Assembly (NCBI GenBank): GCA_902789665.1
Contig: CADAOY010000010.1
Location: 1 to 64,000, forward strand
DNA from: an uncultured Lachnospiraceae bacterium
GTDB taxonomy: Bacteria; Bacillota; Clostridia; Lachnospirales; Lachnospiraceae
Direction: 5' to 3'
DNA: 64,000 nucleotides
The notes under the pieces were generated by a model. That model searched no databases. It was not told the origin of the DNA and saw only the letters and a program-made list of their open reading frames with translations. This document shows positions 1-64,000 of the stretch, one piece after another; the stretch's first letter is position 1; each line of letters opens with the position of its first letter. The translations under genes and the position numbers were made by a program.

Positions 1-24
1 AATATATAAAAGTATGTTAGATGA

Positions 25-96
25 TCCTCGATAGCTCAATGGTAGAGCACACGGCTGTTAACCGTGGGGTTGTAGGTTCGAGCCCTACTCGGGGAG
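25..96 (+). tRNA. tRNA-Asn (GTT)
   Basis: A complete cloverleaf can be folded. The acceptor arm TCCTCGA pairs with TCGGGGA (one G-U pair), the D-arm begins AGCTCAATGG, the anticodon stem CACGG/CCGTG holds the loop CTGTTAA with anticodon GTT, and the T-arm contains GGTTCGAGCCC. No CCA is encoded. It is the first of three tRNA genes in the same orientation. Confidence 0.95.
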
Positions 97-146
97 TTAT
101 TTTCAGTTAAGGTCTATACAGATTAAACTGATTATTCTAATCCGGC

Positions 147-211
147 GAAAATGCTTGCATTTTCGACGAAGAGGAGACGCCGCGAAGCGCGAAACTCAGC
201 AAAGCTGAGTT
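147..211. repeat. palindromes in the tRNA-Asn/tRNA-Glu spacer
   Basis: Two perfect small inverted repeats lie in the spacer: 8-bp arms GAAAATGC/GCATTTTC (147-164) and 8-bp arms AACTCAGC/GCTGAGTT (193-211). Between and after them the short string GCGAAGCG recurs with variations. This looks like a degenerate REP-type palindromic element or a processing structure between tRNAs; the role is not evident. I saw no gene here; the one open frame overlaps tRNA-Glu. Confidence 0.5.
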
Positions 212-235
212 ATTCAGCGAAGCGAGCGTGGACGT

Positions 236-307
236 GGCTCCGTGGTCAAGCGGTTAAGACATCGCCCTTTCACGGCGGTAACACGGGTTCGATTCCCGTC
301 GGAGTCA
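236..307 (+). tRNA. tRNA-Glu (TTC)
   Basis: The acceptor arm GGCTCCG pairs with CGGAGTC (one G-U pair). The D-arm contains GTCAAGCGGTTAAGAC, the anticodon stem TCGCC/GGCGG holds the loop CTTTCAC with anticodon TTC, and the T-loop is GGTTCGATTCC. The discriminator base is A. CCA is not encoded. Confidence 0.95.
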
Positions 308-312
308 CTTAT

Positions 313-383
313 GGCGCCATAGCCAAGCGGTAAGGCACCGGTCTGCAACACCGTTATCACCAGTTCAAATCTGGTTGGCGCCT
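313..383 (+). tRNA. tRNA-Cys (GCA)
   Basis: The acceptor arm GGCGCCA pairs with TGGCGCC. The anticodon loop CTGCAAC carries GCA, and the T-arm contains CAGTTCAAATCTG. It starts only 5 bases after tRNA-Glu, so the two are almost certainly co-transcribed and processed from one precursor. Confidence 0.95.
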
Positions 384-386
384 TTA

Positions 387-417
387 AAAAAGAACTGTTT
401 TCACAGTTCTTTTTTTT
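387..417 (+). terminator. terminator of the tRNA cluster
   Basis: The hairpin AGAACTG-TTTTCA-CAGTTCT is followed by an uninterrupted T run, directly after tRNA-Cys. It ends the Asn-Glu-Cys tRNA transcript. Confidence 0.85.
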
Positions 418-427
418 GTGCGAAGAG

Positions 428-499
428 GGTGCAAGTGCAGACTTGCTTGCAAGTCTGCATTTGCACCTAACGTACATCGAGTAGGGACCCCTACTCGAT
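428..499. repeat. two stacked long hairpins
   Basis: Hairpin 1 (428-467) has 18-bp arms with a single G/T wobble and a 4-base loop CTTG. Hairpin 2 (476-499) has perfect 11-bp arms starting ATCGAGTAGGG. Flanking strings TAACGTAC (468-475) and GTACGTTA (538-545) are also inverted to each other. Neither hairpin has a long T run, so they are not ordinary terminators. The second hairpin's arm sequence recurs in the terminator at 26482-26509. The rest of 500-593 shows no gene. Confidence 0.7.
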
Positions 500-593
500 T
501 TATATTCAGGCGTTTAGAGGGCAAAATCCCCTTATGTGTACGTTACGTCTATCAACGTACAAGCGCTTATGGCAGCTAAACCAGAAAGTTTAA

Positions 594-770
594 CTAGCTA
601 CGAATCTCTAATTCCTCTTTATTATTCCCCTCTAGAATTATAATGTGGTCTTTAAGAACTTTATTGATGTAACTGCTAAAGTTACGGTCATCGTCTTCTG
701 CCTTTGTCTTAATAACGTCTATTACATCTAAGTCTAAAGAAACGCTTACTTTTTCCTTTAATGGACGCAT
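594..770 (-). CDS. small ribbon-helix-helix DNA-binding protein
   Basis: This 58-residue protein, starting MRPLKEKVSVSLD, has the Arc/MetJ/CopG-type ribbon-helix-helix pattern: a short basic beta strand (KEKVSVSLD), then helix one (VIDVIKTKAEDD) and helix two (FSSYINKVLKDHI). A longer reading from 800 exists, but the ATG at 770 is preceded by GGAGGG at good spacing, so I chose it. Such proteins bind DNA as dimers on short direct or inverted repeats and often repress their own gene or act with a toxin or partition partner. No partner gene is adjacent. A six-copy 10-bp repeat array lies just upstream (831-890) and is the obvious candidate target. The family call is moderately sure; the target is inference. 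Confidence 0.75.
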   Translation of the reverse strand: MRPLKEKVSVSLDLDVIDVIKTKAEDDDRNFSSYINKVLKDHIIILEGNNKEELEIRS

Positions 771-830
771 ATTATAACCCTCCCAAAGCGATATATACAA
801 AGTATATCACTCTAAAAGCAAAAAATTGAA

Positions 831-890
831 AAAGTAGTATAAAGTAGCACAAAGTAGTAAAAAGTAGGAAAAAGTAGGATAAAGTAGGAT
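831..890. repeat. six tandem 10-bp repeats AAAGTAGNAN
   Basis: Six direct repeats lie head to tail with exact 10-bp period: AAAGTAG followed by TAT, CAC, TAA, GAA, GAT and GAT. The seven-base core AAAGTAG is invariant. The array is about 60 bp upstream of the ribbon-helix-helix start codon on the minus strand and 100 bp upstream of mgtE on the plus strand. The period matches one helical turn, as expected for cooperative binding along one DNA face. A role as operator is inference. Confidence 0.85.
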
Positions 891-992
891 TTTTTGTTGC
901 CAATATTTTACAAAAAAATTATAATAGTAAAAGGGTTTAAATGGCTTGAAAACGGTGATTTTGCCCAATTATATTAAGAAGGAGGCGACCTT

Positions 993-2465
993 ATGGCAGA
1001 CGAAAAAGAAATTGTCGAAGAAACTTCTGATGAAGCTGTTAATGAAGAAGCAACAGAAGAAACCAAAGATGCAGAAAATGAAGAAATAGAAGAAGTTAGC
1101 CTCCCCCAGGAAATCATCAATATAATAAGAAGTGAGATTTCCGATGAAGAACTTAAAGAGAGACTTGATGACTATCATGAGAATGATATTGCGGAAGCTC
1201 TTGAAAACTTAGAGGTTGATGAGCGTAAGAAGATATATGGTCTTCTGGGACTCGAGAAAATGTCAGAAATCTTCACTTACATTGAAGATGCTGATGTTTA
1301 TGCCAAGGAACTTGATATTGAAAAGCTGGCTGAAATCGTATCAGAAATGGACTCTGACGATGCGGTAGATTTCCTTGAAGATGTGGATGATGAGACAAAG
1401 GAAAACATCATCAGCAACCTGGATGAAGAAGCAGCGGCTGATATCGAACTTATCAATTCTTACGATGAAGATGAGATTGGTAGCAAGATTACAACCAATT
1501 ATATTTTAATAAAGAATAATCTGTCCATACGCCAGGCAATGAGAGAACTTGTGTCGCAGGCGGGTGAGAATGATAATATTTCAACCATTTATGTGGAAGA
1601 TGAAGAAGGCAAATTTTACGGCGCGATTGATCTTAAGGATTTGATTGTTGCCAGAGATTATTCACCGCTTTCTGATTTAATCAGTACCGGTTATCCTTCA
1701 CTTAATGATCATGAAAAAATAGATGACTGCATTGAAAGAATCAAGGACTACGCCGAAGATTCAATCCCTGTACTTAATGAAAATAAAGAAATAATCGGTA
1801 TTATCACAGCTCAGGATATCATCGAAGTTGTAGATGAAGAGATGAGTGAAGACTATGCTAAGCTGGCTGGTCTTACTGAAGAAGGGGAACTGGATGAGTC
1901 TTTAAATGACAGTGTGCGTAAGAGACTTCCATGGCTGATTATACTTTTATTCCTTGGAATGGGTGTATCAACAGTCGTTGGATTATTCGAAAATGTTGTA
2001 TCAGTTATTCCTATCGTGGTTGCATTCCAGTCACTTATTCTTGGTATGGCTGGTAACGTAGGAACACAGTCCCTGGCTGTTACTATCAGAGTTTTGATGG
2101 ATGAGAATTTGTCAGGTAAAGAGAAAATAAGTTTAGCCTTTAAGGAAATGAAGGTTGGATTTATGATAGGAATCTCACTTGGAGTTCTGTCTTTAATCAT
2201 TATTGGACTATATATTACATTCCTTAAAGGATATGCGCCGGGCTTTGCTTTTACGGTATCAGCCTGTGTAGCAGTTGCGGTTGTCATGGCCATGACAATT
2301 TCAAGCCTTGTTGGAACACTGGTTCCAATGCTTTTTGAACAGATACATGTTGACCCGGCAGTTGCGTCAGGTCCTTTGATTTCAACAGTTAATGACCTGG
2401 TAGCGGTTATTACATATTATGGTTTTGCGTGGATTTTATTATTGAAAGTATTAAAATTAGCATAA
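993..2465 (+). CDS. mgtE: magnesium transporter MgtE
   Basis: At 490 residues this is a normal-sized MgtE, a homodimeric Mg2+ channel of the inner membrane gated by cytoplasmic Mg2+. It shows a very acidic N-terminal extension (residues 1-35, rich in E and D), the helical MgtE N domain (about 45-150), a pair of CBS domains (about 165-285) and a five-helix membrane domain (about 310-490). The membrane part has the family signature around GMAGNVGTQS and HVDPAVASGPL, the latter followed by the pore-region aspartate in STVNDL. AAGGAGGCGACC precedes the ATG. No Mg2+ riboswitch is visible in the roughly 100 bases upstream. The next gene starts 16 bases later, so a transcript with the membrane protein is likely. 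Confidence in function is high. Confidence 0.95.
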   Translation: MADEKEIVEETSDEAVNEEATEETKDAENEEIEEVSLPQEIINIIRSEISDEELKERLDDYHENDIAEALENLEVDERKKIYGLLGLEKMSEIFTYIEDADVYAKELDIEKLAEIVSEMDSDDAVDFLEDVDDETKENIISNLDEEAAADIELINSYDEDEIGSKITTNYILIKNNLSIRQAMRELVSQAGENDNISTIYVEDEEGKFYGAIDLKDLIVARDYSPLSDLISTGYPSLNDHEKIDDCIERIKDYAEDSIPVLNENKEIIGIITAQDIIEVVDEEMSEDYAKLAGLTEEGELDESLNDSVRKRLPWLIILLFLGMGVSTVVGLFENVVSVIPIVVAFQSLILGMAGNVGTQSLAVTIRVLMDENLSGKEKISLAFKEMKVGFMIGISLGVLSLIIIGLYITFLKGYAPGFAFTVSACVAVAVVMAMTISSLVGTLVPMLFEQIHVDPAVASGPLISTVNDLVAVITYYGFAWILLLKVLKLA

Positions 2466-2481
2466 ATAGAAGAGGCCAATT

Positions 2482-3639
2482 ATGAACATTTTATTTTATT
2501 TAAATCATTCATTTCCTTTTTTGCTGTCATCAGTGGATGAGGCTATTGAAATTTTAGATAATGTTGATCAGGTAGTGACGCACGCGGATAATATTTCCAA
2601 TGGAACTGCTGGTTTCTTTGAGGGAATTGCGGCTATTTTTGCGGCAATTCTGGCGGCTTTAACTACAGGCGGAGCAATTGTAACAACTATTGTAGGTGCT
2701 ATTGCAGCTATAGTTGTATTACTTATTCCGCTGGTTGAATATCTGCTTCCTGCAATCGCCCTTTTCAAGATGGCAAGAAAAGCAGGATATAAGAATGCCT
2801 GGTTCGCATTTATACCATTTCTTCAGACATATCTTGAATTTGTCATTCCAAGAAAACAGTTTAATCTTCTTGGAATAATTAAGACATACAAAAGAGAAAT
2901 TACAGCAATTGTTTATATCTGTATGTCTATTTTTGGCACAACGATTTCTGCTGCGCTTCAGGGAATTCCGGTAGCAGGACAGTTCTTAGGACTTTGCTTC
3001 TATGTGCTTATGCAGGCATTTGTATATTGCAAAGTATATGATCTTTTTATTACTTATGGCTCCAAAGAAAAAGCAATTATTATAGCACTTTTAAATGTTC
3101 TTATTCCTGGTAATCTGATTTATACCATAGGATTATTAACAATTATGGGTAAAGATCCGGATTATGGTGCAGGTAATTTCTACAGAGTTAACACAGGAAC
3201 TGATTTGCATCAAAGACAGCAAAATCAGTACAATTATTACCAGCAGCCTATGGGACAGCCAATGCCGCCTCAGGGGTATGCTCAATATCCACAGGGACAG
3301 CCAATGCCGCCTCAGGGCTATGCTCCATACCAGGGACAGCCAATGCCACCTCAGGGGTATGCGCCATATCCACAGGGACAGGTTCCAATGCAGGGTTATC
3401 CACAACAGCCTGTGCAGCCACAGGCTCCGGTTTATCAGCAACCTGGTCCAAGACCGGTAGCACCTCAGCCAATGCAGCAGGCTCCGGTTCAGCCAGGACC
3501 AGTGGCTCCGCAGCCAACACTGGCCCCACAACCGGTAGTAGCTCCACAGCAAGCAGCCGCACCGCAACCGGCACCACAACAGACAGTAGCACCACAATCA
3601 GCACAAACACCACAAATTCCACCACAGAATCCACAATAA
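2482..3639 (+). CDS. membrane protein with Pro/Gln-rich repeat tail
   Basis: The 385 residues fall into two parts. Residues 1-225 hold several hydrophobic helices, including an Ala/Val/Ile-rich segment near 45-90 and a MARKAGYKNAWFAFIPF segment reminiscent of DUF5684-type small integral membrane proteins. From about residue 250 the chain is a low-complexity tail rich in Q, P, G and Y, built on three near-identical copies of GQPMPPQGYA at about 3270-3380, then AP/QP-rich sequence to the end. The tail is probably disordered and cytoplasmic or surface-exposed depending on topology, which I cannot settle. It sits between mgtE and a ZIP transporter with short gaps (16 and 14 bases), suggesting one operon. 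The repeat DNA can vary in copy number. No specific function is proposed. Confidence 0.7.
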   Translation: MNILFYLNHSFPFLLSSVDEAIEILDNVDQVVTHADNISNGTAGFFEGIAAIFAAILAALTTGGAIVTTIVGAIAAIVVLLIPLVEYLLPAIALFKMARKAGYKNAWFAFIPFLQTYLEFVIPRKQFNLLGIIKTYKREITAIVYICMSIFGTTISAALQGIPVAGQFLGLCFYVLMQAFVYCKVYDLFITYGSKEKAIIIALLNVLIPGNLIYTIGLLTIMGKDPDYGAGNFYRVNTGTDLHQRQQNQYNYYQQPMGQPMPPQGYAQYPQGQPMPPQGYAPYQGQPMPPQGYAPYPQGQVPMQGYPQQPVQPQAPVYQQPGPRPVAPQPMQQAPVQPGPVAPQPTLAPQPVVAPQQAAAPQPAPQQTVAPQSAQTPQIPPQNPQ

Positions 3640-3653
3640 GGAGATGGTAAAAA

Positions 3654-4433
3654 ATGGTAATTACAGTTGCTGAAGGTTTATTAATTCCATTACTTGGAAC
3701 TTCTCTTGGAGCAATGTGTGTCCTCTTCATGAAGAAAGAAATGAGCGACACCATTCGTAAATCCCTTACGGGATTTGCAGCAGGAGTAATGATAGCAGCT
3801 TCCGTATGGAGTCTGCTTATTCCTTCAATGGAAATGTCAGGATCAATGGGTAAGTTATCCTTTATTCCGGCAGTTATAGGTTTTGTAATAGGTATTTTAT
3901 TTTTACTTGCACTGGATACTTTTGTACCTCACATGCACTTTGATAATATCGAAGAAGGTCCAAAATCCAGTCTTCAGAAAACCACTATGTTACTTCTTGC
4001 AGTAACAATCCATAACATACCTGAAGGTATGGCAGTTGGTGTTGTATATGCAGGACTGGTAACTGGAGGCGCAAGTATTACTGCATCTGCAGCTCTGGCT
4101 CTTGCAATAGGTATTGCAATTCAGAACTTCCCTGAAGGCGCCATAATATCAATGCCACTGGCAGCTCATGGAATAAAGAAGAGCAAAGCCTGCCTGATGG
4201 GAATTCTCTCAGGTGTTGTAGAACCAATTGCAGGTCTTGTTACAATTCTTCTTATGAATATAGCTGTACCGGTTCTTCCGTATTTATTAAGCTTTGCGGC
4301 CGGCGCAATGTTCTATGTTGTTATTGAAGAATTAATTCCTGAAATGTCTGAAGGAAAGCATTCCAATGTGGGAACCATAATGTTCACTATTGGTTTTTGT
4401 TTAATGATGATGCTTGATGTAGCATTGGGATAA
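3654..4433 (+). CDS. ZIP family metal transporter
   Basis: This 259-residue protein has about eight predicted membrane helices and the two ZIP-family metal motifs: HNIPEGMAVG in the fourth helix and QNFPEGAIIS in the fifth. These residues form the binuclear metal site in ZIP proteins such as ZupT, which import Zn2+ and other divalent cations across the cytoplasmic membrane. The second motif has Gln where many members have His, as in the ZupT/GufA branch, so exact metal preference is uncertain. GGAGATGG precedes the ATG closely. It follows mgtE and the repeat-tail membrane protein and lies one base before the phosphoesterase gene, so the group may be a metal-handling operon. Confidence 0.9.
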   Translation: MVITVAEGLLIPLLGTSLGAMCVLFMKKEMSDTIRKSLTGFAAGVMIAASVWSLLIPSMEMSGSMGKLSFIPAVIGFVIGILFLLALDTFVPHMHFDNIEEGPKSSLQKTTMLLLAVTIHNIPEGMAVGVVYAGLVTGGASITASAALALAIGIAIQNFPEGAIISMPLAAHGIKKSKACLMGILSGVVEPIAGLVTILLMNIAVPVLPYLLSFAAGAMFYVVIEELIPEMSEGKHSNVGTIMFTIGFCLMMMLDVALG

Positions 4434-4434
4434 A

Positions 4435-5280
4435 ATGAACGAAAAGAAAAAAGAGAAAAAGTTAAAGAAAAAACGTAAGAAGCATATCATGCATATGCTT
4501 CTTCTGTTTATTATAATTTCCGTCTGGACCTGGTTTCCTTTTACGGACAGAAAGGTAATAGATATTCCTAATAAGGAAGTAATGCCGGTTAAAATAGTTT
4601 TAATATCAGACCTTCATTCCTGTTATTATGGACCGAATCAAAGCTGGCTCATTAAAATGGTAGATAAGGAAAATCCGGATATTGTTTTGCTGGCGGGGGA
4701 TATTTTTGATGACAGGCTTAAGGATGATAATGCAGTAATTCTCTGTGAGAACCTGGCGAAAGAATATCCTTGTTACTATGTTACCGGTAATCATGAATAC
4801 TGGAGCGACAGAGAAGATGAGATGTGCACTAAGGCAGCTAATGCCGGAGTTACAGTACTAAGAGGTGATTGTGATACCATTACGGTTAATGGCACAATTT
4901 TGGATATCTGCGGTGTTGATGATCCGGATGAGATAGGATTGTCCGAGTGGAAGGCACAGATTGACAGCGCCTATGCCAAGACGGATGATGAGCATGTAAA
5001 GATTTTAGTCAGTCACAGACCTGAAAAGGTAAGCATATATGAGCAGTATGATTTTGACATTATTTGTTCAGGGCATGCACATGCCGGACAAATTAAGATT
5101 CCGTGGATTGATAAGGGAGTATATGCACCGGACCAGGGCTTTATGGCTGAATATATAGATGGAGAATATACATTATCCTCAGGAACTATCTTAGAGGTTA
5201 GCCGTGGCCTGGCAAGAGAAAGTACTCCACTTCCAAGATATTTCAATCATCCGGAAATAGTATCAATTGAAATACATTAA
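4435..5280 (+). CDS. membrane-anchored metallophosphoesterase
   Basis: The 281 residues begin with a very basic stretch (KKKEKKLKKKRKK) and one hydrophobic helix (about 19-36), so the catalytic domain is probably anchored and faces outward. The calcineurin-like metal-binding motifs are all present in order: DLHS (D-x-H), GDIFDD, GNHEYW, SHRPE and GHAHAG. These coordinate two metal ions in the active site. Relatives such as YkoQ/YaeI/YpbG hydrolyse phosphoester substrates that are mostly unknown in Firmicutes. The start codon is one base after the ZIP stop codon, giving translational coupling. I see no reason to doubt that it is active; the substrate cannot be read from the sequence. Confidence 0.88.
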   Translation: MNEKKKEKKLKKKRKKHIMHMLLLFIIISVWTWFPFTDRKVIDIPNKEVMPVKIVLISDLHSCYYGPNQSWLIKMVDKENPDIVLLAGDIFDDRLKDDNAVILCENLAKEYPCYYVTGNHEYWSDREDEMCTKAANAGVTVLRGDCDTITVNGTILDICGVDDPDEIGLSEWKAQIDSAYAKTDDEHVKILVSHRPEKVSIYEQYDFDIICSGHAHAGQIKIPWIDKGVYAPDQGFMAEYIDGEYTLSSGTILEVSRGLARESTPLPRYFNHPEIVSIEIH

Positions 5281-5315
5281 ATAAAACTTATGAATTAAAT
5301 TTGCGGAAAAAACTA

Positions 5316-5966
5316 ATGAAATATGAAAATATAACTCAGGCTAAGTTTATAAACCGTCCTAACCGCTTTATCGCCGAAGTGGATATTGAGGGCCATAAGG
5401 AAATAGTTCATGTCAAAAACACCGGCAGGTGCAAGGAACTTCTAATACCGGGATGTGAGGTATGGCTGACTGCCCCGGGGACACCGGACAGGAAGACGAA
5501 GTATGACCTGGTGGCTGTTCGTAAGGACAATGGTATTCTTTTTAATATAGACAGTCAGGCTCCCAATAAGGTGGTGAAGGAGTGGCTGGCAAAACAGGAC
5601 TACAGTAAGGTGACTGCGGAATATACATATGGCAATTCCCGCATCGACTTTTATATGGAAAGAGGAGATGAACAGTTTCTTATGGAAGTTAAGGGCTGCA
5701 CCCTGGAGATTGATGGTATGGGTTATTTCCCAGATGCACCAACAGAGCGCGGTGTTAAGCATATTCGTGAACTGATAAAGGCAAAGAAAGAGGGATATCA
5801 GTCAATACTTGCATTTGTGATACAAATGGATGGTGTTACAGAAGTCAGGGCCAATGTGGAGACTCATCCGGAGTTTGGGGAAGCGCTAGATGATGCCAAA
5901 AAAGCAGGAGTGGAAGTACTGTTTCTGACCTGCCATGTCGAGCCGGATGAACTACAGATAATTTAA
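5316..5966 (+). CDS. sfsA: SfsA family nuclease
   Basis: This is a 216-residue SfsA homologue, the usual length. The N-terminal OB-like domain carries FINRPNRFIA and VKNTGRCKELLIPG, and the C-terminal nuclease fold carries the PD-(D/E)XK signature as SRIDFYM and MEVKGCTLE. SfsA was named for sugar fermentation stimulation in E. coli; members are now regarded as nucleic-acid nucleases, though the physiological role is uncertain. The frame can be read from a TTG at 5301, but the ATG at 5316 matches the conserved MKYE start of relatives. The ribosome site is weak. The stop codon at 5964-5966 overlaps the first unit of an AT-rich decamer array. Confidence 0.9.
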   Translation: MKYENITQAKFINRPNRFIAEVDIEGHKEIVHVKNTGRCKELLIPGCEVWLTAPGTPDRKTKYDLVAVRKDNGILFNIDSQAPNKVVKEWLAKQDYSKVTAEYTYGNSRIDFYMERGDEQFLMEVKGCTLEIDGMGYFPDAPTERGVKHIRELIKAKKEGYQSILAFVIQMDGVTEVRANVETHPEFGEALDDAKKAGVEVLFLTCHVEPDELQII

Positions 5967-6111
5967 ATATAACTAAATATAACCAAATATAACCAAATAT
6001 AACTGAAAATCAAAACTATAACCAAATATAACTAAATATAACCAAATATAACTGAAAATCAAAAATATAACCAAATATAACTGGAGACAAAAAATATAAC
6101 CAGATATAACC
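5965..6111. repeat. AT-rich decamer array AAATATAACY
   Basis: Directly behind sfsA are about eleven copies of AAATATAAC(C/T) in clusters of four, three, two and two, plus a degenerate one, separated by short A-rich spacers (GAAAATCAAA twice, GGAGACAAAA once). The period within clusters is exactly 10 bp. All units point the same way. The array is followed at once by a terminator. It encodes nothing and has no CRISPR-like spacers. The function is unknown. Confidence 0.88.
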
Positions 6112-6128
6112 TGGCTAACAGAGGGTAG

Positions 6129-6156
6129 GCCTTCGCGGAAAGCGGAGGCTTTTTTT
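6129..6156 (+). terminator. terminator after the sfsA operon and decamer array
   Basis: GCCTTCGC pairs with GCGGAGGC around a short purine loop and is followed by seven T residues. It separates the metal/sfsA group from the VTC operon. Confidence 0.85.
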
Positions 6157-6175
6157 CGTGGAAAATAAAAAATTC

Positions 6176-6214
6176 TTTAGGTTTTAGGTTCATTTTAGGT
6201 TGGGATTTTATAGT
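6176..6214 (+). promoter_or_regulatory. TTTAGGTT direct repeats over the VTC operon promoter
   Basis: TTTAGGTT occurs at 6176, 6183 and 6194. The last two are part of nine-base TTTTAGGTT copies with 11-bp period. A possible -10 TATAGT lies at 6209-6214, so the repeats cover the -35 region and are well placed for an activator. The protein that would bind is unknown. Confidence 0.45.
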
Positions 6215-6234
6215 TAGTATAACAGGAGGGAGAA

Positions 6235-7008
6235 ATGGTTATGGCAAATATGATTTTTAAAAGAGTTGAAAAGAAATATATGATATCCGAAGACAAACTT
6301 TCAGAAATGCTTGAGCGGATGAAAGATATTTTTAGGGAAGATGAATATGGACTAAGTACCATAAGCAATATATATTATGATACCCCAAACAGTGATTTGA
6401 TTGTCAGATCGTTGGAAAAACCGGCATATAAAGAGAAATTAAGATTAAGGGTTTATGGAAATGAAGTCAATGATGATACCAAGGCCTTCATAGAAATAAA
6501 GAAAAAATATGACGGAGTGGTTTATAAAAGAAGAATTCAGCATCCATTAGGAGAGGCTGTTAAGTATCTTAACAGCAGACAGGATATAGAGGATGACAGT
6601 CAGATAAAAAAAGAAATCGATTACTTCCTGAATTTCTACAATGTAATTCCCAAAATGATGATTGCTTATGACAGAGTAGCATATGTGGGAATTCAGGATT
6701 CCTCCTTAAGAATGACAGTGGACAGAAATATAAGATACAGAACGAGAGACCTTAATCTTAAGGAAGGCAGCAGGGGCAAGGAAATACTTCCTAAAGGATA
6801 TGTGTTAATAGAACTAAAAGTTCCGGTAGCGTACCCCTTAGAGATAAGTAGAATATTAGATGAGCTTGAGATTTATCCGGTAAGTTTCAGTAAATATGGA
6901 AGGGCTTACATGGAAGTTATCGAGAAAAGAAAAACTCAAAGAGGCAGGATAGTAGCAATAGGAAACGATTACAGCAAGAAGGAGAAAAAGATATGTTTAC
7001 AAGCATAA
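6235..7008 (+). CDS. VTC-domain polyphosphate polymerase-like protein
   Basis: The 257 residues form a single VTC-type tunnel domain, starting FKRVEKKYMI and containing the conserved basic and acidic positions seen in family members: EKLRLRVYG, FIEIKKKYDGVVYKRR, and a late ELKVPVAYP followed by FSKYGRAYME. In yeast Vtc4 this fold makes polyphosphate from ATP; bacterial cytosolic versions belong to the CYTH-like superfamily and their product is usually unproven. AGGAGGG precedes the ATG at 6235; an in-frame ATG six bases on is possible. The gene overlaps the DUF4956 gene by 16 bases, a common pairing in Firmicutes, usually with a CotH or carbohydrate-binding lipoprotein next. I am sure of the domain and less sure of the reaction. 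Confidence 0.87.
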   Translation: MVMANMIFKRVEKKYMISEDKLSEMLERMKDIFREDEYGLSTISNIYYDTPNSDLIVRSLEKPAYKEKLRLRVYGNEVNDDTKAFIEIKKKYDGVVYKRRIQHPLGEAVKYLNSRQDIEDDSQIKKEIDYFLNFYNVIPKMMIAYDRVAYVGIQDSSLRMTVDRNIRYRTRDLNLKEGSRGKEILPKGYVLIELKVPVAYPLEISRILDELEIYPVSFSKYGRAYMEVIEKRKTQRGRIVAIGNDYSKKEKKICLQA

Positions 7009-7664
7009 TAACAGCAAACAGTTTAACTTTGGGAGTAGCGATGATGTGTACAGCAGTGTCAATCGTGCTTGGAATAATAATCGCAGGAGCATACATGTTA
7101 TGTGAGAAGAATTATTCCAAGAATTATATTATTACCCTGGCTTTACTGCCGGCACTGGTAGAAGTGGTAATAATGCTGGTTAATGGAAATCTCGGAACAG
7201 GAGTAGCCATTATGGGAGCATTTAGTTTGGTTCGTTTCAGGTCTATGCCGGGTAATGCCAAAGAGATAGCAGGTGTGTTCTTCTCAATGGTTGTGGGACT
7301 GGCAACGGGAATGGGTTACCTTACCTTCGCAGGTTTAATCACCATAGTTATAGGACTTGTTCTGATTATTCTGTCAAGGTGTGGGTTCGGAAAGAGAAAA
7401 AACGGGGATATGGACCTTAGAATTACCATTCCGGAGCACATAGATTATGTGGATGTTTTTGATGAGGTGTTTGCCCGGTATACAAAAAGCAACGAACTTA
7501 TCAGAGTGAAAACCACCAACATGGGAAGCATGTATGAATTGTTTTATAAGGTGGTTTTAAATGATGAAAATAAGCAAAAGGCTTTCATTGATGAACTGAG
7601 GATAAGAAACGGGAATCTTAACATATCTTTAGCCAGAGCAGAATCAAGGTCGGATGAACTATAA
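6993..7664 (+). CDS. DUF4956 integral membrane protein
   Basis: This 223-residue protein has about four membrane helices in its first 130 residues (hydrophobic blocks near 10-35, 45-65, 75-90 and 105-130) and a soluble C-terminal domain of about 85 residues. It matches the DUF4956 pattern, including the loop FSLVRFRSMPGNAKEIAG between helices. The family has no assigned function but is consistently found with VTC-domain and CotH-type genes. AAGGAG lies inside the end of the VTC gene and the two overlap by 16 bases, so translation is coupled. A plausible role is membrane platform or exporter partner for the VTC enzyme; this is inference from context only. Confidence 0.85.
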   Translation: MFTSIITANSLTLGVAMMCTAVSIVLGIIIAGAYMLCEKNYSKNYIITLALLPALVEVVIMLVNGNLGTGVAIMGAFSLVRFRSMPGNAKEIAGVFFSMVVGLATGMGYLTFAGLITIVIGLVLIILSRCGFGKRKNGDMDLRITIPEHIDYVDVFDEVFARYTKSNELIRVKTTNMGSMYELFYKVVLNDENKQKAFIDELRIRNGNLNISLARAESRSDEL

Positions 7665-7677
7665 GGAGGATGATAAA

Positions 7678-9303
7678 ATGAGAAAAAAATTATTAACTAT
7701 GAGCGCAGTGGCAGCCATGTGTATAATGACAGCCTGCAGTGGTTTATCGGCAAACAGTATAGATAGTATTCTTTCGGGTAGCAGCAGCTCAGTGAATGTC
7801 AGCGTGGAAACTGAGACGGAGGATGATACGGATATAGATTTAAGTGATTGTACATCCATTACAATAAATGGTGACAGTGCTACAGTGAGCGGTGATGGAG
7901 CATCTTATGAAGACGGTATTATATCCATAACTTCAGCCGGCGAATATTTAATCGAAGGTGAAGGCAGTGTCTCTGTATGTGTGGCTGCAGGGGAAGAAGA
8001 TAATGTAACGTTGATTTTAAACGGTGTAAGCATATCATCCGATGACAAGGCTCCTTTGTATGTGGAAGAAGCCAAGAATGTGTATCTTGTACTTAAGGGC
8101 GACAGTACCATAACAGATACAAGGGATGAGGCAGCAGATGATGAAGAAACCGATATAGACAATGCCGGGGGCGCCATTTATTCTGCCTGTGATTTGTTCT
8201 TCGAAGGCAACGGAAGTCTGACTGTTATATCTGATAATAATGACGGTATAAAATGTAAGGATGATGTGAAGATTAAGTCCGGCAATGTATCAGTGCAGGC
8301 AGCAGATGAAGGCATTGACGGTAATGACAGTTTTACCATGGAAGAAGGAACTCTTACCATTAAAGCCGGTGATAAAGGTATTAAAATCAACGATACCATA
8401 ACCATAGACGGGGGTACAATTAATATAACAGCAGATGACGAAGGTATGCAGGCTCTGGATGTGGTTATTAATGATGGAGATATTAATATAGATGCGAAGG
8501 ATGATGGCATAAATATATCTGATGGCTCCGGATCCTCGGGAGATGAGATGATGCAGGGTGGTCCTATGGGACAAAAGATGCAAAATCAGGAACAGGTTCA
8601 GTCTGGCCAGGCTATATCAGAACAGGGAGAGACTCTGGAGGAAACAGGCCAGCAGTCCACAGCAGTCACCAGGGCGCCTGGTCAGGGTGGCCCGGCCGGT
8701 GGACAATTTCAGGGCGCGCCAATGGGCGAAAATGGTGAGAGACCACAAAAACCTGAGAATATGGATGGCCAGATGCAAGGTGGCAAGATGGAAAATGGTC
8801 AGATGCAAGGCGGTATGATGCCTGGCGAGATGCAGGAAGGCATGCAAGGTGGTATGGGAATGGAAACAGCCATCGACGGTGCACTTACCATTAATGGAGG
8901 AAATATCTATATAAATGCTTATGGGGATGGTATTGACAGTAATGGCAGTATATATATCACCGGCGGCTACATAGAGATAAGCGGTCCGGAGAATTCAGGT
9001 AATGGCAGTCTGGATTATAACGGTGAATGCGAAATATCAGGTGGCACGCTTATAATGACCGGCTCCTCAGGTATGATTCAGTCCGTAGGTCAGAACTCTG
9101 AAGTATTGACTGCTTCAACAACCATAAACGGAAGTTATGACAGCAGCGATACTATTGAGATTTATATCGACGGCAACAAAGCATATACAATTGACAATAT
9201 AAAAAAGGGCAATTATATATCCGTATCAGACCCGGCTATCAACTCATCTTCCACAGTCAAGGCAGTAATTGGAACTGAGAGTTATTCACTAAATGTTAAG
9301 TAA
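7678..9303 (+). CDS. carbohydrate-binding-domain lipoprotein with Met/Gln-rich insert
   Basis: The protein (541 residues) starts MRKKLLTMSAVAAMC and has a lipobox ending TACS, so it should be a membrane-anchored lipoprotein outside the cell. I chose the ATG at 7678 because AAGGAGG at 7663-7669 is well spaced; a longer frame from 7654 would bury the signal. The rest is a repetitive beta-helix-like domain of the DUF4353 carbohydrate-binding type, with many short strands such as ADEGIDGNDS, ADDEGMQALD and AYGDGIDSNGS. At about residues 285-405 it is interrupted by a low-complexity insert rich in G, M, Q, E and P. The beta-helix pattern resumes afterwards and runs to the end. It completes the VTC-DUF4956 operon. 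The ligand is unknown. Confidence 0.82.
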   Translation: MRKKLLTMSAVAAMCIMTACSGLSANSIDSILSGSSSSVNVSVETETEDDTDIDLSDCTSITINGDSATVSGDGASYEDGIISITSAGEYLIEGEGSVSVCVAAGEEDNVTLILNGVSISSDDKAPLYVEEAKNVYLVLKGDSTITDTRDEAADDEETDIDNAGGAIYSACDLFFEGNGSLTVISDNNDGIKCKDDVKIKSGNVSVQAADEGIDGNDSFTMEEGTLTIKAGDKGIKINDTITIDGGTINITADDEGMQALDVVINDGDINIDAKDDGINISDGSGSSGDEMMQGGPMGQKMQNQEQVQSGQAISEQGETLEETGQQSTAVTRAPGQGGPAGGQFQGAPMGENGERPQKPENMDGQMQGGKMENGQMQGGMMPGEMQEGMQGGMGMETAIDGALTINGGNIYINAYGDGIDSNGSIYITGGYIEISGPENSGNGSLDYNGECEISGGTLIMTGSSGMIQSVGQNSEVLTASTTINGSYDSSDTIEIYIDGNKAYTIDNIKKGNYISVSDPAINSSSTVKAVIGTESYSLNVK

Positions 9304-9360
9304 GCCGGAGTTTAATAAAGTATTATTTTTATGGAAAACCTCACATCCATAACAATCAGA

Positions 9361-9380
9361 TTGCAGCCCTTTATAATTGC
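9361..9380 (+). repeat. 20-bp direct repeat, left copy
   Basis: TTGCAGCCCTTTATAATTGC here matches 18 of 20 bases at 10219-10238, where the sequence is the right arm of a terminator. The two copies bracket about 840 bp containing the dinJ module and the surface-protein relic. The left copy has no left arm, so it looks like a displaced fragment. Confidence 0.6.
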
Positions 9381-9397
9381 ATGCAAAATCATTGCAT

Positions 9398-9424
9398 TTG
9401 TATTGAAGTAGCAGCATAATACAA
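9398..9424. promoter_or_regulatory. possible antitoxin operator
   Basis: The inverted repeat TTGTATT (9398-9404) and AATACAA (9418-9424), two turns apart centre to centre, lies just before the dinJ ribosome site. RelB/DinJ antitoxins normally repress their operon from such palindromes. This is an assignment by position only. Confidence 0.4.
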
Positions 9425-9449
9425 GTAGTAATCAGCGAGGAGGTGCGCT

Positions 9450-9743
9450 ATGTCGAGTACAATACAGATACGTGTTGATGATGAACTCAAAACAAAATCC
9501 GACACACTGTTCAGGGAGTTAGGAACAGATACGACTTCCGCTATCAGGATGTTTCTTACCCAGGCTGTTGCAAACAATGGATTTCCTTTTGAATTAAAGA
9601 AAAAGACGGTAAATCCATATGTGACATTGACGGAGGATGAGGTACTTAAAAAACTTGAAGCATCAAGACAGCATGCGTCAGAGGGTATGGTACGGGATGC
9701 GGATGATGTGATATCCGATATGAGGCAGAAATATGGAATATAA
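9450..9743 (+). CDS. dinJ: RelB/DinJ family antitoxin
   Basis: This 97-residue protein starts STIQIRVDDELKTKSD and continues through LGTDTTSAIRMFLTQAV and NGFPFEL, the standard DinJ/RelB ribbon-helix-helix DNA-binding half. Residues 60-97 (LEASRQHASEGM and following) are the flexible toxin-neutralising part. GAGGAGG precedes the ATG. The expected toxin starts in an overlapping frame at 9733 but is truncated after about 26 recognisable residues, so this antitoxin is probably an orphan here. It may still repress its promoter or neutralise related toxins elsewhere in the genome, which would explain retention. Confidence 0.92.
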   Translation: MSSTIQIRVDDELKTKSDTLFRELGTDTTSAIRMFLTQAVANNGFPFELKKKTVNPYVTLTEDEVLKKLEASRQHASEGMVRDADDVISDMRQKYGI

Positions 9744-9864
9744 GGTTGTTATTACATCCGATGCCGAGGCAGATCTGGATGGGTTTATCAGATATCTTTT
9801 GTTTGAGCAGAGTACAATTTTAAAAAAAATCATCTTGCATATTCAAGTTTTTATGTTACGATAA
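9733..9864 (+). pseudogene. truncated RelE/ParE-type toxin
   Basis: The reading MEYKVVITSDAEADLDGFIR is typical of a RelE/ParE superfamily toxin N-terminus and overlaps the antitoxin end by 11 bases, the usual toxin-antitoxin arrangement. After LLFEQ the sequence leaves the family pattern and stops at 9862-9864, giving 43 codons instead of about 90-100. The catalytic C-terminal half is missing, so it cannot be a working toxin. The breakpoint is where relic sequence from another gene begins. Confidence 0.8.
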
Positions 9865-9869
9865 AATAA

Positions 9870-10030
9870 AAGGGCTGGTCGAAAGACCCTGGTCCACCAA
9901 GCGGCGGGGATATACCTCGCCATTTTCTTTCATTTTATCCTACTTCCTACATCTCGTCTACGACTCGATGCTGTCGCTCGTAATATAGCAGTTTACGCAA
10001 GCATAACTGCTGCATTACTCGCTTCCTACA
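9870..10030. other. non-coding junction with hairpins
   Basis: This stretch between the toxin stub and the surface-protein relic has no gene. It holds GGTC-GAAA-GACC, a hairpin GGCGGGG/CCTCGCC followed by ATTTTC, and the inverted repeat AGCAGTT/AACTGCT flanked by GTAAT/ATTAC. It looks like recombined debris. Confidence 0.5.
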
Positions 10031-10175
10031 AATTAGCCATAACCTGGATGATGGCGAAGCAACTCAGGTTCATGATACAAACGGTAACCCGATTAAGATG
10101 TCATTAACCGTTCCTGACTCTCTGACTGGAATGGTTATGGTAATTACCGGCTTAAAGAAAAAGAATCATATATAA
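10031..10175 (+). pseudogene. relic of a VPKTG surface-protein gene
   Basis: The reading LDDGEATQVHDTNGNPIKM followed by TVPDSL and then TGMVMVITGLKKKNHI-stop matches two separate parts of the intact surface protein at 11533-13062: the region near its residue 375-395 and its last 16 residues. About 85-90 residues between them, including the VPKTG motif, are missing, and the fusion is in frame. There is no start codon or 5' part. It is a deletion remnant of a second copy. The downstream terminator is still intact. Confidence 0.85.
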
Positions 10176-10199
10176 ATAAAAAGACATAATTATCTTAAT

Positions 10200-10236
10200 A
10201 AAGGACTGCATCTTTCGGATGCAGCCCTTTATAACT
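10200..10236 (+). terminator. terminator behind the surface-protein relic
   Basis: AAAGG-A-CTGCATC pairs with GATGCAG-C-CCTTT around TTTCG. The end is CCTTTATAA rather than a pure T run, so it may be only moderately efficient. Confidence 0.65.
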
Positions 10237-10250
10237 GCTCGAAAAATCTG

Positions 10251-10279
10251 TTGAATTAAACCCTAAGTTTTACTATAAT
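10251..10279 (+). promoter_or_regulatory. promoter of the UPF0175-DUF3368 pair
   Basis: TTGAAT (10251-10256) and TATAAT (10274-10279) are 17 bp apart, close to the sigma-A consensus. An 8-bp palindrome TCACGTGA follows at 10296-10303 in the leader and could be an operator. Confidence 0.7.
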
Positions 10280-10377
10280 AAAAGTACCTTAATACTCACG
10301 TGAAGGAATAAAGAATTTGCACTGACAAGGTCGATACAGGTATAGGAGCATATCTTCTTGAGAAAGAGGTGACAAAC

Positions 10378-10659
10378 ATGAAAACAGTCAATATTCAGAT
10401 AACTGTTCCGGAAGATATGAGATCATATTTGGATAATGAGGATCAGGAACAGGTTTTTATGAGAAATGCCATGTTTCTCTATCCGTTCATCCGTAATATG
10501 ACCATTTCCAATGGAAGAGCAGCAGAGATTTTGGGTGTACATAAAACAGATTTAATCGAATTCTATGATTCTATGGGGATTCCGTATTTGGATCAGAGTG
10601 AGGATGAACTTATGGGGGATTTGGCAACATTAAATCGCGTGATGGAGGAAGCAAAATGA
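10378..10659 (+). CDS. UPF0175 family antitoxin-like protein
   Basis: The protein (93 residues) has the UPF0175 core: a short N-terminal strand (VNIQITVPEDM), a helical linker and the helix-turn-helix-like GRAAEILGVHKTDLIEFYDSMGIPY motif region at about residues 50-75. The ATG at 10378 with AGAGG upstream is preferred over a GTG nine bases earlier. It overlaps the DUF3368 gene by four bases (ATGA), so the two are translated together. UPF0175-DUF3368 pairs are predicted VapBC-like toxin-antitoxin modules, with this gene as the DNA-binding antitoxin. Experimental proof for the family is limited, as far as I know. Confidence 0.85.
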   Translation: MKTVNIQITVPEDMRSYLDNEDQEQVFMRNAMFLYPFIRNMTISNGRAAEILGVHKTDLIEFYDSMGIPYLDQSEDELMGDLATLNRVMEEAK

Positions 10660-11156
10660 TTGTTGTTTCTGACACCACACCGCTTATCACACTGATGAAA
10701 GCAGAGAAACTGGATATTCTATATAGATTATTTGGAGAAGTAATCATTCCAGAAGCTGTTTTTTCTGAAGTTACAGGTAATAAGAGTTTCAAGGCTGAAG
10801 CAGATATTATAAGAAACAGTGACTATATCAAGGTTGTAAAAGTAAAGAATGGGAGTCAGGTTTCGTTTTTGCAGAGAGCAACCGGGCTGGATTTAGGCGA
10901 AAGTGAAGCTATTATTTGTGCTGATGAAACGAAGGCAGACTTGCTTCTAATGGATGAGGCTGCCGGGCGCAGGGTTGCACAAAATATGAAACTTCCGATT
11001 ACCGGTAGCACGGGTATTCTGATTAGAGCATTCCAAGCAGGAATCATTACGAGAGAAGAAGCAGATGATGCTTTTGACAGAATTCGAAATGCAAACAGAC
11101 ATATCAGCGAAAGGCTGATAAATATGGCACTTGATATAATTCACTCAAAAGAGTGA
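10656..11156 (+). CDS. DUF3368 PIN-like toxin
   Basis: This 166-residue protein begins VVSDTTPLITL, the first acidic motif of the PIN-like DUF3368 family. It continues with an acidic helix (IPEAVFSEV), then DLGESEAIICADE and LLMDEAAGRRVA, which supply the remaining acidic metal-binding residues, and a small helical end. PIN nucleases of VapC type cut tRNA or rRNA, and this one is expected to act similarly when free of its UPF0175 partner. All acidic motifs are intact, unlike the broken toxin 900 bp upstream, so this module is probably functional. Confidence 0.85.
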   Translation: MIVVSDTTPLITLMKAEKLDILYRLFGEVIIPEAVFSEVTGNKSFKAEADIIRNSDYIKVVKVKNGSQVSFLQRATGLDLGESEAIICADETKADLLLMDEAAGRRVAQNMKLPITGSTGILIRAFQAGIITREEADDAFDRIRNANRHISERLINMALDIIHSKE

Positions 11157-11217
11157 ATGGAATTTAAGAAAATAATGGAGAGGGACTTGACAGTTATGCA
11201 GAAATCGGACACACTTA

Positions 11218-11254
11218 ATCGCATCGCATCGCATCGCATCGCATCGCATCGCAT
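11218..11254. repeat. pentanucleotide microsatellite (GCATC)n
   Basis: The run is six full GCATC units plus partial units on both sides, about 37 bp of perfect repeat. It lies 60 bp after the DUF3368 gene and 280 bp before the surface-protein gene. Perfect five-base repeats change length readily by slippage. It is not inside a gene that I can recognise. The rest of 11157-11307 shows no gene. Confidence 0.95.
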
Positions 11255-11307
11255 AAGCTATAACTGCGCCCTTTTTTCGTATAAAATAACATATATTTGT
11301 GATGGAT

Positions 11308-11358
11308 AACCGCCTTACTTGACGGGGTTTTATGCCCTGTCAGGTTAGGCGGTTTTTT
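11308..11358 (+). terminator. strong terminator
   Basis: A long stem runs from AACCGCC (11308) to GGCGGTT (ending 11354), about 18-20 bp with a few wobbles, followed by six T residues. It should insulate the surface-protein gene from the toxin-antitoxin transcript and from any transcript passing through the microsatellite. Confidence 0.85.
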
Positions 11359-11443
11359 GTGCGTTAGCAATGAGAAGTGCCAAGGACAAGATGGAAGCCG
11401 GACGACGGGAACTTGCTCACGGGCGGACGGATTACAGATTGGA

Positions 11444-11471
11444 CGATGATGCGGCGAATGCCGCATCATCG
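11444..11471. repeat. perfect 12-bp inverted repeat
   Basis: CGATGATGCGGC and GCCGCATCATCG flank the tetraloop GAAT, about 60 bp before the surface-protein start. There is no T run. It could be an operator or a stabilising leader hairpin for that gene. A smaller palindrome, AAGCGAAGCTT, follows. Nothing else is recognisable in 11360-11520, which is richer in GC than its surroundings. Confidence 0.65.
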
Positions 11472-11532
11472 AATAAGCGAAGCTTATGAGATGGGCGCTT
11501 CGTTAAAATAATAATTTCAAGGAGGGATTAAG

Positions 11533-13062
11533 ATGAAACAAAAAAGAAAAATGGGAAGGAAGCTGCTGAGCTTTTTGCTCACGCTGGCGATGGTTATAGG
11601 ATTTATGCCGGGGATGACTTTGACGGCACGGGCAGATTCTACTCCTAGTGTAACTGTTTCACCAGCAGAAGGAGGAAGTGTTATAGTTGAAAGATCTGCA
11701 ACAGATCCGAATAACTGGGACCTTACAGCTGTTCCTAATGAGGGTTATGACTTGAGTGGCTGGTATATGTCGAGTGGTGGTTCGATATCAAATAATACTA
11801 ATAGATATAAACTTGATAATATGAATGACTGGTATGTTCAAGATATAACATGCACATTTAGTCCAACTTATACTGTAACTTATAAAGTAGTTGGTGGCAC
11901 ATGGTCTGACGGAACTACGGCAGACAAGACAGAGACTGTAATGCAGTATCACCGACCTGAAAATGTGCCTACAGGCATGGTTGCAGTTACTGGATACATA
12001 GGAGGTTCAGGTTCATGGGATTTAGACCCATTAGATATGTACACACCATCCATTAGAGAAGACACAACGTTTACCTATATTTTTGATGAGAAACCATCTA
12101 TTTCCGAGACTGTTACTTTCAAAGTGACAAACGGTTCATGGGATGACGGAACAACAGCAGATAAAACTGTAACAGTTAAATGTTATGAGGGCGATACATT
12201 AAAACTCTCTGCAGAACAGATTCCGGCTGTGGGAACAAAACCTAATGAAGGTTATAAAGCCGGAAACTGGGATGTAACTCCAAGTGCAGATACAGTAATC
12301 TCAAAAGCAACAACTTACACATATACTTATGAAGTGAAAGAAGAGGAAGCAACTCCTGACACACCGGCTACTGATACTTCTATCAAAACAGAAGTGAAGA
12401 CTGCTGAAGGGGCTCCTGCAATTAAGGCAGATAACTTGGATAATGCCCTTGCTGAGAAACTTCTGACAGATGCAGAAAAGGCAGAGTACGCTAATGGTAC
12501 TCCTGTACTTGTATATCTTGATGTGAAGGAAGTAGATAAAGCCAATGTGCCGGCTGATGATGTGACAGCAATAGATAAGGTAACAAGCGAGAGTGGATAT
12601 ACATACGGTGATTGCTTAGACATATCTCTTTGGAAGAAACTTGGAAATGGAGAAGCTTCACAGGTTCATGATACAAATGGTAACCCGATTAAGATGGCAG
12701 TAACTGTTCCTGAATCTCTTAAGGCGCCGGCTGGTTTTACCAGAACTTTCCGTGTCATCAGAGTTCATGAAGGTGCAGCAAAAGTATTGGCAGAAGGCAC
12801 AGGTATGAGCTTAGAGATTAGTTCCGATAAGTTCTCATCTTATTTCTTGGTATATAGAGATACTAAGATAGAAGAGGCAACCAATACAAGTGCTGATACC
12901 TCATCCAATACTCAGAGCACACCTGCTCCGGCTCAGACAACCGTGGCCGAGGTTCCTAAGACAGGAGAGTATATGCCGATAGCAGCGCTTATTATGCTGA
13001 TTCTCTCCATGACTGGAATGGTTATGGTAATTACCGGCTTAAAGAAAAAGAATCATATATAG
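11533..13062 (+). CDS. VPKTG-anchored cell-surface protein
   Basis: The 509 residues start with a classical signal peptide (KQKRKMGRKLLSFLLTL, cleavage near LTARADS). Two related beta-rich repeats follow, recognisable by YKVVGGTWSDGTTADKT near 115-135 and FKVTNGSWDDGTTADKT near 200-220, similar to InlB-B/SHIRT-like stalk repeats. The C-terminal half is a further beta domain. A Ser/Thr/Pro-rich linker precedes VPKTGEY, a hydrophobic helix and the basic end KKKNH, an LPxTG-type sortase signal with V in the first position. The protein should be covalently attached to the cell wall. AAGGAGGG precedes the ATG. A degraded copy lies 1.4 kb upstream. The ligand is unknown. Confidence 0.85.
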   Translation: MKQKRKMGRKLLSFLLTLAMVIGFMPGMTLTARADSTPSVTVSPAEGGSVIVERSATDPNNWDLTAVPNEGYDLSGWYMSSGGSISNNTNRYKLDNMNDWYVQDITCTFSPTYTVTYKVVGGTWSDGTTADKTETVMQYHRPENVPTGMVAVTGYIGGSGSWDLDPLDMYTPSIREDTTFTYIFDEKPSISETVTFKVTNGSWDDGTTADKTVTVKCYEGDTLKLSAEQIPAVGTKPNEGYKAGNWDVTPSADTVISKATTYTYTYEVKEEEATPDTPATDTSIKTEVKTAEGAPAIKADNLDNALAEKLLTDAEKAEYANGTPVLVYLDVKEVDKANVPADDVTAIDKVTSESGYTYGDCLDISLWKKLGNGEASQVHDTNGNPIKMAVTVPESLKAPAGFTRTFRVIRVHEGAAKVLAEGTGMSLEISSDKFSSYFLVYRDTKIEEATNTSADTSSNTQSTPAPAQTTVAEVPKTGEYMPIAALIMLILSMTGMVMVITGLKKKNHI

Positions 13063-13094
13063 AAAAATAGAAAACTTAATTAAAAAGTAAGAAT

Positions 13095-13132
13095 ATCGGA
13101 ATCTGTGGAAAAACATGGATTCCGATTTTTTT
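13095..13132 (+). terminator. terminator of the surface-protein gene
   Basis: ATCGGAATC and GATTCCGAT form a perfect 9-bp stem with a 14-base loop, followed by seven T residues. Confidence 0.85.
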
Positions 13133-13152
13133 ACCTGTTAATACATCTTTTA

Positions 13153-13183
13153 TTGGCATAATATCATCCAAAAAGTATATAAT
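13153..13183 (+). promoter_or_regulatory. promoter of the two-component system
   Basis: TTGGCA (13153-13158) is 17 bp from TATATA (13176-13181); TATAAT overlaps at 13178. It is followed by a leader of about 50 bases to the response-regulator ATG. Confidence 0.6.
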
Positions 13184-13241
13184 AGTGTCAGGGGAAAGAC
13201 CTTTTGACCACAACATCATAATATATTCACGGAGATAGATT

Positions 13242-13916
13242 ATGAAAATACTTTTGGCAGAAGATGACAAAAACATAAGTAAGGCGGTAACGGCCCTTCT
13301 TCAGAAAAACAGTTATACCGTTGACGGCGTATATGATGGAGAGAGTGCTTTGGACAGCATAGTATACGGGGATTATGACGGTGTGGTTCTGGATATCATG
13401 ATGCCCAAAATGGACGGAGTAACCGTGCTTAAAAATATAAGAGCTAAGAATATTAATGTTCCGGTACTTCTTCTTACCGCCAAAACGGAAATAGATGACA
13501 GAATAGACGGTCTTGACGCAGGAGCGGATGACTATCTGACCAAGCCTTTTGACGGTGGAGAACTCTTAGCCAGAATCAGAGCCATGTTAAGAAGAAAGGG
13601 AGAGTTTACTTCAGATTTACTTAAGTTCAGTAACATGGAACTTGACAGAAGTACCTATGAACTTAAGACGGACAAGGGTGCCGTGAAACTTAACGGCAAG
13701 GCCTATCAGCTAATGGAAATGTTTATGCGCTCCCCTAAGCAGATTATGTCCGGTGAGATGATAATGGAACATATCTGGGGCTGGGAGTCTGAGGCGGAAA
13801 TTAACGTTATATGGGTTAATATCTCATATCTTCGTAAGCAGCTTGCGGCCATCGGGGCAAAGGCGGAGATTAAGGCAACCCGTAACGTGGGTTACTCTCT
13901 TGAGAGCAAGCCTTGA
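13242..13916 (+). CDS. OmpR/PhoB family response regulator
   Basis: This 224-residue regulator has an intact receiver domain (about 1-118): acidic pair EDD at the start, phospho-acceptor in VVLDIMMP (Asp 51), the conserved Thr in LLLTAK and Lys in DYLTKPFDGGE. A winged-helix output domain follows (about 127-222), ending VRNVGYSLE-like as RNVGYSLES. Phosphorylation by the kinase encoded 55 bases downstream should drive dimerisation and DNA binding at direct repeats. GGAGA precedes the ATG. The target genes are not visible; the neighbouring surface-protein gene is possible but unproven. Confidence 0.95.
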   Translation: MKILLAEDDKNISKAVTALLQKNSYTVDGVYDGESALDSIVYGDYDGVVLDIMMPKMDGVTVLKNIRAKNINVPVLLLTAKTEIDDRIDGLDAGADDYLTKPFDGGELLARIRAMLRRKGEFTSDLLKFSNMELDRSTYELKTDKGAVKLNGKAYQLMEMFMRSPKQIMSGEMIMEHIWGWESEAEINVIWVNISYLRKQLAAIGAKAEIKATRNVGYSLESKP

Positions 13917-13971
13917 TAATTATAAGTGGAAGATAAGACAGAGATAAGAATCTGCAATTCGGTGATTAAGA

Positions 13972-15363
13972 ATGTTTCACAAATTAAGAATCAAATTTAT
14001 ATTATTGGGAACCCTGGCTGTGGCAATAAGCGTCATGGCCTTGATTGGCGCCATTAATGCTGTAAACTTTATAAGAGTTGATAAGGAAACCACAGATACA
14101 GTAAGAATGCTGGCGGATAATAACGGCAAGTTCCCGGAACAAAGAGAGGACATGTTGCCCAAGGTTGAACCTAAGGAGACTCCGGTCAGCCCTCAGGGGG
14201 AGAATCACGGACCATCAGGGGAAAATGGTGCACTTTACCCCGTCCCAAGTGGCACAAATGGCGCATTCAGGACCAGGGAGTTTCAGTATGAGACCAGATT
14301 CTTCTCGGCAGAGATTACAGCAGGCAGTGAATATAAATTAAATTTAAGCCACATTGCAACCATCTCGGAAGAGGAGGCAGCTAAACTCATAAGTATTGTG
14401 GCTTCAGGGAAAAAGACTACGGGTTATACAAATGAATATAAGTATTATATAAGAAATATCAGTGATGATAAAAAGATAGTAGTTATGATGGACTGTTCTT
14501 CAAGATTTGATAATCTAAGATCAACCGCAGGCATATCATTAAGCGTTGGAGCGATAGGCATCATCATAATGTTTATCTTTTTAAGTCTTGCCACAAAGAA
14601 AATCCTTCAGCCTGTGGAAGAAAGCGAGACAAAGCAGAAACAGTTTATAACAGATGCATCCCATGAACTTAAGACTCCTCTTACAGTCATTTCGACAAAT
14701 ATGGATGTACTTGCAATGGATACAGGTAAGAATGAGTGGATTGAAGGCACCAAGGAGCAGGTTGTCAAAATGAGAGATCTGGTAAATCAGATGGTTACTC
14801 TCTCAAGACTCGAAGAATCCGAAGAGTTAGTTAAAGGCTCAGCCTTCAGGGCAGATGAAATTATCAAAGAAGCAACTGAACCTTTCCTTACAGTTGCAGA
14901 ATATAAGGGAAAAGAAATGGTGGTTGTAACCACAGATAATATTACAATTACCAGGTCTGAAAGTCTTTATAAACAGCTAATCAGCATCCTTTGTGATAAT
15001 GCCATTAAATACAGTGATGAGGAAGGCTCTATTAAAGTAAGCCTTGAGAAAAAAGGCAGAAAAGCCATATTGCAGGTAATTAATACCAGCGACCTTGCAG
15101 CAACAAAGGAAGATGTAAAGCATCTTTTCGACAGATTTTACCGGATTGACAGCGCAAGAACCAAGTCAGACGAAGAAAGAAACGGCAATGGTATAGGTCT
15201 TTCCATAGCAAATGCCACTGTGGTAAGAATGGGTGGCCGAATCAGCGCATCCGCGAATAAGGTAAGTAAAGAACAAATCAGGGAAATCTTCCCGAATTAC
15301 AAAGCAGCAGAAGGTGGATATATATATGCCTTTACGGTAACCCTGCCTTTAAAAGATGGCTGA
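13972..15363 (+). CDS. membrane sensor histidine kinase
   Basis: The protein has 463 residues. A membrane helix at about 9-31 is followed by an extracytoplasmic domain (about 32-185) containing a low-complexity Pro/Gly/Glu/Asn segment (residues 60-95), then a second helix (about 186-208). The dimerisation domain carries DASHELKTPLTV with the phosphorylated His. The ATPase domain has the N box (CDNAIKYSD), a reduced G1 region and NGNGIGLSIA. All catalytic parts are present. It is the partner of the preceding regulator. What it senses is unknown. The short disordered external segment is unusual and may be a spacer through the wall. Confidence 0.93.
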   Translation: MFHKLRIKFILLGTLAVAISVMALIGAINAVNFIRVDKETTDTVRMLADNNGKFPEQREDMLPKVEPKETPVSPQGENHGPSGENGALYPVPSGTNGAFRTREFQYETRFFSAEITAGSEYKLNLSHIATISEEEAAKLISIVASGKKTTGYTNEYKYYIRNISDDKKIVVMMDCSSRFDNLRSTAGISLSVGAIGIIIMFIFLSLATKKILQPVEESETKQKQFITDASHELKTPLTVISTNMDVLAMDTGKNEWIEGTKEQVVKMRDLVNQMVTLSRLEESEELVKGSAFRADEIIKEATEPFLTVAEYKGKEMVVVTTDNITITRSESLYKQLISILCDNAIKYSDEEGSIKVSLEKKGRKAILQVINTSDLAATKEDVKHLFDRFYRIDSARTKSDEERNGNGIGLSIANATVVRMGGRISASANKVSKEQIREIFPNYKAAEGGYIYAFTVTLPLKDG

Positions 15364-15376
15364 AATGTGCTATAAT
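15348..15376 (+). promoter_or_regulatory. extended -10 promoter of degV
   Basis: TGCTATAAT at 15368-15376 is a TGnTATAAT extended -10 element; TTTAAA lies 17 bp upstream. It overlaps the end of the kinase gene. Confidence 0.6.
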
Positions 15377-15409
15377 GAAAGACGTGTTACGTAAGGAGGT
15401 AGTTAGCCC

Positions 15410-16243
15410 ATGAAATGGAATATTGTTTGTGACAGCTCATGTGATATTGAAGAAATAGACATCCCGGGAGCAGGATATTACAGAGTTCCTTTTATCATTA
15501 CTTCCGGTGAAGAGAATTTCGTAGACGACGGCAGTATCAAAATCACCGAAATGGTAGAAAAAGTTGAAATTGAGAAGACCGCCGCACGTTCATCCTGCCC
15601 ATCTCCGCAGGTGTGGTTCGAAAGGTTTGCCGAAGCAGACTGCTCTATAGCAATTACCATATCAAGCGGACTATCTGGAAGTTATAACAGCGCTCTTACT
15701 GCAAAAGAAATGCTGGCCGAGGATTTTCCGGATAAGAAGGTATATATAGTTGATACTCTCGGAACCAGCGGACTTAGCGACCTTATGGTACTTGAACTTA
15801 AAAAGATTCTGGCTGAAGCCAATGATTATGATACAGTAACCAAGAGAGCCCAGGAGTTCATGGATAAAACCAAAATAGTTTTCGCACTTTGTTCTTATAA
15901 TAATCTGATTAAGAACGGACGTATGAATCCACTTAAAGGTTTCATTGCCAGCACTCTCGGTTTCTGGGGTGTAGGAATTGGTGATGAAAGTGGCAAAATC
16001 AAAATCCTCGGCTCCATGAGAGGTGCCAAGAAAGTATTTGCCAAGATTTATGAAGACATTGAAAACAGGGGAATTGAACAAAATAAAATCTTCATTACCC
16101 ACTGTCTTAATACAGATATGGCCAATGAACTTAAGGAATTTTTGCTTAACAAGAATCCTGATTTTGAAATAACCATAATGGAAACAAGTGGCCTTAACAG
16201 TTTCTATGCTGAAAGAGGCGGACTTATCGTGGCATATGTATAA
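15410..16243 (+). CDS. DegV family fatty-acid-binding protein
   Basis: This 277-residue protein matches DegV throughout. It starts WNIVCDSSCDI, with the Asp-Ser pair near the lipid head group, then RSSCPSPQVW, ITISSGLSGSYNSA, IVDTLGTSGL and a C-terminal domain ending AERGGLIVAY. DegV proteins bind a fatty acid and deliver it to fatty-acid kinase (FakA/FakB type in many Firmicutes). AAGGAGG precedes the ATG. It stands alone, with its own promoter and the PPi-PFK gene 90 bases downstream. The specific fatty acid cannot be inferred. Confidence 0.93.
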   Translation: MKWNIVCDSSCDIEEIDIPGAGYYRVPFIITSGEENFVDDGSIKITEMVEKVEIEKTAARSSCPSPQVWFERFAEADCSIAITISSGLSGSYNSALTAKEMLAEDFPDKKVYIVDTLGTSGLSDLMVLELKKILAEANDYDTVTKRAQEFMDKTKIVFALCSYNNLIKNGRMNPLKGFIASTLGFWGVGIGDESGKIKILGSMRGAKKVFAKIYEDIENRGIEQNKIFITHCLNTDMANELKEFLLNKNPDFEITIMETSGLNSFYAERGGLIVAYV

Positions 16244-16333
16244 GAAAAATCAATAAGCCTATTTCATTTTTTATGAAAATGTTTTACTATATTGTAAGTG
16301 CATAAAAAAATTAATATATAAAGGAGTACATTT

Positions 16334-17998
16334 ATGAATTTATCACCACTTCAAAAAGCAAGATATGAGTACAGCCCTAAGCTTCCGGGAATGCTCAGAA
16401 ACGGTATCTCAGATATCTGTGTTAAAGAAGGAAGCGAAACAGCAAGTGTAGCTGATCAGGACAAGATCAAAGCTCTCTTCCCTAATACATACGGAAAGAA
16501 AGAGATTACTTTTGAAAAAGGTTCAAACACATCAGTAGCTAAGAAGCAGGTTGTAGGTGTTATCCTCTCAGGTGGACAGGCTCCTGGTGGACACAACGTA
16601 ATCAGTGGTCTTTATGATGCATTAAAGGCTACAGACAAGAGCAATGTTCTTCTTGGTTTCAAGGGCGGTCCTGACGGACTTCTTAAAGATGATTATGTTG
16701 AATTTGATGACGCATTTATCGATGCTTACAGAAATACAGGTGGTTTCGATATCATCGGTTCAGGCAGAACAAAACTTGAAACTCAGGAACAGTTCGCAAT
16801 CGTAGCAGAAAATGCTAAGAAGAACGGTCTTACAGCTATCGTTATCATCGGTGGTGACGATTCAAATACAAATGCTGCAACATTAGCAGAGTATATGGCA
16901 GCAAACAATACAGGCGTTCAGGTTATCGGATGTCCTAAGACAATTGACGGTGACTTAAAGAACGAAGATATCGAAGCATCATTCGGTTTCGATACAGCAA
17001 CAAAGACATATTCAGAATTAATCGGTAACATCGAAAGAGATGCCAACTCAGCTAAGAAGTACTGGCATTTCGTTAAGGTTATGGGACGTAGTGCTTCTCA
17101 TGTAGCTTTAGAGTGCGCATTAGAGACACAGCCTAACATCTGCCTTATTGGTGAAGAAGTTGCTGCTAAGAAGATGTCACTTGCTCAGATTACAAATTAC
17201 ATTGCTGATTCAGTTGAAAAGAGAGGCAATGCAGGCAATAACTTTGGTGTAGCTATTATTCCTGAAGGTATCGTAGAATTCGTTCCTGAATTCTCAGCAC
17301 TTATTAAGGAAATCAACGAACTCCTTGCAGGTTCAAAGACAGATGAGTTCAATGCTCTTCCTGACTGGGATGCTAAGTATAACTTCATTAAGAATGGTCT
17401 TAGCGCTGATGCATTCAAGGTATTTGACATTCTTCCACTTGGAATTAAGCAGCAGTTATTCTTAGAGAGAGATCCTCATGGTAACGTACAGGTTTCATTA
17501 ATCGAGTCAGAGAAGTTATTCTCAGAACTTGTTAAGAATGAACTTGCTAACAGAAAAGCAGCAGGCACATATAAGGGTAAATTCAGTGCACTTCATCACT
17601 TCTTCGGTTATGAAGGAAGATGCGCATTCCCTTCAAACTTCGATGCTGACTACTGCTATTCACTTGGATACAACGCATTCATGCTGATTCAGTATGGTTA
17701 TACAGGATATCTTTCAAAGGTATCTAACATCTCAAAGCCAGCTGAAGAGTGGGTTGCAGGTGGTATGCCTATTACAAAGATGATGAATATCGAAAGAAGA
17801 AATGGTGAAGACAAGCCGGTTATTCGTAAGGCTCTTGTTGAACTTGATGGTAAGCCATTTAAGTATTTCGAAGCAAACAGAGATAAGTGGGCTGTTGAAA
17901 CATGCTTCACATATCCTGGTGCTATCCAGTATTACGGACCTGCTGAGGTTTGTGATTTAACTACAAGAACTCTTGCTTTAGAGAAGGGTACAATGTAA
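16334..17998 (+). CDS. pfp: diphosphate-fructose-6-phosphate 1-phosphotransferase
   Basis: This is a long-form PPi-dependent phosphofructokinase of 554 residues, converting fructose 6-phosphate and PPi to fructose 1,6-bisphosphate reversibly in glycolysis. Motifs are clear: [11 protein letters not shown] for the phosphate donor loop, [15 protein letters not shown] with Asp in place of the Gly found in ATP-PFKs (the PPi signature), and [10 protein letters not shown] with the catalytic Asp. Codon use is strongly biased (GGT, GAA, CTT, few rare codons), fitting high expression. AAAGGAG precedes the ATG. It has its own promoter region and terminator. Confidence 0.96.
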
Positions 17999-18022
17999 TT
18001 TAAACTAAATTAGTATTTTAAG

Positions 18023-18054
18023 AACCACGCTGAGAATAATCAGCGTGGTTTTTT
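18023..18054 (+). terminator. terminator of pfp
   Basis: AACCACGCTGA and TCAGCGTGGTT form a perfect 11-bp stem with a 6-base loop, followed by TTTTTT. Confidence 0.92.
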
Positions 18055-18068
18055 ATTTGCCCGGGGCG

Positions 18069-18103
18069 TTTGTTGCGCATTTGTTAACCATCTATGATAT
18101 AAT
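18069..18103 (+). promoter_or_regulatory. promoter of A-B with TTTGTTGC direct repeats
   Basis: TTTGTTGC (18069-18076) and TTTGTTAA (18080-18087) have an 11-bp period. They lie 10 bp upstream of the extended -10 TGATATAAT (TATAAT at 18098-18103) and cover the -35 position. Similar repeats precede C and D. A small perfect hairpin GCGTGA/TCACGC (18140-18154) lies before the ribosome site. Confidence 0.6.
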
Positions 18104-18174
18104 TAACTCGTAGTTTGAAGAGAATTATTGTTCCATTTTGCGTGATTTTCACGCTATGGGTAAGGATGTAAACT

Positions 18175-21100
18175 ATGAAAGAATCAGAAAACAGCGAAAT
18201 ACTTGAAAACAGTGAAATAATAGATACTAAAAATATCAAAGATCTTGCCGAATCTCATTTTGACGAAAATTTTAGGTATGATTATCAGTATGGTGAAGAA
18301 AGAGATTTTGAGATTCTTGATCATGAGTTAAATTCATATGGTCTTAGCAGGAATAAAGATGGTATCTATCAGATAGAGGAAACATACGTCAATAAGAGAT
18401 ATGTCACAGACTATGTCTGGATGGCTCTTATGAAAATTTCCGGACAGTATGGTGCTAACAGGGATAAGAATCAGCTGCCTTTATTTGACGTTGTGGATAA
18501 GCGTAATACCTGTATTGTTTTACTTAATGGCAGAATGAATGCGCTTGCTGATTCAGGCAGAAAGAATATGAAAGAATATCAGGAGTGTGCTTTCCTTAGA
18601 AAAGCCCTGGCTAATGGCTGGACTCCGACGGATATTTTTCTGCTTTCACAGTTATATGAACTTGTTGATAAAACTACCGTAGGCAACGATAAGAAGATGG
18701 GTTTAAATATCCTTCATTTTATATCTGAGATTCAGCTTCAGACTGTTAAGGACAGACTGACAGTTTTAAGGGATATCGCTGATTTTTCCGCGACAATACA
18801 TAATCGTGAGGAGAGAATTAAATTTGAAGGTCTTTTAAATGCATCCTTAAATATCAATCCTCTTCCAACAGAATATGCAACAGATGAAAACTTCGCAGAA
18901 TTCTTTAAGAAGAATGGTTATTTAAATCCAAACCAGCAGATGAAGCATGGTTCTCCTTCAGAGAACTATCTTGATCTTCTTAGTTCTGCAACAATGTATA
19001 TGGGACTTTCTGACAATAAGAAACAGCGTGTCAGAGGAAAGAAAGACTATGTTATGTCCAAACTTAAGGAAGATGAGATGGAGCGTTTCAACATCACAAC
19101 CGGACATACACATAATCATATTACAAAGAGTAACCGTAACGCATTAAAGGAAGTTTTCGGTGATGAAATATATGATGACATCGATGAGATGCATCGCGGC
19201 GATGTAAATGACAGAACAGTTAAGATTTATCATTCACTTGGAAACAAGTATCTGCAAAAAGGCGAGGAAGTCCTTGAGATTGATTTTGCAGGTTCAGGAT
19301 TCAAGGAAGCAAGAAGAGAATATAATGGTCAGCATGGTAAGAAGTTTACTGATGGTACCAGAAATACCAATAATACAATAACAATGCAGTATGGTGACCT
19401 GGTTCAGAAACCGGGCAGCAGTAAAACTTATTCTCACCTTCGTGCGAAGAATACTTATGTTGATTTAAAAAATGGCCAGAAAATGACCAAAACAAGATAC
19501 AGTATTGCAGGCCCTACACCTGATCTTATTTTCAAGCCGGGTGCGCTGAATGTTGGCGAATACAGTATTGAGAATACAAGAGTATATGGAAAGAATTTTG
19601 CAGCAAAGTTCTTAACACCATTATTCCAGAAGGCTGCCAATGAATTAAAAACAGCAGAAGATATGAAGGATATTCATATTCATGTAACAGGACACAGCCG
19701 TGGCGCAGTCGCATCCAGCGAAAGTGTTAAGCTGATGAATAAGTGGGTAGAGGAATATGAGAATACTCATCCTGAATGTAAGGGATATTCAGACAGGGTT
19801 AAGTATAAGCAGATTCTTCGTGATCCTGTGCCGGGGATTTTTACTAAGTGGTTTCATGGAAGTGTGGACTTAAGAAATGTTAAGAATCTTGATACAACTC
19901 TCTTTTGTTCAATGGCTCAGGAGCATTATGATATTAACTTCCCGCTTCAGAATGTAAGAGGCGCACAGAGAATTATTATCGGAACTACTGACCATGGTAT
20001 GGAACTTGGAAGCACTGACAGTTCACAGGTTCTTCAAAAAGGTGATGGTAAGGCGCATCTTGCAGGTTTCTATGATTCAGAAACAGGCGAGTATTTCAGA
20101 GGCAGCGGCCTTACAGAGATTCCGGATGGCGTATATATTGCAGATGATAATTATAATTTAATCAGAATTACAAGTTATTCACAGCTTGCCAGGGTGATTG
20201 ATGCCGTATATGATGGTAATTCAAAGCAGGGCAGAGTGGATACCATTCATAAGATGGTAAGAAACTGGTTTTTGGATAATGAACTGAAAATGAGTTTTGT
20301 TGATGAAGATGCTTATGAGAATGCCAAGATTAAGAATCAGGATGTGGTTGATAAAATCATGGCTCATAATAACAGCAGACTGGATAATATTAAAGCAGCC
20401 ATCAATGATCTCAATGAATATAAAAATCAAATGATTCAAAGTGAAGAACAGTTAATCGCTCATAATAACAGAATCATTGAAGCCTGCAGGGAATATATGA
20501 AGAAGACTTCAATTCCTACTTCCAGAGCGGACAGCACATACAGAATGGATTTGGTTAGTGATCTTCTTTCTTACTGCATGAGAGAAAATAATCAGTACAA
20601 AGCAGAACTTGCCAAAATAAAAGGTGAACCGGAGAATGAACTTGATGCCAAGATAAGAAAACAAAGACAGAGAATGGAAGCAAAGCCGGGAGCCCTTGAC
20701 AGAAAACTCGAGAATGAAATGAAGAGAATCGAGAGAGATGAAAGTGTTGCTCGGATGATTAATCAGACTGTTAAGTTTTGTGAAGATACTGTAGATGCGC
20801 TTAAGGAGACTCGTAAGAATAAAAATCCATCCAGCTCATACAAGGCTTATATGGATGTTATTAAAGAAGGAGAACAACTCAGCGCTGACAACACATCTGT
20901 CCTGCAGTTTAAAAAGTTCTTAAAGAAACTTAAGAAAGTTGCATATGATTATTCAGACGGCCATACAATGTTTGGAGATCCAAGCAGCACTGACGGACAA
21001 AAAAGAGTTGAGTGGGCGGATAAGGCTGTTAAATATGCAACTTCCACACTTAAAAATATTAATAAGGTTTCCAGATATATGGCGGACAGAGATGAGCCGA

Positions 21101-21264
21101 TAGGAAAAGTAATTCAGGAAAGAAAAGACAAAGCAGAAAACCTTAAGAGTAAGGGGGCAGGTATTAACAACAATGAAGACCTGAATAAATCCACCGAAAT
21201 TATTACAACTGTAACTAAGAAAACAATTAAAAAAGAAGAAAAGAAAGCAGTAATAAGAAAGTAA
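18175..21264 (+). CDS. protein A: large lipase-fold-like protein with NGW motif
   Basis: I do not recognise a named family for the whole 1029 residues. The N-terminal 300 residues are helical and include an NGW motif (147-149: ANGWTPTDIFLLSQLYEL) that resembles motifs in proteins B and D. The middle carries an alpha/beta-hydrolase signature: HVTGHSRGAVAS with Ser 508 in a nucleophile elbow, then RDPVPG with Asp 550, and TTDHGME with His 607, in the correct order for a catalytic triad. The last 400 residues are charged, coiled-coil-like helices ending in a Lys-rich tail. There is no signal peptide or membrane helix. AAGGA precedes the ATG. B starts 15 bases after it. A lipase/esterase or phospholipase activity is inference from the motifs; an effector or toxin role is speculative. 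Confidence 0.6.
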   Translation: MKESENSEILENSEIIDTKNIKDLAESHFDENFRYDYQYGEERDFEILDHELNSYGLSRNKDGIYQIEETYVNKRYVTDYVWMALMKISGQYGANRDKNQLPLFDVVDKRNTCIVLLNGRMNALADSGRKNMKEYQECAFLRKALANGWTPTDIFLLSQLYELVDKTTVGNDKKMGLNILHFISEIQLQTVKDRLTVLRDIADFSATIHNREERIKFEGLLNASLNINPLPTEYATDENFAEFFKKNGYLNPNQQMKHGSPSENYLDLLSSATMYMGLSDNKKQRVRGKKDYVMSKLKEDEMERFNITTGHTHNHITKSNRNALKEVFGDEIYDDIDEMHRGDVNDRTVKIYHSLGNKYLQKGEEVLEIDFAGSGFKEARREYNGQHGKKFTDGTRNTNNTITMQYGDLVQKPGSSKTYSHLRAKNTYVDLKNGQKMTKTRYSIAGPTPDLIFKPGALNVGEYSIENTRVYGKNFAAKFLTPLFQKAANELKTAEDMKDIHIHVTGHSRGAVASSESVKLMNKWVEEYENTHPECKGYSDRVKYKQILRDPVPGIFTKWFHGSVDLRNVKNLDTTLFCSMAQEHYDINFPLQNVRGAQRIIIGTTDHGMELGSTDSSQVLQKGDGKAHLAGFYDSETGEYFRGSGLTEIPDGVYIADDNYNLIRITSYSQLARVIDAVYDGNSKQGRVDTIHKMVRNWFLDNELKMSFVDEDAYENAKIKNQDVVDKIMAHNNSRLDNIKAAINDLNEYKNQMIQSEEQLIAHNNRIIEACREYMKKTSIPTSRADSTYRMDLVSDLLSYCMRENNQYKAELAKIKGEPENELDAKIRKQRQRMEAKPGALDRKLENEMKRIERDESVARMINQTVKFCEDTVDALKETRKNKNPSSSYKAYMDVIKEGEQLSADNTSVLQFKKFLKKLKKVAYDYSDGHTMFGDPSSTDGQKRVEWADKAVKYATSTLKNINKVSRYMADRDEPIGKVIQERKDKAENLKSKGAGINNNEDLNKSTEIITTVTKKTIKKEEKKAVIRK

Positions 21265-21279
21265 AGGGGAAGATAAGCC

Positions 21280-24200
21280 ATGAAAGAAGTAAATGAAGAA
21301 GTAGTAGTTAATAATGGTGATATTAATGACATAGAAGCTCAGGCAGAAGAAATTCTTAAGAATCATCCAGGCCCAATTGAATTGAATAATATTACTGGTA
21401 TTGGGCAGACTTTAATCGGAATAAGGGAAAACTATCCTGAATATGTGAATGAGATGATGACTCTCGGGTTGGAGTGGTCTTCGATTCTCAGTACCATAGG
21501 TGGGAATAAGAACCATAAATGTGGTGAGTCAGTTTTTCCTGGAACAGATACTGATTCTGTAATGATTTCTAATGCGGAAGATAAGAAATCCATTGCAGTA
21601 TTATATGTTAAAACAAAGAAATTTGTTGATAAAATCAAGGCTAAATACCCTGATGCGAATTCTCCTTACAGAAAAATTATTGATATCTATGGCGAAGGCT
21701 TAGATTTACTTATGTCAAAAGAATATCAAAGCATAATGGAAATGGATACCATGTTAATACCAGGTATCAAATCAACTTTTCTTACTTTTCCAAATGATAT
21801 GTTTTTTACAGGGGAAGTGGATGAAAAGGGGAATAAAAAGTATTCCAGTAATCCTGAAAGATTTGGGGCTTTGCTTAATAAGTACCCTTTTATTGAACAA
21901 ATATCACATAGAGTCAATTTTGTAAATAAAGTTTATCTTCCTTACGTTAAGAAGAAAGAACGGGGAGAAGTAACAGAAAAAGAGGCTGAAGAATTTAGAA
22001 TTCAGTATCTTGATTTTATTAATAAGCAAAAAGAATATTTTGAAACAATTAAATCAGCCAACCAGAATGATAAGGACTTTATTGATAATAGAACAGTTGA
22101 TAAAACCGGAGCTAACCAGTTTATAGCAAACTGGGGAACCCGTTTTGGAAATATAACCATTCATGTAGCTGAAGACAATGCTAAAATACTTAATCGTGGC
22201 TGGTTACCAGAGGATGTATCCTTTTTTACTCAGTTAAAATTAATGAAGAAAAAACTGGAGTCCCAAAGTAAGCCTAATATCAAAAATATCCCTAAGGAGC
22301 AAATAGCTGAAGCAAAAAAAATACTGGCTGATATGGATGAGGCTTATACAAGGCTTACAACCAGGGAGGTGGTTTCTGCCGAAGAGAGAAAAGAACTTCT
22401 TGATAATATTACTCCTTTTGTAGACAGGTTCAATAATTGGTATAAAAAAATCAAAGTTGTACCACAACACAGAACGCTGGAAGATTATCCAATAAAGGGA
22501 TTACTGGATAGAGCCAGGAAGCGTAAAGTGCTTCAATCCGAAATCAAATCTGTTGTAAGTGATGAAAGAATTTTAGAAAATAACAATGAAATTTTCAGAA
22601 AAGACAGAATAATCTATGGCTACATGAATGCCGCTACAATTGAGGATAAGATTAATTATATTGTTGATCTTCATAGTTATCTTCGAATATATAAAGAAAA
22701 AAAACCTCCGGTATTATTTGCTGAAGAACACACAGCTTATGATGCAATTGAAACTGACTTTTTGAATAAATATGTAACTAATGGTTCGCAAAAAACAAGA
22801 CAGCTTGTCTTCAAGTTATTAGGACAGATCAATACTGCCAACAGTATTGAAATGAAAAATGAAATTGACAGGATATATAAGGAAAAACCGGAGCTTAAAG
22901 AAGAGGGCGAAATTGGCTTAAAAAAAGCATTGTACTTAACTAAAATGTCTACTAAGGCTGGAATAAGGTACGATGGGCTTAACAATTTAATGGGCATAGC
23001 CAGCAATGCCACCACCGATGGCAGGGCAGAAAGAGAAATAAACAGGATTGTTCGTATTACCCCTGAAACAACCATGGAAGAATTGGCCAGGATGCAGGGC
23101 TACTCCACAGATGAGGAAATAAATAAATTTCTAAACGAACATAAAGATAAACCGGCCAGAACTAAAAATGTTCTTGAAAGATATAAAGGATTATTTGATG
23201 ATCCTGAGGATGTTCCTGATGATGATACTTGTATTGAAAACATCACCAATGGCGTATTAAGAGGTAGAAAGAATAAACTCCTGGTAGAGGGAGGAGAAAA
23301 GGAAAAGGCAAAGCATAATCTTACTCTGGAGGATAATAAGCTTGTTGATACAATATCCCTTCAGAAGAAACTCGAGACAAACTATGATAATTTCAAGGAT
23401 TGGGTGGATACAGAAGGAAAGAATTATATTGATTCCCATAACTCAGCAGTGGAAAGGGAATTTACAAGTAATTTCTATAAAAACCACTTAAATCAGTATG
23501 AGAGATACAATTTAAGAAGTGAAGGTGCAAAGAAGAGAAAGGCAAAGAGTGTTGAAAAGGCTCATCCTGAATTTTTCAGAAGAGACGAAGATGGAAATTT
23601 CGCTAAGGCAGCAGTATCTGATGAAGAGAGACAAAATATCATCAGTGATTTTGAACTAAGGGAAACGAAATTATTAGAAAAGCAAAGCCTAAAGTATCGT
23701 AAGATGCTTCGCGTAGATGAGTTCAAAAACATTTATTCAAAAGTTTTTAATCCGCCAAGAGAATCATCCATTAGCAGTATATATGTTATCTGGGCAATGG
23801 GTAAGCATCCGGAAATTGACCTTAATGAAATTGTACAGATAGAAGAATATTCGGATATTGTTGAAGAATTCGTGAAGTTCTGTGAAGATAATCCGGTATG
23901 GAAGATGGATAATGCGAATGATTTCAAGAATAATATCCAGAACTGGGCGACAGCACTTAAAAACGGAACTGACCGTATTAAAGAACTGAAAATGCCGGAT
24001 ATTAATTATTCTGATAAGGATGAACTGGACGGCAATACAAGGATGCTTCTGTTTAAACTGCGAAGCCTGTCCATTGATTTCTCACAGGAAAAAGATAAAA
24101 TCTTTACTTTTGGTGCAGGACTTGAGGGCAAAAGCATCGCCGAGGATTTCCTTGGAACAAAAGATTATCGTGATATGCTGGAGTTTTGGAATGGAATTCA

Positions 24201-26460
24201 GAATATAAGCATACCTTATGAATACGGATTTATTAACTCAGAACAATATGAGAGTGAGAATTCAACCGAACAACTGGCAAAGGAGATGTTCTTTACAGCC
24301 GTTTCAAGAGCATTTATGAAAATTGCATTCAAGGAAGCTCCGGGCAGAACCCTTAATAATATGCTTAAGTTCACCGGTGGAGAAAAGTATTACTTAATGC
24401 AGATTCTTAAAGATTTGCCGAATATGGCTCCTAATGGTGTCCTTGATGAAAAGTTTGCCAAACTTGTGCCTATCAGCCTTAAGGAAGTATTAAATTACCT
24501 TGAGGATAAGGATGTCGAGAAATTTGAAAATAAGGTAAAAAAATTATTTGATAAACTGCGTCCTCAGTATGAAATTGAGGGCATGAATGAAATGTGGATG
24601 ACAGATATGTCTGCTTTTGCAAGCGGCATATCCTTCGGCAGTGCCAGAGATATTCTGATTAACAATATTGAAGATGCTGAAAGCGTTAAGAACTTCCTTA
24701 AATCAAAAGAAAGAATTACCGGAATAAGGAAAAGGGAAGATGGTATCGAGCCGGCAGCCTGGGTTGATCTTACCATGCGCGGCCTGTTTACTGAGAATTA
24801 TGTTCAGGCAATGAACAGCGCAGGTGTTAAGAGAAGCGAAACTCTCCTTATTAATGGAAAGACGCCTTTGGAATTATGGGGAAATAAATATGCTGACCTT
24901 GATGAAGCAACAAGGGAAAGATGCCTGGAGGTTGAAACTTTAAGAGCCATTGCCATGGGCAAGAGTGAAATTAAGATTAAGACATTTGCCCTAAAGAATG
25001 GTCATTATGAACTTGATGGCAAGGCTATAACATGCTTCATTCCGGCTGAGAAACTTCAGGATATTAAGGTCAATTATGAGGTCTATAAAAAAGGTGCCGA
25101 AAAGATTAAGAATGAATTAATCAGCATTCAGAATACACTTTTATCAGGTCATTTTGAGAAAGATCTTGAAAAAGCCAAAGCGGAAATTGGTACTGTAGGC
25201 TCGGATTTATTCCAGAATATGGAGAAAACTCTTAATGAGGCCATAAGGATACTGGGTGATAAAAATGCCTCACTTGATATGATTGAGGAGAAACTTCAGT
25301 TATTCCAGAAGGCTGCGGCAACATATTATAAAGAACGTAAGAGCATCTTTGACAAGCGCACGCCTGAAGCTAAGACAAGACTTGACGTATCAGCCCTTAG
25401 CAAGGAAAGAATTCCTGACATTATTGCCACATATCAGGAACTTACACGTGGTATTAAATCCGACCTGATAATTAGCAACGAACATACATTTAAGGATGCG
25501 AAGATTTTCCACTATAATATGGCTTTGTCTGATAAGAAGTTTGAAGCCGGTGAATTACAGAAGATTTATCAGACGGATAAAATCACCGTCAATGACAATT
25601 TATCAAAGCATATTTTAGAAGATACAGAAGCAATTGCCCGTGAAAAGAGAATGTTTACTGAAATTCTTAAAAAAGGCGTTAAAGATCTTGGATTCGATTA
25701 TTCAAAGATGCTTAAACTGGAAGACAGTAAGAGTCCTACAATTAATGAGTGGGCTATGAGTTACGTAGTAAAAAGCACTCTGGAGAAAATGCATAATGAT
25801 GGAACTTCTACCATGTCGCTTATGAATATGCAGCAGAAGTTAAAGCAAAAAATCGATAATGGTTCCTTTGCAAGGGAAGTGGAGAGACTTTCAAAGAATT
25901 CAGTATTTAAGGCTACACTTAGAATCTATTCCAAAAAAGAAAAATATGAAAAATGGAAAGAAATTGAGGCTAAGTCAGAGTCGATTATTAAAGAAAACAA
26001 ACAAAAACTGGATGAAACTACTGTAAATGGTGAGAAGTTTACAAATTATATCTTTAATGGTGATGTAAATCATGATGTTCCGCGTTTCGAAGACGCTATG
26101 GAGACCAGATATGACAGACTTGGCGAAATTGTATCAGCTCAACTGATTAATAATCCGGCATACAGATCTGTGGTTAATGCCATAGCATCTGGAAGAATGA
26201 CCCTGCATGATGTTCAGTCAAGCGTAACTGAGTCACTAAAGAATAAGCGAGTAATTGATAAGTGGGTTGAAAGGGGTGTTTCCTTTAATGACATGCTTAA
26301 GAAATTTAATGATAAGGAATGTGAGAAGGTTGCCATTTCCGGAATAATTAATACAGTTAATAATAAGGCAGAAACCTTCCTTCCTGAAGAGAAAAAGATG
26401 AAACCAACTCAGGATATTGAAGGACCAAAGATTAGTGCACCTCAGGCACCACATGCATAA
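21280..26460 (+). CDS. protein B: 1726-residue helical protein, paralogue of E
   Basis: There is no recognisable enzyme motif in this 1726-residue, charged, helix-rich protein and no signal peptide or membrane segment. An NRGW motif (305-308), with LPEDVSFFTQLKLM after it, matches the NGW motif of A and D. From about residue 832 to the end it aligns by eye with protein E. Landmarks are SIYVIWAMG, MPDINYSD, LLINGKTPLELWGNKY (from 1189) and FQKAAATYYKERKSIF, and both tails end KKM followed by several AP pairs. AAGGGGAAGATAAGCC precedes the ATG, and the gene is 15 bases behind A, so the two are one operon. The size and all-helical look suggest a scaffold or a large secreted or intracellular effector; I cannot choose. 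Confidence 0.65.
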   Translation: MKEVNEEVVVNNGDINDIEAQAEEILKNHPGPIELNNITGIGQTLIGIRENYPEYVNEMMTLGLEWSSILSTIGGNKNHKCGESVFPGTDTDSVMISNAEDKKSIAVLYVKTKKFVDKIKAKYPDANSPYRKIIDIYGEGLDLLMSKEYQSIMEMDTMLIPGIKSTFLTFPNDMFFTGEVDEKGNKKYSSNPERFGALLNKYPFIEQISHRVNFVNKVYLPYVKKKERGEVTEKEAEEFRIQYLDFINKQKEYFETIKSANQNDKDFIDNRTVDKTGANQFIANWGTRFGNITIHVAEDNAKILNRGWLPEDVSFFTQLKLMKKKLESQSKPNIKNIPKEQIAEAKKILADMDEAYTRLTTREVVSAEERKELLDNITPFVDRFNNWYKKIKVVPQHRTLEDYPIKGLLDRARKRKVLQSEIKSVVSDERILENNNEIFRKDRIIYGYMNAATIEDKINYIVDLHSYLRIYKEKKPPVLFAEEHTAYDAIETDFLNKYVTNGSQKTRQLVFKLLGQINTANSIEMKNEIDRIYKEKPELKEEGEIGLKKALYLTKMSTKAGIRYDGLNNLMGIASNATTDGRAEREINRIVRITPETTMEELARMQGYSTDEEINKFLNEHKDKPARTKNVLERYKGLFDDPEDVPDDDTCIENITNGVLRGRKNKLLVEGGEKEKAKHNLTLEDNKLVDTISLQKKLETNYDNFKDWVDTEGKNYIDSHNSAVEREFTSNFYKNHLNQYERYNLRSEGAKKRKAKSVEKAHPEFFRRDEDGNFAKAAVSDEERQNIISDFELRETKLLEKQSLKYRKMLRVDEFKNIYSKVFNPPRESSISSIYVIWAMGKHPEIDLNEIVQIEEYSDIVEEFVKFCEDNPVWKMDNANDFKNNIQNWATALKNGTDRIKELKMPDINYSDKDELDGNTRMLLFKLRSLSIDFSQEKDKIFTFGAGLEGKSIAEDFLGTKDYRDMLEFWNGIQNISIPYEYGFINSEQYESENSTEQLAKEMFFTAVSRAFMKIAFKEAPGRTLNNMLKFTGGEKYYLMQILKDLPNMAPNGVLDEKFAKLVPISLKEVLNYLEDKDVEKFENKVKKLFDKLRPQYEIEGMNEMWMTDMSAFASGISFGSARDILINNIEDAESVKNFLKSKERITGIRKREDGIEPAAWVDLTMRGLFTENYVQAMNSAGVKRSETLLINGKTPLELWGNKYADLDEATRERCLEVETLRAIAMGKSEIKIKTFALKNGHYELDGKAITCFIPAEKLQDIKVNYEVYKKGAEKIKNELISIQNTLLSGHFEKDLEKAKAEIGTVGSDLFQNMEKTLNEAIRILGDKNASLDMIEEKLQLFQKAAATYYKERKSIFDKRTPEAKTRLDVSALSKERIPDIIATYQELTRGIKSDLIISNEHTFKDAKIFHYNMALSDKKFEAGELQKIYQTDKITVNDNLSKHILEDTEAIAREKRMFTEILKKGVKDLGFDYSKMLKLEDSKSPTINEWAMSYVVKSTLEKMHNDGTSTMSLMNMQQKLKQKIDNGSFAREVERLSKNSVFKATLRIYSKKEKYEKWKEIEAKSESIIKENKQKLDETTVNGEKFTNYIFNGDVNHDVPRFEDAMETRYDRLGEIVSAQLINNPAYRSVVNAIASGRMTLHDVQSSVTESLKNKRVIDKWVERGVSFNDMLKKFNDKECEKVAISGIINTVNNKAETFLPEEKKMKPTQDIEGPKISAPQAPHA

Positions 26461-26481
26461 AAATTTGATAAAGATTTTTAC

Positions 26482-26513
26482 AAATCGAGTAGGGAAACCT
26501 GCTCGATTTTGTT
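26482..26513 (+). terminator. terminator of the A-B operon
   Basis: AAATCGAGTAGG pairs with CCTGCTCGATTT (one G-U) around GAAA, followed by TTTTGTT. The core CGAGTAGG is shared with the hairpin at 476-499. TATAAT at 26515-26520 right behind it may be the -10 of the next gene. Confidence 0.8.
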
Positions 26514-26553
26514 ATATAATAAAAGTAGTTTTTTGTGAAAAGGAGAACATAAT

Positions 26554-27591
26554 ATGAGATATCCTAAACCTCTTGAAAATGGCGGAACAATCGGTTTTAT
26601 CGCCCCATCTTTTGGCTGCGCCATTGAGCCTTATGAATCCAGATTTAAAAATGCAATTAAATTACTTGAAAATAAAGGATATAAAACATATTTAGGTCCG
26701 AACTGTTATGAAAATAATGGTATTGGTATAAGTAATACGCCTCAAAACTGTGCCGGGGAATTAAATGAAACCATGGTAAGAGATGACATTGATGCGGTGA
26801 TTACCTGCGGCGGTGGAGAATTAATGTGTGAGGTAGTTCCATATATTGATTTTGAGGCTATAGCGAAAGCAAAGCCTAAATGGTATATGGGTTATTCCGA
26901 TAATACCAATTATACTTTTCTTTCCGCGACATTAGCTGATACTGCGGCCATATACGGACCGTGCGCTCCTGCATTTGGCAGAGAGCCATGGCATGAATCG
27001 GTGGAAGACGCGCTGGGGTTACTAACCGGAACGTTTCGTTCTTCTCACGGTTATGAAACCTGGGAAAGTTTTGATGACTGCTCAGATAAGGATGATGAAG
27101 AACCGCTTAAACCTTATAATGCCAAAACCAAAACAGAATATAAATATTTTAATGCCTCCGGTAATCAGGCTTCTTTCAAGGGAAGATTATTAGGCGGCTG
27201 CATGGATATTCTTATTATTCACTGCGGAACCAAATATGACAGGGTTAAGGAATTTAATGAAAAATATAAAGAAGATGGTGTAATCTGGTTTTTTGAATGC
27301 TGCGACTTACCACCGCTTAGTATGAGAAGAGCCTTCTGGCAGTTACGCGAAGCTGGATGGCTCGACAATGCCAAAGGATTCTTAATTGGCAGACCGCTGC
27401 ACTATGGGGAAGAACAGCTCGGAGTTAATCAGTACAACGCCGTTACAGATATACTTGGAGATATGAATCTTCCAATCATCATGGATCTTGATATAGGTCA
27501 TCTTCCGCCTATGATGCCTCTTATTACGGGCGCCATGGCCAGTGTGAACGCGAAAGACAATAATATTACAATAGATTATGATTATGTATAA
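26554..27591 (+). CDS. S66 family LD-carboxypeptidase / MccF-like peptidase
   Basis: This 345-residue protein is a full-length member of serine peptidase family S66. The nucleophile region reads WYMGYSDNTNYTF, the glycine-rich part AVITCGGGELMCEV, the catalytic Glu lies in WFFECCDLPPLSM and the His in DLDIGHLPPMMPL. The family splits into LD-carboxypeptidases that trim peptidoglycan tetrapeptides in the cytoplasm and MccF-like enzymes that cleave microcin C-type aminoacyl nucleotides. The inserted stretch at about 170-205 and the DLPPLSM region look closer to the MccF-like branch, but I cannot decide. AAAGGAG precedes the ATG. It lies between members of the unknown family (B upstream, C downstream), which may be accidental. 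Confidence 0.88.
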   Translation: MRYPKPLENGGTIGFIAPSFGCAIEPYESRFKNAIKLLENKGYKTYLGPNCYENNGIGISNTPQNCAGELNETMVRDDIDAVITCGGGELMCEVVPYIDFEAIAKAKPKWYMGYSDNTNYTFLSATLADTAAIYGPCAPAFGREPWHESVEDALGLLTGTFRSSHGYETWESFDDCSDKDDEEPLKPYNAKTKTEYKYFNASGNQASFKGRLLGGCMDILIIHCGTKYDRVKEFNEKYKEDGVIWFFECCDLPPLSMRRAFWQLREAGWLDNAKGFLIGRPLHYGEEQLGVNQYNAVTDILGDMNLPIIMDLDIGHLPPMMPLITGAMASVNAKDNNITIDYDYV

Positions 27592-27593
27592 TA

Positions 27594-27629
27594 TTTGTTA
27601 ATCTTTTGTTGCCCTTTGTATGTTAAAAC
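27594..27629 (+). promoter_or_regulatory. TTTGTT repeats before C
   Basis: TTTGTTAA (27594-27601) and TTTGTTGC (27605-27612) have an 11-bp period, with a weaker TTTGTA at 27615. A possible extended -10 TGTTAAAAC ends at 27629, 11 bp after the second repeat. The layout copies that before A and D. The -10 is weak, and another promoter a little downstream is possible. Confidence 0.45.
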
Positions 27630-27669
27630 ATAAGTGCATGATGAAAATATATATAAAGGGAGAATGATT

Positions 27670-28581
27670 ATGTCTAGAGGACTTTGTACAATAGAAAAAG
27701 ATGATAACGAACTGGTAAAATACCTGCTTTCAGATAAAGAATTAGTGACAATGGGTTCAAAAGGAACAGTTAAAAATATCAGAAAGCAGACCGTTTTTAA
27801 TGGCATGTCTCTGGATGACATGTTTGAGCATATGTTTAATGGAGGTGGGTTTACAAACAATCTTCAGAATAAGATGCTTATTACACTAATCTATGGATCT
27901 GCCGGAGAAAATCCTTATATGGATGATATGCTGGTGTCTTTCATTCAGGGAATATACAGACTTAAGCCTAAAAGCAGAGAAAATCAGAATAAAATGCTTA
28001 AGGTAATGGCAGAGAATATTGATGCTTATGCTCCTTACAGTGAGAAGTTAGGCGGCCTGGCCAGGTATGTGGATTACTGCATTGAGGCAAATAACAGATT
28101 CATGTCTAATGAAGGATTGCCAATTAAGGAAGAACAGATTCTTGATAAAGTAAGTAAGCAACGGCTTGATTTACAAATAACAAAAAGTTATAAGGAAGCC
28201 AGACAAATACTTACAAAGAAGGGCTGGGATTTAGCAAAGTATCCTGAAGATGAAGAATTATTAAGAACAGTATTTAATCTTGAAAGAGAAGGAACCAGGG
28301 CAGGTCATCAGATATATAAAAAATATGTTGAAACTGTTTTAAGCAGAACGATTCATAATGAAATCGACAGAGATAATGTATATAAAGATTTTCAACATTT
28401 CCTGCATGAGAATAATCTTCACAGGTATAAAAATGTAGAATCACTTGATAAGTTTATAGGTGCTGTGATATACAGTAGTAAAGAAGAAGTTGAAATGTGT
28501 CAGAGAAAAACTGCAGAAAAAAATCTTTCTAAGAACGTAAATAATGGCAGCAAAATCAGTGTAAAAGGAAGGGGCAGATAA
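27670..28581 (+). CDS. protein C: 303-residue unknown protein with KGW motif
   Basis: I do not recognise this protein. It is helical and soluble with no signal peptide. The stretch KKGWDLAKYPEDEELLRTVF (KGW at 184-186) resembles the NGW motif of A, B and D, and the segment NGMSLDDMFEHMF near residue 45 is another amphipathic helix. It ends in a basic tail (SVKGRGR). I chose the ATG at 27670, eight bases after GGGAG; upstream in-frame ATGs at 27634 and 27664 are worse placed. The stop codon overlaps the start of the Memo/AMMECR1 fusion gene (TAATG), so the two are translationally coupled, the clearest functional hint available. Confidence 0.6.
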   Translation: MSRGLCTIEKDDNELVKYLLSDKELVTMGSKGTVKNIRKQTVFNGMSLDDMFEHMFNGGGFTNNLQNKMLITLIYGSAGENPYMDDMLVSFIQGIYRLKPKSRENQNKMLKVMAENIDAYAPYSEKLGGLARYVDYCIEANNRFMSNEGLPIKEEQILDKVSKQRLDLQITKSYKEARQILTKKGWDLAKYPEDEELLRTVFNLEREGTRAGHQIYKKYVETVLSRTIHNEIDRDNVYKDFQHFLHENNLHRYKNVESLDKFIGAVIYSSKEEVEMCQRKTAEKNLSKNVNNGSKISVKGRGR

Positions 28582-29963
28582 TGGCAATTATTTCGGCATA
28601 TATGGTACCACATCCTCCAATGATTGTTCCGGCAGTTGGAAGAGGAAGCGAGAGTTCCATTGAAGAAACAACAAGAGCATATATTGAAGTGGCAAAGGAT
28701 ATTGCTGAGGTAAAACCGGATACAATTATTGTAACGGACCCTCATACGATTATGTATGCAGATTATAATCACATATCACCAGGGGACAGGGCTGAAGGAG
28801 ACCTGTCCTCTTTTGGCGCTCCAAATATTAAATTTAAGGAGCAGTATGATAAAGAACTTGTAGACCTTATTGAGAAAAAGGCAGAGAAAGAAGAGGTATT
28901 TGCCGGCACTCTTGGAGAGAGAAATCCAAGACTTGACCATGGAATTATGGTGCCGCTTTATTTCATAAGGCAGTATTATAAAGGCGGAAAAATAGTTAGA
29001 GTTGGTCTTTCAGGATTGCATTATTATGATCATTATAAACTTGGAATGATAATTTCTGATGCAGTGACTACCCTTGGAAGAAGGGCAGTTGCAGTTGCAA
29101 GTGGTGACCTTTCACACAAGTTAAAAGATGACGGTCCTTATGGTTTTGATGAGAACGGTCCAAAATATGATGAGAAAATAATGGATGTTTTTAGAAGGGG
29201 AGCCCTGGGAGAACTTCTTAAATTTGATGAAAGTTTTTGTGATAAGGCTGCAGAATGTGGCCATAAATCATTTGTTATTATGGCAGGAATGCTGGATGGT
29301 CTAAGTGTTGAAACCAGGGTTTTATCTCATCAGGATGTAACTGGAGTAGGATATGGCATATGCATGTTACAGCCCCAGGGAACAGATGATTCAAGGCATT
29401 TTCTTGATGCTGATTTAAATAAAATAAAGAATGAGTTAAATGATAATTATAAAAAGAAAGATCCTTACGTTAATCTGGCAAGGGCTGCCATATATGAATA
29501 TGTTCAAAATGGAAAGGAACTTGAGGTTCCGGATAATCTGCCCGGGGAGATGATAAGTAAAAGAGGCGGGACTTTTGTCAGCGTTCATAAGTTTGGTGAT
29601 TTAAGGGGCTGCATCGGAACCATAGCTGCGACAAGAAAAAATCTTGCCAAAGAAATAATAGGTAATGCCATAAGCGCAGTATCAAATGATAACAGGTTTT
29701 CACCGGTTACAAAAAATGAACTCGACTATCTGGATATAAGTGTTGATGTACTTTCCGAGGCAGAAGACATTGATGATATGAGTATGCTGGATGTAAAGAA
29801 ATATGGAGTAATAGTTACGTCAGGAAGCAAAAGAGGCCTCCTTTTGCCGGATCTGGAAGGAGTTGACAGTGTGGAAGAACAGGTAAGAATTGCAAGGAAT
29901 AAGGCAGGCATTGGAAGCAATGAAAAAATAACTTTAAAAAGATTTGAAGTAATAAGACATTAG
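28581..29963 (+). CDS. Memo-like (LigB) / AMMECR1 fusion protein
   Basis: This 460-residue protein is the AmmeMemoRadiSam A/B fusion typical of Clostridia. Residues 1-265 form a Memo-like domain related to class III extradiol dioxygenases (LigB), with metal-site histidines in MVPHPPMIV, TDPHT, LDHGIMVPL and SGDLSHKL. Residues about 285-460 form the AMMECR1 domain with FGDLRGCIGT. A radical SAM protein is the usual third partner and is not present in this window. The system is thought to modify something by radical chemistry, but the substrate is unknown. The start codon overlaps the stop of C, so C is likely made with it. Confidence 0.9.
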   Translation: MAIISAYMVPHPPMIVPAVGRGSESSIEETTRAYIEVAKDIAEVKPDTIIVTDPHTIMYADYNHISPGDRAEGDLSSFGAPNIKFKEQYDKELVDLIEKKAEKEEVFAGTLGERNPRLDHGIMVPLYFIRQYYKGGKIVRVGLSGLHYYDHYKLGMIISDAVTTLGRRAVAVASGDLSHKLKDDGPYGFDENGPKYDEKIMDVFRRGALGELLKFDESFCDKAAECGHKSFVIMAGMLDGLSVETRVLSHQDVTGVGYGICMLQPQGTDDSRHFLDADLNKIKNELNDNYKKKDPYVNLARAAIYEYVQNGKELEVPDNLPGEMISKRGGTFVSVHKFGDLRGCIGTIAATRKNLAKEIIGNAISAVSNDNRFSPVTKNELDYLDISVDVLSEAEDIDDMSMLDVKKYGVIVTSGSKRGLLLPDLEGVDSVEEQVRIARNKAGIGSNEKITLKRFEVIRH

Positions 29964-29997
29964 TGTTGCATATTTGTTGCACATTACATGATATTAT
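29962..29997 (+). promoter_or_regulatory. promoter of D with TTTGTTGC direct repeats
   Basis: AGTGTTGC (29962-29969) and TTTGTTGC (29973-29980) have an 11-bp period and lie 11 bp upstream of an extended -10 TGATATTAT (TATTAT 29992-29997). The segment from TTGC at 29966 to the -10 aligns almost base for base with the A promoter (one single-base gap). Confidence 0.6.
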
Positions 29998-30039
29998 GCA
30001 TATATCAAAAGTCATAACAGTAAAAAGGAGAACAAAATT

Positions 30040-32442
30040 ATGGGAGACTTAAACAAAAAATATTCTAAATTTGATTTCATTATTAAATTAAGAGACAACG
30101 GCTGGATTGCTAAAGATGAAGAGGTTCCTGCTTTTGAGGAACTTTATGATCTAATTGAAAAAAATGACAAACTTGATGCTCTCGATGCTCAGCTTATGGT
30201 TATGACTAAAAAGGATGGATGGAGTGAAAAGCAAAGAGTATCCATTTTAAATCAACTTGATAATACTATCATGCAATATGTTAAAGATGGTGTACTTAAA
30301 GAAGAAGATATTAAAGCATATAATAGCGCTAAAGATGGAATGACGAAGTATAAATCTACAGAACTTCTTCAGCGTAATGAGTTTTGGATAAAGGAAAGAT
30401 CAAAAGTTATAGAGGCAGAAGATAACAGACTTAGAAAGAGTTATATTGCAAAGATTGAAAATAATAATAAGTCATTTGATGATAAATACGGAATGAATAA
30501 AGAGGCTTTCATTGAGAAAGCTAAGGCTAATGGATGGGTAATGCCAGCTGATTACATGGTTATGGAATACATGTATGTATTATGCAGGAACTCAGCTTAT
30601 CCGGAAATGCTTGAATTATTTGATAAGGTACTGAATACATCTCTTAAATCCGTACAGGAAAGAAATAAGATGGCTGTAGAGATTTATAATGTTTCAAAGA
30701 AAATGGATAAATTGGTAAGAGGAAAAGACTTTACTACTTTGGAGAATCTTAAGTATAGATTAGATAGAGAAGCTAAAGAAAAGAAATATAATGAATGCCT
30801 TGAAAGTTATAAAAAAAATAAGCAGATTGATGAGAATCAGATAAAATATCAAAATGCACTTATTGCAAATGGATGGGATCAGGTTTCTGCCCATAAGCTT
30901 GGAACCGTATATTATAGACTTTCAAATGCATTATCCGAGTATAATATTCAGCCAGATGAGGCTATGGCTATTCTTACATCCAAAAAGATTGATAAGAATA
31001 ATCCGGCTTCGGATATTTATCAGTTACTTGATAAATTTAGTGCAAAACTGAATGAAAATAAAAATGTTGAAAAATTTAAGCTTAAATTCTCAGAATCTGT
31101 CAAGAATATTAAAAAAGCATATAAAGAACAATATAGTAAAGAACAACTTAAGATTAAAAAAGAAGAATTTGATGCTGATAAAAAGGCGTTAAAAAATAAT
31201 AAGCCAGTAAGTGATAAAAAGAAAGATGCAGAGGATATTCTAAATAACAAGAATACTGAAAATCTTGCTGAAAAAGCTATTAAGAAAGAAAAGATAGATG
31301 AAAAGAAAAAAATAGCAGATGAAAAGAAAGCAAAAATACAAGAAGAGGCTGGTATAGCATTTCCTCTTGTTAAGAAAAGCCAGTTAGTCAAAAATGCCAA
31401 AGATATGTATAACATGATAAAGAAGGTTGACTTCAATCTTTTTGGTAAGGGCTCTACACAGTTTAATGAAATGAGAGATGCTCTTAAAGAGTGGAAGGAA
31501 TTTGCTGAGACCAATCTTTTCGAAGGGAACAATGGATATACTTCTTCAACAGATCTTGCAAAGTATCTTGATATGCAAAAGAAATGTCTTAATAAAGTAA
31601 GAACATATGTTGATTACAAGAAGGGACAGCTTCTTAACAATCCGGACAGAGTAAATGATGGAAAGAAACAGGCTCATGAACAGCCACGTGTTTCTGCAGC
31701 TCTCAGTGTGCTTGATACAATGGAACATACTTATGCATATGGAGAGTTCGCCCTCGTAGCTACCATGCAAAGTTCATGCATACCTCCTTTGCAGGAAGAG
31801 TTGAAAAAGGAGACAGAGAAAATAAAAAAAGGTAATTATATTACCGATGAAGAACTTGAGAAGATTACAGCGGATGCGAAAGGAAATGAAAAGGCACTTA
31901 ATAAGAGTAAAGAAACTACTATAAAGAATAATTATTATCGCTCCGTTGGTAAAGTCGGTGACATACTGTATAAACTTAATGGTGATTCCTGGTCTTTAAA
32001 GCCTGACGAGACACATGAAAACTATGTTACCAGAACATCACAGCTTGGAGACATGGAAGTTTATGAAGATATGAATCTTCTGGATGCAACAATTATTCAT
32101 GCAAAGAATCATCCGACAAGAAATCTTCTTAGACAGGCTCAGGCTATGTACAAAGGTGGTGAATATAATAATGTTCAGTATAAGGGTGGAGAGATGTTTA
32201 CCTCCATTAAAGATATTAAAAAAATTGTAAAAGATACGGCTAAGAAAAATGGTCGTAAATATGTTGAGTTAGATGATATTAAGATGCCGGATGCCAAGGG
32301 TACTTCCGCAAATGTACATAATGAGGTGGCATCTTTAAGAGAAAACATGATTTCACAAACTCAGAAGGCAAAAGAGGAAGCAGAAAAACAGGCTGCAGCC
32401 AACAAGAAAGTAGTTAAAGCAGGCGGTGGAATGAAGAAGTAA
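30040..32442 (+). CDS. protein D: 800-residue protein with repeated NGW modules
   Basis: No named family is recognised. The first 300 residues contain three copies of a module starting with NGW: RDNGWIAKDEEVPAFEELY (20-22), KANGWVMPADYMVMEYMY (164-166) and IANGWDQVSAHKLGTVYY (277-279). A further DGW lies at 59-61. Each is followed by amphipathic helices of about 60-70 residues. Residues about 330-450 are an extreme Lys/Glu/Asp coiled coil. The C-terminal 330 residues are a separate helical domain ending AAANKKVVKAGGGMKK. There is no signal peptide or membrane helix. AAAAGGAG precedes the ATG. It is a single-gene unit with its own promoter, related in promoter layout to A and C. Confidence 0.6.
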   Translation: MGDLNKKYSKFDFIIKLRDNGWIAKDEEVPAFEELYDLIEKNDKLDALDAQLMVMTKKDGWSEKQRVSILNQLDNTIMQYVKDGVLKEEDIKAYNSAKDGMTKYKSTELLQRNEFWIKERSKVIEAEDNRLRKSYIAKIENNNKSFDDKYGMNKEAFIEKAKANGWVMPADYMVMEYMYVLCRNSAYPEMLELFDKVLNTSLKSVQERNKMAVEIYNVSKKMDKLVRGKDFTTLENLKYRLDREAKEKKYNECLESYKKNKQIDENQIKYQNALIANGWDQVSAHKLGTVYYRLSNALSEYNIQPDEAMAILTSKKIDKNNPASDIYQLLDKFSAKLNENKNVEKFKLKFSESVKNIKKAYKEQYSKEQLKIKKEEFDADKKALKNNKPVSDKKKDAEDILNNKNTENLAEKAIKKEKIDEKKKIADEKKAKIQEEAGIAFPLVKKSQLVKNAKDMYNMIKKVDFNLFGKGSTQFNEMRDALKEWKEFAETNLFEGNNGYTSSTDLAKYLDMQKKCLNKVRTYVDYKKGQLLNNPDRVNDGKKQAHEQPRVSAALSVLDTMEHTYAYGEFALVATMQSSCIPPLQEELKKETEKIKKGNYITDEELEKITADAKGNEKALNKSKETTIKNNYYRSVGKVGDILYKLNGDSWSLKPDETHENYVTRTSQLGDMEVYEDMNLLDATIIHAKNHPTRNLLRQAQAMYKGGEYNNVQYKGGEMFTSIKDIKKIVKDTAKKNGRKYVELDDIKMPDAKGTSANVHNEVASLRENMISQTQKAKEEAEKQAAANKKVVKAGGGMKK

Positions 32443-32463
32443 TAATAAGATTAAATATGCTGC

Positions 32464-32491
32464 TTGACATTTAAAAACATAAGTGTATAAT
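32464..32491 (+). promoter_or_regulatory. gltB promoter
   Basis: TTGACA (32464-32469) and TATAAT (32486-32491), both perfect, are 16 bp apart. Confidence 0.85.
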
Positions 32492-32523
32492 AAGTTTCAT
32501 AAATAAAATTTTGAATATTGATA

Positions 32524-32569
32524 TGAAGCAATGGCGCTTCAAGCTTAGATTAAGCTTGGAGCGCCTTTT
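32524..32569 (+). promoter_or_regulatory. hexaloop attenuator in the gltB leader (ANTAR-target type)
   Basis: A 6-bp stem TGAAGC/GCTTCA holds the loop AATGGC (32530-32535) with A in position 1 and G in position 4. Its right arm is also the left arm of a terminator: GGCGCTTCAAGCTTA (32533-32547) pairs with TAAGCTTGGAGCGCC (32551-32565), followed by TTTT. The two folds exclude each other, so a protein holding the hexaloop would prevent termination. Downstream, GCAGC/GCTGC and two TGTTATACG copies (32571, 32614) precede the ribosome site. Confidence 0.8.
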
Positions 32570-32635
32570 GTGTTATACGCATAAATGCAGCGGGTTTTAG
32601 CTGCGAGATGCAATGTTATACGGAGGAATTAAATT

Positions 32636-35600
32636 ATGAGGGAGCAATTTGAAAAGATTGGAGAGAGAGGATTATATAATCCTTCATTTGAACATGACAA
32701 TTGTGGTATAGGTGCAATTGTTGATATTAAGGGAAGACCGTCTCATAAGCTTGTAAGTGATGCACTTCACATTGTGGAGAATTTAGAGCACAGAGCAGGT
32801 AAAGATGGTGAAGGCAAAACCGGTGACGGCGTTGGTATCCTGACTCAGATTCCTCATAAGTTTATGGTGAAAGCCTGGAAGGAAGCAGGTATTGAACTTC
32901 CGGGAAGAAGACAATATGGTATCGGCGTATTTTTCTTTCCACAAAACGAACCAGAATTCAGACAGGCTAAGTCCATGTTTGATATTATAACTGCCAAAGC
33001 AGGTCTTAAACTTCTTGGCTGGAGAGAGGTTGATGTTGTTCCTGAAGTGCTTGGAAGCAAAGCCTTAGAGTGCATGCCTAAAATCTATCAGGTAGCAATA
33101 GAGCGTCCCCAAAGCGCTAAAACAGATCTTGATTTTGAACGTATGCTTTATATCGTAAGAAGAGAGTTTGAGCAAAGTAATGTTAATACATATATTCCAT
33201 CACTTTCATGCAGAACAATAGTATATAAGGGTATGTTCCTTGTAGGACAGCTTCGTCTGTTCTTTAAGGATCTGGAAGATGAGGCTTACGAATCAGCCAT
33301 CGCAATGGTGCATTCAAGATTTTCAACCAATACAACTCCAAGCTGGAGAAGAGCACATCCTAACAGATTAATGGTACATAATGGTGAGATTAATACCATT
33401 AAGGGTAACGCTGACAAAATGCTCGCCAGGGAAGAAACCATGAAGTCAGGTGTATTCTCAGATGAGGATATGACCAAGGTACTTCCGGTTATTTCACAAA
33501 GCGGTTCCGATTCTGCAATGCTGGATAATACCCTTGAGTTCTTAATGATGAGCGGTATGGATTTACCACTGGCTGCAATGATAGCAATTCCTGAACCATG
33601 GGCCAACAACGAAACCCTGACACAGGAAGAAAGAGATTTCTATCAGTACTACGCAACCATGATGGAGCCATGGGACGGTCCTGCATCAATCCTGTTTTCA
33701 GACGGTGATGTGATGGGTGCAATCCTTGACAGAAACGGCCTCAGACCATCGAGATATTATATTACAGATGACGACAGACTGATTCTTTCTTCAGAAGTAG
33801 GTGTGCTTCCTATCCCGGAGAATCACATCCTTAAGAAAGAGCGTCTTCATCCGGGCAAGATGATCCTTATCGACACCGTGAAGGGCGTTATCTATGATGA
33901 TGAAGAGATTAAGCAAAAATACGCCTTAAAGGAGCCATATGGTGAGTGGATTGACAGCAACATGCTTCACTTAAAAGACATTAAGGCTCCAAACCATAAG
34001 GTTGAAAAATATTCTAACGAAAACAGAAAGCGACTTCAAAAGGCTTTCGGTTATACATATGAGAATTACAGAGAGAGCATCAGAAACATGGCGCTTAATG
34101 GAGTTGAACCAATTGGTGCCATGGGTATCGATACTCCAATTGCAGTACTTTCAAAAGAATACCAGCCGCTGTTCTATTATTTTAAACAGTTGTTTGCGCA
34201 GGTTACCAATCCGCCTATCGATGCAGAAAGAGAAAAAATCGTCACTTCAGGTGCTGTATATGTTGGTAAGAACGGTAATCTTTTAGAGGAGAAGGCTGAG
34301 AACTGTCATGTACTCAAAATTCAGAATCCAATTCTTTCCGACCTTGATCTTATGAAGATTGCAAACATGAAGAAAGATGGATTTAAGGTAGAGAAAGTAT
34401 CCATACTGTTTTATAAGAATACTCCGATGAAGAGAGCACTTAAACATCTTTTCGTTGAAGTTGACAAAGCATATAAAAACGGATGCAGCATCCTGATTCT
34501 TTCAGACAGAGGTGTGGATGAAAACCATGTGGCGATTCCATCACTCCTGGCTGTGGCAGCAGTACACAACCATCTGGTAGAAACCAAAAAGTGTACAGCA
34601 ATGTCACTTATCCTTGAGTCTGGTGAACCTAGAGAGGTACATCATTTTGCAACTCTTCTTGGTTTCGGTGCATCAGCAGTTAACCCTTATCTTGCACATG
34701 CAACAATAGAAGAACTTATTGAAGAAGGACTGCTTGATAAGGATTATCATGCAGCAGTTGAAGACTATGATAACGCAATTCATACAGGTATTATCAAGAT
34801 TGCATCAAAGATGGGTATCTCAACAATACGTTCATATCAGGGCAGTAAAATCTTCGAAGCCATCGGTATATCTGAAAGCGTAATTAATGATTACTTCCCG
34901 GGTACAGTAAGCCGCATCGGTGGTATCACACTTGAAGATATAGGTAAGGCTGTAGAGAAGCAGCACGGCAGGGCTTTTGACCCACTGGGACTTAATACCA
35001 ATCTTGAACTCTCAGCAATGGGAAGACATAAGGCGAGAAGTCAGGGCGAGGATCACAGATATAATCCTGCAACCATCCATATGCTTCAGTATGCAACAAG
35101 GGAAGGCAACTATGAAAAGTTCAAAGAGTATACAAAGATGGTTGATGCTGAAGAAACAGGATATTTAAGAAGCCTTCTTGATTTTAATTATCCAAAGGAA
35201 GGCATCGATATAAGTGAAGTTGAAAGCGCAGAATCGATTGTGCAAAGATTCAAAACAGGCGCAATGTCTTATGGCTCAATCTCAGAGGAAGCTCATGAGA
35301 CACTGGCAATAGCAATGAATCACTTAAAGGGTAAATCCAACAGTGGTGAAGGCGGTGAAAGTGATGAGAGAATCGCATCTGCAGGAACTGATAATGACAG
35401 AAGTTCTGCAATAAAGCAGGTAGCCAGCGGTCGTTTCGGCGTAACAAGTAAATATCTTATAAGTGCAAGGGAAATTCAGATTAAGATGGCCCAGGGTGCA
35501 AAGCCGGGTGAAGGCGGACATTTGCCTGGCAAGAAGGTTTATCCGTGGGTTGCCAAAACAAGACATTCAACACCGGGTGTAAGTCTGATTTCACCACCAC

Positions 35601-37183
35601 CTCATCATGATATATATTCAATCGAGGATTTGGCACAGTTAATATATGACCTTAAGAATGCAAATAAAAATGCAAGAATATCAGTTAAGCTTGTTTCCGA
35701 AGCAGGCGTAGGTACTGTTGCGGCAGGTGTTGCCAAGGCAGGTGCTCAGGTAGTACTTATCTCAGGTTATGACGGAGGTACAGGTGCTGCTCCACTTAGT
35801 TCCATTCACAATGCAGGTCTTCCTTGGGAACTTGGTCTTGCAGAAACACATCAGACCTTGATTGCCAACGGACTTCGTAACAAGGTTGTTATTGAAACAG
35901 ATGGTAAGTTGATGAGCGGACGTGATGTTGCCATAGCGGCAATTCTCGGTGCTGAGGAATTTGGTTTTGCAACAGCTCCCTTGGTAACAATGGGATGCGT
36001 AATGATGAGAGTATGCCATCAGGATACATGTCCTATGGGCATCGCTACTCAGAATCCTGAACTTCGTAAACGCTTCCAGGGCAAGCCTGAGTATGTTGAG
36101 AATTTCATGATGTTTATAGCGGAAGAACTTCGTGAATATATGGCTAAACTTGGCGTTAAATCAGTATCAGAACTGGTAGGCCGTACAGACCTTCTTAAGG
36201 AGAAGAAAGGCACATATGGAAAAGCAAAATTAGACCTTTCAAGAATTCTTCTTGATATGTCAGATACTGATACTTCCATGAAGGTATTTAATCCTGAAGC
36301 CGTATATGATTTTGAACTTCAAAATACAATTGATGAAGTTAAACTTCTGACCAGTAAGGATATCAAAAAAGCCATTAAGGATGAGAAGTCCTGCGAAGTG
36401 GCAGTTGAAGTTAATAATATAAACAGAACCTTTGGTACACTTCTTGGTGCTGAGATTACAAGGCAGCATCCTGAAGGAATGAAGGAGGATACAATTACAA
36501 TTAAAGCCACGGGTGCCGGTGGACAAAGCTTCGGTGCTTTTATTCCAAAGGGACTTACCATTGATCTTGTGGGTGATTCCAATGACTACTTCGGCAAAGG
36601 TCTGTCAGGTGGTAAGTTATATGTTCATGCTCCGTCTGAAGCGCTTTACGATCCGTCAGAGAATATCATTATCGGTAACGTTGCTCTTTACGGTGCGACC
36701 TCAGGTGAAGCATATATAGCAGGTATGGCAGGCGAAAGATTCTGCGTACGTAACTCCGGTGCAACAGCCGTTGTTGAAGGCGTAGGCGAGCACGGATGCG
36801 AATATATGACAGGCGGATGCGCTGTTGTTCTTGGACCTACTGGCAAAAACTTCGCCGCGGGCATGAGTGGTGGTATAGCCTATGTTCTTGATGAAGAGAA
36901 CAAGCTCTATCGTAACCTGAATAAGCAACTTGTGAATATGGAAGCCGTGGATAATGAGAATGACAAGGAAAAACTTAAGAGTATAATCACAAAGCATTAT
37001 GAGCATACAGGCTCAAAGAAGGCAAAGAAAATCCTTGAAGAGTTTGATTGCTATGTAATTCATTTCAAGAAGATTATACCAAGAGATTACAAGAAGATTA
37101 TGGGTGCAATTGCCAAACATGAAGCAGAAGGCAAATCCAGAGAAGACGCACAGATAGCAGCTTTCAAAGAAGTTATATCTTAG
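32636..37183 (+). CDS. gltB: glutamate synthase large subunit
   Basis: At 1515 residues this is a full-length GltB. The N-terminal class II amidotransferase domain begins after a short propeptide at Cys 23 (EHDNCGIGAIV), the cysteine that releases ammonia from glutamine. The central domain and the FMN/synthase domain follow, the latter with GAMSYGSISEEAHETLA and the 3Fe-4S cysteines in VCHQDTCPMGIATQ. The C-terminal GXGXG beta-helix runs from about residue 1260 (GAGGQSFGAF and repeated GG motifs). The enzyme makes two glutamates from glutamine and 2-oxoglutarate. GGAGG precedes the ATG. It is co-transcribed with gltD 11 bases downstream and preceded by the attenuator. Confidence 0.97.
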   Translation: MREQFEKIGERGLYNPSFEHDNCGIGAIVDIKGRPSHKLVSDALHIVENLEHRAGKDGEGKTGDGVGILTQIPHKFMVKAWKEAGIELPGRRQYGIGVFFFPQNEPEFRQAKSMFDIITAKAGLKLLGWREVDVVPEVLGSKALECMPKIYQVAIERPQSAKTDLDFERMLYIVRREFEQSNVNTYIPSLSCRTIVYKGMFLVGQLRLFFKDLEDEAYESAIAMVHSRFSTNTTPSWRRAHPNRLMVHNGEINTIKGNADKMLAREETMKSGVFSDEDMTKVLPVISQSGSDSAMLDNTLEFLMMSGMDLPLAAMIAIPEPWANNETLTQEERDFYQYYATMMEPWDGPASILFSDGDVMGAILDRNGLRPSRYYITDDDRLILSSEVGVLPIPENHILKKERLHPGKMILIDTVKGVIYDDEEIKQKYALKEPYGEWIDSNMLHLKDIKAPNHKVEKYSNENRKRLQKAFGYTYENYRESIRNMALNGVEPIGAMGIDTPIAVLSKEYQPLFYYFKQLFAQVTNPPIDAEREKIVTSGAVYVGKNGNLLEEKAENCHVLKIQNPILSDLDLMKIANMKKDGFKVEKVSILFYKNTPMKRALKHLFVEVDKAYKNGCSILILSDRGVDENHVAIPSLLAVAAVHNHLVETKKCTAMSLILESGEPREVHHFATLLGFGASAVNPYLAHATIEELIEEGLLDKDYHAAVEDYDNAIHTGIIKIASKMGISTIRSYQGSKIFEAIGISESVINDYFPGTVSRIGGITLEDIGKAVEKQHGRAFDPLGLNTNLELSAMGRHKARSQGEDHRYNPATIHMLQYATREGNYEKFKEYTKMVDAEETGYLRSLLDFNYPKEGIDISEVESAESIVQRFKTGAMSYGSISEEAHETLAIAMNHLKGKSNSGEGGESDERIASAGTDNDRSSAIKQVASGRFGVTSKYLISAREIQIKMAQGAKPGEGGHLPGKKVYPWVAKTRHSTPGVSLISPPPHHDIYSIEDLAQLIYDLKNANKNARISVKLVSEAGVGTVAAGVAKAGAQVVLISGYDGGTGAAPLSSIHNAGLPWELGLAETHQTLIANGLRNKVVIETDGKLMSGRDVAIAAILGAEEFGFATAPLVTMGCVMMRVCHQDTCPMGIATQNPELRKRFQGKPEYVENFMMFIAEELREYMAKLGVKSVSELVGRTDLLKEKKGTYGKAKLDLSRILLDMSDTDTSMKVFNPEAVYDFELQNTIDEVKLLTSKDIKKAIKDEKSCEVAVEVNNINRTFGTLLGAEITRQHPEGMKEDTITIKATGAGGQSFGAFIPKGLTIDLVGDSNDYFGKGLSGGKLYVHAPSEALYDPSENIIIGNVALYGATSGEAYIAGMAGERFCVRNSGATAVVEGVGEHGCEYMTGGCAVVLGPTGKNFAAGMSGGIAYVLDEENKLYRNLNKQLVNMEAVDNENDKEKLKSIITKHYEHTGSKKAKKILEEFDCYVIHFKKIIPRDYKKIMGAIAKHEAEGKSREDAQIAAFKEVIS

Positions 37184-37194
37184 GGAGGAAGACA

Positions 37195-38694
37195 ATGGGA
37201 AAAGCAACAGGTTTTATGGAATATGAACGTAAAGACGGTCCGGTTGTTCCTGAGAAGGACCGTGTACAAAACTTTAAAGAATTTCATCAAAGTCTTCCGA
37301 AGGAAGAACAACAAAAACAGGCTTCGAGATGTATGGAGTGCGGTGTACCTTTCTGTCAGGCCGGATGTATGATATCCGGAATGATGTCAGGCTGCCCGCT
37401 TCATAATCTTGTTCCTGAAGTAAATGATCTGGTATATAACGGACTTTATGAGCAGGCTTATGAAAGATTATCAATTACTCACTCTTTCCCTGAATTTACA
37501 TCAAGGGTATGTCCTGCACTTTGCGAGGCAGCCTGTACCTGCGGCTTACATGCAGGTCCTGTTTCCACTAAAGAAAATGAGAAAGCAGTTATTGAATATG
37601 CTTTTGAAAATGGTCTTGTAAAAGAACCGGCTCCGACCGTCAGAACAGGTAAGAAAGTTGCTGTTATAGGAAGCGGTCCTTCAGGACTTGCGACAGCGCA
37701 GCTTCTTAACAGAAGAGGACATGAAGTTACAGTATATGAAAGAAGCGATCGCGTAGGCGGACTTCTTCGCTACGGCATTCCTAACATGAAACTTGATAAG
37801 TCTGTGATAGACAGAAGAGTTAAACTGATGGAAGAGGCAGGAGTTAAGTTTATCTGTAATGCCAATGTCGGAATGAAGGAAGGTGAAGGCGCAGTAGATG
37901 TAAAGGATTTAAAGAAAGAGTATGACGCAGTTGTACTTTGCTGCGGCGCATCAAACCCGCGTAATATTGAGGCTCCGGGCAGAGATGCCAACGGTATATA
38001 TTTCGCAGTTGATTTCTTAAAAGAGGTTACAAAGAGACTTTTGGACGGTGATTTTGTCAAAGTGCCTTATGAACTTGCGAAGGATAAAAATGTGGTTGTA
38101 ATCGGCGGTGGTGATACAGGTAATGACTGCGTGGGCAGCTGTATTAGACTTGGTGCCAAGAGTGTTACACAGCTTGAAATGATGCCTAAACCGTCTGAGA
38201 CCAGACTTCCATCCAACCCATGGCCGGAGTGGCCTCGTATTCTTAAAACAGATTACGGTCAGGAAGAAGCCATCTGGAAATTCGGGGAAGATCCGAGAAT
38301 ATATCAGACTACCGTTAAGGAATTTAAGAAAGATAAAAATGGCAATTTAAAGGAAGTGGTAATCGTTTCACTGGAGTCTAAAAAAGACGAGAAGACCGGG
38401 CGTATAATGATGGTTCCGGTTGATGGAACTGAAAAGACCATTAAGGCTGAACTTGTGCTTATTGCGGCAGGCTTCCTTGGAAGTGAAAAATATGTGACGG
38501 ATGCTTTTGGTGTGGAAACAGACGGAAGAACAAATGTCAAAACTACCGCCGGCAAACATCAAAGCAGCGTTAAAGGTATATTTGCAGCAGGCGATGTGCA
38601 TATCGGTCAGTCTCTGGTTGTAAGAGCCATAGCAGAGGGCAGAAATGCGGCAGCAGAAGTTGATGAGTATCTGATGGGTTATACGAATCTTTGA
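37195..38694 (+). CDS. gltD: glutamate synthase small subunit
   Basis: This 499-residue GltD supplies electrons from NAD(P)H to GltB. The N-terminal domain carries cysteines for two 4Fe-4S clusters (ASRCMECGVPFCQAGC and VCPALCEAACTCG). The FAD-binding site is VAVIGSGPSGLATAQLL, and the NAD(P)-binding site is VVVIGGGDTGNDCVG. The end has the FAD-contact pattern GIFAAGDVHIGQSLVVRAI. GGGAGG precedes the ATG. The length and all motifs fit an active protein. Confidence 0.97.
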   Translation: MGKATGFMEYERKDGPVVPEKDRVQNFKEFHQSLPKEEQQKQASRCMECGVPFCQAGCMISGMMSGCPLHNLVPEVNDLVYNGLYEQAYERLSITHSFPEFTSRVCPALCEAACTCGLHAGPVSTKENEKAVIEYAFENGLVKEPAPTVRTGKKVAVIGSGPSGLATAQLLNRRGHEVTVYERSDRVGGLLRYGIPNMKLDKSVIDRRVKLMEEAGVKFICNANVGMKEGEGAVDVKDLKKEYDAVVLCCGASNPRNIEAPGRDANGIYFAVDFLKEVTKRLLDGDFVKVPYELAKDKNVVVIGGGDTGNDCVGSCIRLGAKSVTQLEMMPKPSETRLPSNPWPEWPRILKTDYGQEEAIWKFGEDPRIYQTTVKEFKKDKNGNLKEVVIVSLESKKDEKTGRIMMVPVDGTEKTIKAELVLIAAGFLGSEKYVTDAFGVETDGRTNVKTTAGKHQSSVKGIFAAGDVHIGQSLVVRAIAEGRNAAAEVDEYLMGYTNL

Positions 38695-38709
38695 TAACAA
38701 TGATAATTT

Positions 38710-38756
38710 AACAAACACTTTGGGTATGTTATAATTATTCCGAAGTGTTTGTTTTT
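38710..38756 (+). terminator. gltD terminator containing the next promoter
   Basis: AACAAACACTTTGG (38710-38723) pairs with CCGAAGTGTTTGTT (38740-38753), followed by T residues. The 16-base loop contains TATAAT (38730-38735), part of TGTTATAAT, and TTAACA lies 16 bp before it at 38708. The same DNA therefore serves as terminator of gltBD and promoter of the glnA-like gene. Confidence 0.75.
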
Positions 38757-38796
38757 GCATATTTGATTAGGGGCTAAAGAATAAAAGGAGTAGATT

Positions 38797-39966
38797 ATGA
38801 ATTACGAATTGGAAGAGGTTATGAAATATATCGAAGAGGAAGATGCGAAATTTATTCGTCTTGCTTTTCGTGATGCTTACGGAATACAGAAGAACGTATC
38901 AGTTATGCCGGGAGAATTATCCAAGGCCTTCAGTGAAGGAATAGCAATCAATGCCAGAGTCATTAAGGGATTTGAGAACTGTCCTTACGGTTTACTTTAT
39001 TTAAAACCTGACTCATCCACACTTACCGTGCTTCCATGGAGACCTGACAGAGGTAAGGTTCTTCGTATGTTCTGCGACCTTTATACACCTGAAGGTGAGC
39101 CATATATTCTTGATACCAGAACGATACTTAAAAAGGCAATAGAGGATGCTGACAAGGCAGGTATTGAATTCAGATTCGGTTCTGAAACTGAGTTCTATAT
39201 TTTCAAGAAAGATGAAAATGGTAATCCGACCAAAGAGCCTTATGATGAAGCAGGCTATCTTGATATCGCACCGCTTGACCGCTGCGAGAATATTCGTCGT
39301 GAGATTACTCTTACCATTGAGAGAATGGGACTTACACCGGAGCGTTCACATCATGAAAGAGGACCTGGACAGAATGAGATTGATTTCCATTTCGGAAATC
39401 CTTTAAAGGCTGCGGATCAGGAAATTACCTTCAAGATGGTTGTAAGTACAATCGCAGACCGTAATGGTCTGGTGGCTGATTTTTCCCCAATGCCTCTTTC
39501 AGATAAACCGGGTAACGGATATCACATTAATATTTATGCCAAGAACGATGAAGGGGAAGATGTCGTAAGATATGCAGCAGCAGGTATTATGCAGCGTATT
39601 CGTGAGATGACATTATTCTTAAATCCAACAGATGCATCTTATATACGTTTCGGCAACAGCTCCGCGCCTGACAGAGTATCATGGTCAAGTGACGGTGATG
39701 CAGAGCTTATGTATGTTGAGGAATATATGGGAAGGGTAAGAGCAGAACTTCGTTCTCCTGATGCTTCCAGTAACCCATATCTTATCTATGCACTTTTAAT
39801 CTATGCAGGCCTTGAAGGTATTGCCAATAAGCAGACCCTGCCTGAAATTATGAAAGAAGGTGCAATGCTTCCTTCAAGCAAAAAAGAGGCAATTAAGTTT
39901 GCCAATGAAAGTGATTTTATCAAGAAATATTTACCAGAAGATTTGATTAAAGTTTATTCCATGTAA
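38797..39966 (+). CDS. divergent glutamine synthetase I-like protein
   Basis: The 389 residues show the GSI catalytic pattern in part: GSETEFYIF, HHERGPGQNEIDFHF, the RAELRSPDASSNPYL end and a DRVSWS segment. It is about 50-60 residues shorter than typical GlnA. The usual FDGSS loop near the N-terminus is replaced (GIAINARVIKGF), and NGSGMH appears as GNGYHINI. The adenylylation loop is not evident. It may be a true but compact glutamine synthetase, a related gamma-glutamyl ligase, or a regulatory homologue. AAAGGAG precedes the ATG. The ANTAR regulator starts 20 bases downstream, and this tight pairing suggests that the two work together. Confidence 0.75.
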   Translation: MNYELEEVMKYIEEEDAKFIRLAFRDAYGIQKNVSVMPGELSKAFSEGIAINARVIKGFENCPYGLLYLKPDSSTLTVLPWRPDRGKVLRMFCDLYTPEGEPYILDTRTILKKAIEDADKAGIEFRFGSETEFYIFKKDENGNPTKEPYDEAGYLDIAPLDRCENIRREITLTIERMGLTPERSHHERGPGQNEIDFHFGNPLKAADQEITFKMVVSTIADRNGLVADFSPMPLSDKPGNGYHINIYAKNDEGEDVVRYAAAGIMQRIREMTLFLNPTDASYIRFGNSSAPDRVSWSSDGDAELMYVEEYMGRVRAELRSPDASSNPYLIYALLIYAGLEGIANKQTLPEIMKEGAMLPSSKKEAIKFANESDFIKKYLPEDLIKVYSM

Positions 39967-39985
39967 GGATTGGATTATTTAGTTT

Positions 39986-40573
39986 ATGCCGCAAAAAGAG
40001 AAACGCGTTAATTCCATATTGATTGTTTCGGCTTCCGAACAGTTTGATACCCAGGTTAACAGCGCAATGCCTGACGGGGGTTTTATTGCTGTTGATAAAA
40101 GAAGAACCGCAACTTTGGCAAGACGTGCAGTGCTTGATAAAAAGTATGACATAGTTATTATCAACGCGCCACTTACAGATGAGATGGGTTATGATCTTGC
40201 GCTTGATATTTGCGAAGAATATAACACATCCGTAATCATTGCAACTCCGCCGGAACTCTTTGATGCGATAACGGACTACGTTGCAGATGCGGGCGTAATG
40301 GTTATCCTTAAACCTTTCCAGAAATATACATTTACACTGGCTGTAAAATACTTAATCGGTATTCAGGAACGCTTCGCAAGATATGAAGAGAAGATAGCCA
40401 AGACGGAAGAGAAATTAGAAGAAGTCAAACTTGTCAGTCAGGCTAAAATAATCCTTATGGAGAAAAAACACATATCAGAAAAAGAGGCTCACCGTCTTAT
40501 TGGCAAAGAAGCCATGGACCACAGTGTAAGCCGCAAAATGGTCGCCAAGAGCATAATTGACAGCCTTGGATAA
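39986..40573 (+). CDS. ANTAR-domain antitermination regulator with pseudo-receiver
   Basis: This 195-residue protein has a receiver-like N-terminal domain (about 10-125), a coiled-coil linker (about 125-150) and a C-terminal ANTAR domain of three helices (SQAKIILMEKKHISEKEAHRL and AMDHSVSRKMVAKSI regions). ANTAR domains bind hexaloop hairpins in leader RNA and prevent termination, as in NasR, AmiR and EutV. The receiver appears unable to be phosphorylated: the acidic pair is SAS, and the acceptor Asp position reads IINAPLTDEMG with Asn. The late Lys is kept (LKPF). Control by a protein partner is therefore more likely, with the adjacent GlnA-like protein the first candidate. Probable targets are the four attenuators in this window. 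Confidence 0.88.
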   Translation: MPQKEKRVNSILIVSASEQFDTQVNSAMPDGGFIAVDKRRTATLARRAVLDKKYDIVIINAPLTDEMGYDLALDICEEYNTSVIIATPPELFDAITDYVADAGVMVILKPFQKYTFTLAVKYLIGIQERFARYEEKIAKTEEKLEEVKLVSQAKIILMEKKHISEKEAHRLIGKEAMDHSVSRKMVAKSIIDSLG

Positions 40574-40625
40574 ATGTTGTTTTAACCACATTTTTAAAAA
40601 CAGAAAAATTTTTTTAAAAAATATA

Positions 40626-40654
40626 TTGACAAAGAAAAACGAAAGTAGTATTTT
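40626..40654 (+). promoter_or_regulatory. glnN promoter
   Basis: TTGACA (40626-40631) and TATTTT (40649-40654) are 17 bp apart. Transcription should begin close to 40661, almost at the first hexaloop stem. Confidence 0.75.
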
Positions 40655-40663
40655 AATTCTTGT

Positions 40664-40710
40664 AAAGGCAAAGGCGTCTTTGAGTGATAGGCTCAAAGGC
40701 GTTTTCTTGT
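40664..40710 (+). promoter_or_regulatory. first hexaloop attenuator before glnN
   Basis: The stem AAAGGC/GTCTTT holds the loop AAAGGC (40670-40675; A1, G4). The competing terminator pairs GCGTCTTTGAG (40674-40684) with CTCAAAGGCGT (40692-40702), then TTTTCTTGTTTT. Confidence 0.78.
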
Positions 40711-40766
40711 TTTAAGGGAATAATCTTACAAGGATTATTTTTATAAGTTGAATATTTTATTTTTGA

Positions 40767-40826
40767 AAAGGCACTGGCGTCTTTTGTGGGTAATAGTATA
40801 TCCATGAAAGGCGCTTTTTCTTTTTT
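40767..40826 (+). promoter_or_regulatory. second hexaloop attenuator before glnN
   Basis: The stem AAAGGC/GTCTTT holds the loop ACTGGC (40773-40778; A1, G4). The competing terminator pairs 40776-40789 with 40802-40814, with several G-U pairs, then TTTTTCTTTTTT. A further hairpin AATAATC/GATTATT lies between the two attenuators. Confidence 0.75.
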
Positions 40827-40886
40827 GAAAATTGAATAGATAGAATAATTATTCACAACAAATTAAAAAGAAAAGGAGAAAAAAAG

Positions 40887-42909
40887 ATGAACACAGTGAA
40901 AGATTATTTCGGATGTAATGTATTTGATGACAGAGAGATGAAGGCTAATCTTCCGGCGAATGTGTACCAATCTTTGAAGAAAACCATAGATGAGGGTGCT
41001 ACGCTGGATGTGAGCGTAGCCAATTATGTTGCAGAAGCAATGAAGGAATGGGCTCTAAAAAAAGGAGCAACACATTACACACATTGGTTCCAACCTCTTA
41101 CAGGTATTACCGCAGAGAAGCATGACAGCTTCATTACTCCATCGCCGGACGGCGGCGTAATTATGGAGTTCTCAGGTAAGGAACTTATTAAGGGTGAACC
41201 TGATGCTTCTTCATTCCCATCAGGCGGAATCAGAGCAACATTCGAGGCAAGAGGATATACAACATGGGATCCAACCTCATATGCATTCATTAAGGGCAAA
41301 ACACTTTGCATACCTACAGCATTCTGTGCATACGGCGGACAAGCACTTGATAAGAAGACACCTCTTCTTCGTTCAATGGAAGCTCTTAGCACACAATCAC
41401 TTAGAATATTGAGACTCTTCGGAAATGACACAGCAAAGAGAGTTACATCATCTGTAGGACCTGAGCAGGAATACTTCTTAGTACCGAAGGAAATGTTTGA
41501 TCAAAGACTTGACTTAAGAATGAGCGGCAGAACATTATTCGGTGCCAAATCTCCAAAAGGACAGGAGATGGATGACCACTACTTTGGTGTCATTAAGCCA
41601 AGAGTACAAGCTTATATGGAAGAACTTAATGACGAACTTTGGAAGCTTGGTATTCTTGCTAAAACAGAACATAACGAGGTTGCCCCATCACAGCATGAAC
41701 TTGCTCCTATATACACAACTACAAACGTTGGAACAGACCACAACCAGTTGACAATGGAGATAATGCAAAAAGTTGCCCTTAAGCATGGTCTTGTATGCTT
41801 ACTGCATGAAAAACCATTCGCAGGTGTTAACGGAAGCGGTAAGCATAACAACTGGTCAATCTCAACAGATGAAGGACAAAACTTACTTTCACCTGGAGCA
41901 ACACCATATGAAAATGCACAATTCTTATTATTCTTATGTGCAGTAATCAAAGCTGTTGATGATTATCAGGATCTTCTGAGACTTTCAGTTGCAACAGCAG
42001 GAAACGATCACAGACTTGGTGCTAACGAGGCACCTCCTGCAGTAATTTCAATGTTCCTTGGTGATGAACTCAATGCAGTTCTTGAAGCCATTGAAGAGGA
42101 TAAGCCATATGCAGGAACAGAAAAGACACAAATGAAACTTGGAGTTGATGTTCTTCCTAAGTTTAACAGAGATACAACAGACAGAAACAGAACATCACCA
42201 TTCGCATTTACAGGTAACAAGTTTGAGTTCAGAATGCTTGGTTCATCCAACTCAATTGCCTGCGCCAACATAATGCTTAACTCAGCAGTTGCTGAATCAC
42301 TTAAGATTTATGCAGACCGTCTTGAAGGAGCATCTGATTTCGAAAGTGCACTTCATGAGATGATTAAGAAGACTATTAAAGATCATAAGAGAATCATCTT
42401 CAACGGTAACGGATATGATGATGCCTGGATTGAAGAAGCAACAAAGGTTAGAGGACTTTCAAACTATCGTACAACAGCAGATTGTATGCCTCACTTACTT
42501 GATGAGAAGAATGTTCAAATGCTTACTTCCCATAAGGTATTTACAAAACAGGAACTTGAATCCTAAGACACAAATTATTCCGGCTATCGAGAACTATGCC
42601 GGCGATGTAGCCAGGAAAGCAGTTACAAAGAAACAACTTGATTCATCAATTGCATGCTCTTATGAAGCATCACTTGTAACCAGGTTATCAGCTCTTGCTG
42701 ACAGTGCATATGCAAGAACAGGTGAACTTGAACAGGTAGTTGCAGGACTTGATGATGCAAAAGACATCATCGAAGAGTCAGCAATGATCAGAGATAAAGT
42801 ACTTCCAGCAATGGAAAGCTTAAGAGCAGCATGTGACGAGGCTGAGACAATGACAGAAAAGAGTTACTGGCCATTCCCAACATACTCAGATCTGTTGTTT
42901 GGAGTATAA
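40887..42909 (+). pseudogene. glnN: GSIII-type glutamine synthetase, broken by a frame-shifting deletion
   Basis: The first frame (40887-42566, 559 codons) is a standard [72 protein letters not shown]. It stops at TAA 42564 just after FTKQELES. Homology resumes in another frame at 42565 (KTQIIPAIENYAGDVARK) and runs to TAA at 42909, ending in the usual KSYWPFPTYSDLLF. Compared with a GSIII of about 700 residues, some 25-30 residues at the junction are missing and the frame is shifted. No good start codon allows the tail to be made separately. It may be a true mutation or a sequence error. AAAAGGAG precedes the ATG; two attenuators lie upstream and the amt gene follows after 27 bases. Confidence 0.85.
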
Positions 42910-42936
42910 CAACAGCCTCCGGAAAGGAGAAAATAT

Positions 42937-44697
42937 ATGGAAGCAACAGCAATTAAAGAATTAATAGATTCGACTGTATCCACCGATGTATTCGCGGTCT
43001 GGTTCTTAATCGGAGCCGCACTGGTATTCTGGATGCAGGCAGGTTTCGCAATGGTGGAGGCAGGCTTCACCAGAGCGAAGAACACAGGTAACATTATTAT
43101 GAAGAACCTTATGGACTTCTGTATCGGTACCGTAGTGTTCATAATTATAGGTTTTGGTTTACTGATGGGCGAAGATTTATTCGGATTCATCGGAAAACCG
43201 GGATTCGATTTATTTACATCATATGAGGGATTTGATTTTTCAAGTTTCGTATTTAACTTAGTATTCTGCGCAACAACCGCAACAATCGTTTCCGGTGCCA
43301 TGGCAGAGAGAACCAAATTCTTATCATACTGTGTATATTCAGCAGTTATATCAGCACTTATCTACCCAATTGAAGCACACTGGATCTGGGGCGGCGGCTG
43401 GCTTGCTCAGATGGGATTCCATGATTTTGCAGGTTCATGTGCAATTCACATGGTAGGTGGTATTTCAGCATTAATCGGTGCCAAAATCCTCGGCGCCAGA
43501 ATTGGTAAATTCAACAAAGATGAAAACGGTAAGGTTGTTAAGGTTAACGCCTTCCCTGGCCACAACATTGCAATCGGTGCACTTGGTGTATTCATTCTCT
43601 GGTTTGGCTGGTACGGATTCAACGGCGCAGCAGCAACATCACTGCCACAGCTTGGTTCTATCTTCCTTACAACAACAATCGCTCCTGCAGTTGCAACTGT
43701 AGTATGTATGATTTTCACATGGGTAAAATATAAAAAGCCTGATGTTTCAATGTGCCTGAACGCATCTTTGGCAGGTCTTGTAGCAATCACAGCTCCTTGT
43801 GATGTAACAGATGCAGCCGGCGCTATATGCATCGGTGCAGTGGCAGGTTTACTTGTAGTATTCGGTGTATGGTTACTTGATTATGTACTTAGAATTGATG
43901 ATCCTGTCGGTGCAGTTGCAGTTCACTGTATGAACGGTATCTGGGGTACAATCGCAGTTGGTTTATTCGCAACTCCTTCAGCTCCAGATTATGCAATCGC
44001 TGATGCAAACGGCGTACAGATGGCAGGTTTGTTCTACGGCGGCGGATTCAAATTACTTGGTATCCAGTTACTTGGATTTGCATCTGTAGCATGCTGGACA
44101 GTAGTAACAATGATAGTTGTATTCTACTTAATTAAAGCTATCTTCGGACTCAGAGTTTCAAAGGAAGAAGAAATCACAGGTTTGGATGCAACAGAACATG
44201 GTCTTCCATCAGCTTATGCAGGATTTGCAATGCTTCCTGATTACATCATTGATGATGAGAAGGTTGCAGCAGTATCCGGTGACGTTCCTGAAGCAGAAGC
44301 AATCCCTGTTAAGAGAGAGCCTGCATTCACAGAGGATGGACATAAGTATACAAAGGTTGAAATCATTTGTAAGGAAGCAAGATTTGAAGCACTTAAGGGT
44401 GCAATGATGGATCTTGGTATTACAGGTATGACAGTATCTCACGTTTTAGGATGTGGTGTACAGAAAGGTAAACCTGAGTACTACAGAGGCGTACAGATTG
44501 AAGCTAATCTGTTACCTAAGATCCAGGTTGACATTGTAGTCAGCAAGGTTCCTGTAAGATCAGTTATTGAAACAGCCAAGAAAGTTCTTTATACCGGACA
44601 TATCGGCGATGGTAAAATCTTCGTTTACGATGTTGAAAATGTTGTAAAGGTAAGAACCGGTGAAGAAGGCTTCGATGCTCTTCAGGATGTAGAATAA
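42937..44697 (+). CDS. amtB: ammonium transporter fused to a PII regulatory domain
   Basis: Residues 1-430 are a complete Amt channel with eleven membrane helices and the family motifs MVEAGFTRAKNTGNI, GDFAGS-like FHDFAGSCAIHMVGG, FNGAAAT and VHCMNGIWGT. After a linker (about 430-465), residues 470-586 form a GlnB/PII-type domain: EIICKEARFEALKGAM, GITGMTVSHVLGCG, a shortened T-loop with EYYRGVQ, KIQVDIVVSKV and GDGKIFVYDVENVVKVRTGE. PII proteins normally bind ATP, ADP and 2-oxoglutarate and plug the Amt pore. Here the plug is tethered, so gating would be stoichiometric. GGAAAGGAG precedes the ATG. It shares the glnN transcript and hence the attenuators. Confidence 0.95.
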   Translation: MEATAIKELIDSTVSTDVFAVWFLIGAALVFWMQAGFAMVEAGFTRAKNTGNIIMKNLMDFCIGTVVFIIIGFGLLMGEDLFGFIGKPGFDLFTSYEGFDFSSFVFNLVFCATTATIVSGAMAERTKFLSYCVYSAVISALIYPIEAHWIWGGGWLAQMGFHDFAGSCAIHMVGGISALIGAKILGARIGKFNKDENGKVVKVNAFPGHNIAIGALGVFILWFGWYGFNGAAATSLPQLGSIFLTTTIAPAVATVVCMIFTWVKYKKPDVSMCLNASLAGLVAITAPCDVTDAAGAICIGAVAGLLVVFGVWLLDYVLRIDDPVGAVAVHCMNGIWGTIAVGLFATPSAPDYAIADANGVQMAGLFYGGGFKLLGIQLLGFASVACWTVVTMIVVFYLIKAIFGLRVSKEEEITGLDATEHGLPSAYAGFAMLPDYIIDDEKVAAVSGDVPEAEAIPVKREPAFTEDGHKYTKVEIICKEARFEALKGAMMDLGITGMTVSHVLGCGVQKGKPEYYRGVQIEANLLPKIQVDIVVSKVPVRSVIETAKKVLYTGHIGDGKIFVYDVENVVKVRTGEEGFDALQDVE

Positions 44698-44724
44698 TTA
44701 AAGGTTAAATATTTAAATATTAAG

Positions 44725-44761
44725 CTTCGGCTCTGGTGGACAATTTCCACCGGGGCCGGAG
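44725..44761 (+). other. long hairpin before asnB
   Basis: CTTCGGCTCTGGTGGA (44725-44740) and TCCACCGGGGCCGGAG (44746-44761) form a 16-bp stem with three or four G-U pairs and a 5-base loop. Only ATTTAATGTTTT follows, so termination would be weak. It lacks the hexaloop of the other leaders. It may reduce read-through from amt into asnB. Confidence 0.6.
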
Positions 44762-44810
44762 ATTTAATGTTTTATGTAAGGGAAAATAAAAAGGAAATGA
44801 GGAAAGAACA

Positions 44811-46391
44811 ATGTGTTCCATAATGACTTACTGCAAAAAAGGTGCAGATATGAAATTGTTCGAAGACGGCTTTAAGGAAACCGTTTCAAGAGGACCTGAT
44901 GACAGCCGTATTATAGAACTTGAAGACGGTATCATGGGCTTCCATCGTCTTGCAATTATGGGCCTTCATCCGGAAGGAATGCAACCATTTGAATATGAAG
45001 GTGACTATGTTGTCTGCAACGGAGAAATATATGGATTTGATGCAATAAAAAAACATTTGATTGAAGATGGCTATAAATTTCAAAGCGACTCCGACTGCGA
45101 GATTTTACTTCCAATGTATAAAGACTATGGTGTATCCATGTTTGAAATGCTTGATGCAGAATATGCCTGTGTTATATATGACGGAGATACACATGAATTT
45201 ATAGCAGCAAGAGACCCTATCGGAATCAGACCGTTATACTACGGGTATGATAAAGATGGGGCAATTGTATTTGCTTCAGAACCTAAAAACCTTGTTAAAA
45301 TCTGCGACAAAATCATGCCCTTCCCTCCGGGACATTATTATATGGGTGGAGAGTTCATATGTTATACGGATGTTACAAAGGTTGATGAAGTTTCAAAAGA
45401 TGATTTGGAAACTGTATGTGCCAATATTAAAGATCTGCTTGTAAAAGGTGTTGAGAAAAGACTGGTTGCTGATGCAAAAGTTGGTTTCTTACTTTCAGGT
45501 GGACTTGATTCTTCACTTGTCTGTGCAATCGCAGCAAAGAAAAGTGATGTTCCGATTAAAACTTTTGCAATCGGTATGACTGAAGATGCAATCGATCTTA
45601 AATATGCAAAACAGGTTGCGGATTATATTGGAAGTGAGCATACGGAAATCTATATGACTCCTGAAGAGGTTATATCATCTCTTAGAGATGTAATTAAACT
45701 TCTTGGTACTTTTGATATAACAACAATTCGCGCAAGTATGGGTATGTATTTATTATGCAAGGGCATACATGAACAGACAGATATCAGAGTACTTTTAACC
45801 GGTGAAATCTCGGATGAATTATTCGGATATAAGTATACTGATTTCGCTCCATCTGCTGAGGCTTTCCAGGAAGAATCAGTTAAGAGAGTACACGAACTTC
45901 ATATGTATGATGTCTTAAGAGCAGACCGCTGTATATCAGTAAACTCACTTGAAGCAAGGGTACCTTTCGGTGATCTCGCATTTGTTGAATACGTAATGAG
46001 TATCGATCCGGAACTTAAACTTAATAAATATGGAAAAGGTAAATATCTGCTTCGTCATGCTTTTGAAGACGGAGATTATCTGCCGGAAGGAATTCTCTGG
46101 AGAGAAAAGGCAGCATTCTCTGATGCTGTTGGACATTCTATGGTAGATTACCTTAAAGAGTATGCTGAAAAACAGTATGGTGATGACTGGGAAGAAAAAG
46201 CATCCAGTTATACACATGCTACTCCGTTTACCAAAGAATCACTTTTATACCGTGAGATTTTTGAGGAATATTATCCGGGTCAGGGAGATATGATTAAGGA
46301 CTTCTGGATGCCTAACAAGAGTTGGGAAGGCTGCAATGTAAACGACCCTTCAGCGCGTGTATTATCAAACTACGGTGATAGTGGAAAATAG
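44811..46391 (+). CDS. asnB: asparagine synthase, glutamine-hydrolysing
   Basis: This 526-residue AsnB starts MCSIM, giving the catalytic N-terminal Cys after Met removal. The class II amidotransferase domain spans about 1-190 (RGPDD, VVCNGEIY, and SDCEILLP motifs) and the synthetase domain follows with the ATP pyrophosphatase loop FLLSGGLDSSLVCAIAA and ISDELFGYKY. It converts aspartate, ATP and glutamine to asparagine and glutamate. Length is in the normal range. AGGAAAG is upstream. It lies between the ammonium transporter and pyrG, with a strong hairpin before it and a separate promoter after it. Confidence 0.96.
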   Translation: MCSIMTYCKKGADMKLFEDGFKETVSRGPDDSRIIELEDGIMGFHRLAIMGLHPEGMQPFEYEGDYVVCNGEIYGFDAIKKHLIEDGYKFQSDSDCEILLPMYKDYGVSMFEMLDAEYACVIYDGDTHEFIAARDPIGIRPLYYGYDKDGAIVFASEPKNLVKICDKIMPFPPGHYYMGGEFICYTDVTKVDEVSKDDLETVCANIKDLLVKGVEKRLVADAKVGFLLSGGLDSSLVCAIAAKKSDVPIKTFAIGMTEDAIDLKYAKQVADYIGSEHTEIYMTPEEVISSLRDVIKLLGTFDITTIRASMGMYLLCKGIHEQTDIRVLLTGEISDELFGYKYTDFAPSAEAFQEESVKRVHELHMYDVLRADRCISVNSLEARVPFGDLAFVEYVMSIDPELKLNKYGKGKYLLRHAFEDGDYLPEGILWREKAAFSDAVGHSMVDYLKEYAEKQYGDDWEEKASSYTHATPFTKESLLYREIFEEYYPGQGDMIKDFWMPNKSWEGCNVNDPSARVLSNYGDSGK

Positions 46392-46414
46392 GATTAAGCA
46401 GGGATGTTTTATTG

Positions 46415-46443
46415 TTGACAAGAGTAGATGATAAGAGTATTAT
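46415..46443 (+). promoter_or_regulatory. pyrG operon promoter
   Basis: TTGACA (46415-46420) and TATTAT (46438-46443) are 17 bp apart, the same layout as the glnN promoter. The hexaloop stem begins about 17 bases after the expected start site. Confidence 0.8.
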
Positions 46444-46454
46444 AATCTATGTAA

Positions 46455-48152
<1,698 letters not shown>

Positions 48153-48173
48153 TAGGAAAGACAGGTTGAAATT

Positions 48174-49592
48174 ATGAGTATACATGAAGAATGTGGTGTG
48201 TTTGGAGCATACTCCCAAAGTGAGACTGATGTGGCAAATCTTTGCTATTATGGCATGTTTGCCCTTCAGCACAGGGGGCAGGAAAGCTGCGGTATTGTTG
48301 TCAATGATGATGGATTATTCGTCTCTCATAAAGACCTTGGACTGGTAAGTGAAGTCTTCGATGGAGAGACCTTAAGCAAAATGCCGAAAGGAACCATGGC
48401 AGTTGCTCACACCAGATATGGCACTACAGGTGCAAGAAGCAGAAGTAACTGCCAGCCTGTGGAAGTTAATCATCAAAAAGGCAGAATGGCTCTTGCTCAT
48501 AATGGCAACTTGTCCAACGCCTACGAACTTAGAAATACACTGGAATTATCAGGAGCAATTTTTCATACTACAAGTGATACTGAAATAATTGCTTACATTA
48601 TAACAAGAGAAAGGCTCATTACAGGGAGTATAGAAGATGCCTTAAGTAAGGCTATGTACTCGCTTGATGGTGCTTATTCTCTTATTCTTATGTCTGCACA
48701 AAAATTAATCTGTGCCAGGGATCCACACGGTTTCAGACCACTTTGCTATGGTCAGAAAGAAGATGGTACATATATTGTTGCATCTGAGAGTTGCGCTCTT
48801 AGTGCTGTTGGTGCTAAACTTATCCGGGATGTAGAACCGGGTGAGATAATTGTATTTAGTAAAAACGGTGTTGAATCCAAGACTGAGCACTGTAACAGGA
48901 TGCCAAAGAAACTGTGTATTTTTGAATATATTTATTTTGCAAGACACGATTCCGTTATAGATAAGGTATGTGTTCACACTGCAAGAATGAATGCAGGAAA
49001 GGTGCTTGCCAAAACACATCCTGTGGATGCTGACCTTGTAATCGGAGTGCCTGATTCAGGATTGGATGCAGCACTTGGATACAGCAGGGAATCCGGAATC
49101 CCATACGAAATAGGACTTATTAAAAATAATTACATAGGCAGAACTTTTATCGCACCTGACAGCAGACTTGATAAAGTTAAGATTAAACTTTCAGCCATAG
49201 AGGAAGTAGTTAAGGATAAAAGAATTGTACTTATTGATGACTCCATTGTAAGAGGAACCACCAGCGGACGAATAGTTAAACTACTGAAAGACGCCGGCGC
49301 CAAAGAGGTACATATGAGAATATCTTCTCCACCATTTTTATTCCCATGCTTCTATGGAACTGATATTGATTCAAAGGATAATCTGATTGCATGTTCTCAC
49401 AGCGTTGAGGAAATTGCAGAGATTATCGGTGCCGATTCCCTGGGTTATCTTCCTGTTGAAGAACTTCATGCATTAACGGGCAATAATGAATATTGCAGCG
49501 CGTGTTTTGCAGGAGATTATCCAACAAAGATTCCGGAGGTTACAAGTAAGGACAGGTTCGAGAAAAGGTTGTCTGAAATAAATAAGGAATAA
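48174..49592 (+). CDS. purF: amidophosphoribosyltransferase
   Basis: This 472-residue PurF catalyses the first step of purine synthesis, PRPP plus glutamine to phosphoribosylamine. The N-terminal MSIHEECGVFGAY contains the nucleophilic Cys 7, exposed after removal of a short propeptide. RGQESCGIV, THTRYGTTG-like VAHTRYGTTG and AHNGNLSNA are class II amidotransferase motifs. The PRPP loop is VLIDDSIVRGTTSGR. Cysteines near the end (EYCSACFAGDYP) match the Fe-S cluster ligands of the B. subtilis type. It follows pyrG by 21 bases. Purine operon enzymes are not nearby, so it is separated from its usual pathway and grouped with other glutamine users. Confidence 0.96.
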   Translation: MSIHEECGVFGAYSQSETDVANLCYYGMFALQHRGQESCGIVVNDDGLFVSHKDLGLVSEVFDGETLSKMPKGTMAVAHTRYGTTGARSRSNCQPVEVNHQKGRMALAHNGNLSNAYELRNTLELSGAIFHTTSDTEIIAYIITRERLITGSIEDALSKAMYSLDGAYSLILMSAQKLICARDPHGFRPLCYGQKEDGTYIVASESCALSAVGAKLIRDVEPGEIIVFSKNGVESKTEHCNRMPKKLCIFEYIYFARHDSVIDKVCVHTARMNAGKVLAKTHPVDADLVIGVPDSGLDAALGYSRESGIPYEIGLIKNNYIGRTFIAPDSRLDKVKIKLSAIEEVVKDKRIVLIDDSIVRGTTSGRIVKLLKDAGAKEVHMRISSPPFLFPCFYGTDIDSKDNLIACSHSVEEIAEIIGADSLGYLPVEELHALTGNNEYCSACFAGDYPTKIPEVTSKDRFEKRLSEINKE

Positions 49593-49605
49593 AGCGGGTA
49601 TTAAA

Positions 49606-50736
49606 ATGAAAACAGTTAAAGATTATAACAGAAAACTAATACTTGAAGACGGAAGCGAATATTTGGGATATGCTTTTGGCGACAGCGAAGACAAGGTATG
49701 TGAAATAGTATTCAACACTTCGATGGTTGGATATCAGGAAATCATTTCAGATCCTTCCTATACCTATCAGGCTGTTGTAATGACATATCCTTTAATTGGA
49801 AACTACGGTATGATGTTTGAAGATAATGAAACAATGACTCCTACCATAGGTGCTTTAATAGTTCATGAAATTAATGATGAACCTTCCAATTTCAGATCTG
49901 AAAAGACTGTGGACAGTATCCTTAAATCATACCAAATCCCCGGCATATACGGAGTAGATACAAGAAAGATAAACCGTTCAATCAGAGATCTTGGAAGCCG
50001 TAAAGTTTTAATCACCGGCGTTGATACTACGCCCCAACAGGGACTTGAAATTCTTAAAAATACAGACATCCCTAAAGATGCAGTATCAAAAGTAAGCTGT
50101 CAGGAATTTATTTCATGCCCGGCAGCAATCAATGAAACAACTGTTAATAACAGACCGCTAAACGTGGTTGCAATCGATTGCGGCATGAAACAGAATATCG
50201 TGCGTTCTCTTAATTTGAGAGGATGCAATGTAATAAGAGTTCCCTGGAATACAAGCGCTGAACGCATCGAGGATTTTAACCCGGACGGAGTATTTATTTC
50301 GAATGGTCCTGGAGACCCGACAGATGTAATGGAAACAGTTGAAACCATAAAGGCATTAAAGGGTAAATATCCTATGTTTGGTATCTGCTTAGGTCACCAG
50401 ATTATTTCTCTTGCCTACGGCGCTAAAACATACAAATTAAAATTCGGACACAGAGGCGGTAATCATCCTGTTAGAAATCTTGAGAATGGAAAGATTGAAA
50501 TTACTTCCCAGAACCATTCCTATGCAGTTGATGATTCTTCAATAGAAGGAACAGGCCTTGAGATAACACATATTAATATTCTTGATAATACAGTGGAAGG
50601 CGTTAAGTGTGAAAAGGACAGACTGTTCAGTGTACAGTATCATCCGGAAAGCGCTCCGGGTCCACAGGACAGTTCATATCTTTTTGATAAATTTGTGGAA
50701 ACAATGAAAAAGGAAAGAGGTCTTAGAAATGCCTAA
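49606..50736 (+). CDS. carA: carbamoyl-phosphate synthase small subunit
   Basis: The 376 residues have the CarA N-terminal domain ([30 protein letters not shown]) and a class I amidotransferase domain with [15 protein letters not shown] (nucleophile Cys) and [14 protein letters not shown] (His). It supplies ammonia from glutamine to CarB for pyrimidines and arginine. Upstream is only a weak ribosome site (AGCGGG), 13 bases after purF, so it may rely partly on coupling. It overlaps carB by 8 bases. Confidence 0.96.
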
Positions 50737-53700
50737 GAATACAGAGATTAAAAAAGTACTTGTTATAGGTTCAGGTCCTATAGTTATCGGTCAGGCAGCA
50801 GAATTCGATTATGCAGGAACTCAGGCCTGTCTCGCACTTAAAGAGGAAGGCTATGAAGTAATACTTTGCAATTCCAATCCTGCCACCATTATGACAGATA
50901 CTGCCATTGCAGATAAGGTTTATATGGAGCCGCTGACTCTGGAATATATAGCAAAGATAATCAGAATGGAAAGACCTGATGCAATACTGCCGGGTATCGG
51001 TGGCCAGACAGGTCTTAATCTTGCAATGCAGCTTGAGAAGAAAGGGGTACTTAATGAGTGCCATACCAAACTTCTTGGTACAAAAAGTACAAGTATAGAA
51101 AGAGCTGAAGACAGGGAATTATTCAAGGAACTTTGTATGGAACTTGGCGAGCCTGTGCTTCCATCAGATATAGCTTCTTCAATAGAAGAAGGACTTAAGG
51201 TTGTAGAAAAGATAGGTTATCCGGTTGTATTGAGACCTGCTTTTACACTTGGTGGAACGGGCGGTGGTTTTGCGGACAATGAGGAAGAATTCCTGCCGCT
51301 TATGAAGAATGCACTTTCCTTATCACCTGTTAAACAGGTTCTTATTGAGAAGAGTATAAAAGGCTTTAAGGAAATTGAATATGAAGTAATGAGAGATGCC
51401 AACGATACGGCCATCACCATTTGTAATATGGAGAACCTGGATCCGGTTGGTATTCATACAGGCGACTCCATCGTTGTATGCCCGTCTCAGACTTTAAGTA
51501 ATAAGGAATATCAGATGCTAAGGGACAGCGCCCTTAAGGTTATAAGAGCGCTTGAAATCGAAGGTGGATGTAATGTTCAGTTCGCTCTTGATCCTAAATC
51601 ATTTGCATATTATTTAATTGAGGTTAACCCAAGGGTATCACGTTCATCAGCCCTTGCATCAAAGGCCAGCGGATATCCGATTGCAAGAGTCTCTGCCAAA
51701 ATCGCCATCGGCATGACTCTGGATGAAATAGCAATTGCCAATACGCCGGCATCTTTCGAACCTGCACTTGATTACGTTGTAACCAAGATGCCGCGTTTCC
51801 CATTTGATAAGTTTACTGATGCCAACAATTCTCTGAATACCCAAATGAAGGCTACGGGTGAAGTAATGAGTGTCGGCAGAACATTCGAGGAAAGCCTGCT
51901 TAAGGCAGTAAGGTCTCTTGAGATTGGACTTTTCCATCTTCATAATGCCAAGTTTGATGAGACATCAACATCTGAACTTTGCGAATATATTCAGATAGGA
52001 ACGGATGACAGAATCTATGCTGTTGCCGAACTCTTAAGAAGAGGCATTACACCGGAAGAAATAAACAGCTTAACACAGATTGATAATTTCTTCCTTCGTA
52101 AGATAAGAAATATCGTTGAAGCTGAAGAGGAAATCAAGGCTAATAAGGGTGATATTGATATTTTAAGAAGCGCCAAGAAGATGGGATTTTGCGATAAGGA
52201 AATTGGTGTTTTATGGGATATGTCCGAAGAGGAGATATATGATTTAAGACATAAAAATAATATCACTCCTGTATACAAAATGATTGATACCTGTGCATCT
52301 GAGTTCAGCAGTTACATACCATATTTTTATTCATCATATGAAGAAGAAAATGAATCAGTAATCTCAGATAACAAGAAGATTATTGTGCTTGGTTCAGGTC
52401 CAATCAGAATCGGACAGGGCGTGGAATTCGATTATTCCACAGTACATGCTGTAATGACCATTAAGAAGTCGGGATATGAAGCAATAATTATTAATAACAA
52501 TCCTGAAACAGTATCTACTGATTATACCTGTTCAGACAAGTTATATTTTGAACCTCTCTGCGTAGAGGATGTAATGAATATAATTGAACTTGAAAAGCCA
52601 ATTGGCGTCATTGCAACACTTGGTGGTCAGACTGCGATTAACTTGGCAGACCCTCTTGCAAAGAGAGGAGTTAAGATTATCGGAACAGACTGTGAAGCCA
52701 TTGATAAGGCAGAGGACAGAGATCTCTTTGAAAAACTTCTTACAGATCTTAATATTCCAAAGCCTGAAGGCTACGCTGTTACATCAATAGAAGAAGGCAT
52801 TAAAACTGCAGCAAAGATTGGATATCCTGTACTGGTTCGTCCATCCTTCGTACTCGGTGGAAGAGCAATGCAGATTGTTGCCAAGGAAGAAGAATTATAT
52901 AAATATTTAAGAACAGCAGTTGAGATAGATGAAGACAAACCTGTACTTGTTGACAGATATATAAGAGGTAAGGAAGTAGAGGTTGATGCAGTCTGTGACG
53001 GAACTGATGTATTTGTACCGGGTATCATGGAACTTGTTGAAAGAACCGGTGTACATTCCGGTGACTCCATCAGCGTTTATCCTGCATATTCTCTTAGTGA
53101 CAAGGTTAAGGAAAAGATTCTTGATTATACCAAGAGACTTGGTCTTGGAATCGGAATAATCGGTTTATATAATATTCAGTTTATTGTAGATTCAAATGAT
53201 GAGGTATATATAATCGAAGTTAATCCGCGTTCTTCAAGAACCGTACCATTCTTATCCAAGTCAACATCATATTCGCTGGCAGACATTGCTACTTTGGTAA
53301 TGCTTGGAAAGAGCCTTAAAGAGCAGGGAATAACAGAACTTTATGCTAAAGAAAAGGAAAGATTCTATGTTAAGGTTCCTGCATTCTCATTTGCCAAATT
53401 AAAGGGTATGGATGCTTATCTTTCACCTGAGATGAAATCAACAGGTGAGGCAATCGGATATGATGACAAACTTCATCGTGCAATATATAAAGCCATGATA
53501 GCATCAGGACTCAAGCTTAAGAATTATGGTACCGTACTTGTCAGCGTTGCCGATGAAGATAAGGAAGAGACACTTCCGCTGATTCGCAGATTTTTCAATA
53601 TGGGATTTAATATTGAGGCTACTACCGTTACAGGTGAGTTCCTTAAGGCAAATAACGTAAAGACAAGAATTCTACATAAACCAAGTGAAGGCAGCGACGA

Positions 53701-53908
53701 AATTCTGGAAGCCATTAATTCAGACTATGTAAGTTATATCATTAATACAAGAGCGATTCTTTCGGGTAACCACTATGGTGACGGCGCAAAGATCAGACTT
53801 AAGGCAACTCAGAATAATATCACAATGCTTACTTCTCTTGATACAGTAAGAATGCTTTTGGATGTACTTGAAGAAATGACAATGGGTATTAGTACCATTG
53901 ATGCATAA
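50729..53908 (+). CDS. carB: carbamoyl-phosphate synthase large subunit
   Basis: CarB here has 1059 residues, the usual length. The two homologous halves are plain: [21 protein letters not shown] at the start and [21 protein letters not shown] in the middle, each followed by ATP-grasp motifs ([27 protein letters not shown]). The C-terminal allosteric domain, with [15 protein letters not shown]-type sequence, ends MGISTIDA. The frame is intact. It overlaps carA and is followed after 11 bases by dapL. No PyrR-type attenuator is visible in the operon. Confidence 0.97.
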
Positions 53909-53919
53909 GGAGAACAAAA

Positions 53920-55104
53920 ATGATTACACCTAACATGAATTATTCCAAATTAAAAGAGTCTTATCTTTTCTTTAATATAGCAAAGAAGACTAAAAAATAT
54001 TTAGAGGAGAATCCTGACAAGAAACTCCTTCGTCTTGGTATCGGTGATGTGTCACTGCCACTTTGTGATGAGGTTATTAAGGCTCTTCACAGCGCAGTTG
54101 ATGATCAGAGCGTAAAGGAAAGATTTCACGGATATATGCCGGAGGTTGGTGCACAGTCACTTAGAGAGACAATTGCAGCTTATTATAATAAAAGAAATGT
54201 GAATATTGAAGCCGATGAGGTATTCGTTTCAAGTGGCGCAAGTGATGAACTTGGAGATATTCTTGATCTTTTTGATAAGTCATCCAATGCGCTGATTATA
54301 GAGCCTGCATATCCTGCATATGTGGATGCCAGCATTATGGCGGGAAGAGAAATAATACATCTTCCTTCATCAAAAGAAGATGGTTTCCTTCCGCTTCCAA
54401 AGGACGACATTAAGGCAGACCTTATTTATCTTTGCTCACCTAATAATCCGACAGGCGCTGTATATAATAAAGAACAGCTTAAAACCTGGGTTGATTATGC
54501 CAATAAAAATGGAAGCATAATAATCTTTGATGCGGCTTATGAAGCATTTATTGAAGATGATACACTTCCACACAGCATATTCGAAATTGATGGCGCAAGA
54601 GAATGTGCAATTGAAATCTGTTCACTCTCCAAAACTGCCGGCTTCACAGGTACAAGAATGGGATATACAATTATTCCTAAAACTTTGGTAAGAGCAGAAA
54701 TGAATCTCAATGCAATGTGGGTTAGAAACAGAACAACCAAGACAAATGGTGTTTCATATATAATCCAGAAAGGTGGCGAGGCAGTATTCACTGAGGCTGG
54801 TCAGAAACAGATACATGACAATATTAATATCTATAAAAATAATGCCACATATCTCATGGAAGTTCTTGATAAACTGGGCATCTGGTATTGTGGTGGTAAG
54901 AATTCACCATATATCTGGATGAAATGTCCAAATGGAATGGGAAGCTGGGAATTCTTTGATTATCTCTTAACTGAAATCCAGGTTGTAGGAACTCCGGGTG
55001 AAGGTTTCGGTGCCTGCGGCGAAGGATATTTCAGATTCTCGATGTTTGGAAGTAACGAAGATACCAAGGAAGCAGCAAGAAGAATATATGAATTATTAAA
55101 ATAG
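53920..55104 (+). CDS. dapL: LL-diaminopimelate aminotransferase
   Basis: This 394-residue class I aminotransferase matches DapL: LRLGIGDVSLPLCDEV, FHGYMPEVGAQSLRE, SPNNPTGAVY, and the PLP-binding lysine in SLSKTAGFTGTRMGY. The end has APGEGFG-like GTPGEGFGACGEGYFRFS. It converts tetrahydrodipicolinate directly to LL-diaminopimelate with glutamate as amino donor, for lysine and peptidoglycan. AAGGAG precedes the ATG, 11 bases after carB. Its place at the end of a nucleotide operon is unusual, but a nitrogen-status link through glutamate is plausible. A terminator follows. Confidence 0.93.
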   Translation: MITPNMNYSKLKESYLFFNIAKKTKKYLEENPDKKLLRLGIGDVSLPLCDEVIKALHSAVDDQSVKERFHGYMPEVGAQSLRETIAAYYNKRNVNIEADEVFVSSGASDELGDILDLFDKSSNALIIEPAYPAYVDASIMAGREIIHLPSSKEDGFLPLPKDDIKADLIYLCSPNNPTGAVYNKEQLKTWVDYANKNGSIIIFDAAYEAFIEDDTLPHSIFEIDGARECAIEICSLSKTAGFTGTRMGYTIIPKTLVRAEMNLNAMWVRNRTTKTNGVSYIIQKGGEAVFTEAGQKQIHDNINIYKNNATYLMEVLDKLGIWYCGGKNSPYIWMKCPNGMGSWEFFDYLLTEIQVVGTPGEGFGACGEGYFRFSMFGSNEDTKEAARRIYELLK

Positions 55105-55122
55105 TCAAGAAATAAAATGCTT

Positions 55123-55149
55123 AAAAAGCCTGTATTTACAGGCTTTTTT
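55123..55149 (+). terminator. terminator of the pyrG-dapL operon
   Basis: AAAAAGCCTGTA and TACAGGCTTTTT form a 12-bp stem with a TT loop (effectively 11 bp with four), ending in a T run. Confidence 0.9.
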
Positions 55150-55175
55150 AAATGCTTATGTCTTTATGTTATTTT

Positions 55176-55205
55176 TTGACGGTTAGTCTGCGGATATGGT
55201 ATAAT
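55176..55205 (+). promoter_or_regulatory. promoter of the HD-GYP operon
   Basis: TTGACG (55176-55181) and TATAAT (55200-55205) are 18 bp apart. Confidence 0.7.
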
Positions 55206-55260
55206 ATTTTGTTGTATTGTGTTTTAAATCAGCTTGTTTTGATGTCTGATGGAGGTGCAT

Positions 55261-57396
55261 ATGAGGGGTTTGGATAACTCAGTTTTAAATCCCGCAAAAA
55301 GAAATATAAGGGCGTTACTTCTGTGTGTAGCAGGTATATTGCTGAATTTGTCATTAAATGCCATTGTTAGTGCATTCGGTCTTCCATTGTTCCTTGATAC
55401 AGTTGGAACAATAACTGTGGCTGCTCTTGGAGGATATCTGCCGGGTGTTATAGTCGGACTTGCAACTAACATGGTTATTACCATCAATGACCCGACATCC
55501 ATTTACTATGTATATATTAATGTATTCATAGCTGTTATTGCAGCATATATGGGTAAGAAAAGATGGTTTAGAAAACCTCTTGGAGTTGTATTCTCAATTA
55601 TTGTTTTTTCAGTCGTGGGTGGTTTCTTCGGAGCACTTATTCCATGGTTTTTGGAGGACCTTCCATATATAAGCCAGTCAATATCAGATTCCCTTTCGTC
55701 ACTTGGATTCTTAGGTAAAACAGTATCACATTTTCTTGCCAATATTATTACCAATTTCCCGGATAAGGCCATAACAGTATTCCTTTCTGTGGCAATAATG
55801 TTTTTGCTTCCGGACAGGGTTATTCCATATTTCAGTTTCATCGGCTGGAAACAGGATCAGAGAGTTGCTAATGAAATCAGCAGAATCAACGATCCGTTCT
55901 CTACCAGGAAATCACTTAAAAATAAATTAATAGCAGTATTAAGCCTTTCTCTTGCTTTAGTAGCAGTGGCCTTTCTTGTTATCTCTTTAGCTGTATACAG
56001 AAAGACCTTTATTGAGGAACATTCACGAATTGCCAAAGGTATAGGTGAGGTAGTTGCCAGGACAATCGACCCTGAAAGCATTACACCTATGCTTGAAAAT
56101 AAGGGAATAACAGATGATTATTACAAGACCAGGGTATTCTTAAACGGAATGCTGAAGAGTTCAACGGATGTTGATTATATTACAGTCTTTATTCCAAAAG
56201 AGAGCGGATGCCAGGTTTTATATGACCTTGATTATGAAGGCAAAAGCCAGAACAAAGTTGGTGACATGATATCCTATGACAGTATAATGGGCACCAACAG
56301 AGACCTGCTCTTAGCGGGTAAGAAGATTGCTCCTACGACCTGCTATTACGGGGATACTTTCTATATTGTATCCTTTGAACCTGTATATGATGCCAGCGGT
56401 AAATGCGTATGCTATGCAAGTGTAAGCATGAATCTTAATGCCCTAAAGAATATGGCCGTTGATTTCGTGGTAGAAATGATGTCCATTTTCGTAGGATTCT
56501 TTATTGTTATTACTACACTTGTAACATGGATGACGGAGCAGAATGTTATAATCCCGATTAAGTCCATAACCAAGTATATTGAAGACTTTTCCTATGCAGG
56601 TAATTCGCAGAAACTTATCGATAAGAATGTTAAAAGAATCAGAAGTATTGATATAAAGACCGGTGATGAGATTGAGAAATTATATAATTCAATAAGCAAA
56701 CTTACAGCGGATCAGGCTGAACAGTTTAGAAGCATCAAGAAGTTAAATGAATCAACTCTTGCTATGCAGGATGGTCTTATCGTAACCATGGCAGACATGG
56801 TAGAAAACAGGGATTCAGATACAGGTGCTCATGTTCAGAAAACTGCAGCATATGTAAAGATAATTGCAGAAGGCCTTAAGAGAAAGGGTTATTATACTGA
56901 GAAATTAACTCCAAGATTTATGTCAGATGTTGTAAGATCCGCACCTCTGCATGACGTGGGCAAAATCACCGTTTCCGATACTATCCTCAATAAACCGGGA
57001 CGTTTTGAAGGTAACGAATATGAGATTATGCAGAGTCATACAACCGAAGGCAGAAAGATTATAGAAAGAGCCATTGCCACAGTTGATGGTTCTACATATC
57101 TTAAGGAAGCCAGAAATATGGCAGGCTATCATCATGAGAGATGGGATGGTACAGGTTATCCGGAAGGCCTTCATGGCGAGGCAATTCCACTTTCTGCAAG
57201 AATAATGGCAGTAGCCGATGTCTTCGATGCATTAACATCAAAGAGAGTATATAAGCCTGCATTTCCACTGGATGAAGCTTTAAAAATAATACAGGAAGGA
57301 TCAGGAACACAGTTTGATCCAAAGTGCGTTGAGGTTTTAATGGATTCACTTCCTGAAGTTAAGGTTGTACTTAAAAAGTATAATCAGAATGCATAG
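55261..57396 (+). CDS. membrane sensor with HD-GYP domain (c-di-GMP phosphodiesterase type)
   Basis: The protein (711 residues) starts with an integral membrane domain of about six helices (15-190) containing LFLDTVGTITVAALGGYLPG, which resembles ECF S-component-like sensor domains. A helix near 220-240, an extracytoplasmic Cache-like domain (to about 400), another helix (about 403-427) and a HAMP-like linker follow. The output is HD-GYP: RDSDTGAHVQ, HDVGK at 564-568, HHERWDGTGYP ending at 634, and ADVFDALTSKR. All metal ligands are present, so hydrolysis of c-di-GMP is likely. GGAGGT fits the ATG at 55261; an ATG four codons earlier would overlap it. It is the first gene of a three-gene operon. 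Confidence 0.9.
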   Translation: MRGLDNSVLNPAKRNIRALLLCVAGILLNLSLNAIVSAFGLPLFLDTVGTITVAALGGYLPGVIVGLATNMVITINDPTSIYYVYINVFIAVIAAYMGKKRWFRKPLGVVFSIIVFSVVGGFFGALIPWFLEDLPYISQSISDSLSSLGFLGKTVSHFLANIITNFPDKAITVFLSVAIMFLLPDRVIPYFSFIGWKQDQRVANEISRINDPFSTRKSLKNKLIAVLSLSLALVAVAFLVISLAVYRKTFIEEHSRIAKGIGEVVARTIDPESITPMLENKGITDDYYKTRVFLNGMLKSSTDVDYITVFIPKESGCQVLYDLDYEGKSQNKVGDMISYDSIMGTNRDLLLAGKKIAPTTCYYGDTFYIVSFEPVYDASGKCVCYASVSMNLNALKNMAVDFVVEMMSIFVGFFIVITTLVTWMTEQNVIIPIKSITKYIEDFSYAGNSQKLIDKNVKRIRSIDIKTGDEIEKLYNSISKLTADQAEQFRSIKKLNESTLAMQDGLIVTMADMVENRDSDTGAHVQKTAAYVKIIAEGLKRKGYYTEKLTPRFMSDVVRSAPLHDVGKITVSDTILNKPGRFEGNEYEIMQSHTTEGRKIIERAIATVDGSTYLKEARNMAGYHHERWDGTGYPEGLHGEAIPLSARIMAVADVFDALTSKRVYKPAFPLDEALKIIQEGSGTQFDPKCVEVLMDSLPEVKVVLKKYNQNA

Positions 57397-57406
57397 AGGA
57401 GGAGTA

Positions 57407-58720
57407 ATGAATTTTTCCCATGCTATATTAATAATCATATATCTTTTTTCCATAGCTTTAACGGCTTTTATAGTCTGGTTTATATTAGACAGAGCTGTAA
57501 TTCAAAAGAAAAACAAGGAACTAATGAAGGCTAAACAGGAAGCAAGGATGGCCAAACTTGCCAAGGAAAGATTCTTTGCCAATATGTCGTCCAGACTTCG
57601 TAATCCAATTAATACAATAGTTGGATTAAATCAGATGATAATAAGAGAAGATAATAAGGATGTTCCTAAAGAATACCTTGTATCAATCAATGCTTATTCT
57701 GATGGCATTAAGAAAGCATCTGATTCCCTCGGCAGCATAGTTGATGACCTTCTGGATATGTCTGTAATTGAAAATGGTAAATTATATCTGACAGAACGCG
57801 AGTATGATACCATGGATTTTGATCAGTTAACCCTTGGTAAGGTTAAAGAAAACTGTACAGAGAAGGAACTGATTCTGGATGTTGATCTTGATGAAATGTT
57901 ACCTGGCAGATTATATGGTGATATTGTAAAGATTGAAAGAATTACTCTTAATCTTTTAATGAATGCAGTTAAATATACGGATGAAGGTTCTGTCTGCTTT
58001 TCTGTTTCAATGACAGAAAGAGATAGAGATTATTGTACCTTAAGAATATCTGTTAAGGATACAGGTATTGGAATTAAGAAAGAAGATATAGATAAAATCT
58101 TTAATGAATATACTGAGATTGAAAATGATGTTGATTCAGAAATAATCAATGTAGGCATGGGTCTTGATGTATGTAAAAGACTTGCAGAATTTCTTGGCGG
58201 TGAACTTACCTGCAACAGCGTATATGGTGAAGGCTCCGAGTTCGTATTTACCGTTAAGCAAAGAATTATCAATGCTACTCCGATTGGCGCATTCCTGGAT
58301 GTTGGAGATGACATGTACATGGAAGATTATATGCCTGAGTTCGTTGCACCTGAAGCAGATATTCTTCTGCTTGATGATAACAGAGACAGTATTAATATAA
58401 TGACAGGGCTTCTAAAACCTACAAGAGTCTTTGTGACAACAGCCTCCAGTTTGGATGAATGCATTAAACTTCTTAAAGGAACAATATATAATGTTGTACT
58501 TGTGGATTTCATGGTGCAGGGAATCAATGCGGAAGAAGTAGTCGAGAAGATTAAGGATATGAATGAGGATATTCCTGTTTATGCAATCTCTCCTGATAGC
58601 CTAAAGGGCGAGGATTATTATATCAATCTGGGATATGATGGATATCTGTCAAAGCCGGTAGATGGTAAATTACTGGAGAGAATTATATCGGAGCACCTGC
58701 CTGATGAGATTAAAGATTAA
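57407..58720 (+). CDS. histidine-kinase-like protein lacking the phospho-His, with receiver domain
   Basis: The protein (437 residues) has one membrane helix (about 8-28), a short coiled coil, and then the region that should be the H box. It reads FFANMSSRLRNPINTI where hybrid kinases have NMSHEIRTP: Ser 62 replaces His. The ATPase domain still has LLMNAVKYTDEG (N box), KDTGIGIKKEDI (G1), NVGMGLDVCKRLAEFLGG (G2) and GEGSEFVF. A receiver domain follows (about 320-437) with the Asp in VLVDFMVQG (Asp 367) and Lys in LSKP. It may be a pseudokinase that regulates by shape, or receive phosphate from another kinase. GAGGAGG precedes the ATG at 57407, 11 bases after the HD-GYP gene. Confidence 0.87.
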   Translation: MNFSHAILIIIYLFSIALTAFIVWFILDRAVIQKKNKELMKAKQEARMAKLAKERFFANMSSRLRNPINTIVGLNQMIIREDNKDVPKEYLVSINAYSDGIKKASDSLGSIVDDLLDMSVIENGKLYLTEREYDTMDFDQLTLGKVKENCTEKELILDVDLDEMLPGRLYGDIVKIERITLNLLMNAVKYTDEGSVCFSVSMTERDRDYCTLRISVKDTGIGIKKEDIDKIFNEYTEIENDVDSEIINVGMGLDVCKRLAEFLGGELTCNSVYGEGSEFVFTVKQRIINATPIGAFLDVGDDMYMEDYMPEFVAPEADILLLDDNRDSINIMTGLLKPTRVFVTTASSLDECIKLLKGTIYNVVLVDFMVQGINAEEVVEKIKDMNEDIPVYAISPDSLKGEDYYINLGYDGYLSKPVDGKLLERIISEHLPDEIKD

Positions 58721-58737
58721 GTTTTGGAGAAACATAA

Positions 58738-61095
58738 ATGATTGATTTCATAAGAAATTATCAACTGAATCTGATGCTGCTTGTATGCGGTGCATGTATG
58801 GCAATGACCATAATGCTGGCAATGACCAGGTTCTTAACATCATCCAGAAAAACCATTCTTATTGTGATGGAACTTGTGGCATTTTTCCTGCTGTGGTTTG
58901 ACAGATATGCTTATATTTATTCCGGTGATCTTACCCAGATGGGATATATTATGGTGAGGGTGAGTAATTTCGCAGTATTTTTCCTTACAACCGGGATGAT
59001 ACTTGGATTTAACTATTATCTGTCAGATTTGCTGACTCATGAAGGTGGACTTAAGGAACCTCCAATGGGGCTTAAGATAGTTCAGATATTAAGTATTATA
59101 ACTATGGTGCTGAACATATCGAATATTCATTTCAATTTCTTTTACAGTATTGATATGAATAATAAGTATCACAGGGAAAATGGATTCTTTATACTTACAG
59201 TTTTAAGCATTGCGCTTCCGCTTATTCAGTATATAGTTGTGCTGATTTACCGTAAGTATTTCAGTAAAATTATTTTCATTTCACTTAACCTGTATCTTAT
59301 CGTACCTGTTGTTTGTGCCATTATTCAGGTAAAGGTTTATGGTATTTCACTTATAAATATTTCGCTGGCTATGGTTTCATTATTTCTCTATCTCTTTACC
59401 TATCTTGATATTAATGAGAGACTGCAGGAAAGACATAAACTTGAGGTGGAGGATCTCCATGCAGGCAAGGAAAGTATGGAAAGGCTGTTCAGTCAGACAG
59501 CAATGGCATTTGTTAAAGCTATTGAGAAAAAAGATATTTACAATGAAGGTCATTCTGCCAAGGTAGCCAATTATGCCAAAAGACTCGCCGAGATGGCAGG
59601 AAAGAGTGAGGAGATATGTGAAGAAGCATTTTATGCAGGCCTTCTTCACGATGTAGGTTTACTTGGTATTCCAGACAGTGTAGCAAACAAAATCGGAAAC
59701 TATACTGAAGAGGAATATAGCATAATTAAACAAAAACCTGTTATTGGTGGTGAGATATTAAAGAATATTACTGAGTATCCTTATCTTAGCGAAGGTGTTC
59801 ATTATACACATGAGCATTATGACGGTACCGGATATCCGGTAGGGCTTAAGGGCGAAGAAATTCCTGAAATAGCAAGAATCGTAACAGTTGCAGATGCCTA
59901 TGTTACCATGAGCAGCAGAAGAAGGGACAGAGAAGCCATCCCTGCATTTGCAGTCAGAGAGGCACTTATTAAAAATGCAGGAACCCAGTTTGATCCTGAT
60001 TATGCATCCCTTATGGTTAAGATTATTGATCATGACAGTAAGGAACAAATTGATGATGAATCAAATGTGGTTGAAACCACAATTGTAAGTGAAGGATATA
60101 AGACCGGTGTAACAAAGGGTATTCCAATTGATAATAAAGAGATTAAAATAACTTTTGATTACAGCATCGCAAATGAGAATAAGGAAGGATTCAGTTCTCC
60201 TTCTTTAGTAATCTTTGATTCATATGATAAAAGAGTTCATTCTGATGCAAAGGCTATAAAAGCATATGGCTATGTGGAATATGCGGAAAGCTGGTTTGAT
60301 TCACCTACAGTACTTACAACAGCAAGGGAAGACAGGGAAATCTCTTATCCTGATATTAAGTCCGAGAGCGAAGAGAAATATATTGTTACCGCAGGAAGAT
60401 ATGAAAATCATATCAGGATAATGCTTACATCTTATAACGGTTCGAAAGAAGTAATTATTGCTTTATCCGGTGGATATAATAATATATGTCTTGCTTTAAC
60501 CGGTGAAAACTGCAGGCTTGATAATATTACAGTAACAAATACTGAGAAAGTTTTAAAAGAAGGAGACATAGAGACAATTGCTCCTGTAATGTTATTTACG
60601 GACAGGATGGAATCGGATATTCCGAATATTCAGATTGAAAGAAAACGTTCTGCATATACTTCAGGAATTGCCGTAGGAAGAAGAACAGGCATTAAGTTCC
60701 ATACTCAGACTCTCCCGGATGCTAACCTTGTGTGGAACTGTCCATATATTATTTTATATTCATCTGAAGATGGTAAAGTTAATGGCAAAGGCTACACTGA
60801 GTATGCAGCGATAAAACTTAATGGTGAAATAGAAGAGAATAATGAGAATGTTGTAAATAAGTTCAGCGTTAAAAAGAAAGAAACCTTTAAAGACTGGGAT
60901 TACTGGAAAACAGTTAATAAACAGGGCCTGGAATGTGAAGTTACTGTGGAACGTAAGGCTGGAAAGATTATAATATTCACAGAGAATCTTGGAATTGCTA
61001 TTTCCAATACTACTGAGACAGATGATGACAAGAAGAGAATATATGTTGCGCTTAGCGGTGATATGTGTGCACTGACGGATATCAGACTTAAGTAG
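58738..61095 (+). CDS. membrane HD-GYP protein with extra C-terminal domain
   Basis: The protein has 785 residues. The first 220 contain about seven membrane helices with no obvious sensor family. A short coiled coil (DINERLQERHKLEVEDLHAG) leads to an HD-GYP domain (about 250-435) with EGHSAKV, HDVGLLGIP at 304-312, HYDGTGYP ending at 367 and VADAYVTM. The metal ligands are kept. Unusually, residues 440-785 form an additional beta-rich domain, possibly two similar halves (IKITFDYSI near 475 and a later WNCPYIILYSS), which I do not recognise. It could bind a ligand or partner. TTGGAGAAACATAA precedes the ATG, 17 bases after the kinase-like gene. A terminator shared with the opposite gene follows. 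Confidence 0.87.
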   Translation: MIDFIRNYQLNLMLLVCGACMAMTIMLAMTRFLTSSRKTILIVMELVAFFLLWFDRYAYIYSGDLTQMGYIMVRVSNFAVFFLTTGMILGFNYYLSDLLTHEGGLKEPPMGLKIVQILSIITMVLNISNIHFNFFYSIDMNNKYHRENGFFILTVLSIALPLIQYIVVLIYRKYFSKIIFISLNLYLIVPVVCAIIQVKVYGISLINISLAMVSLFLYLFTYLDINERLQERHKLEVEDLHAGKESMERLFSQTAMAFVKAIEKKDIYNEGHSAKVANYAKRLAEMAGKSEEICEEAFYAGLLHDVGLLGIPDSVANKIGNYTEEEYSIIKQKPVIGGEILKNITEYPYLSEGVHYTHEHYDGTGYPVGLKGEEIPEIARIVTVADAYVTMSSRRRDREAIPAFAVREALIKNAGTQFDPDYASLMVKIIDHDSKEQIDDESNVVETTIVSEGYKTGVTKGIPIDNKEIKITFDYSIANENKEGFSSPSLVIFDSYDKRVHSDAKAIKAYGYVEYAESWFDSPTVLTTAREDREISYPDIKSESEEKYIVTAGRYENHIRIMLTSYNGSKEVIIALSGGYNNICLALTGENCRLDNITVTNTEKVLKEGDIETIAPVMLFTDRMESDIPNIQIERKRSAYTSGIAVGRRTGIKFHTQTLPDANLVWNCPYIILYSSEDGKVNGKGYTEYAAIKLNGEIEENNENVVNKFSVKKKETFKDWDYWKTVNKQGLECEVTVERKAGKIIIFTENLGIAISNTTETDDDKKRIYVALSGDMCALTDIRLK

Positions 61096-61120
61096 TTTAT
61101 GTAATTGGCAAATAAAAAAC

Positions 61121-61155
61121 AAGCCTGAATGGGATTACCATTCAGGCTTATTTAA
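61121..61155. terminator. bidirectional terminator between the HD-GYP operon and E
   Basis: AAGCCTGAATGG and CCATTCAGGCTT form a perfect 12-bp stem around GATTA. An A run lies on the left and TTATTT on the right, so it works for both converging genes. Confidence 0.88.
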
Positions 61156-61183
61156 TTTAGTGGTTAATACTGAGTATTTCTAA

Positions 61184-64000
61184 TTACTTGTTTGGAGCCT
61201 TAGGAGCTGCACCTTTCTTTGCACCTTTGTTTGGGTCGTCCATTTTCTTTCCTTTGTTGGCTTCCTTGGCTTTTTCGGCTTCTACAAATTTCTTGGCATC
61301 AAATTTAAGATTTTCGAACCCCAATGTTAAACTTGTTGCAAAGGTATTGGAATCTCTGGAAAACAGCACCTTATCTGCTTCAATACTCTTCTTAACGAGT
61401 TTCTTTGTTTCGTTGAATTCCTTAGGATTAATGGCCTTCATCATACCGGCCTCAGTCTTGTCTTTGGCCTTGTTAATATCATCCTTCATAATACTAAGAG
61501 TAATGATATCGGAGAGAGTATCTTTGATATAGTTTAATTTACCAACCTTTTCAGATAATTCAGGATTGTTACTAAGATCAGTGCCCTCTTTAACATCCTT
61601 TGCTTCAAAGCAGTTTCTGTTTTCTTCATCCATGGCGTAAGCTCTGATACTTGTAATATTATCCTCTTCAAGATTCATTTGTTTCTGCCAGTCTGATAAC
61701 TGTTTTTCAGCCTGTGTCCACTTGAATTCGCATATTGTAGGATCAGCATATTTTAAAGAAAGGGCATTATAAGCTTCACTATTTTCTTTCATGAAACTAT
61801 GATAGTTTTCGTTTCTGGTTTTCTGAATGGCTTTATATTTTGCTATGCAGGTTGCAGGATCTTTCTCCAGAAGACTTAAAAACTTCTGGTCATTAAGAAC
61901 AGAATCTACCTTAGCGTGGAACTTGTCAGCAAAACTCTCATCCATAATGGCAGTTTCTAATTCATCCAGAGTGATATCTGATTTGGCTGAGGCATCCTTA
62001 ATAAATTTAAAGAATTCATCTTTAACAATCTTCTTGGCATAACCAATGGCATCCTTGCCTTTCCACATATCCATATTGTTAATGACTTTTGTTGCTTTCT
62101 CGGTCTGAGTTCTAAGACCTTTAGAAGCTTCCAGTACTTCATATCTAAGATTTTTCTTTCTGTCAGAAAATTCAAAAATCTTATCAGCCAAATGGTTCGG
62201 CGCATTGACGCGGTCCATGTCCAGAGTAGTGCCTCTTGACTTGCACATTTCCTGCATCTTTTCGAAACCTTCCTTAAATTTAGTTGTTTCAAAAGGACGA
62301 TGCATTAATTCACTTGGCTCAATATCAGTTAAAGCATATAATTCCTTCAACATACCATATTCTGTAGTTAAGAAATCGCCTTTGAAAGTGTTGGCTGAAT
62401 TAACTCTGACCTTACCTTTGTTTTTGGTATATCCTTTAAATAATGAACTGGTATGGGATTTATAATATTTAGCAGAAGCTTTTTTCAGATTACTCATAGC
62501 TTCTCCAAGTTCCTTCATGCCACCTGTATTCTTTGTTAAATCAGTGCATTCTACACATTTTTTTAAAGCTTCAAGCATGGCTCTGTATTCAGCTGAACCT
62601 TCTGTTCCTTTACCATTTACAATATTCTTTTCAGGATCATCCTGGGTTTCCAGTAATGTTTTAAGTTCTGTATCAAGTTTCTCATGAAGGTTATTAACAG
62701 CTCTGAAGAATGGGAAGGTCTGTACTATGCCCTGGTTAGATTCAGCCAGCGTGAACGGCTTGGTCTGAACCATCTGATCATTTTTATCAATGGCATAAAC
62801 GTCAACGGTAATCTTGGAATTACCATAAATCATTTCTCTTACAATTTCTGCTTTGAGAAGATATTCTTTATCTTCTTTAGATACTTTAGAATATTTAGAT
62901 CCCCATAATTCCTCTGCAGTCTTACCATTAATCTTAATTATTGATAATGGGTCTTTAATACCTGCTGCCTTCATAAAGTCAACTGATACAATTGAGTAAT
63001 TTGTAAGCTTTTCAAAACCGTCAACCAGGAGATGGTTCAAATCTTTGCACTGATCTGACTTAAGAGTTTTAAGCATTTCTTCAGGTTCTGGATCATTAAG
63101 ATTTCCAAAAACATATGCAATCATATTTGTTTCAGGGTTAGATCTAATCTGTTCGGAATACAAATGAACCTGACGCTGAAGTTCTTTTGCACCCGCCTGG
63201 ATTTCGCCTGAATTCACGTATTCGCGAGCTTCATTGATAGCCCTGGCATAGGTTGACTCATAAGTCTTTTCAATATCCTTGGAATACCCCATAAGATAAT
63301 CAAGCATTTCTTCTTTTTTGTACGGTGACTTGCTTAGGCGTGCCTGAGTTGCGGTAAGATGTGCTTTATATAATTCTTTATTCTGATTGGCTTTTAATGC
63401 TTCATTTGAATACTCTTTTAATGTCTTGCCGGCAAATTTCTTACCAAATTCTTTAAGGCCAAGTCTTGAATTGATTATTGGTAAAAGATTGCCGTAGTTA
63501 TTACGTTTCATACTATCTATAACGTTTGAGTTGAATTTCTCAGGGGTATATGAGTGCTTGAGATTTAACGCAATAGTCTCGAGAGCGTACCAGGGTGCCA
63601 TACCCTCTCTAAGCTGCTGTGACCCACCTGCGGCTTCTTCAGCATATTCCTTTCTTTCGTCTGCAGTCAGCATTTCGAATTCCTGAGTCATATCAATCTG
63701 AATATAGGATATAAATCCAAGTATATCGCTGTGCTGTGCTACCTGTTCGGGATCAGAATAATCAATATCCGGGAATTTGAAATCATTTATCTTTTTAGCA
63801 CATTTAAGGTAAAGTTCAGTCCATGCCTTGGTATTTTTTCTTGAATCTTCTGTTGAAACACCCTTTACAGGATGATCTACCAAGAATCTTGTAAAATCAT
63901 TGACATAGTTTTGAAAATCCGGATTATCAGGCCCCAGATTCATGGCTTGTTCTATAGACAGTCCTTTGGCACCCATGAGCCATGTTAAAAATACGCTGTA
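61184..64000 (-). CDS. protein E: large helical protein, paralogue of B, 5' end outside the window
   Basis: The frame is open from the stop at 61184 to the window end (938 codons). An ATG at 63974-63976 exists, but the in-frame sequence before it (YSVFLTWLMG) matches B's SIYVIWAMG, so the real start lies beyond 64000. Further shared landmarks with B are FPDIDYSD, KINGKTAEELWGSKY, VREMIYGNSKI and KKASAKYYKSHTSSLF, in the same order. The end is Lys/Pro/Ala-rich, KKM followed by two AP pairs, as in B. It is helical and charged, with no membrane helix in the visible part. Function is unknown. It lies on the opposite strand, 35 kb from B. Confidence 0.7.
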   Translation of the reverse strand, partial: YSVFLTWLMGAKGLSIEQAMNLGPDNPDFQNYVNDFTRFLVDHPVKGVSTEDSRKNTKAWTELYLKCAKKINDFKFPDIDYSDPEQVAQHSDILGFISYIQIDMTQEFEMLTADERKEYAEEAAGGSQQLREGMAPWYALETIALNLKHSYTPEKFNSNVIDSMKRNNYGNLLPIINSRLGLKEFGKKFAGKTLKEYSNEALKANQNKELYKAHLTATQARLSKSPYKKEEMLDYLMGYSKDIEKTYESTYARAINEAREYVNSGEIQAGAKELQRQVHLYSEQIRSNPETNMIAYVFGNLNDPEPEEMLKTLKSDQCKDLNHLLVDGFEKLTNYSIVSVDFMKAAGIKDPLSIIKINGKTAEELWGSKYSKVSKEDKEYLLKAEIVREMIYGNSKITVDVYAIDKNDQMVQTKPFTLAESNQGIVQTFPFFRAVNNLHEKLDTELKTLLETQDDPEKNIVNGKGTEGSAEYRAMLEALKKCVECTDLTKNTGGMKELGEAMSNLKKASAKYYKSHTSSLFKGYTKNKGKVRVNSANTFKGDFLTTEYGMLKELYALTDIEPSELMHRPFETTKFKEGFEKMQEMCKSRGTTLDMDRVNAPNHLADKIFEFSDRKKNLRYEVLEASKGLRTQTEKATKVINNMDMWKGKDAIGYAKKIVKDEFFKFIKDASAKSDITLDELETAIMDESFADKFHAKVDSVLNDQKFLSLLEKDPATCIAKYKAIQKTRNENYHSFMKENSEAYNALSLKYADPTICEFKWTQAEKQLSDWQKQMNLEEDNITSIRAYAMDEENRNCFEAKDVKEGTDLSNNPELSEKVGKLNYIKDTLSDIITLSIMKDDINKAKDKTEAGMMKAINPKEFNETKKLVKKSIEADKVLFSRDSNTFATSLTLGFENLKFDAKKFVEAEKAKEANKGKKMDDPNKGAKKGAAPKAPNK

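What the first reader, a model, noticed from the sequence alone, without database searches (positions are those of the whole stretch)
18069..32442. A family of large unsignalled proteins sharing an NGW helical module, clustered in one region
Proteins A, B, C and D have no family that I recognise, yet they share a motif of the form (N/K)GW-x3-5-D/E followed by amphipathic helices with LY or similar. It is once in A (147-149), once in B (305-308), once in C (184-186) and three to four times in D (20, 59, 164, 277). After the motif, A and D also share a similar order of helices, such as QTVKDRLTVLRDI in A and KSVQERNKMAVEI in D. All lack signal peptides, and A, C, D and E end in clearly basic tails. 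Together with the similar promoters and paralogue E this looks like a multi-gene system.
Basis: partly seen in the sequence, partly recalled or inferred. Interest (0 to 1): 0.8.

Follow-up and report, generated by a model that had tools for sequence, protein, structure and literature searches.

The report
Secretion-system effector genes in rumen bacteria
The odd giant proteins look like co-regulated cargo of an injection machine derived from DNA-transfer machinery, in a gut bacterium whose relatives mostly come from ruminant stomachs; if so, a Gram-positive commensal has a large arsenal of proteins to send into other cells.

Summary
The genes are real and belong together, but NGW does not unite them: it is a true repeat in D, marginal in A, unsupported in B and C. 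Three other features do. (1) A direct repeat, TGTTGCNNWTTTGTT, precedes A(-B), D and E; a variant precedes C. Of 20 exact sites in the genome (reversed control 0), 16 precede large unsignalled proteins and 3 precede genes in or beside one type IV secretion (T4SS) locus, including its pilin. (2) Of 397 family genomes, 21 have this T4SS; B-type proteins occur in 11 and D-type in 7, all within the 21 (p = 4e-16, 4e-10, not phylogeny-corrected). (3) Unrelated bodies share basic N/G/P/K/Q-rich tails with Pro near the end (23/30 vs 10/89). The T4SS has VirD4, VirB4, pilin and VirB6-like parts and no PF03432 relaxase nearby. Relatives' large proteins carry PI3/PI4-kinase-like domains. Named T4SS hosts are largely ruminant-stomach bacteria. 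Best reading: A-E are substrates of a relaxase-less Gram-positive T4SS, possibly aimed at rumen eukaryotes. Translocation is inferred, not shown.

The parts
18071..18085 (+). Direct repeat TGTTGCGCATTTGTT upstream of A, followed by a TATAAT-like box
   Evidence: one of 20 exact sites in the genome (reversed-pattern control 0)
18175..21264 (+). Protein A, 1029 aa; GHSRG hydrolase-like motif at residues 506-510 (window 19690-19704); one NGW at residues 147-149 (window 18613-18621)
   Evidence: homologue only in G002 among 150 family genomes; no Pfam family
21280..26460 (+). Protein B, 1726 aa, 15 bases after A, probably one transcript; about 550-aa module at residues 830-1410 (window 23767-25509)
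   Evidence: full-length relatives in G189 and G002
27596..27610 (+). Variant direct repeat TGTTAATCTTTTGTT upstream of C
27670..28581 (+). Protein C (ATG start; 315 aa if read from GTG 27634); tail charge +6; membership tentative
   Evidence: no relative among fetched proteins
29964..29978 (+). Direct repeat TGTTGCATATTTGTT upstream of D
30040..32442 (+). Protein D, 800 aa; GW helical repeats at residues 20, 59, 164 and 277; conserved C-terminal region about 449-627 shared with relatives
61184..64000 (-). Protein E, B-family paralogue; full length 1013 aa, start and repeat (C10:64271-64285) lie beyond the window

Best explanation
A, B, D and E, and probably C, belong to a dispersed regulon of large cytoplasmic proteins that are exported by a conjugation-derived type IV secretion system encoded elsewhere in the same genome (contig C3, core about 137-157 kb) with no relaxase found near it. 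Proposed working: the sensor kinase and response regulator and/or the STAS/HATPase/SpoIIE set encoded in the T4SS locus switch on promoters bearing the TGTTGC direct repeat, turning on pilin/T4SS genes and effector genes together. The basic N/G/P/K/Q-rich C-terminal tail is the shared handle, read by the VirD4-type coupling ATPase. VirB4 powers passage through a VirB6-like channel; the co-regulated PASTA surface protein and lysozyme-domain protein help it cross the cell wall. The proteins then act outside the cell or inside a target cell, possibly a eukaryote (rumen ciliates or fungi). Shown here: shared repeat, co-occurrence, tails, T4SS parts, no PF03432 relaxase near. Inferred: which regulator binds the repeat, tail recognition by VirD4, translocation, target.
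For: (1) Exact TGTTGCNNWTTTGTT: 20 sites in G000 (reversed control 0); 16 precede large unsignalled proteins (A, D, E among them), 3 precede genes in or beside the T4SS locus (pilin C3:157287; PASTA protein C3:144689; C3:133043, four genes ending with or near the lysozyme-domain protein), 1 a 98-aa ORF. In five G000 stretches never seen before, 5 of 5 first ORFs were large (482 to over 2711 aa) without a strongly hydrophobic segment, and 4 of the 4 whose ends were in hand had tail charge +5 to +7. Also 19 sites in G002, 34 in G189, 18 in G359, 7 in G151. (2) 397 family genomes: VirB4 profile 21, B module 11, D family 7, all 11 and 7 inside the 21; p = 4e-16 and 4e-10. G000 and G120 supplied rows to the B profile and G000 to the D profile; without them it is 9 of 9 and 6 of 6. 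Same genus, 31 genomes: B 9, VirB4 (39% identity or more) 9, both 8, p = 1e-5. (3) Tails: 30 family members vs 89 soluble proteins: last-30 charge +4 vs 0, NGPKQ 0.52 vs 0.27, Pro in last six 23/30 vs 10/89 (p = 4e-11). (4) T4SS parts: VirD4 (PF02534 3e-55), pilin (PF18895 7e-13), STAS, HATPase, SpoIIE, His_kinase/Response_reg pair and a lysozyme domain in G000; VirB4 (PF19044 5e-18) in G159. VirB6-like and VirB4 with a 330-aa protein stand side by side in 33 of 53 loci, with VirD4 in front in 21; many loci are cut by contig ends. (5) PF03432 relaxases occur in 12 of 28 T4SS genomes, never on the T4SS contig except in single-contig G046, about 350 kb away; G120 (100% complete) has none. A second, about 30%-identical VirB4 in G168 does share its contig (C74) with a relaxase, as a conjugative element would. 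(6) Family members or tailed large proteins lie beside the T4SS in G000, G120, G159 and G168, a GW-module ORF in G176, and others on its contig in G002.
Against: No translocation data. 10 of the 21 T4SS-positive family genomes gave no B-module match and 14 no D-family match. G151 has B-family proteins and 7 repeat sites but no VirB4 found (84% complete); G167 has VirB4 fragments but no B match (69% complete). The exact repeat is enriched in only 4 of 28 T4SS genomes plus G151; the other 24 have 0-2, like the 29 T4SS-negative ones. Sister species show a diverged repeat, but that was found after the fact. In G189 only 5 of 10 tested sites led to tailed large proteins; two led to giant proteins with a hydrophobic segment and three to neither. 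B's last 30 residues have charge -1; A and D lack the terminal proline. G000's own candidates have no Pfam family above cut-off and G000 has no PF00454 match. Only one relaxase family was searched genome-wide, and several T4SS contigs are short. The genome searches scored only the first few candidates per genome, so negatives are not absolute. Relatedness is not corrected for.
Confidence: 0.74

Rival explanations
1. The proteins are non-secreted partners of the T4SS (scaffolds, storage or cytoskeleton-like giant proteins) that are switched on with it.
For: The same co-regulation and co-occurrence; D is helical and repetitive; some B-family frames reach 3747 residues, long for a T4SS substrate.
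Against: Several unrelated bodies share only the tail; catalytic-type domains or motifs are present (PI3/PI4-kinase-like in relatives, papain-like and GHSRG motifs by eye).
Confidence: 0.13
2. They are T4SS-delivered toxins against other bacteria rather than eukaryotes.
For: Antibacterial T4SSs exist in Gram-negatives (PMC6536674 and others seen in the listing only); rumen communities are dense in bacteria.
Against: No small immunity-type gene is evident beside A, B or D (A and B are 15 bases apart); a weak Imm68 match lay inside one large G002 protein, below cut-off; PI3/PI4-kinase-like domains are enriched in T4SS genomes (10 of 28 vs 1 of 29). None of this excludes bacterial targets.
Confidence: 0.2
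3. The T4SS is an ordinary conjugative element with its relaxase elsewhere, and the giant proteins are cargo or surface/regulatory genes of a mobile element.
For: VirD4/VirB4/pilin are conjugation-type parts; 12 of 28 T4SS genomes have a PF03432 relaxase somewhere.
Against: No PF03432 relaxase near the T4SS in any of the 28; none at all in G120. Candidates are spread over at least six contigs of G000 among housekeeping genes. E and its neighbours are conserved in place in G151.
Confidence: 0.08
4. One reading: a protein family defined by an NGW helical module.
For: D repeats, a 1161-aa G159 protein and a G176 ORF share it; A weakly.
Against: B, C and E are not recognised by the profile.
Confidence: 0.04

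Closest known systems
Effector-translocating T4SSs of Gram-negative bacteria (VirB/D4, Dot/Icm type)
   Same: VirD4 and VirB4 ATPases and a pilin; many candidate effectors scattered over the genome; hydrophilic basic C-terminal tails (tail rule recalled); kinase-like domains among candidates
   Different: Monoderm-type machine with a PASTA surface protein and wall lysozyme domain, effector bodies of largely unnamed families in frames up to 3747 residues, one direct-repeat regulon; translocation not shown
T4SS of the Streptococcus suis 89K island
   Same: Gram-positive T4SS credited with protein export (PMC12857230, section 22 read)
   Different: There one exported protease is named, and the 89K system is described as carrying the signature genes of most Gram-positive mobile elements; here a large set of co-regulated candidates and no PF03432 relaxase near the machine
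T4SSs of conjugative elements (ICEs) in Bacillota
   Same: VirD4/VirB4/VirB6-like/pilin parts
   Different: No relaxase near; linked to and co-regulated with large tailed proteins
T4SS with VirB2-like pilins in Patescibacteria
   Same: A pilin (here PF18895) in a monoderm T4SS; PMC12857230 describes a pilin array there
   Different: Different phylum and gene set; no comparison of sequences was made here

Membership tests
VirB/D4-type T4SS (the machine) | VirD4/T4CP and VirB4 ATPases | tested here: met
   PF02534 3e-55 (G000), 1e-51 (G159); PF19044 5e-18 (G159); G000 VirB4 67% identical to G159's
VirB/D4-type T4SS (the machine) | Pilin, VirB6-like channel protein, wall hydrolase | tested here: met
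   Pilin PF18895 7e-13 above cut-off; VirB6-like by position, membrane spans and a sub-cut-off PF19597 match (0.002); lysozyme domain PF18013 5e-13 in a neighbouring gene. VirB8-like not identified
Conjugative element | Relaxase near the T4SS | tested here: not met
   PF03432 only; 0 of 28 T4SS genomes have one within about 350 kb on the T4SS contig; other relaxase families not searched genome-wide
T4SS effector (A-E) | No N-terminal signal, basic hydrophilic C-terminal tail | tested here: met
   A-E hydropathy maximum 0.31-1.06; tail charge +4 to +6 except B (-1); family-wide test p = 2.5e-7 for charge
T4SS effector (A-E) | Genomic co-occurrence and co-regulation with the T4SS | tested here: met
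   B 11 of 11, D 7 of 7, A 2 of 2 positive genomes have the T4SS; shared repeat
T4SS effector (A-E) | VirD4-dependent translocation | not testable with these tools
   Needs a bench test
Effector acting on eukaryotes | Eukaryote-like catalytic domains | tested here: inconclusive
   PF00454 in 10 of 28 T4SS-positive vs 1 of 29 T4SS-negative genomes, but not in G000; A-E have no Pfam family
Alpha/beta hydrolase (A) | Fold and catalytic triad | tested here: inconclusive
   GHSRG conserved in the homologue; model failed, pLDDT 34; no Pfam or PDB match
Phage protein or known defence system | Match to PHROGs or PADLOC models | tested here: not met
   0 of 5 proteins at E <= 0.01 in either library
   Profile finds D and two other-genome proteins; A marginal; B and C not

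The most novel reading that the evidence does not exclude
Rumen Lachnospiraceae and some other Clostridia carry a Gram-positive counterpart of the Legionella strategy: a relaxase-less T4SS that injects dozens of giant effectors, including PI3/PI4-kinase-like and hydrolase-like proteins, into rumen ciliates or fungi, to resist predation or to live on or in them.
Probability: 0.4. Interest if true: 0.97.

Novelty: new variant of a known kind. Interest (0 to 1): 0.88.

Why it matters
[quoted passage not shown] suis 89K island as apparently the first case (PMC12857230, section 22 read whole). If the target is rumen protozoa, it adds an unknown layer to rumen ecology.

Tried and rejected
NGW as the unifying feature: not supported. 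Pfam and NCBIfam for A-E: only sub-cut-off hits, e.g. MukB, OTU. PDB sequence searches with A alone (no match), with A plus its homologue, with the B module and with the kinase-like G002 protein: nothing better than E 0.25. AlphaFold of A residues 278-732 (single sequence) failed, mean pLDDT 34, so no fold claim is made for A; the D model (pLDDT 59) was judged too weak for a fold search, and none was run. Defence and phage libraries: no hits. C: searched only among proteins fetched here, not genome-wide; no relative. A listing script used a faulty pattern and printed 'none' for every G000 site; one search replaced it. The mechanical 'effector-like' test calls A negative (its tail has too few N/G/P/K/Q) and also the 482-aa and the cut 2711-aa proteins; it still gives 11 of 17 ORFs after the repeat vs 9 of 169 others (p = 9e-9). 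Among the 9 are a CTP-synthase-like enzyme at window 46554-48152 (by eye), E itself (its repeat lies outside the window) and genes inside runs of same-strand candidates. Rows dropped before counts: for the tail test, 12 of 41 hand-listed candidates (not in a similarity family, cut, or duplicates of another row) were left out of both sides; for the genus comparison, G171 and a second G168 VirB4 hit (about 28-31% identity) were set aside. In the G120 genome a further repeat (TTGCA pair) precedes 2 of 4 candidates and 1 of 43 others, too few to count.
Full report
What is in the window. A (18175-21264) and B (21280-26460) lie 15 bases apart; C (27670-28581), D (30040-32442) and E (61184-64000, minus, continuing outside) stand among what look like housekeeping genes. 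None of A-E has a Pfam or NCBIfam family above cut-off, nor a PADLOC or PHROGs match. None has a strongly hydrophobic segment.

The NGW observation. The positions are right. Only D clearly has more GW motifs than expected: 4 vs 0.13. A profile of D repeats and repeats of a 1161-aa G159 protein recognises D, that protein (which stands just upstream of the T4SS of G159) and a 280-aa ORF, cut by the stretch end, beside the T4SS of G176. A is marginal; B, C and E are not recognised. The single-sequence AlphaFold model of D 1-330 (mean pLDDT 59) shows four helix-GW-helix units. So the module is a real repeat of some members, not the common denominator.

Relatives. In the window's genome (G000, 2.25 Mb, 10 contigs, 91.5% complete) B matches two further proteins on C1, one on C4, and E on C10; D matches one on C4, which links it to two more on C1; A matches none. 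In the same genus 9 of 31 genomes have B matches, some in open frames of 2700-3747 residues with several matches in a row; the module is about 550 residues (alignment A3). B has full-length relatives in G189 and, over residues 458-1714, in G002.

The T4SS lead. Reading the islands of giant proteins in G159 showed a T4SS among them: VirD4 (PF02534 1e-51), a VirB6-like membrane protein, VirB4 (PF19044 5e-18), a PASTA surface protein and a lipoprotein-like protein. VirB4 of this clade was then found in 9 of 31 genus genomes at 39% identity or more, two of them as fragments, and in G000 on C3; 8 of these 9 are among the 9 with B matches (p = 1e-5). In G000 the order is: pilin, surface protein, VirD4, a 330-aa membrane-anchored protein, VirB6-like, VirB4, STAS, PASTA protein, lipoprotein-like, a 206-aa protein, HATPase, SpoIIE. 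Among 53 loci from GTDB genomes, many cut by contig ends, the 330-aa protein, VirB6-like and VirB4 genes are neighbours in 33, with VirD4 in front in 21. Beside G000's locus are a sensor kinase (PF06580), a response regulator and a lysozyme-domain protein (PF18013).

Co-occurrence. Over the same 397 family genomes: VirB4 profile 21, B-module profile 11, D-family profile 7; all 11 and all 7 lie inside the 21 (p = 4e-16 and 4e-10). Relatedness is not corrected, though the 11 span 9 genera. G000 and G120 supplied rows to the B profile and G000 to the D profile; without them it is 9 of 9 and 6 of 6. Only the first few candidates per genome were scored, so negatives are not absolute. A was found in 2 of 150 genomes, both T4SS-positive. 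The PI3/PI4-kinase domain PF00454 (E <= 0.001) occurs in 10 of 28 T4SS-positive and 1 of 29 T4SS-negative genomes (p = 0.002); all 5 genomes above the curated cut-off are T4SS-positive; of 14 control genomes 1 has a match, 0 above cut-off. In G002 it sits in a 1327-aa protein, the second gene after the A homologue, on the same contig as its T4SS. G000 itself has no PF00454 match.

Relaxase. PF03432 is present in 12 of 28 T4SS-positive genomes, but on other contigs; in G046, a single contig, the nearest is about 350 kb away. G120 (100% complete) has none. No relaxase appeared among the locus proteins scanned, 7 of G159, 9 plus 10 of G000 and 1 of G120. Other relaxase families were not searched genome-wide, and several T4SS contigs are short. 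By contrast, G168's second, 31%-identical VirB4 shares contig C74 with a relaxase.

Tails. 30 members of the B, D, A, X (G159 1161-aa) and kinase-like families against 89 other soluble proteins of at least 300 aa from the same stretches: last-30 net charge +4 vs 0, NGPKQ fraction 0.52 vs 0.27, Pro in the last six residues 23 of 30 vs 10 of 89; Pro is concentrated at the very end compared with shuffled last-40 (23 vs mean 9.6; 0 of 2000 shuffles). The 30 came from similarity families; 12 other hand-listed candidates were left out of both sides. Bodies of the 30 are also somewhat less hydrophobic and richer in N/G/P/K/Q than the background, but the tail-minus-body differences remain (p = 4e-6 to 2e-11).

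Regulon. Exact TGTTGCNNWTTTGTT: 20 in G000 (reversed control 0), 19 in G002 (0), 34 in G189 (0), 18 in G359 (1), 7 in G151 (0); 0-2 in the other 24 T4SS-positive genomes and 0-2 in the 29 T4SS-negative ones, with controls 0-2. Of the 20 in G000, 16 precede large unsignalled proteins, 3 genes in or beside the T4SS locus, 1 a 98-aa ORF. Of 10 G000 sites whose surroundings were fetched afterwards, 7 had such a protein as first ORF (one cut at its end); five of these lay in stretches never seen before, 5 of 5 positive. Of 10 G189 sites, 5 did, 2 led to giant proteins with a hydrophobic segment, 3 to neither. In G000 stretches in hand, effector-like ORFs follow the repeat in 11 of 17 cases and occur without it in 9 of 169 (p = 9e-9). 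Sister species carry a diverged repeat, TGTTGGAC twice at the same pitch: 7 of 13 candidates vs 3 of 147 other ORFs, one of the three being the pilin of G168 (found after the fact). G151, the B-positive genome without VirB4, has 7 exact sites, so its T4SS may be missing from the 84%-complete assembly (inference).

Ecology. Of 53 loci found with VirB4 in GTDB genomes, 18 titles name a ruminant stomach compartment (RGIG series) and 15 belong to the RUG series (rumen, recalled); NC2004 and LC2019 are rumen isolates (recalled); the source of the rest was not looked up. Three of the 53 are weak relatives (25-41% identity). Lachnospiraceae are reported as enriched in rumen ciliate fractions, as cited in PMC10579323 (passages read); PMC6079354 speaks of type 4 and 6 secretion in protist-associated Proteobacteria only (passages read).

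Other catalytic hints. A has GHSRG at 506-510, conserved in its homologue. A 1416-aa repeat-bearing protein beside G000's T4SS has GCWSVS...GHFLTI, papain-like by eye. The kinase-like proteins carry NxDRHxxN followed by IDND; likeness to HipA, Fam20C or PI-kinase folds rests on the Pfam matches PF00454 and PF06702 and otherwise on recall.

Judgement. The machine, the regulon and the tails make T4SS export the best reading (0.74). Delivery into eukaryotes is a weaker inference (0.4), because the kinase domains were found in relatives, not in G000, and no target was tested. The confidences of the rivals are not exclusive of one another: bacterial targets would still be T4SS export.

Noticed in passing
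L013:16307-18331 and G159 C40:15420-17405 (L042): Large proteins with a TIR-like N-terminus and a leucine-rich-repeat-like part (by eye) beside SpoIIE-type phosphatase-like genes, near giant-protein genes in two genomes.
   Followed up: no
G000 C4:158996 (L211:47-436 and the ORF at 463): The one repeat site that is neither before a T4SS-locus gene nor before a giant protein precedes two similar small ORFs of 98 and 105 aa that resemble Nif11-type leaders (by eye).
   Followed up: no
L013:7275-12488 and the overlapping ORF that follows: A B-family protein of 1737 aa ends without the usual tail, while a 146-aa ORF overlapping its end finishes in a basic, proline-containing tail; the gene may be broken.
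   Followed up: no
G002 contig C26 (L185, L186, L054, L187): Fifteen soluble ORFs with the tail signature (358-1717 aa) on the 95-kb contig that also holds the T4SS; nine of them scanned, no Pfam family above cut-off.
   Followed up: partly
L191:14664-16904 (G189): A 747-aa protein with an ADP-ribosylglycohydrolase domain (PF03747, 1e-39) at residues 1-258 and a lysine-rich end.
   Followed up: no
G168, G175, G176 T4SS loci (L086, L089, L088): VirB4 is split into a short N-terminal ORF and a long ATPase ORF, while in G000, G120, G152 and G159 it is one open frame.
   Followed up: no
window 32636-46391: By eye a nitrogen-assimilation cluster (glutamate synthase subunits, two glutamine-synthetase-like proteins, an ammonium transporter, an asparagine-synthase-like protein).
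   Followed up: no
L137 (title Prevotella sp. NALB_7821b_27): A 41%-identical VirB4 with a VirB6-like neighbour in a bin labelled Prevotella, perhaps a binning error.
   Followed up: no
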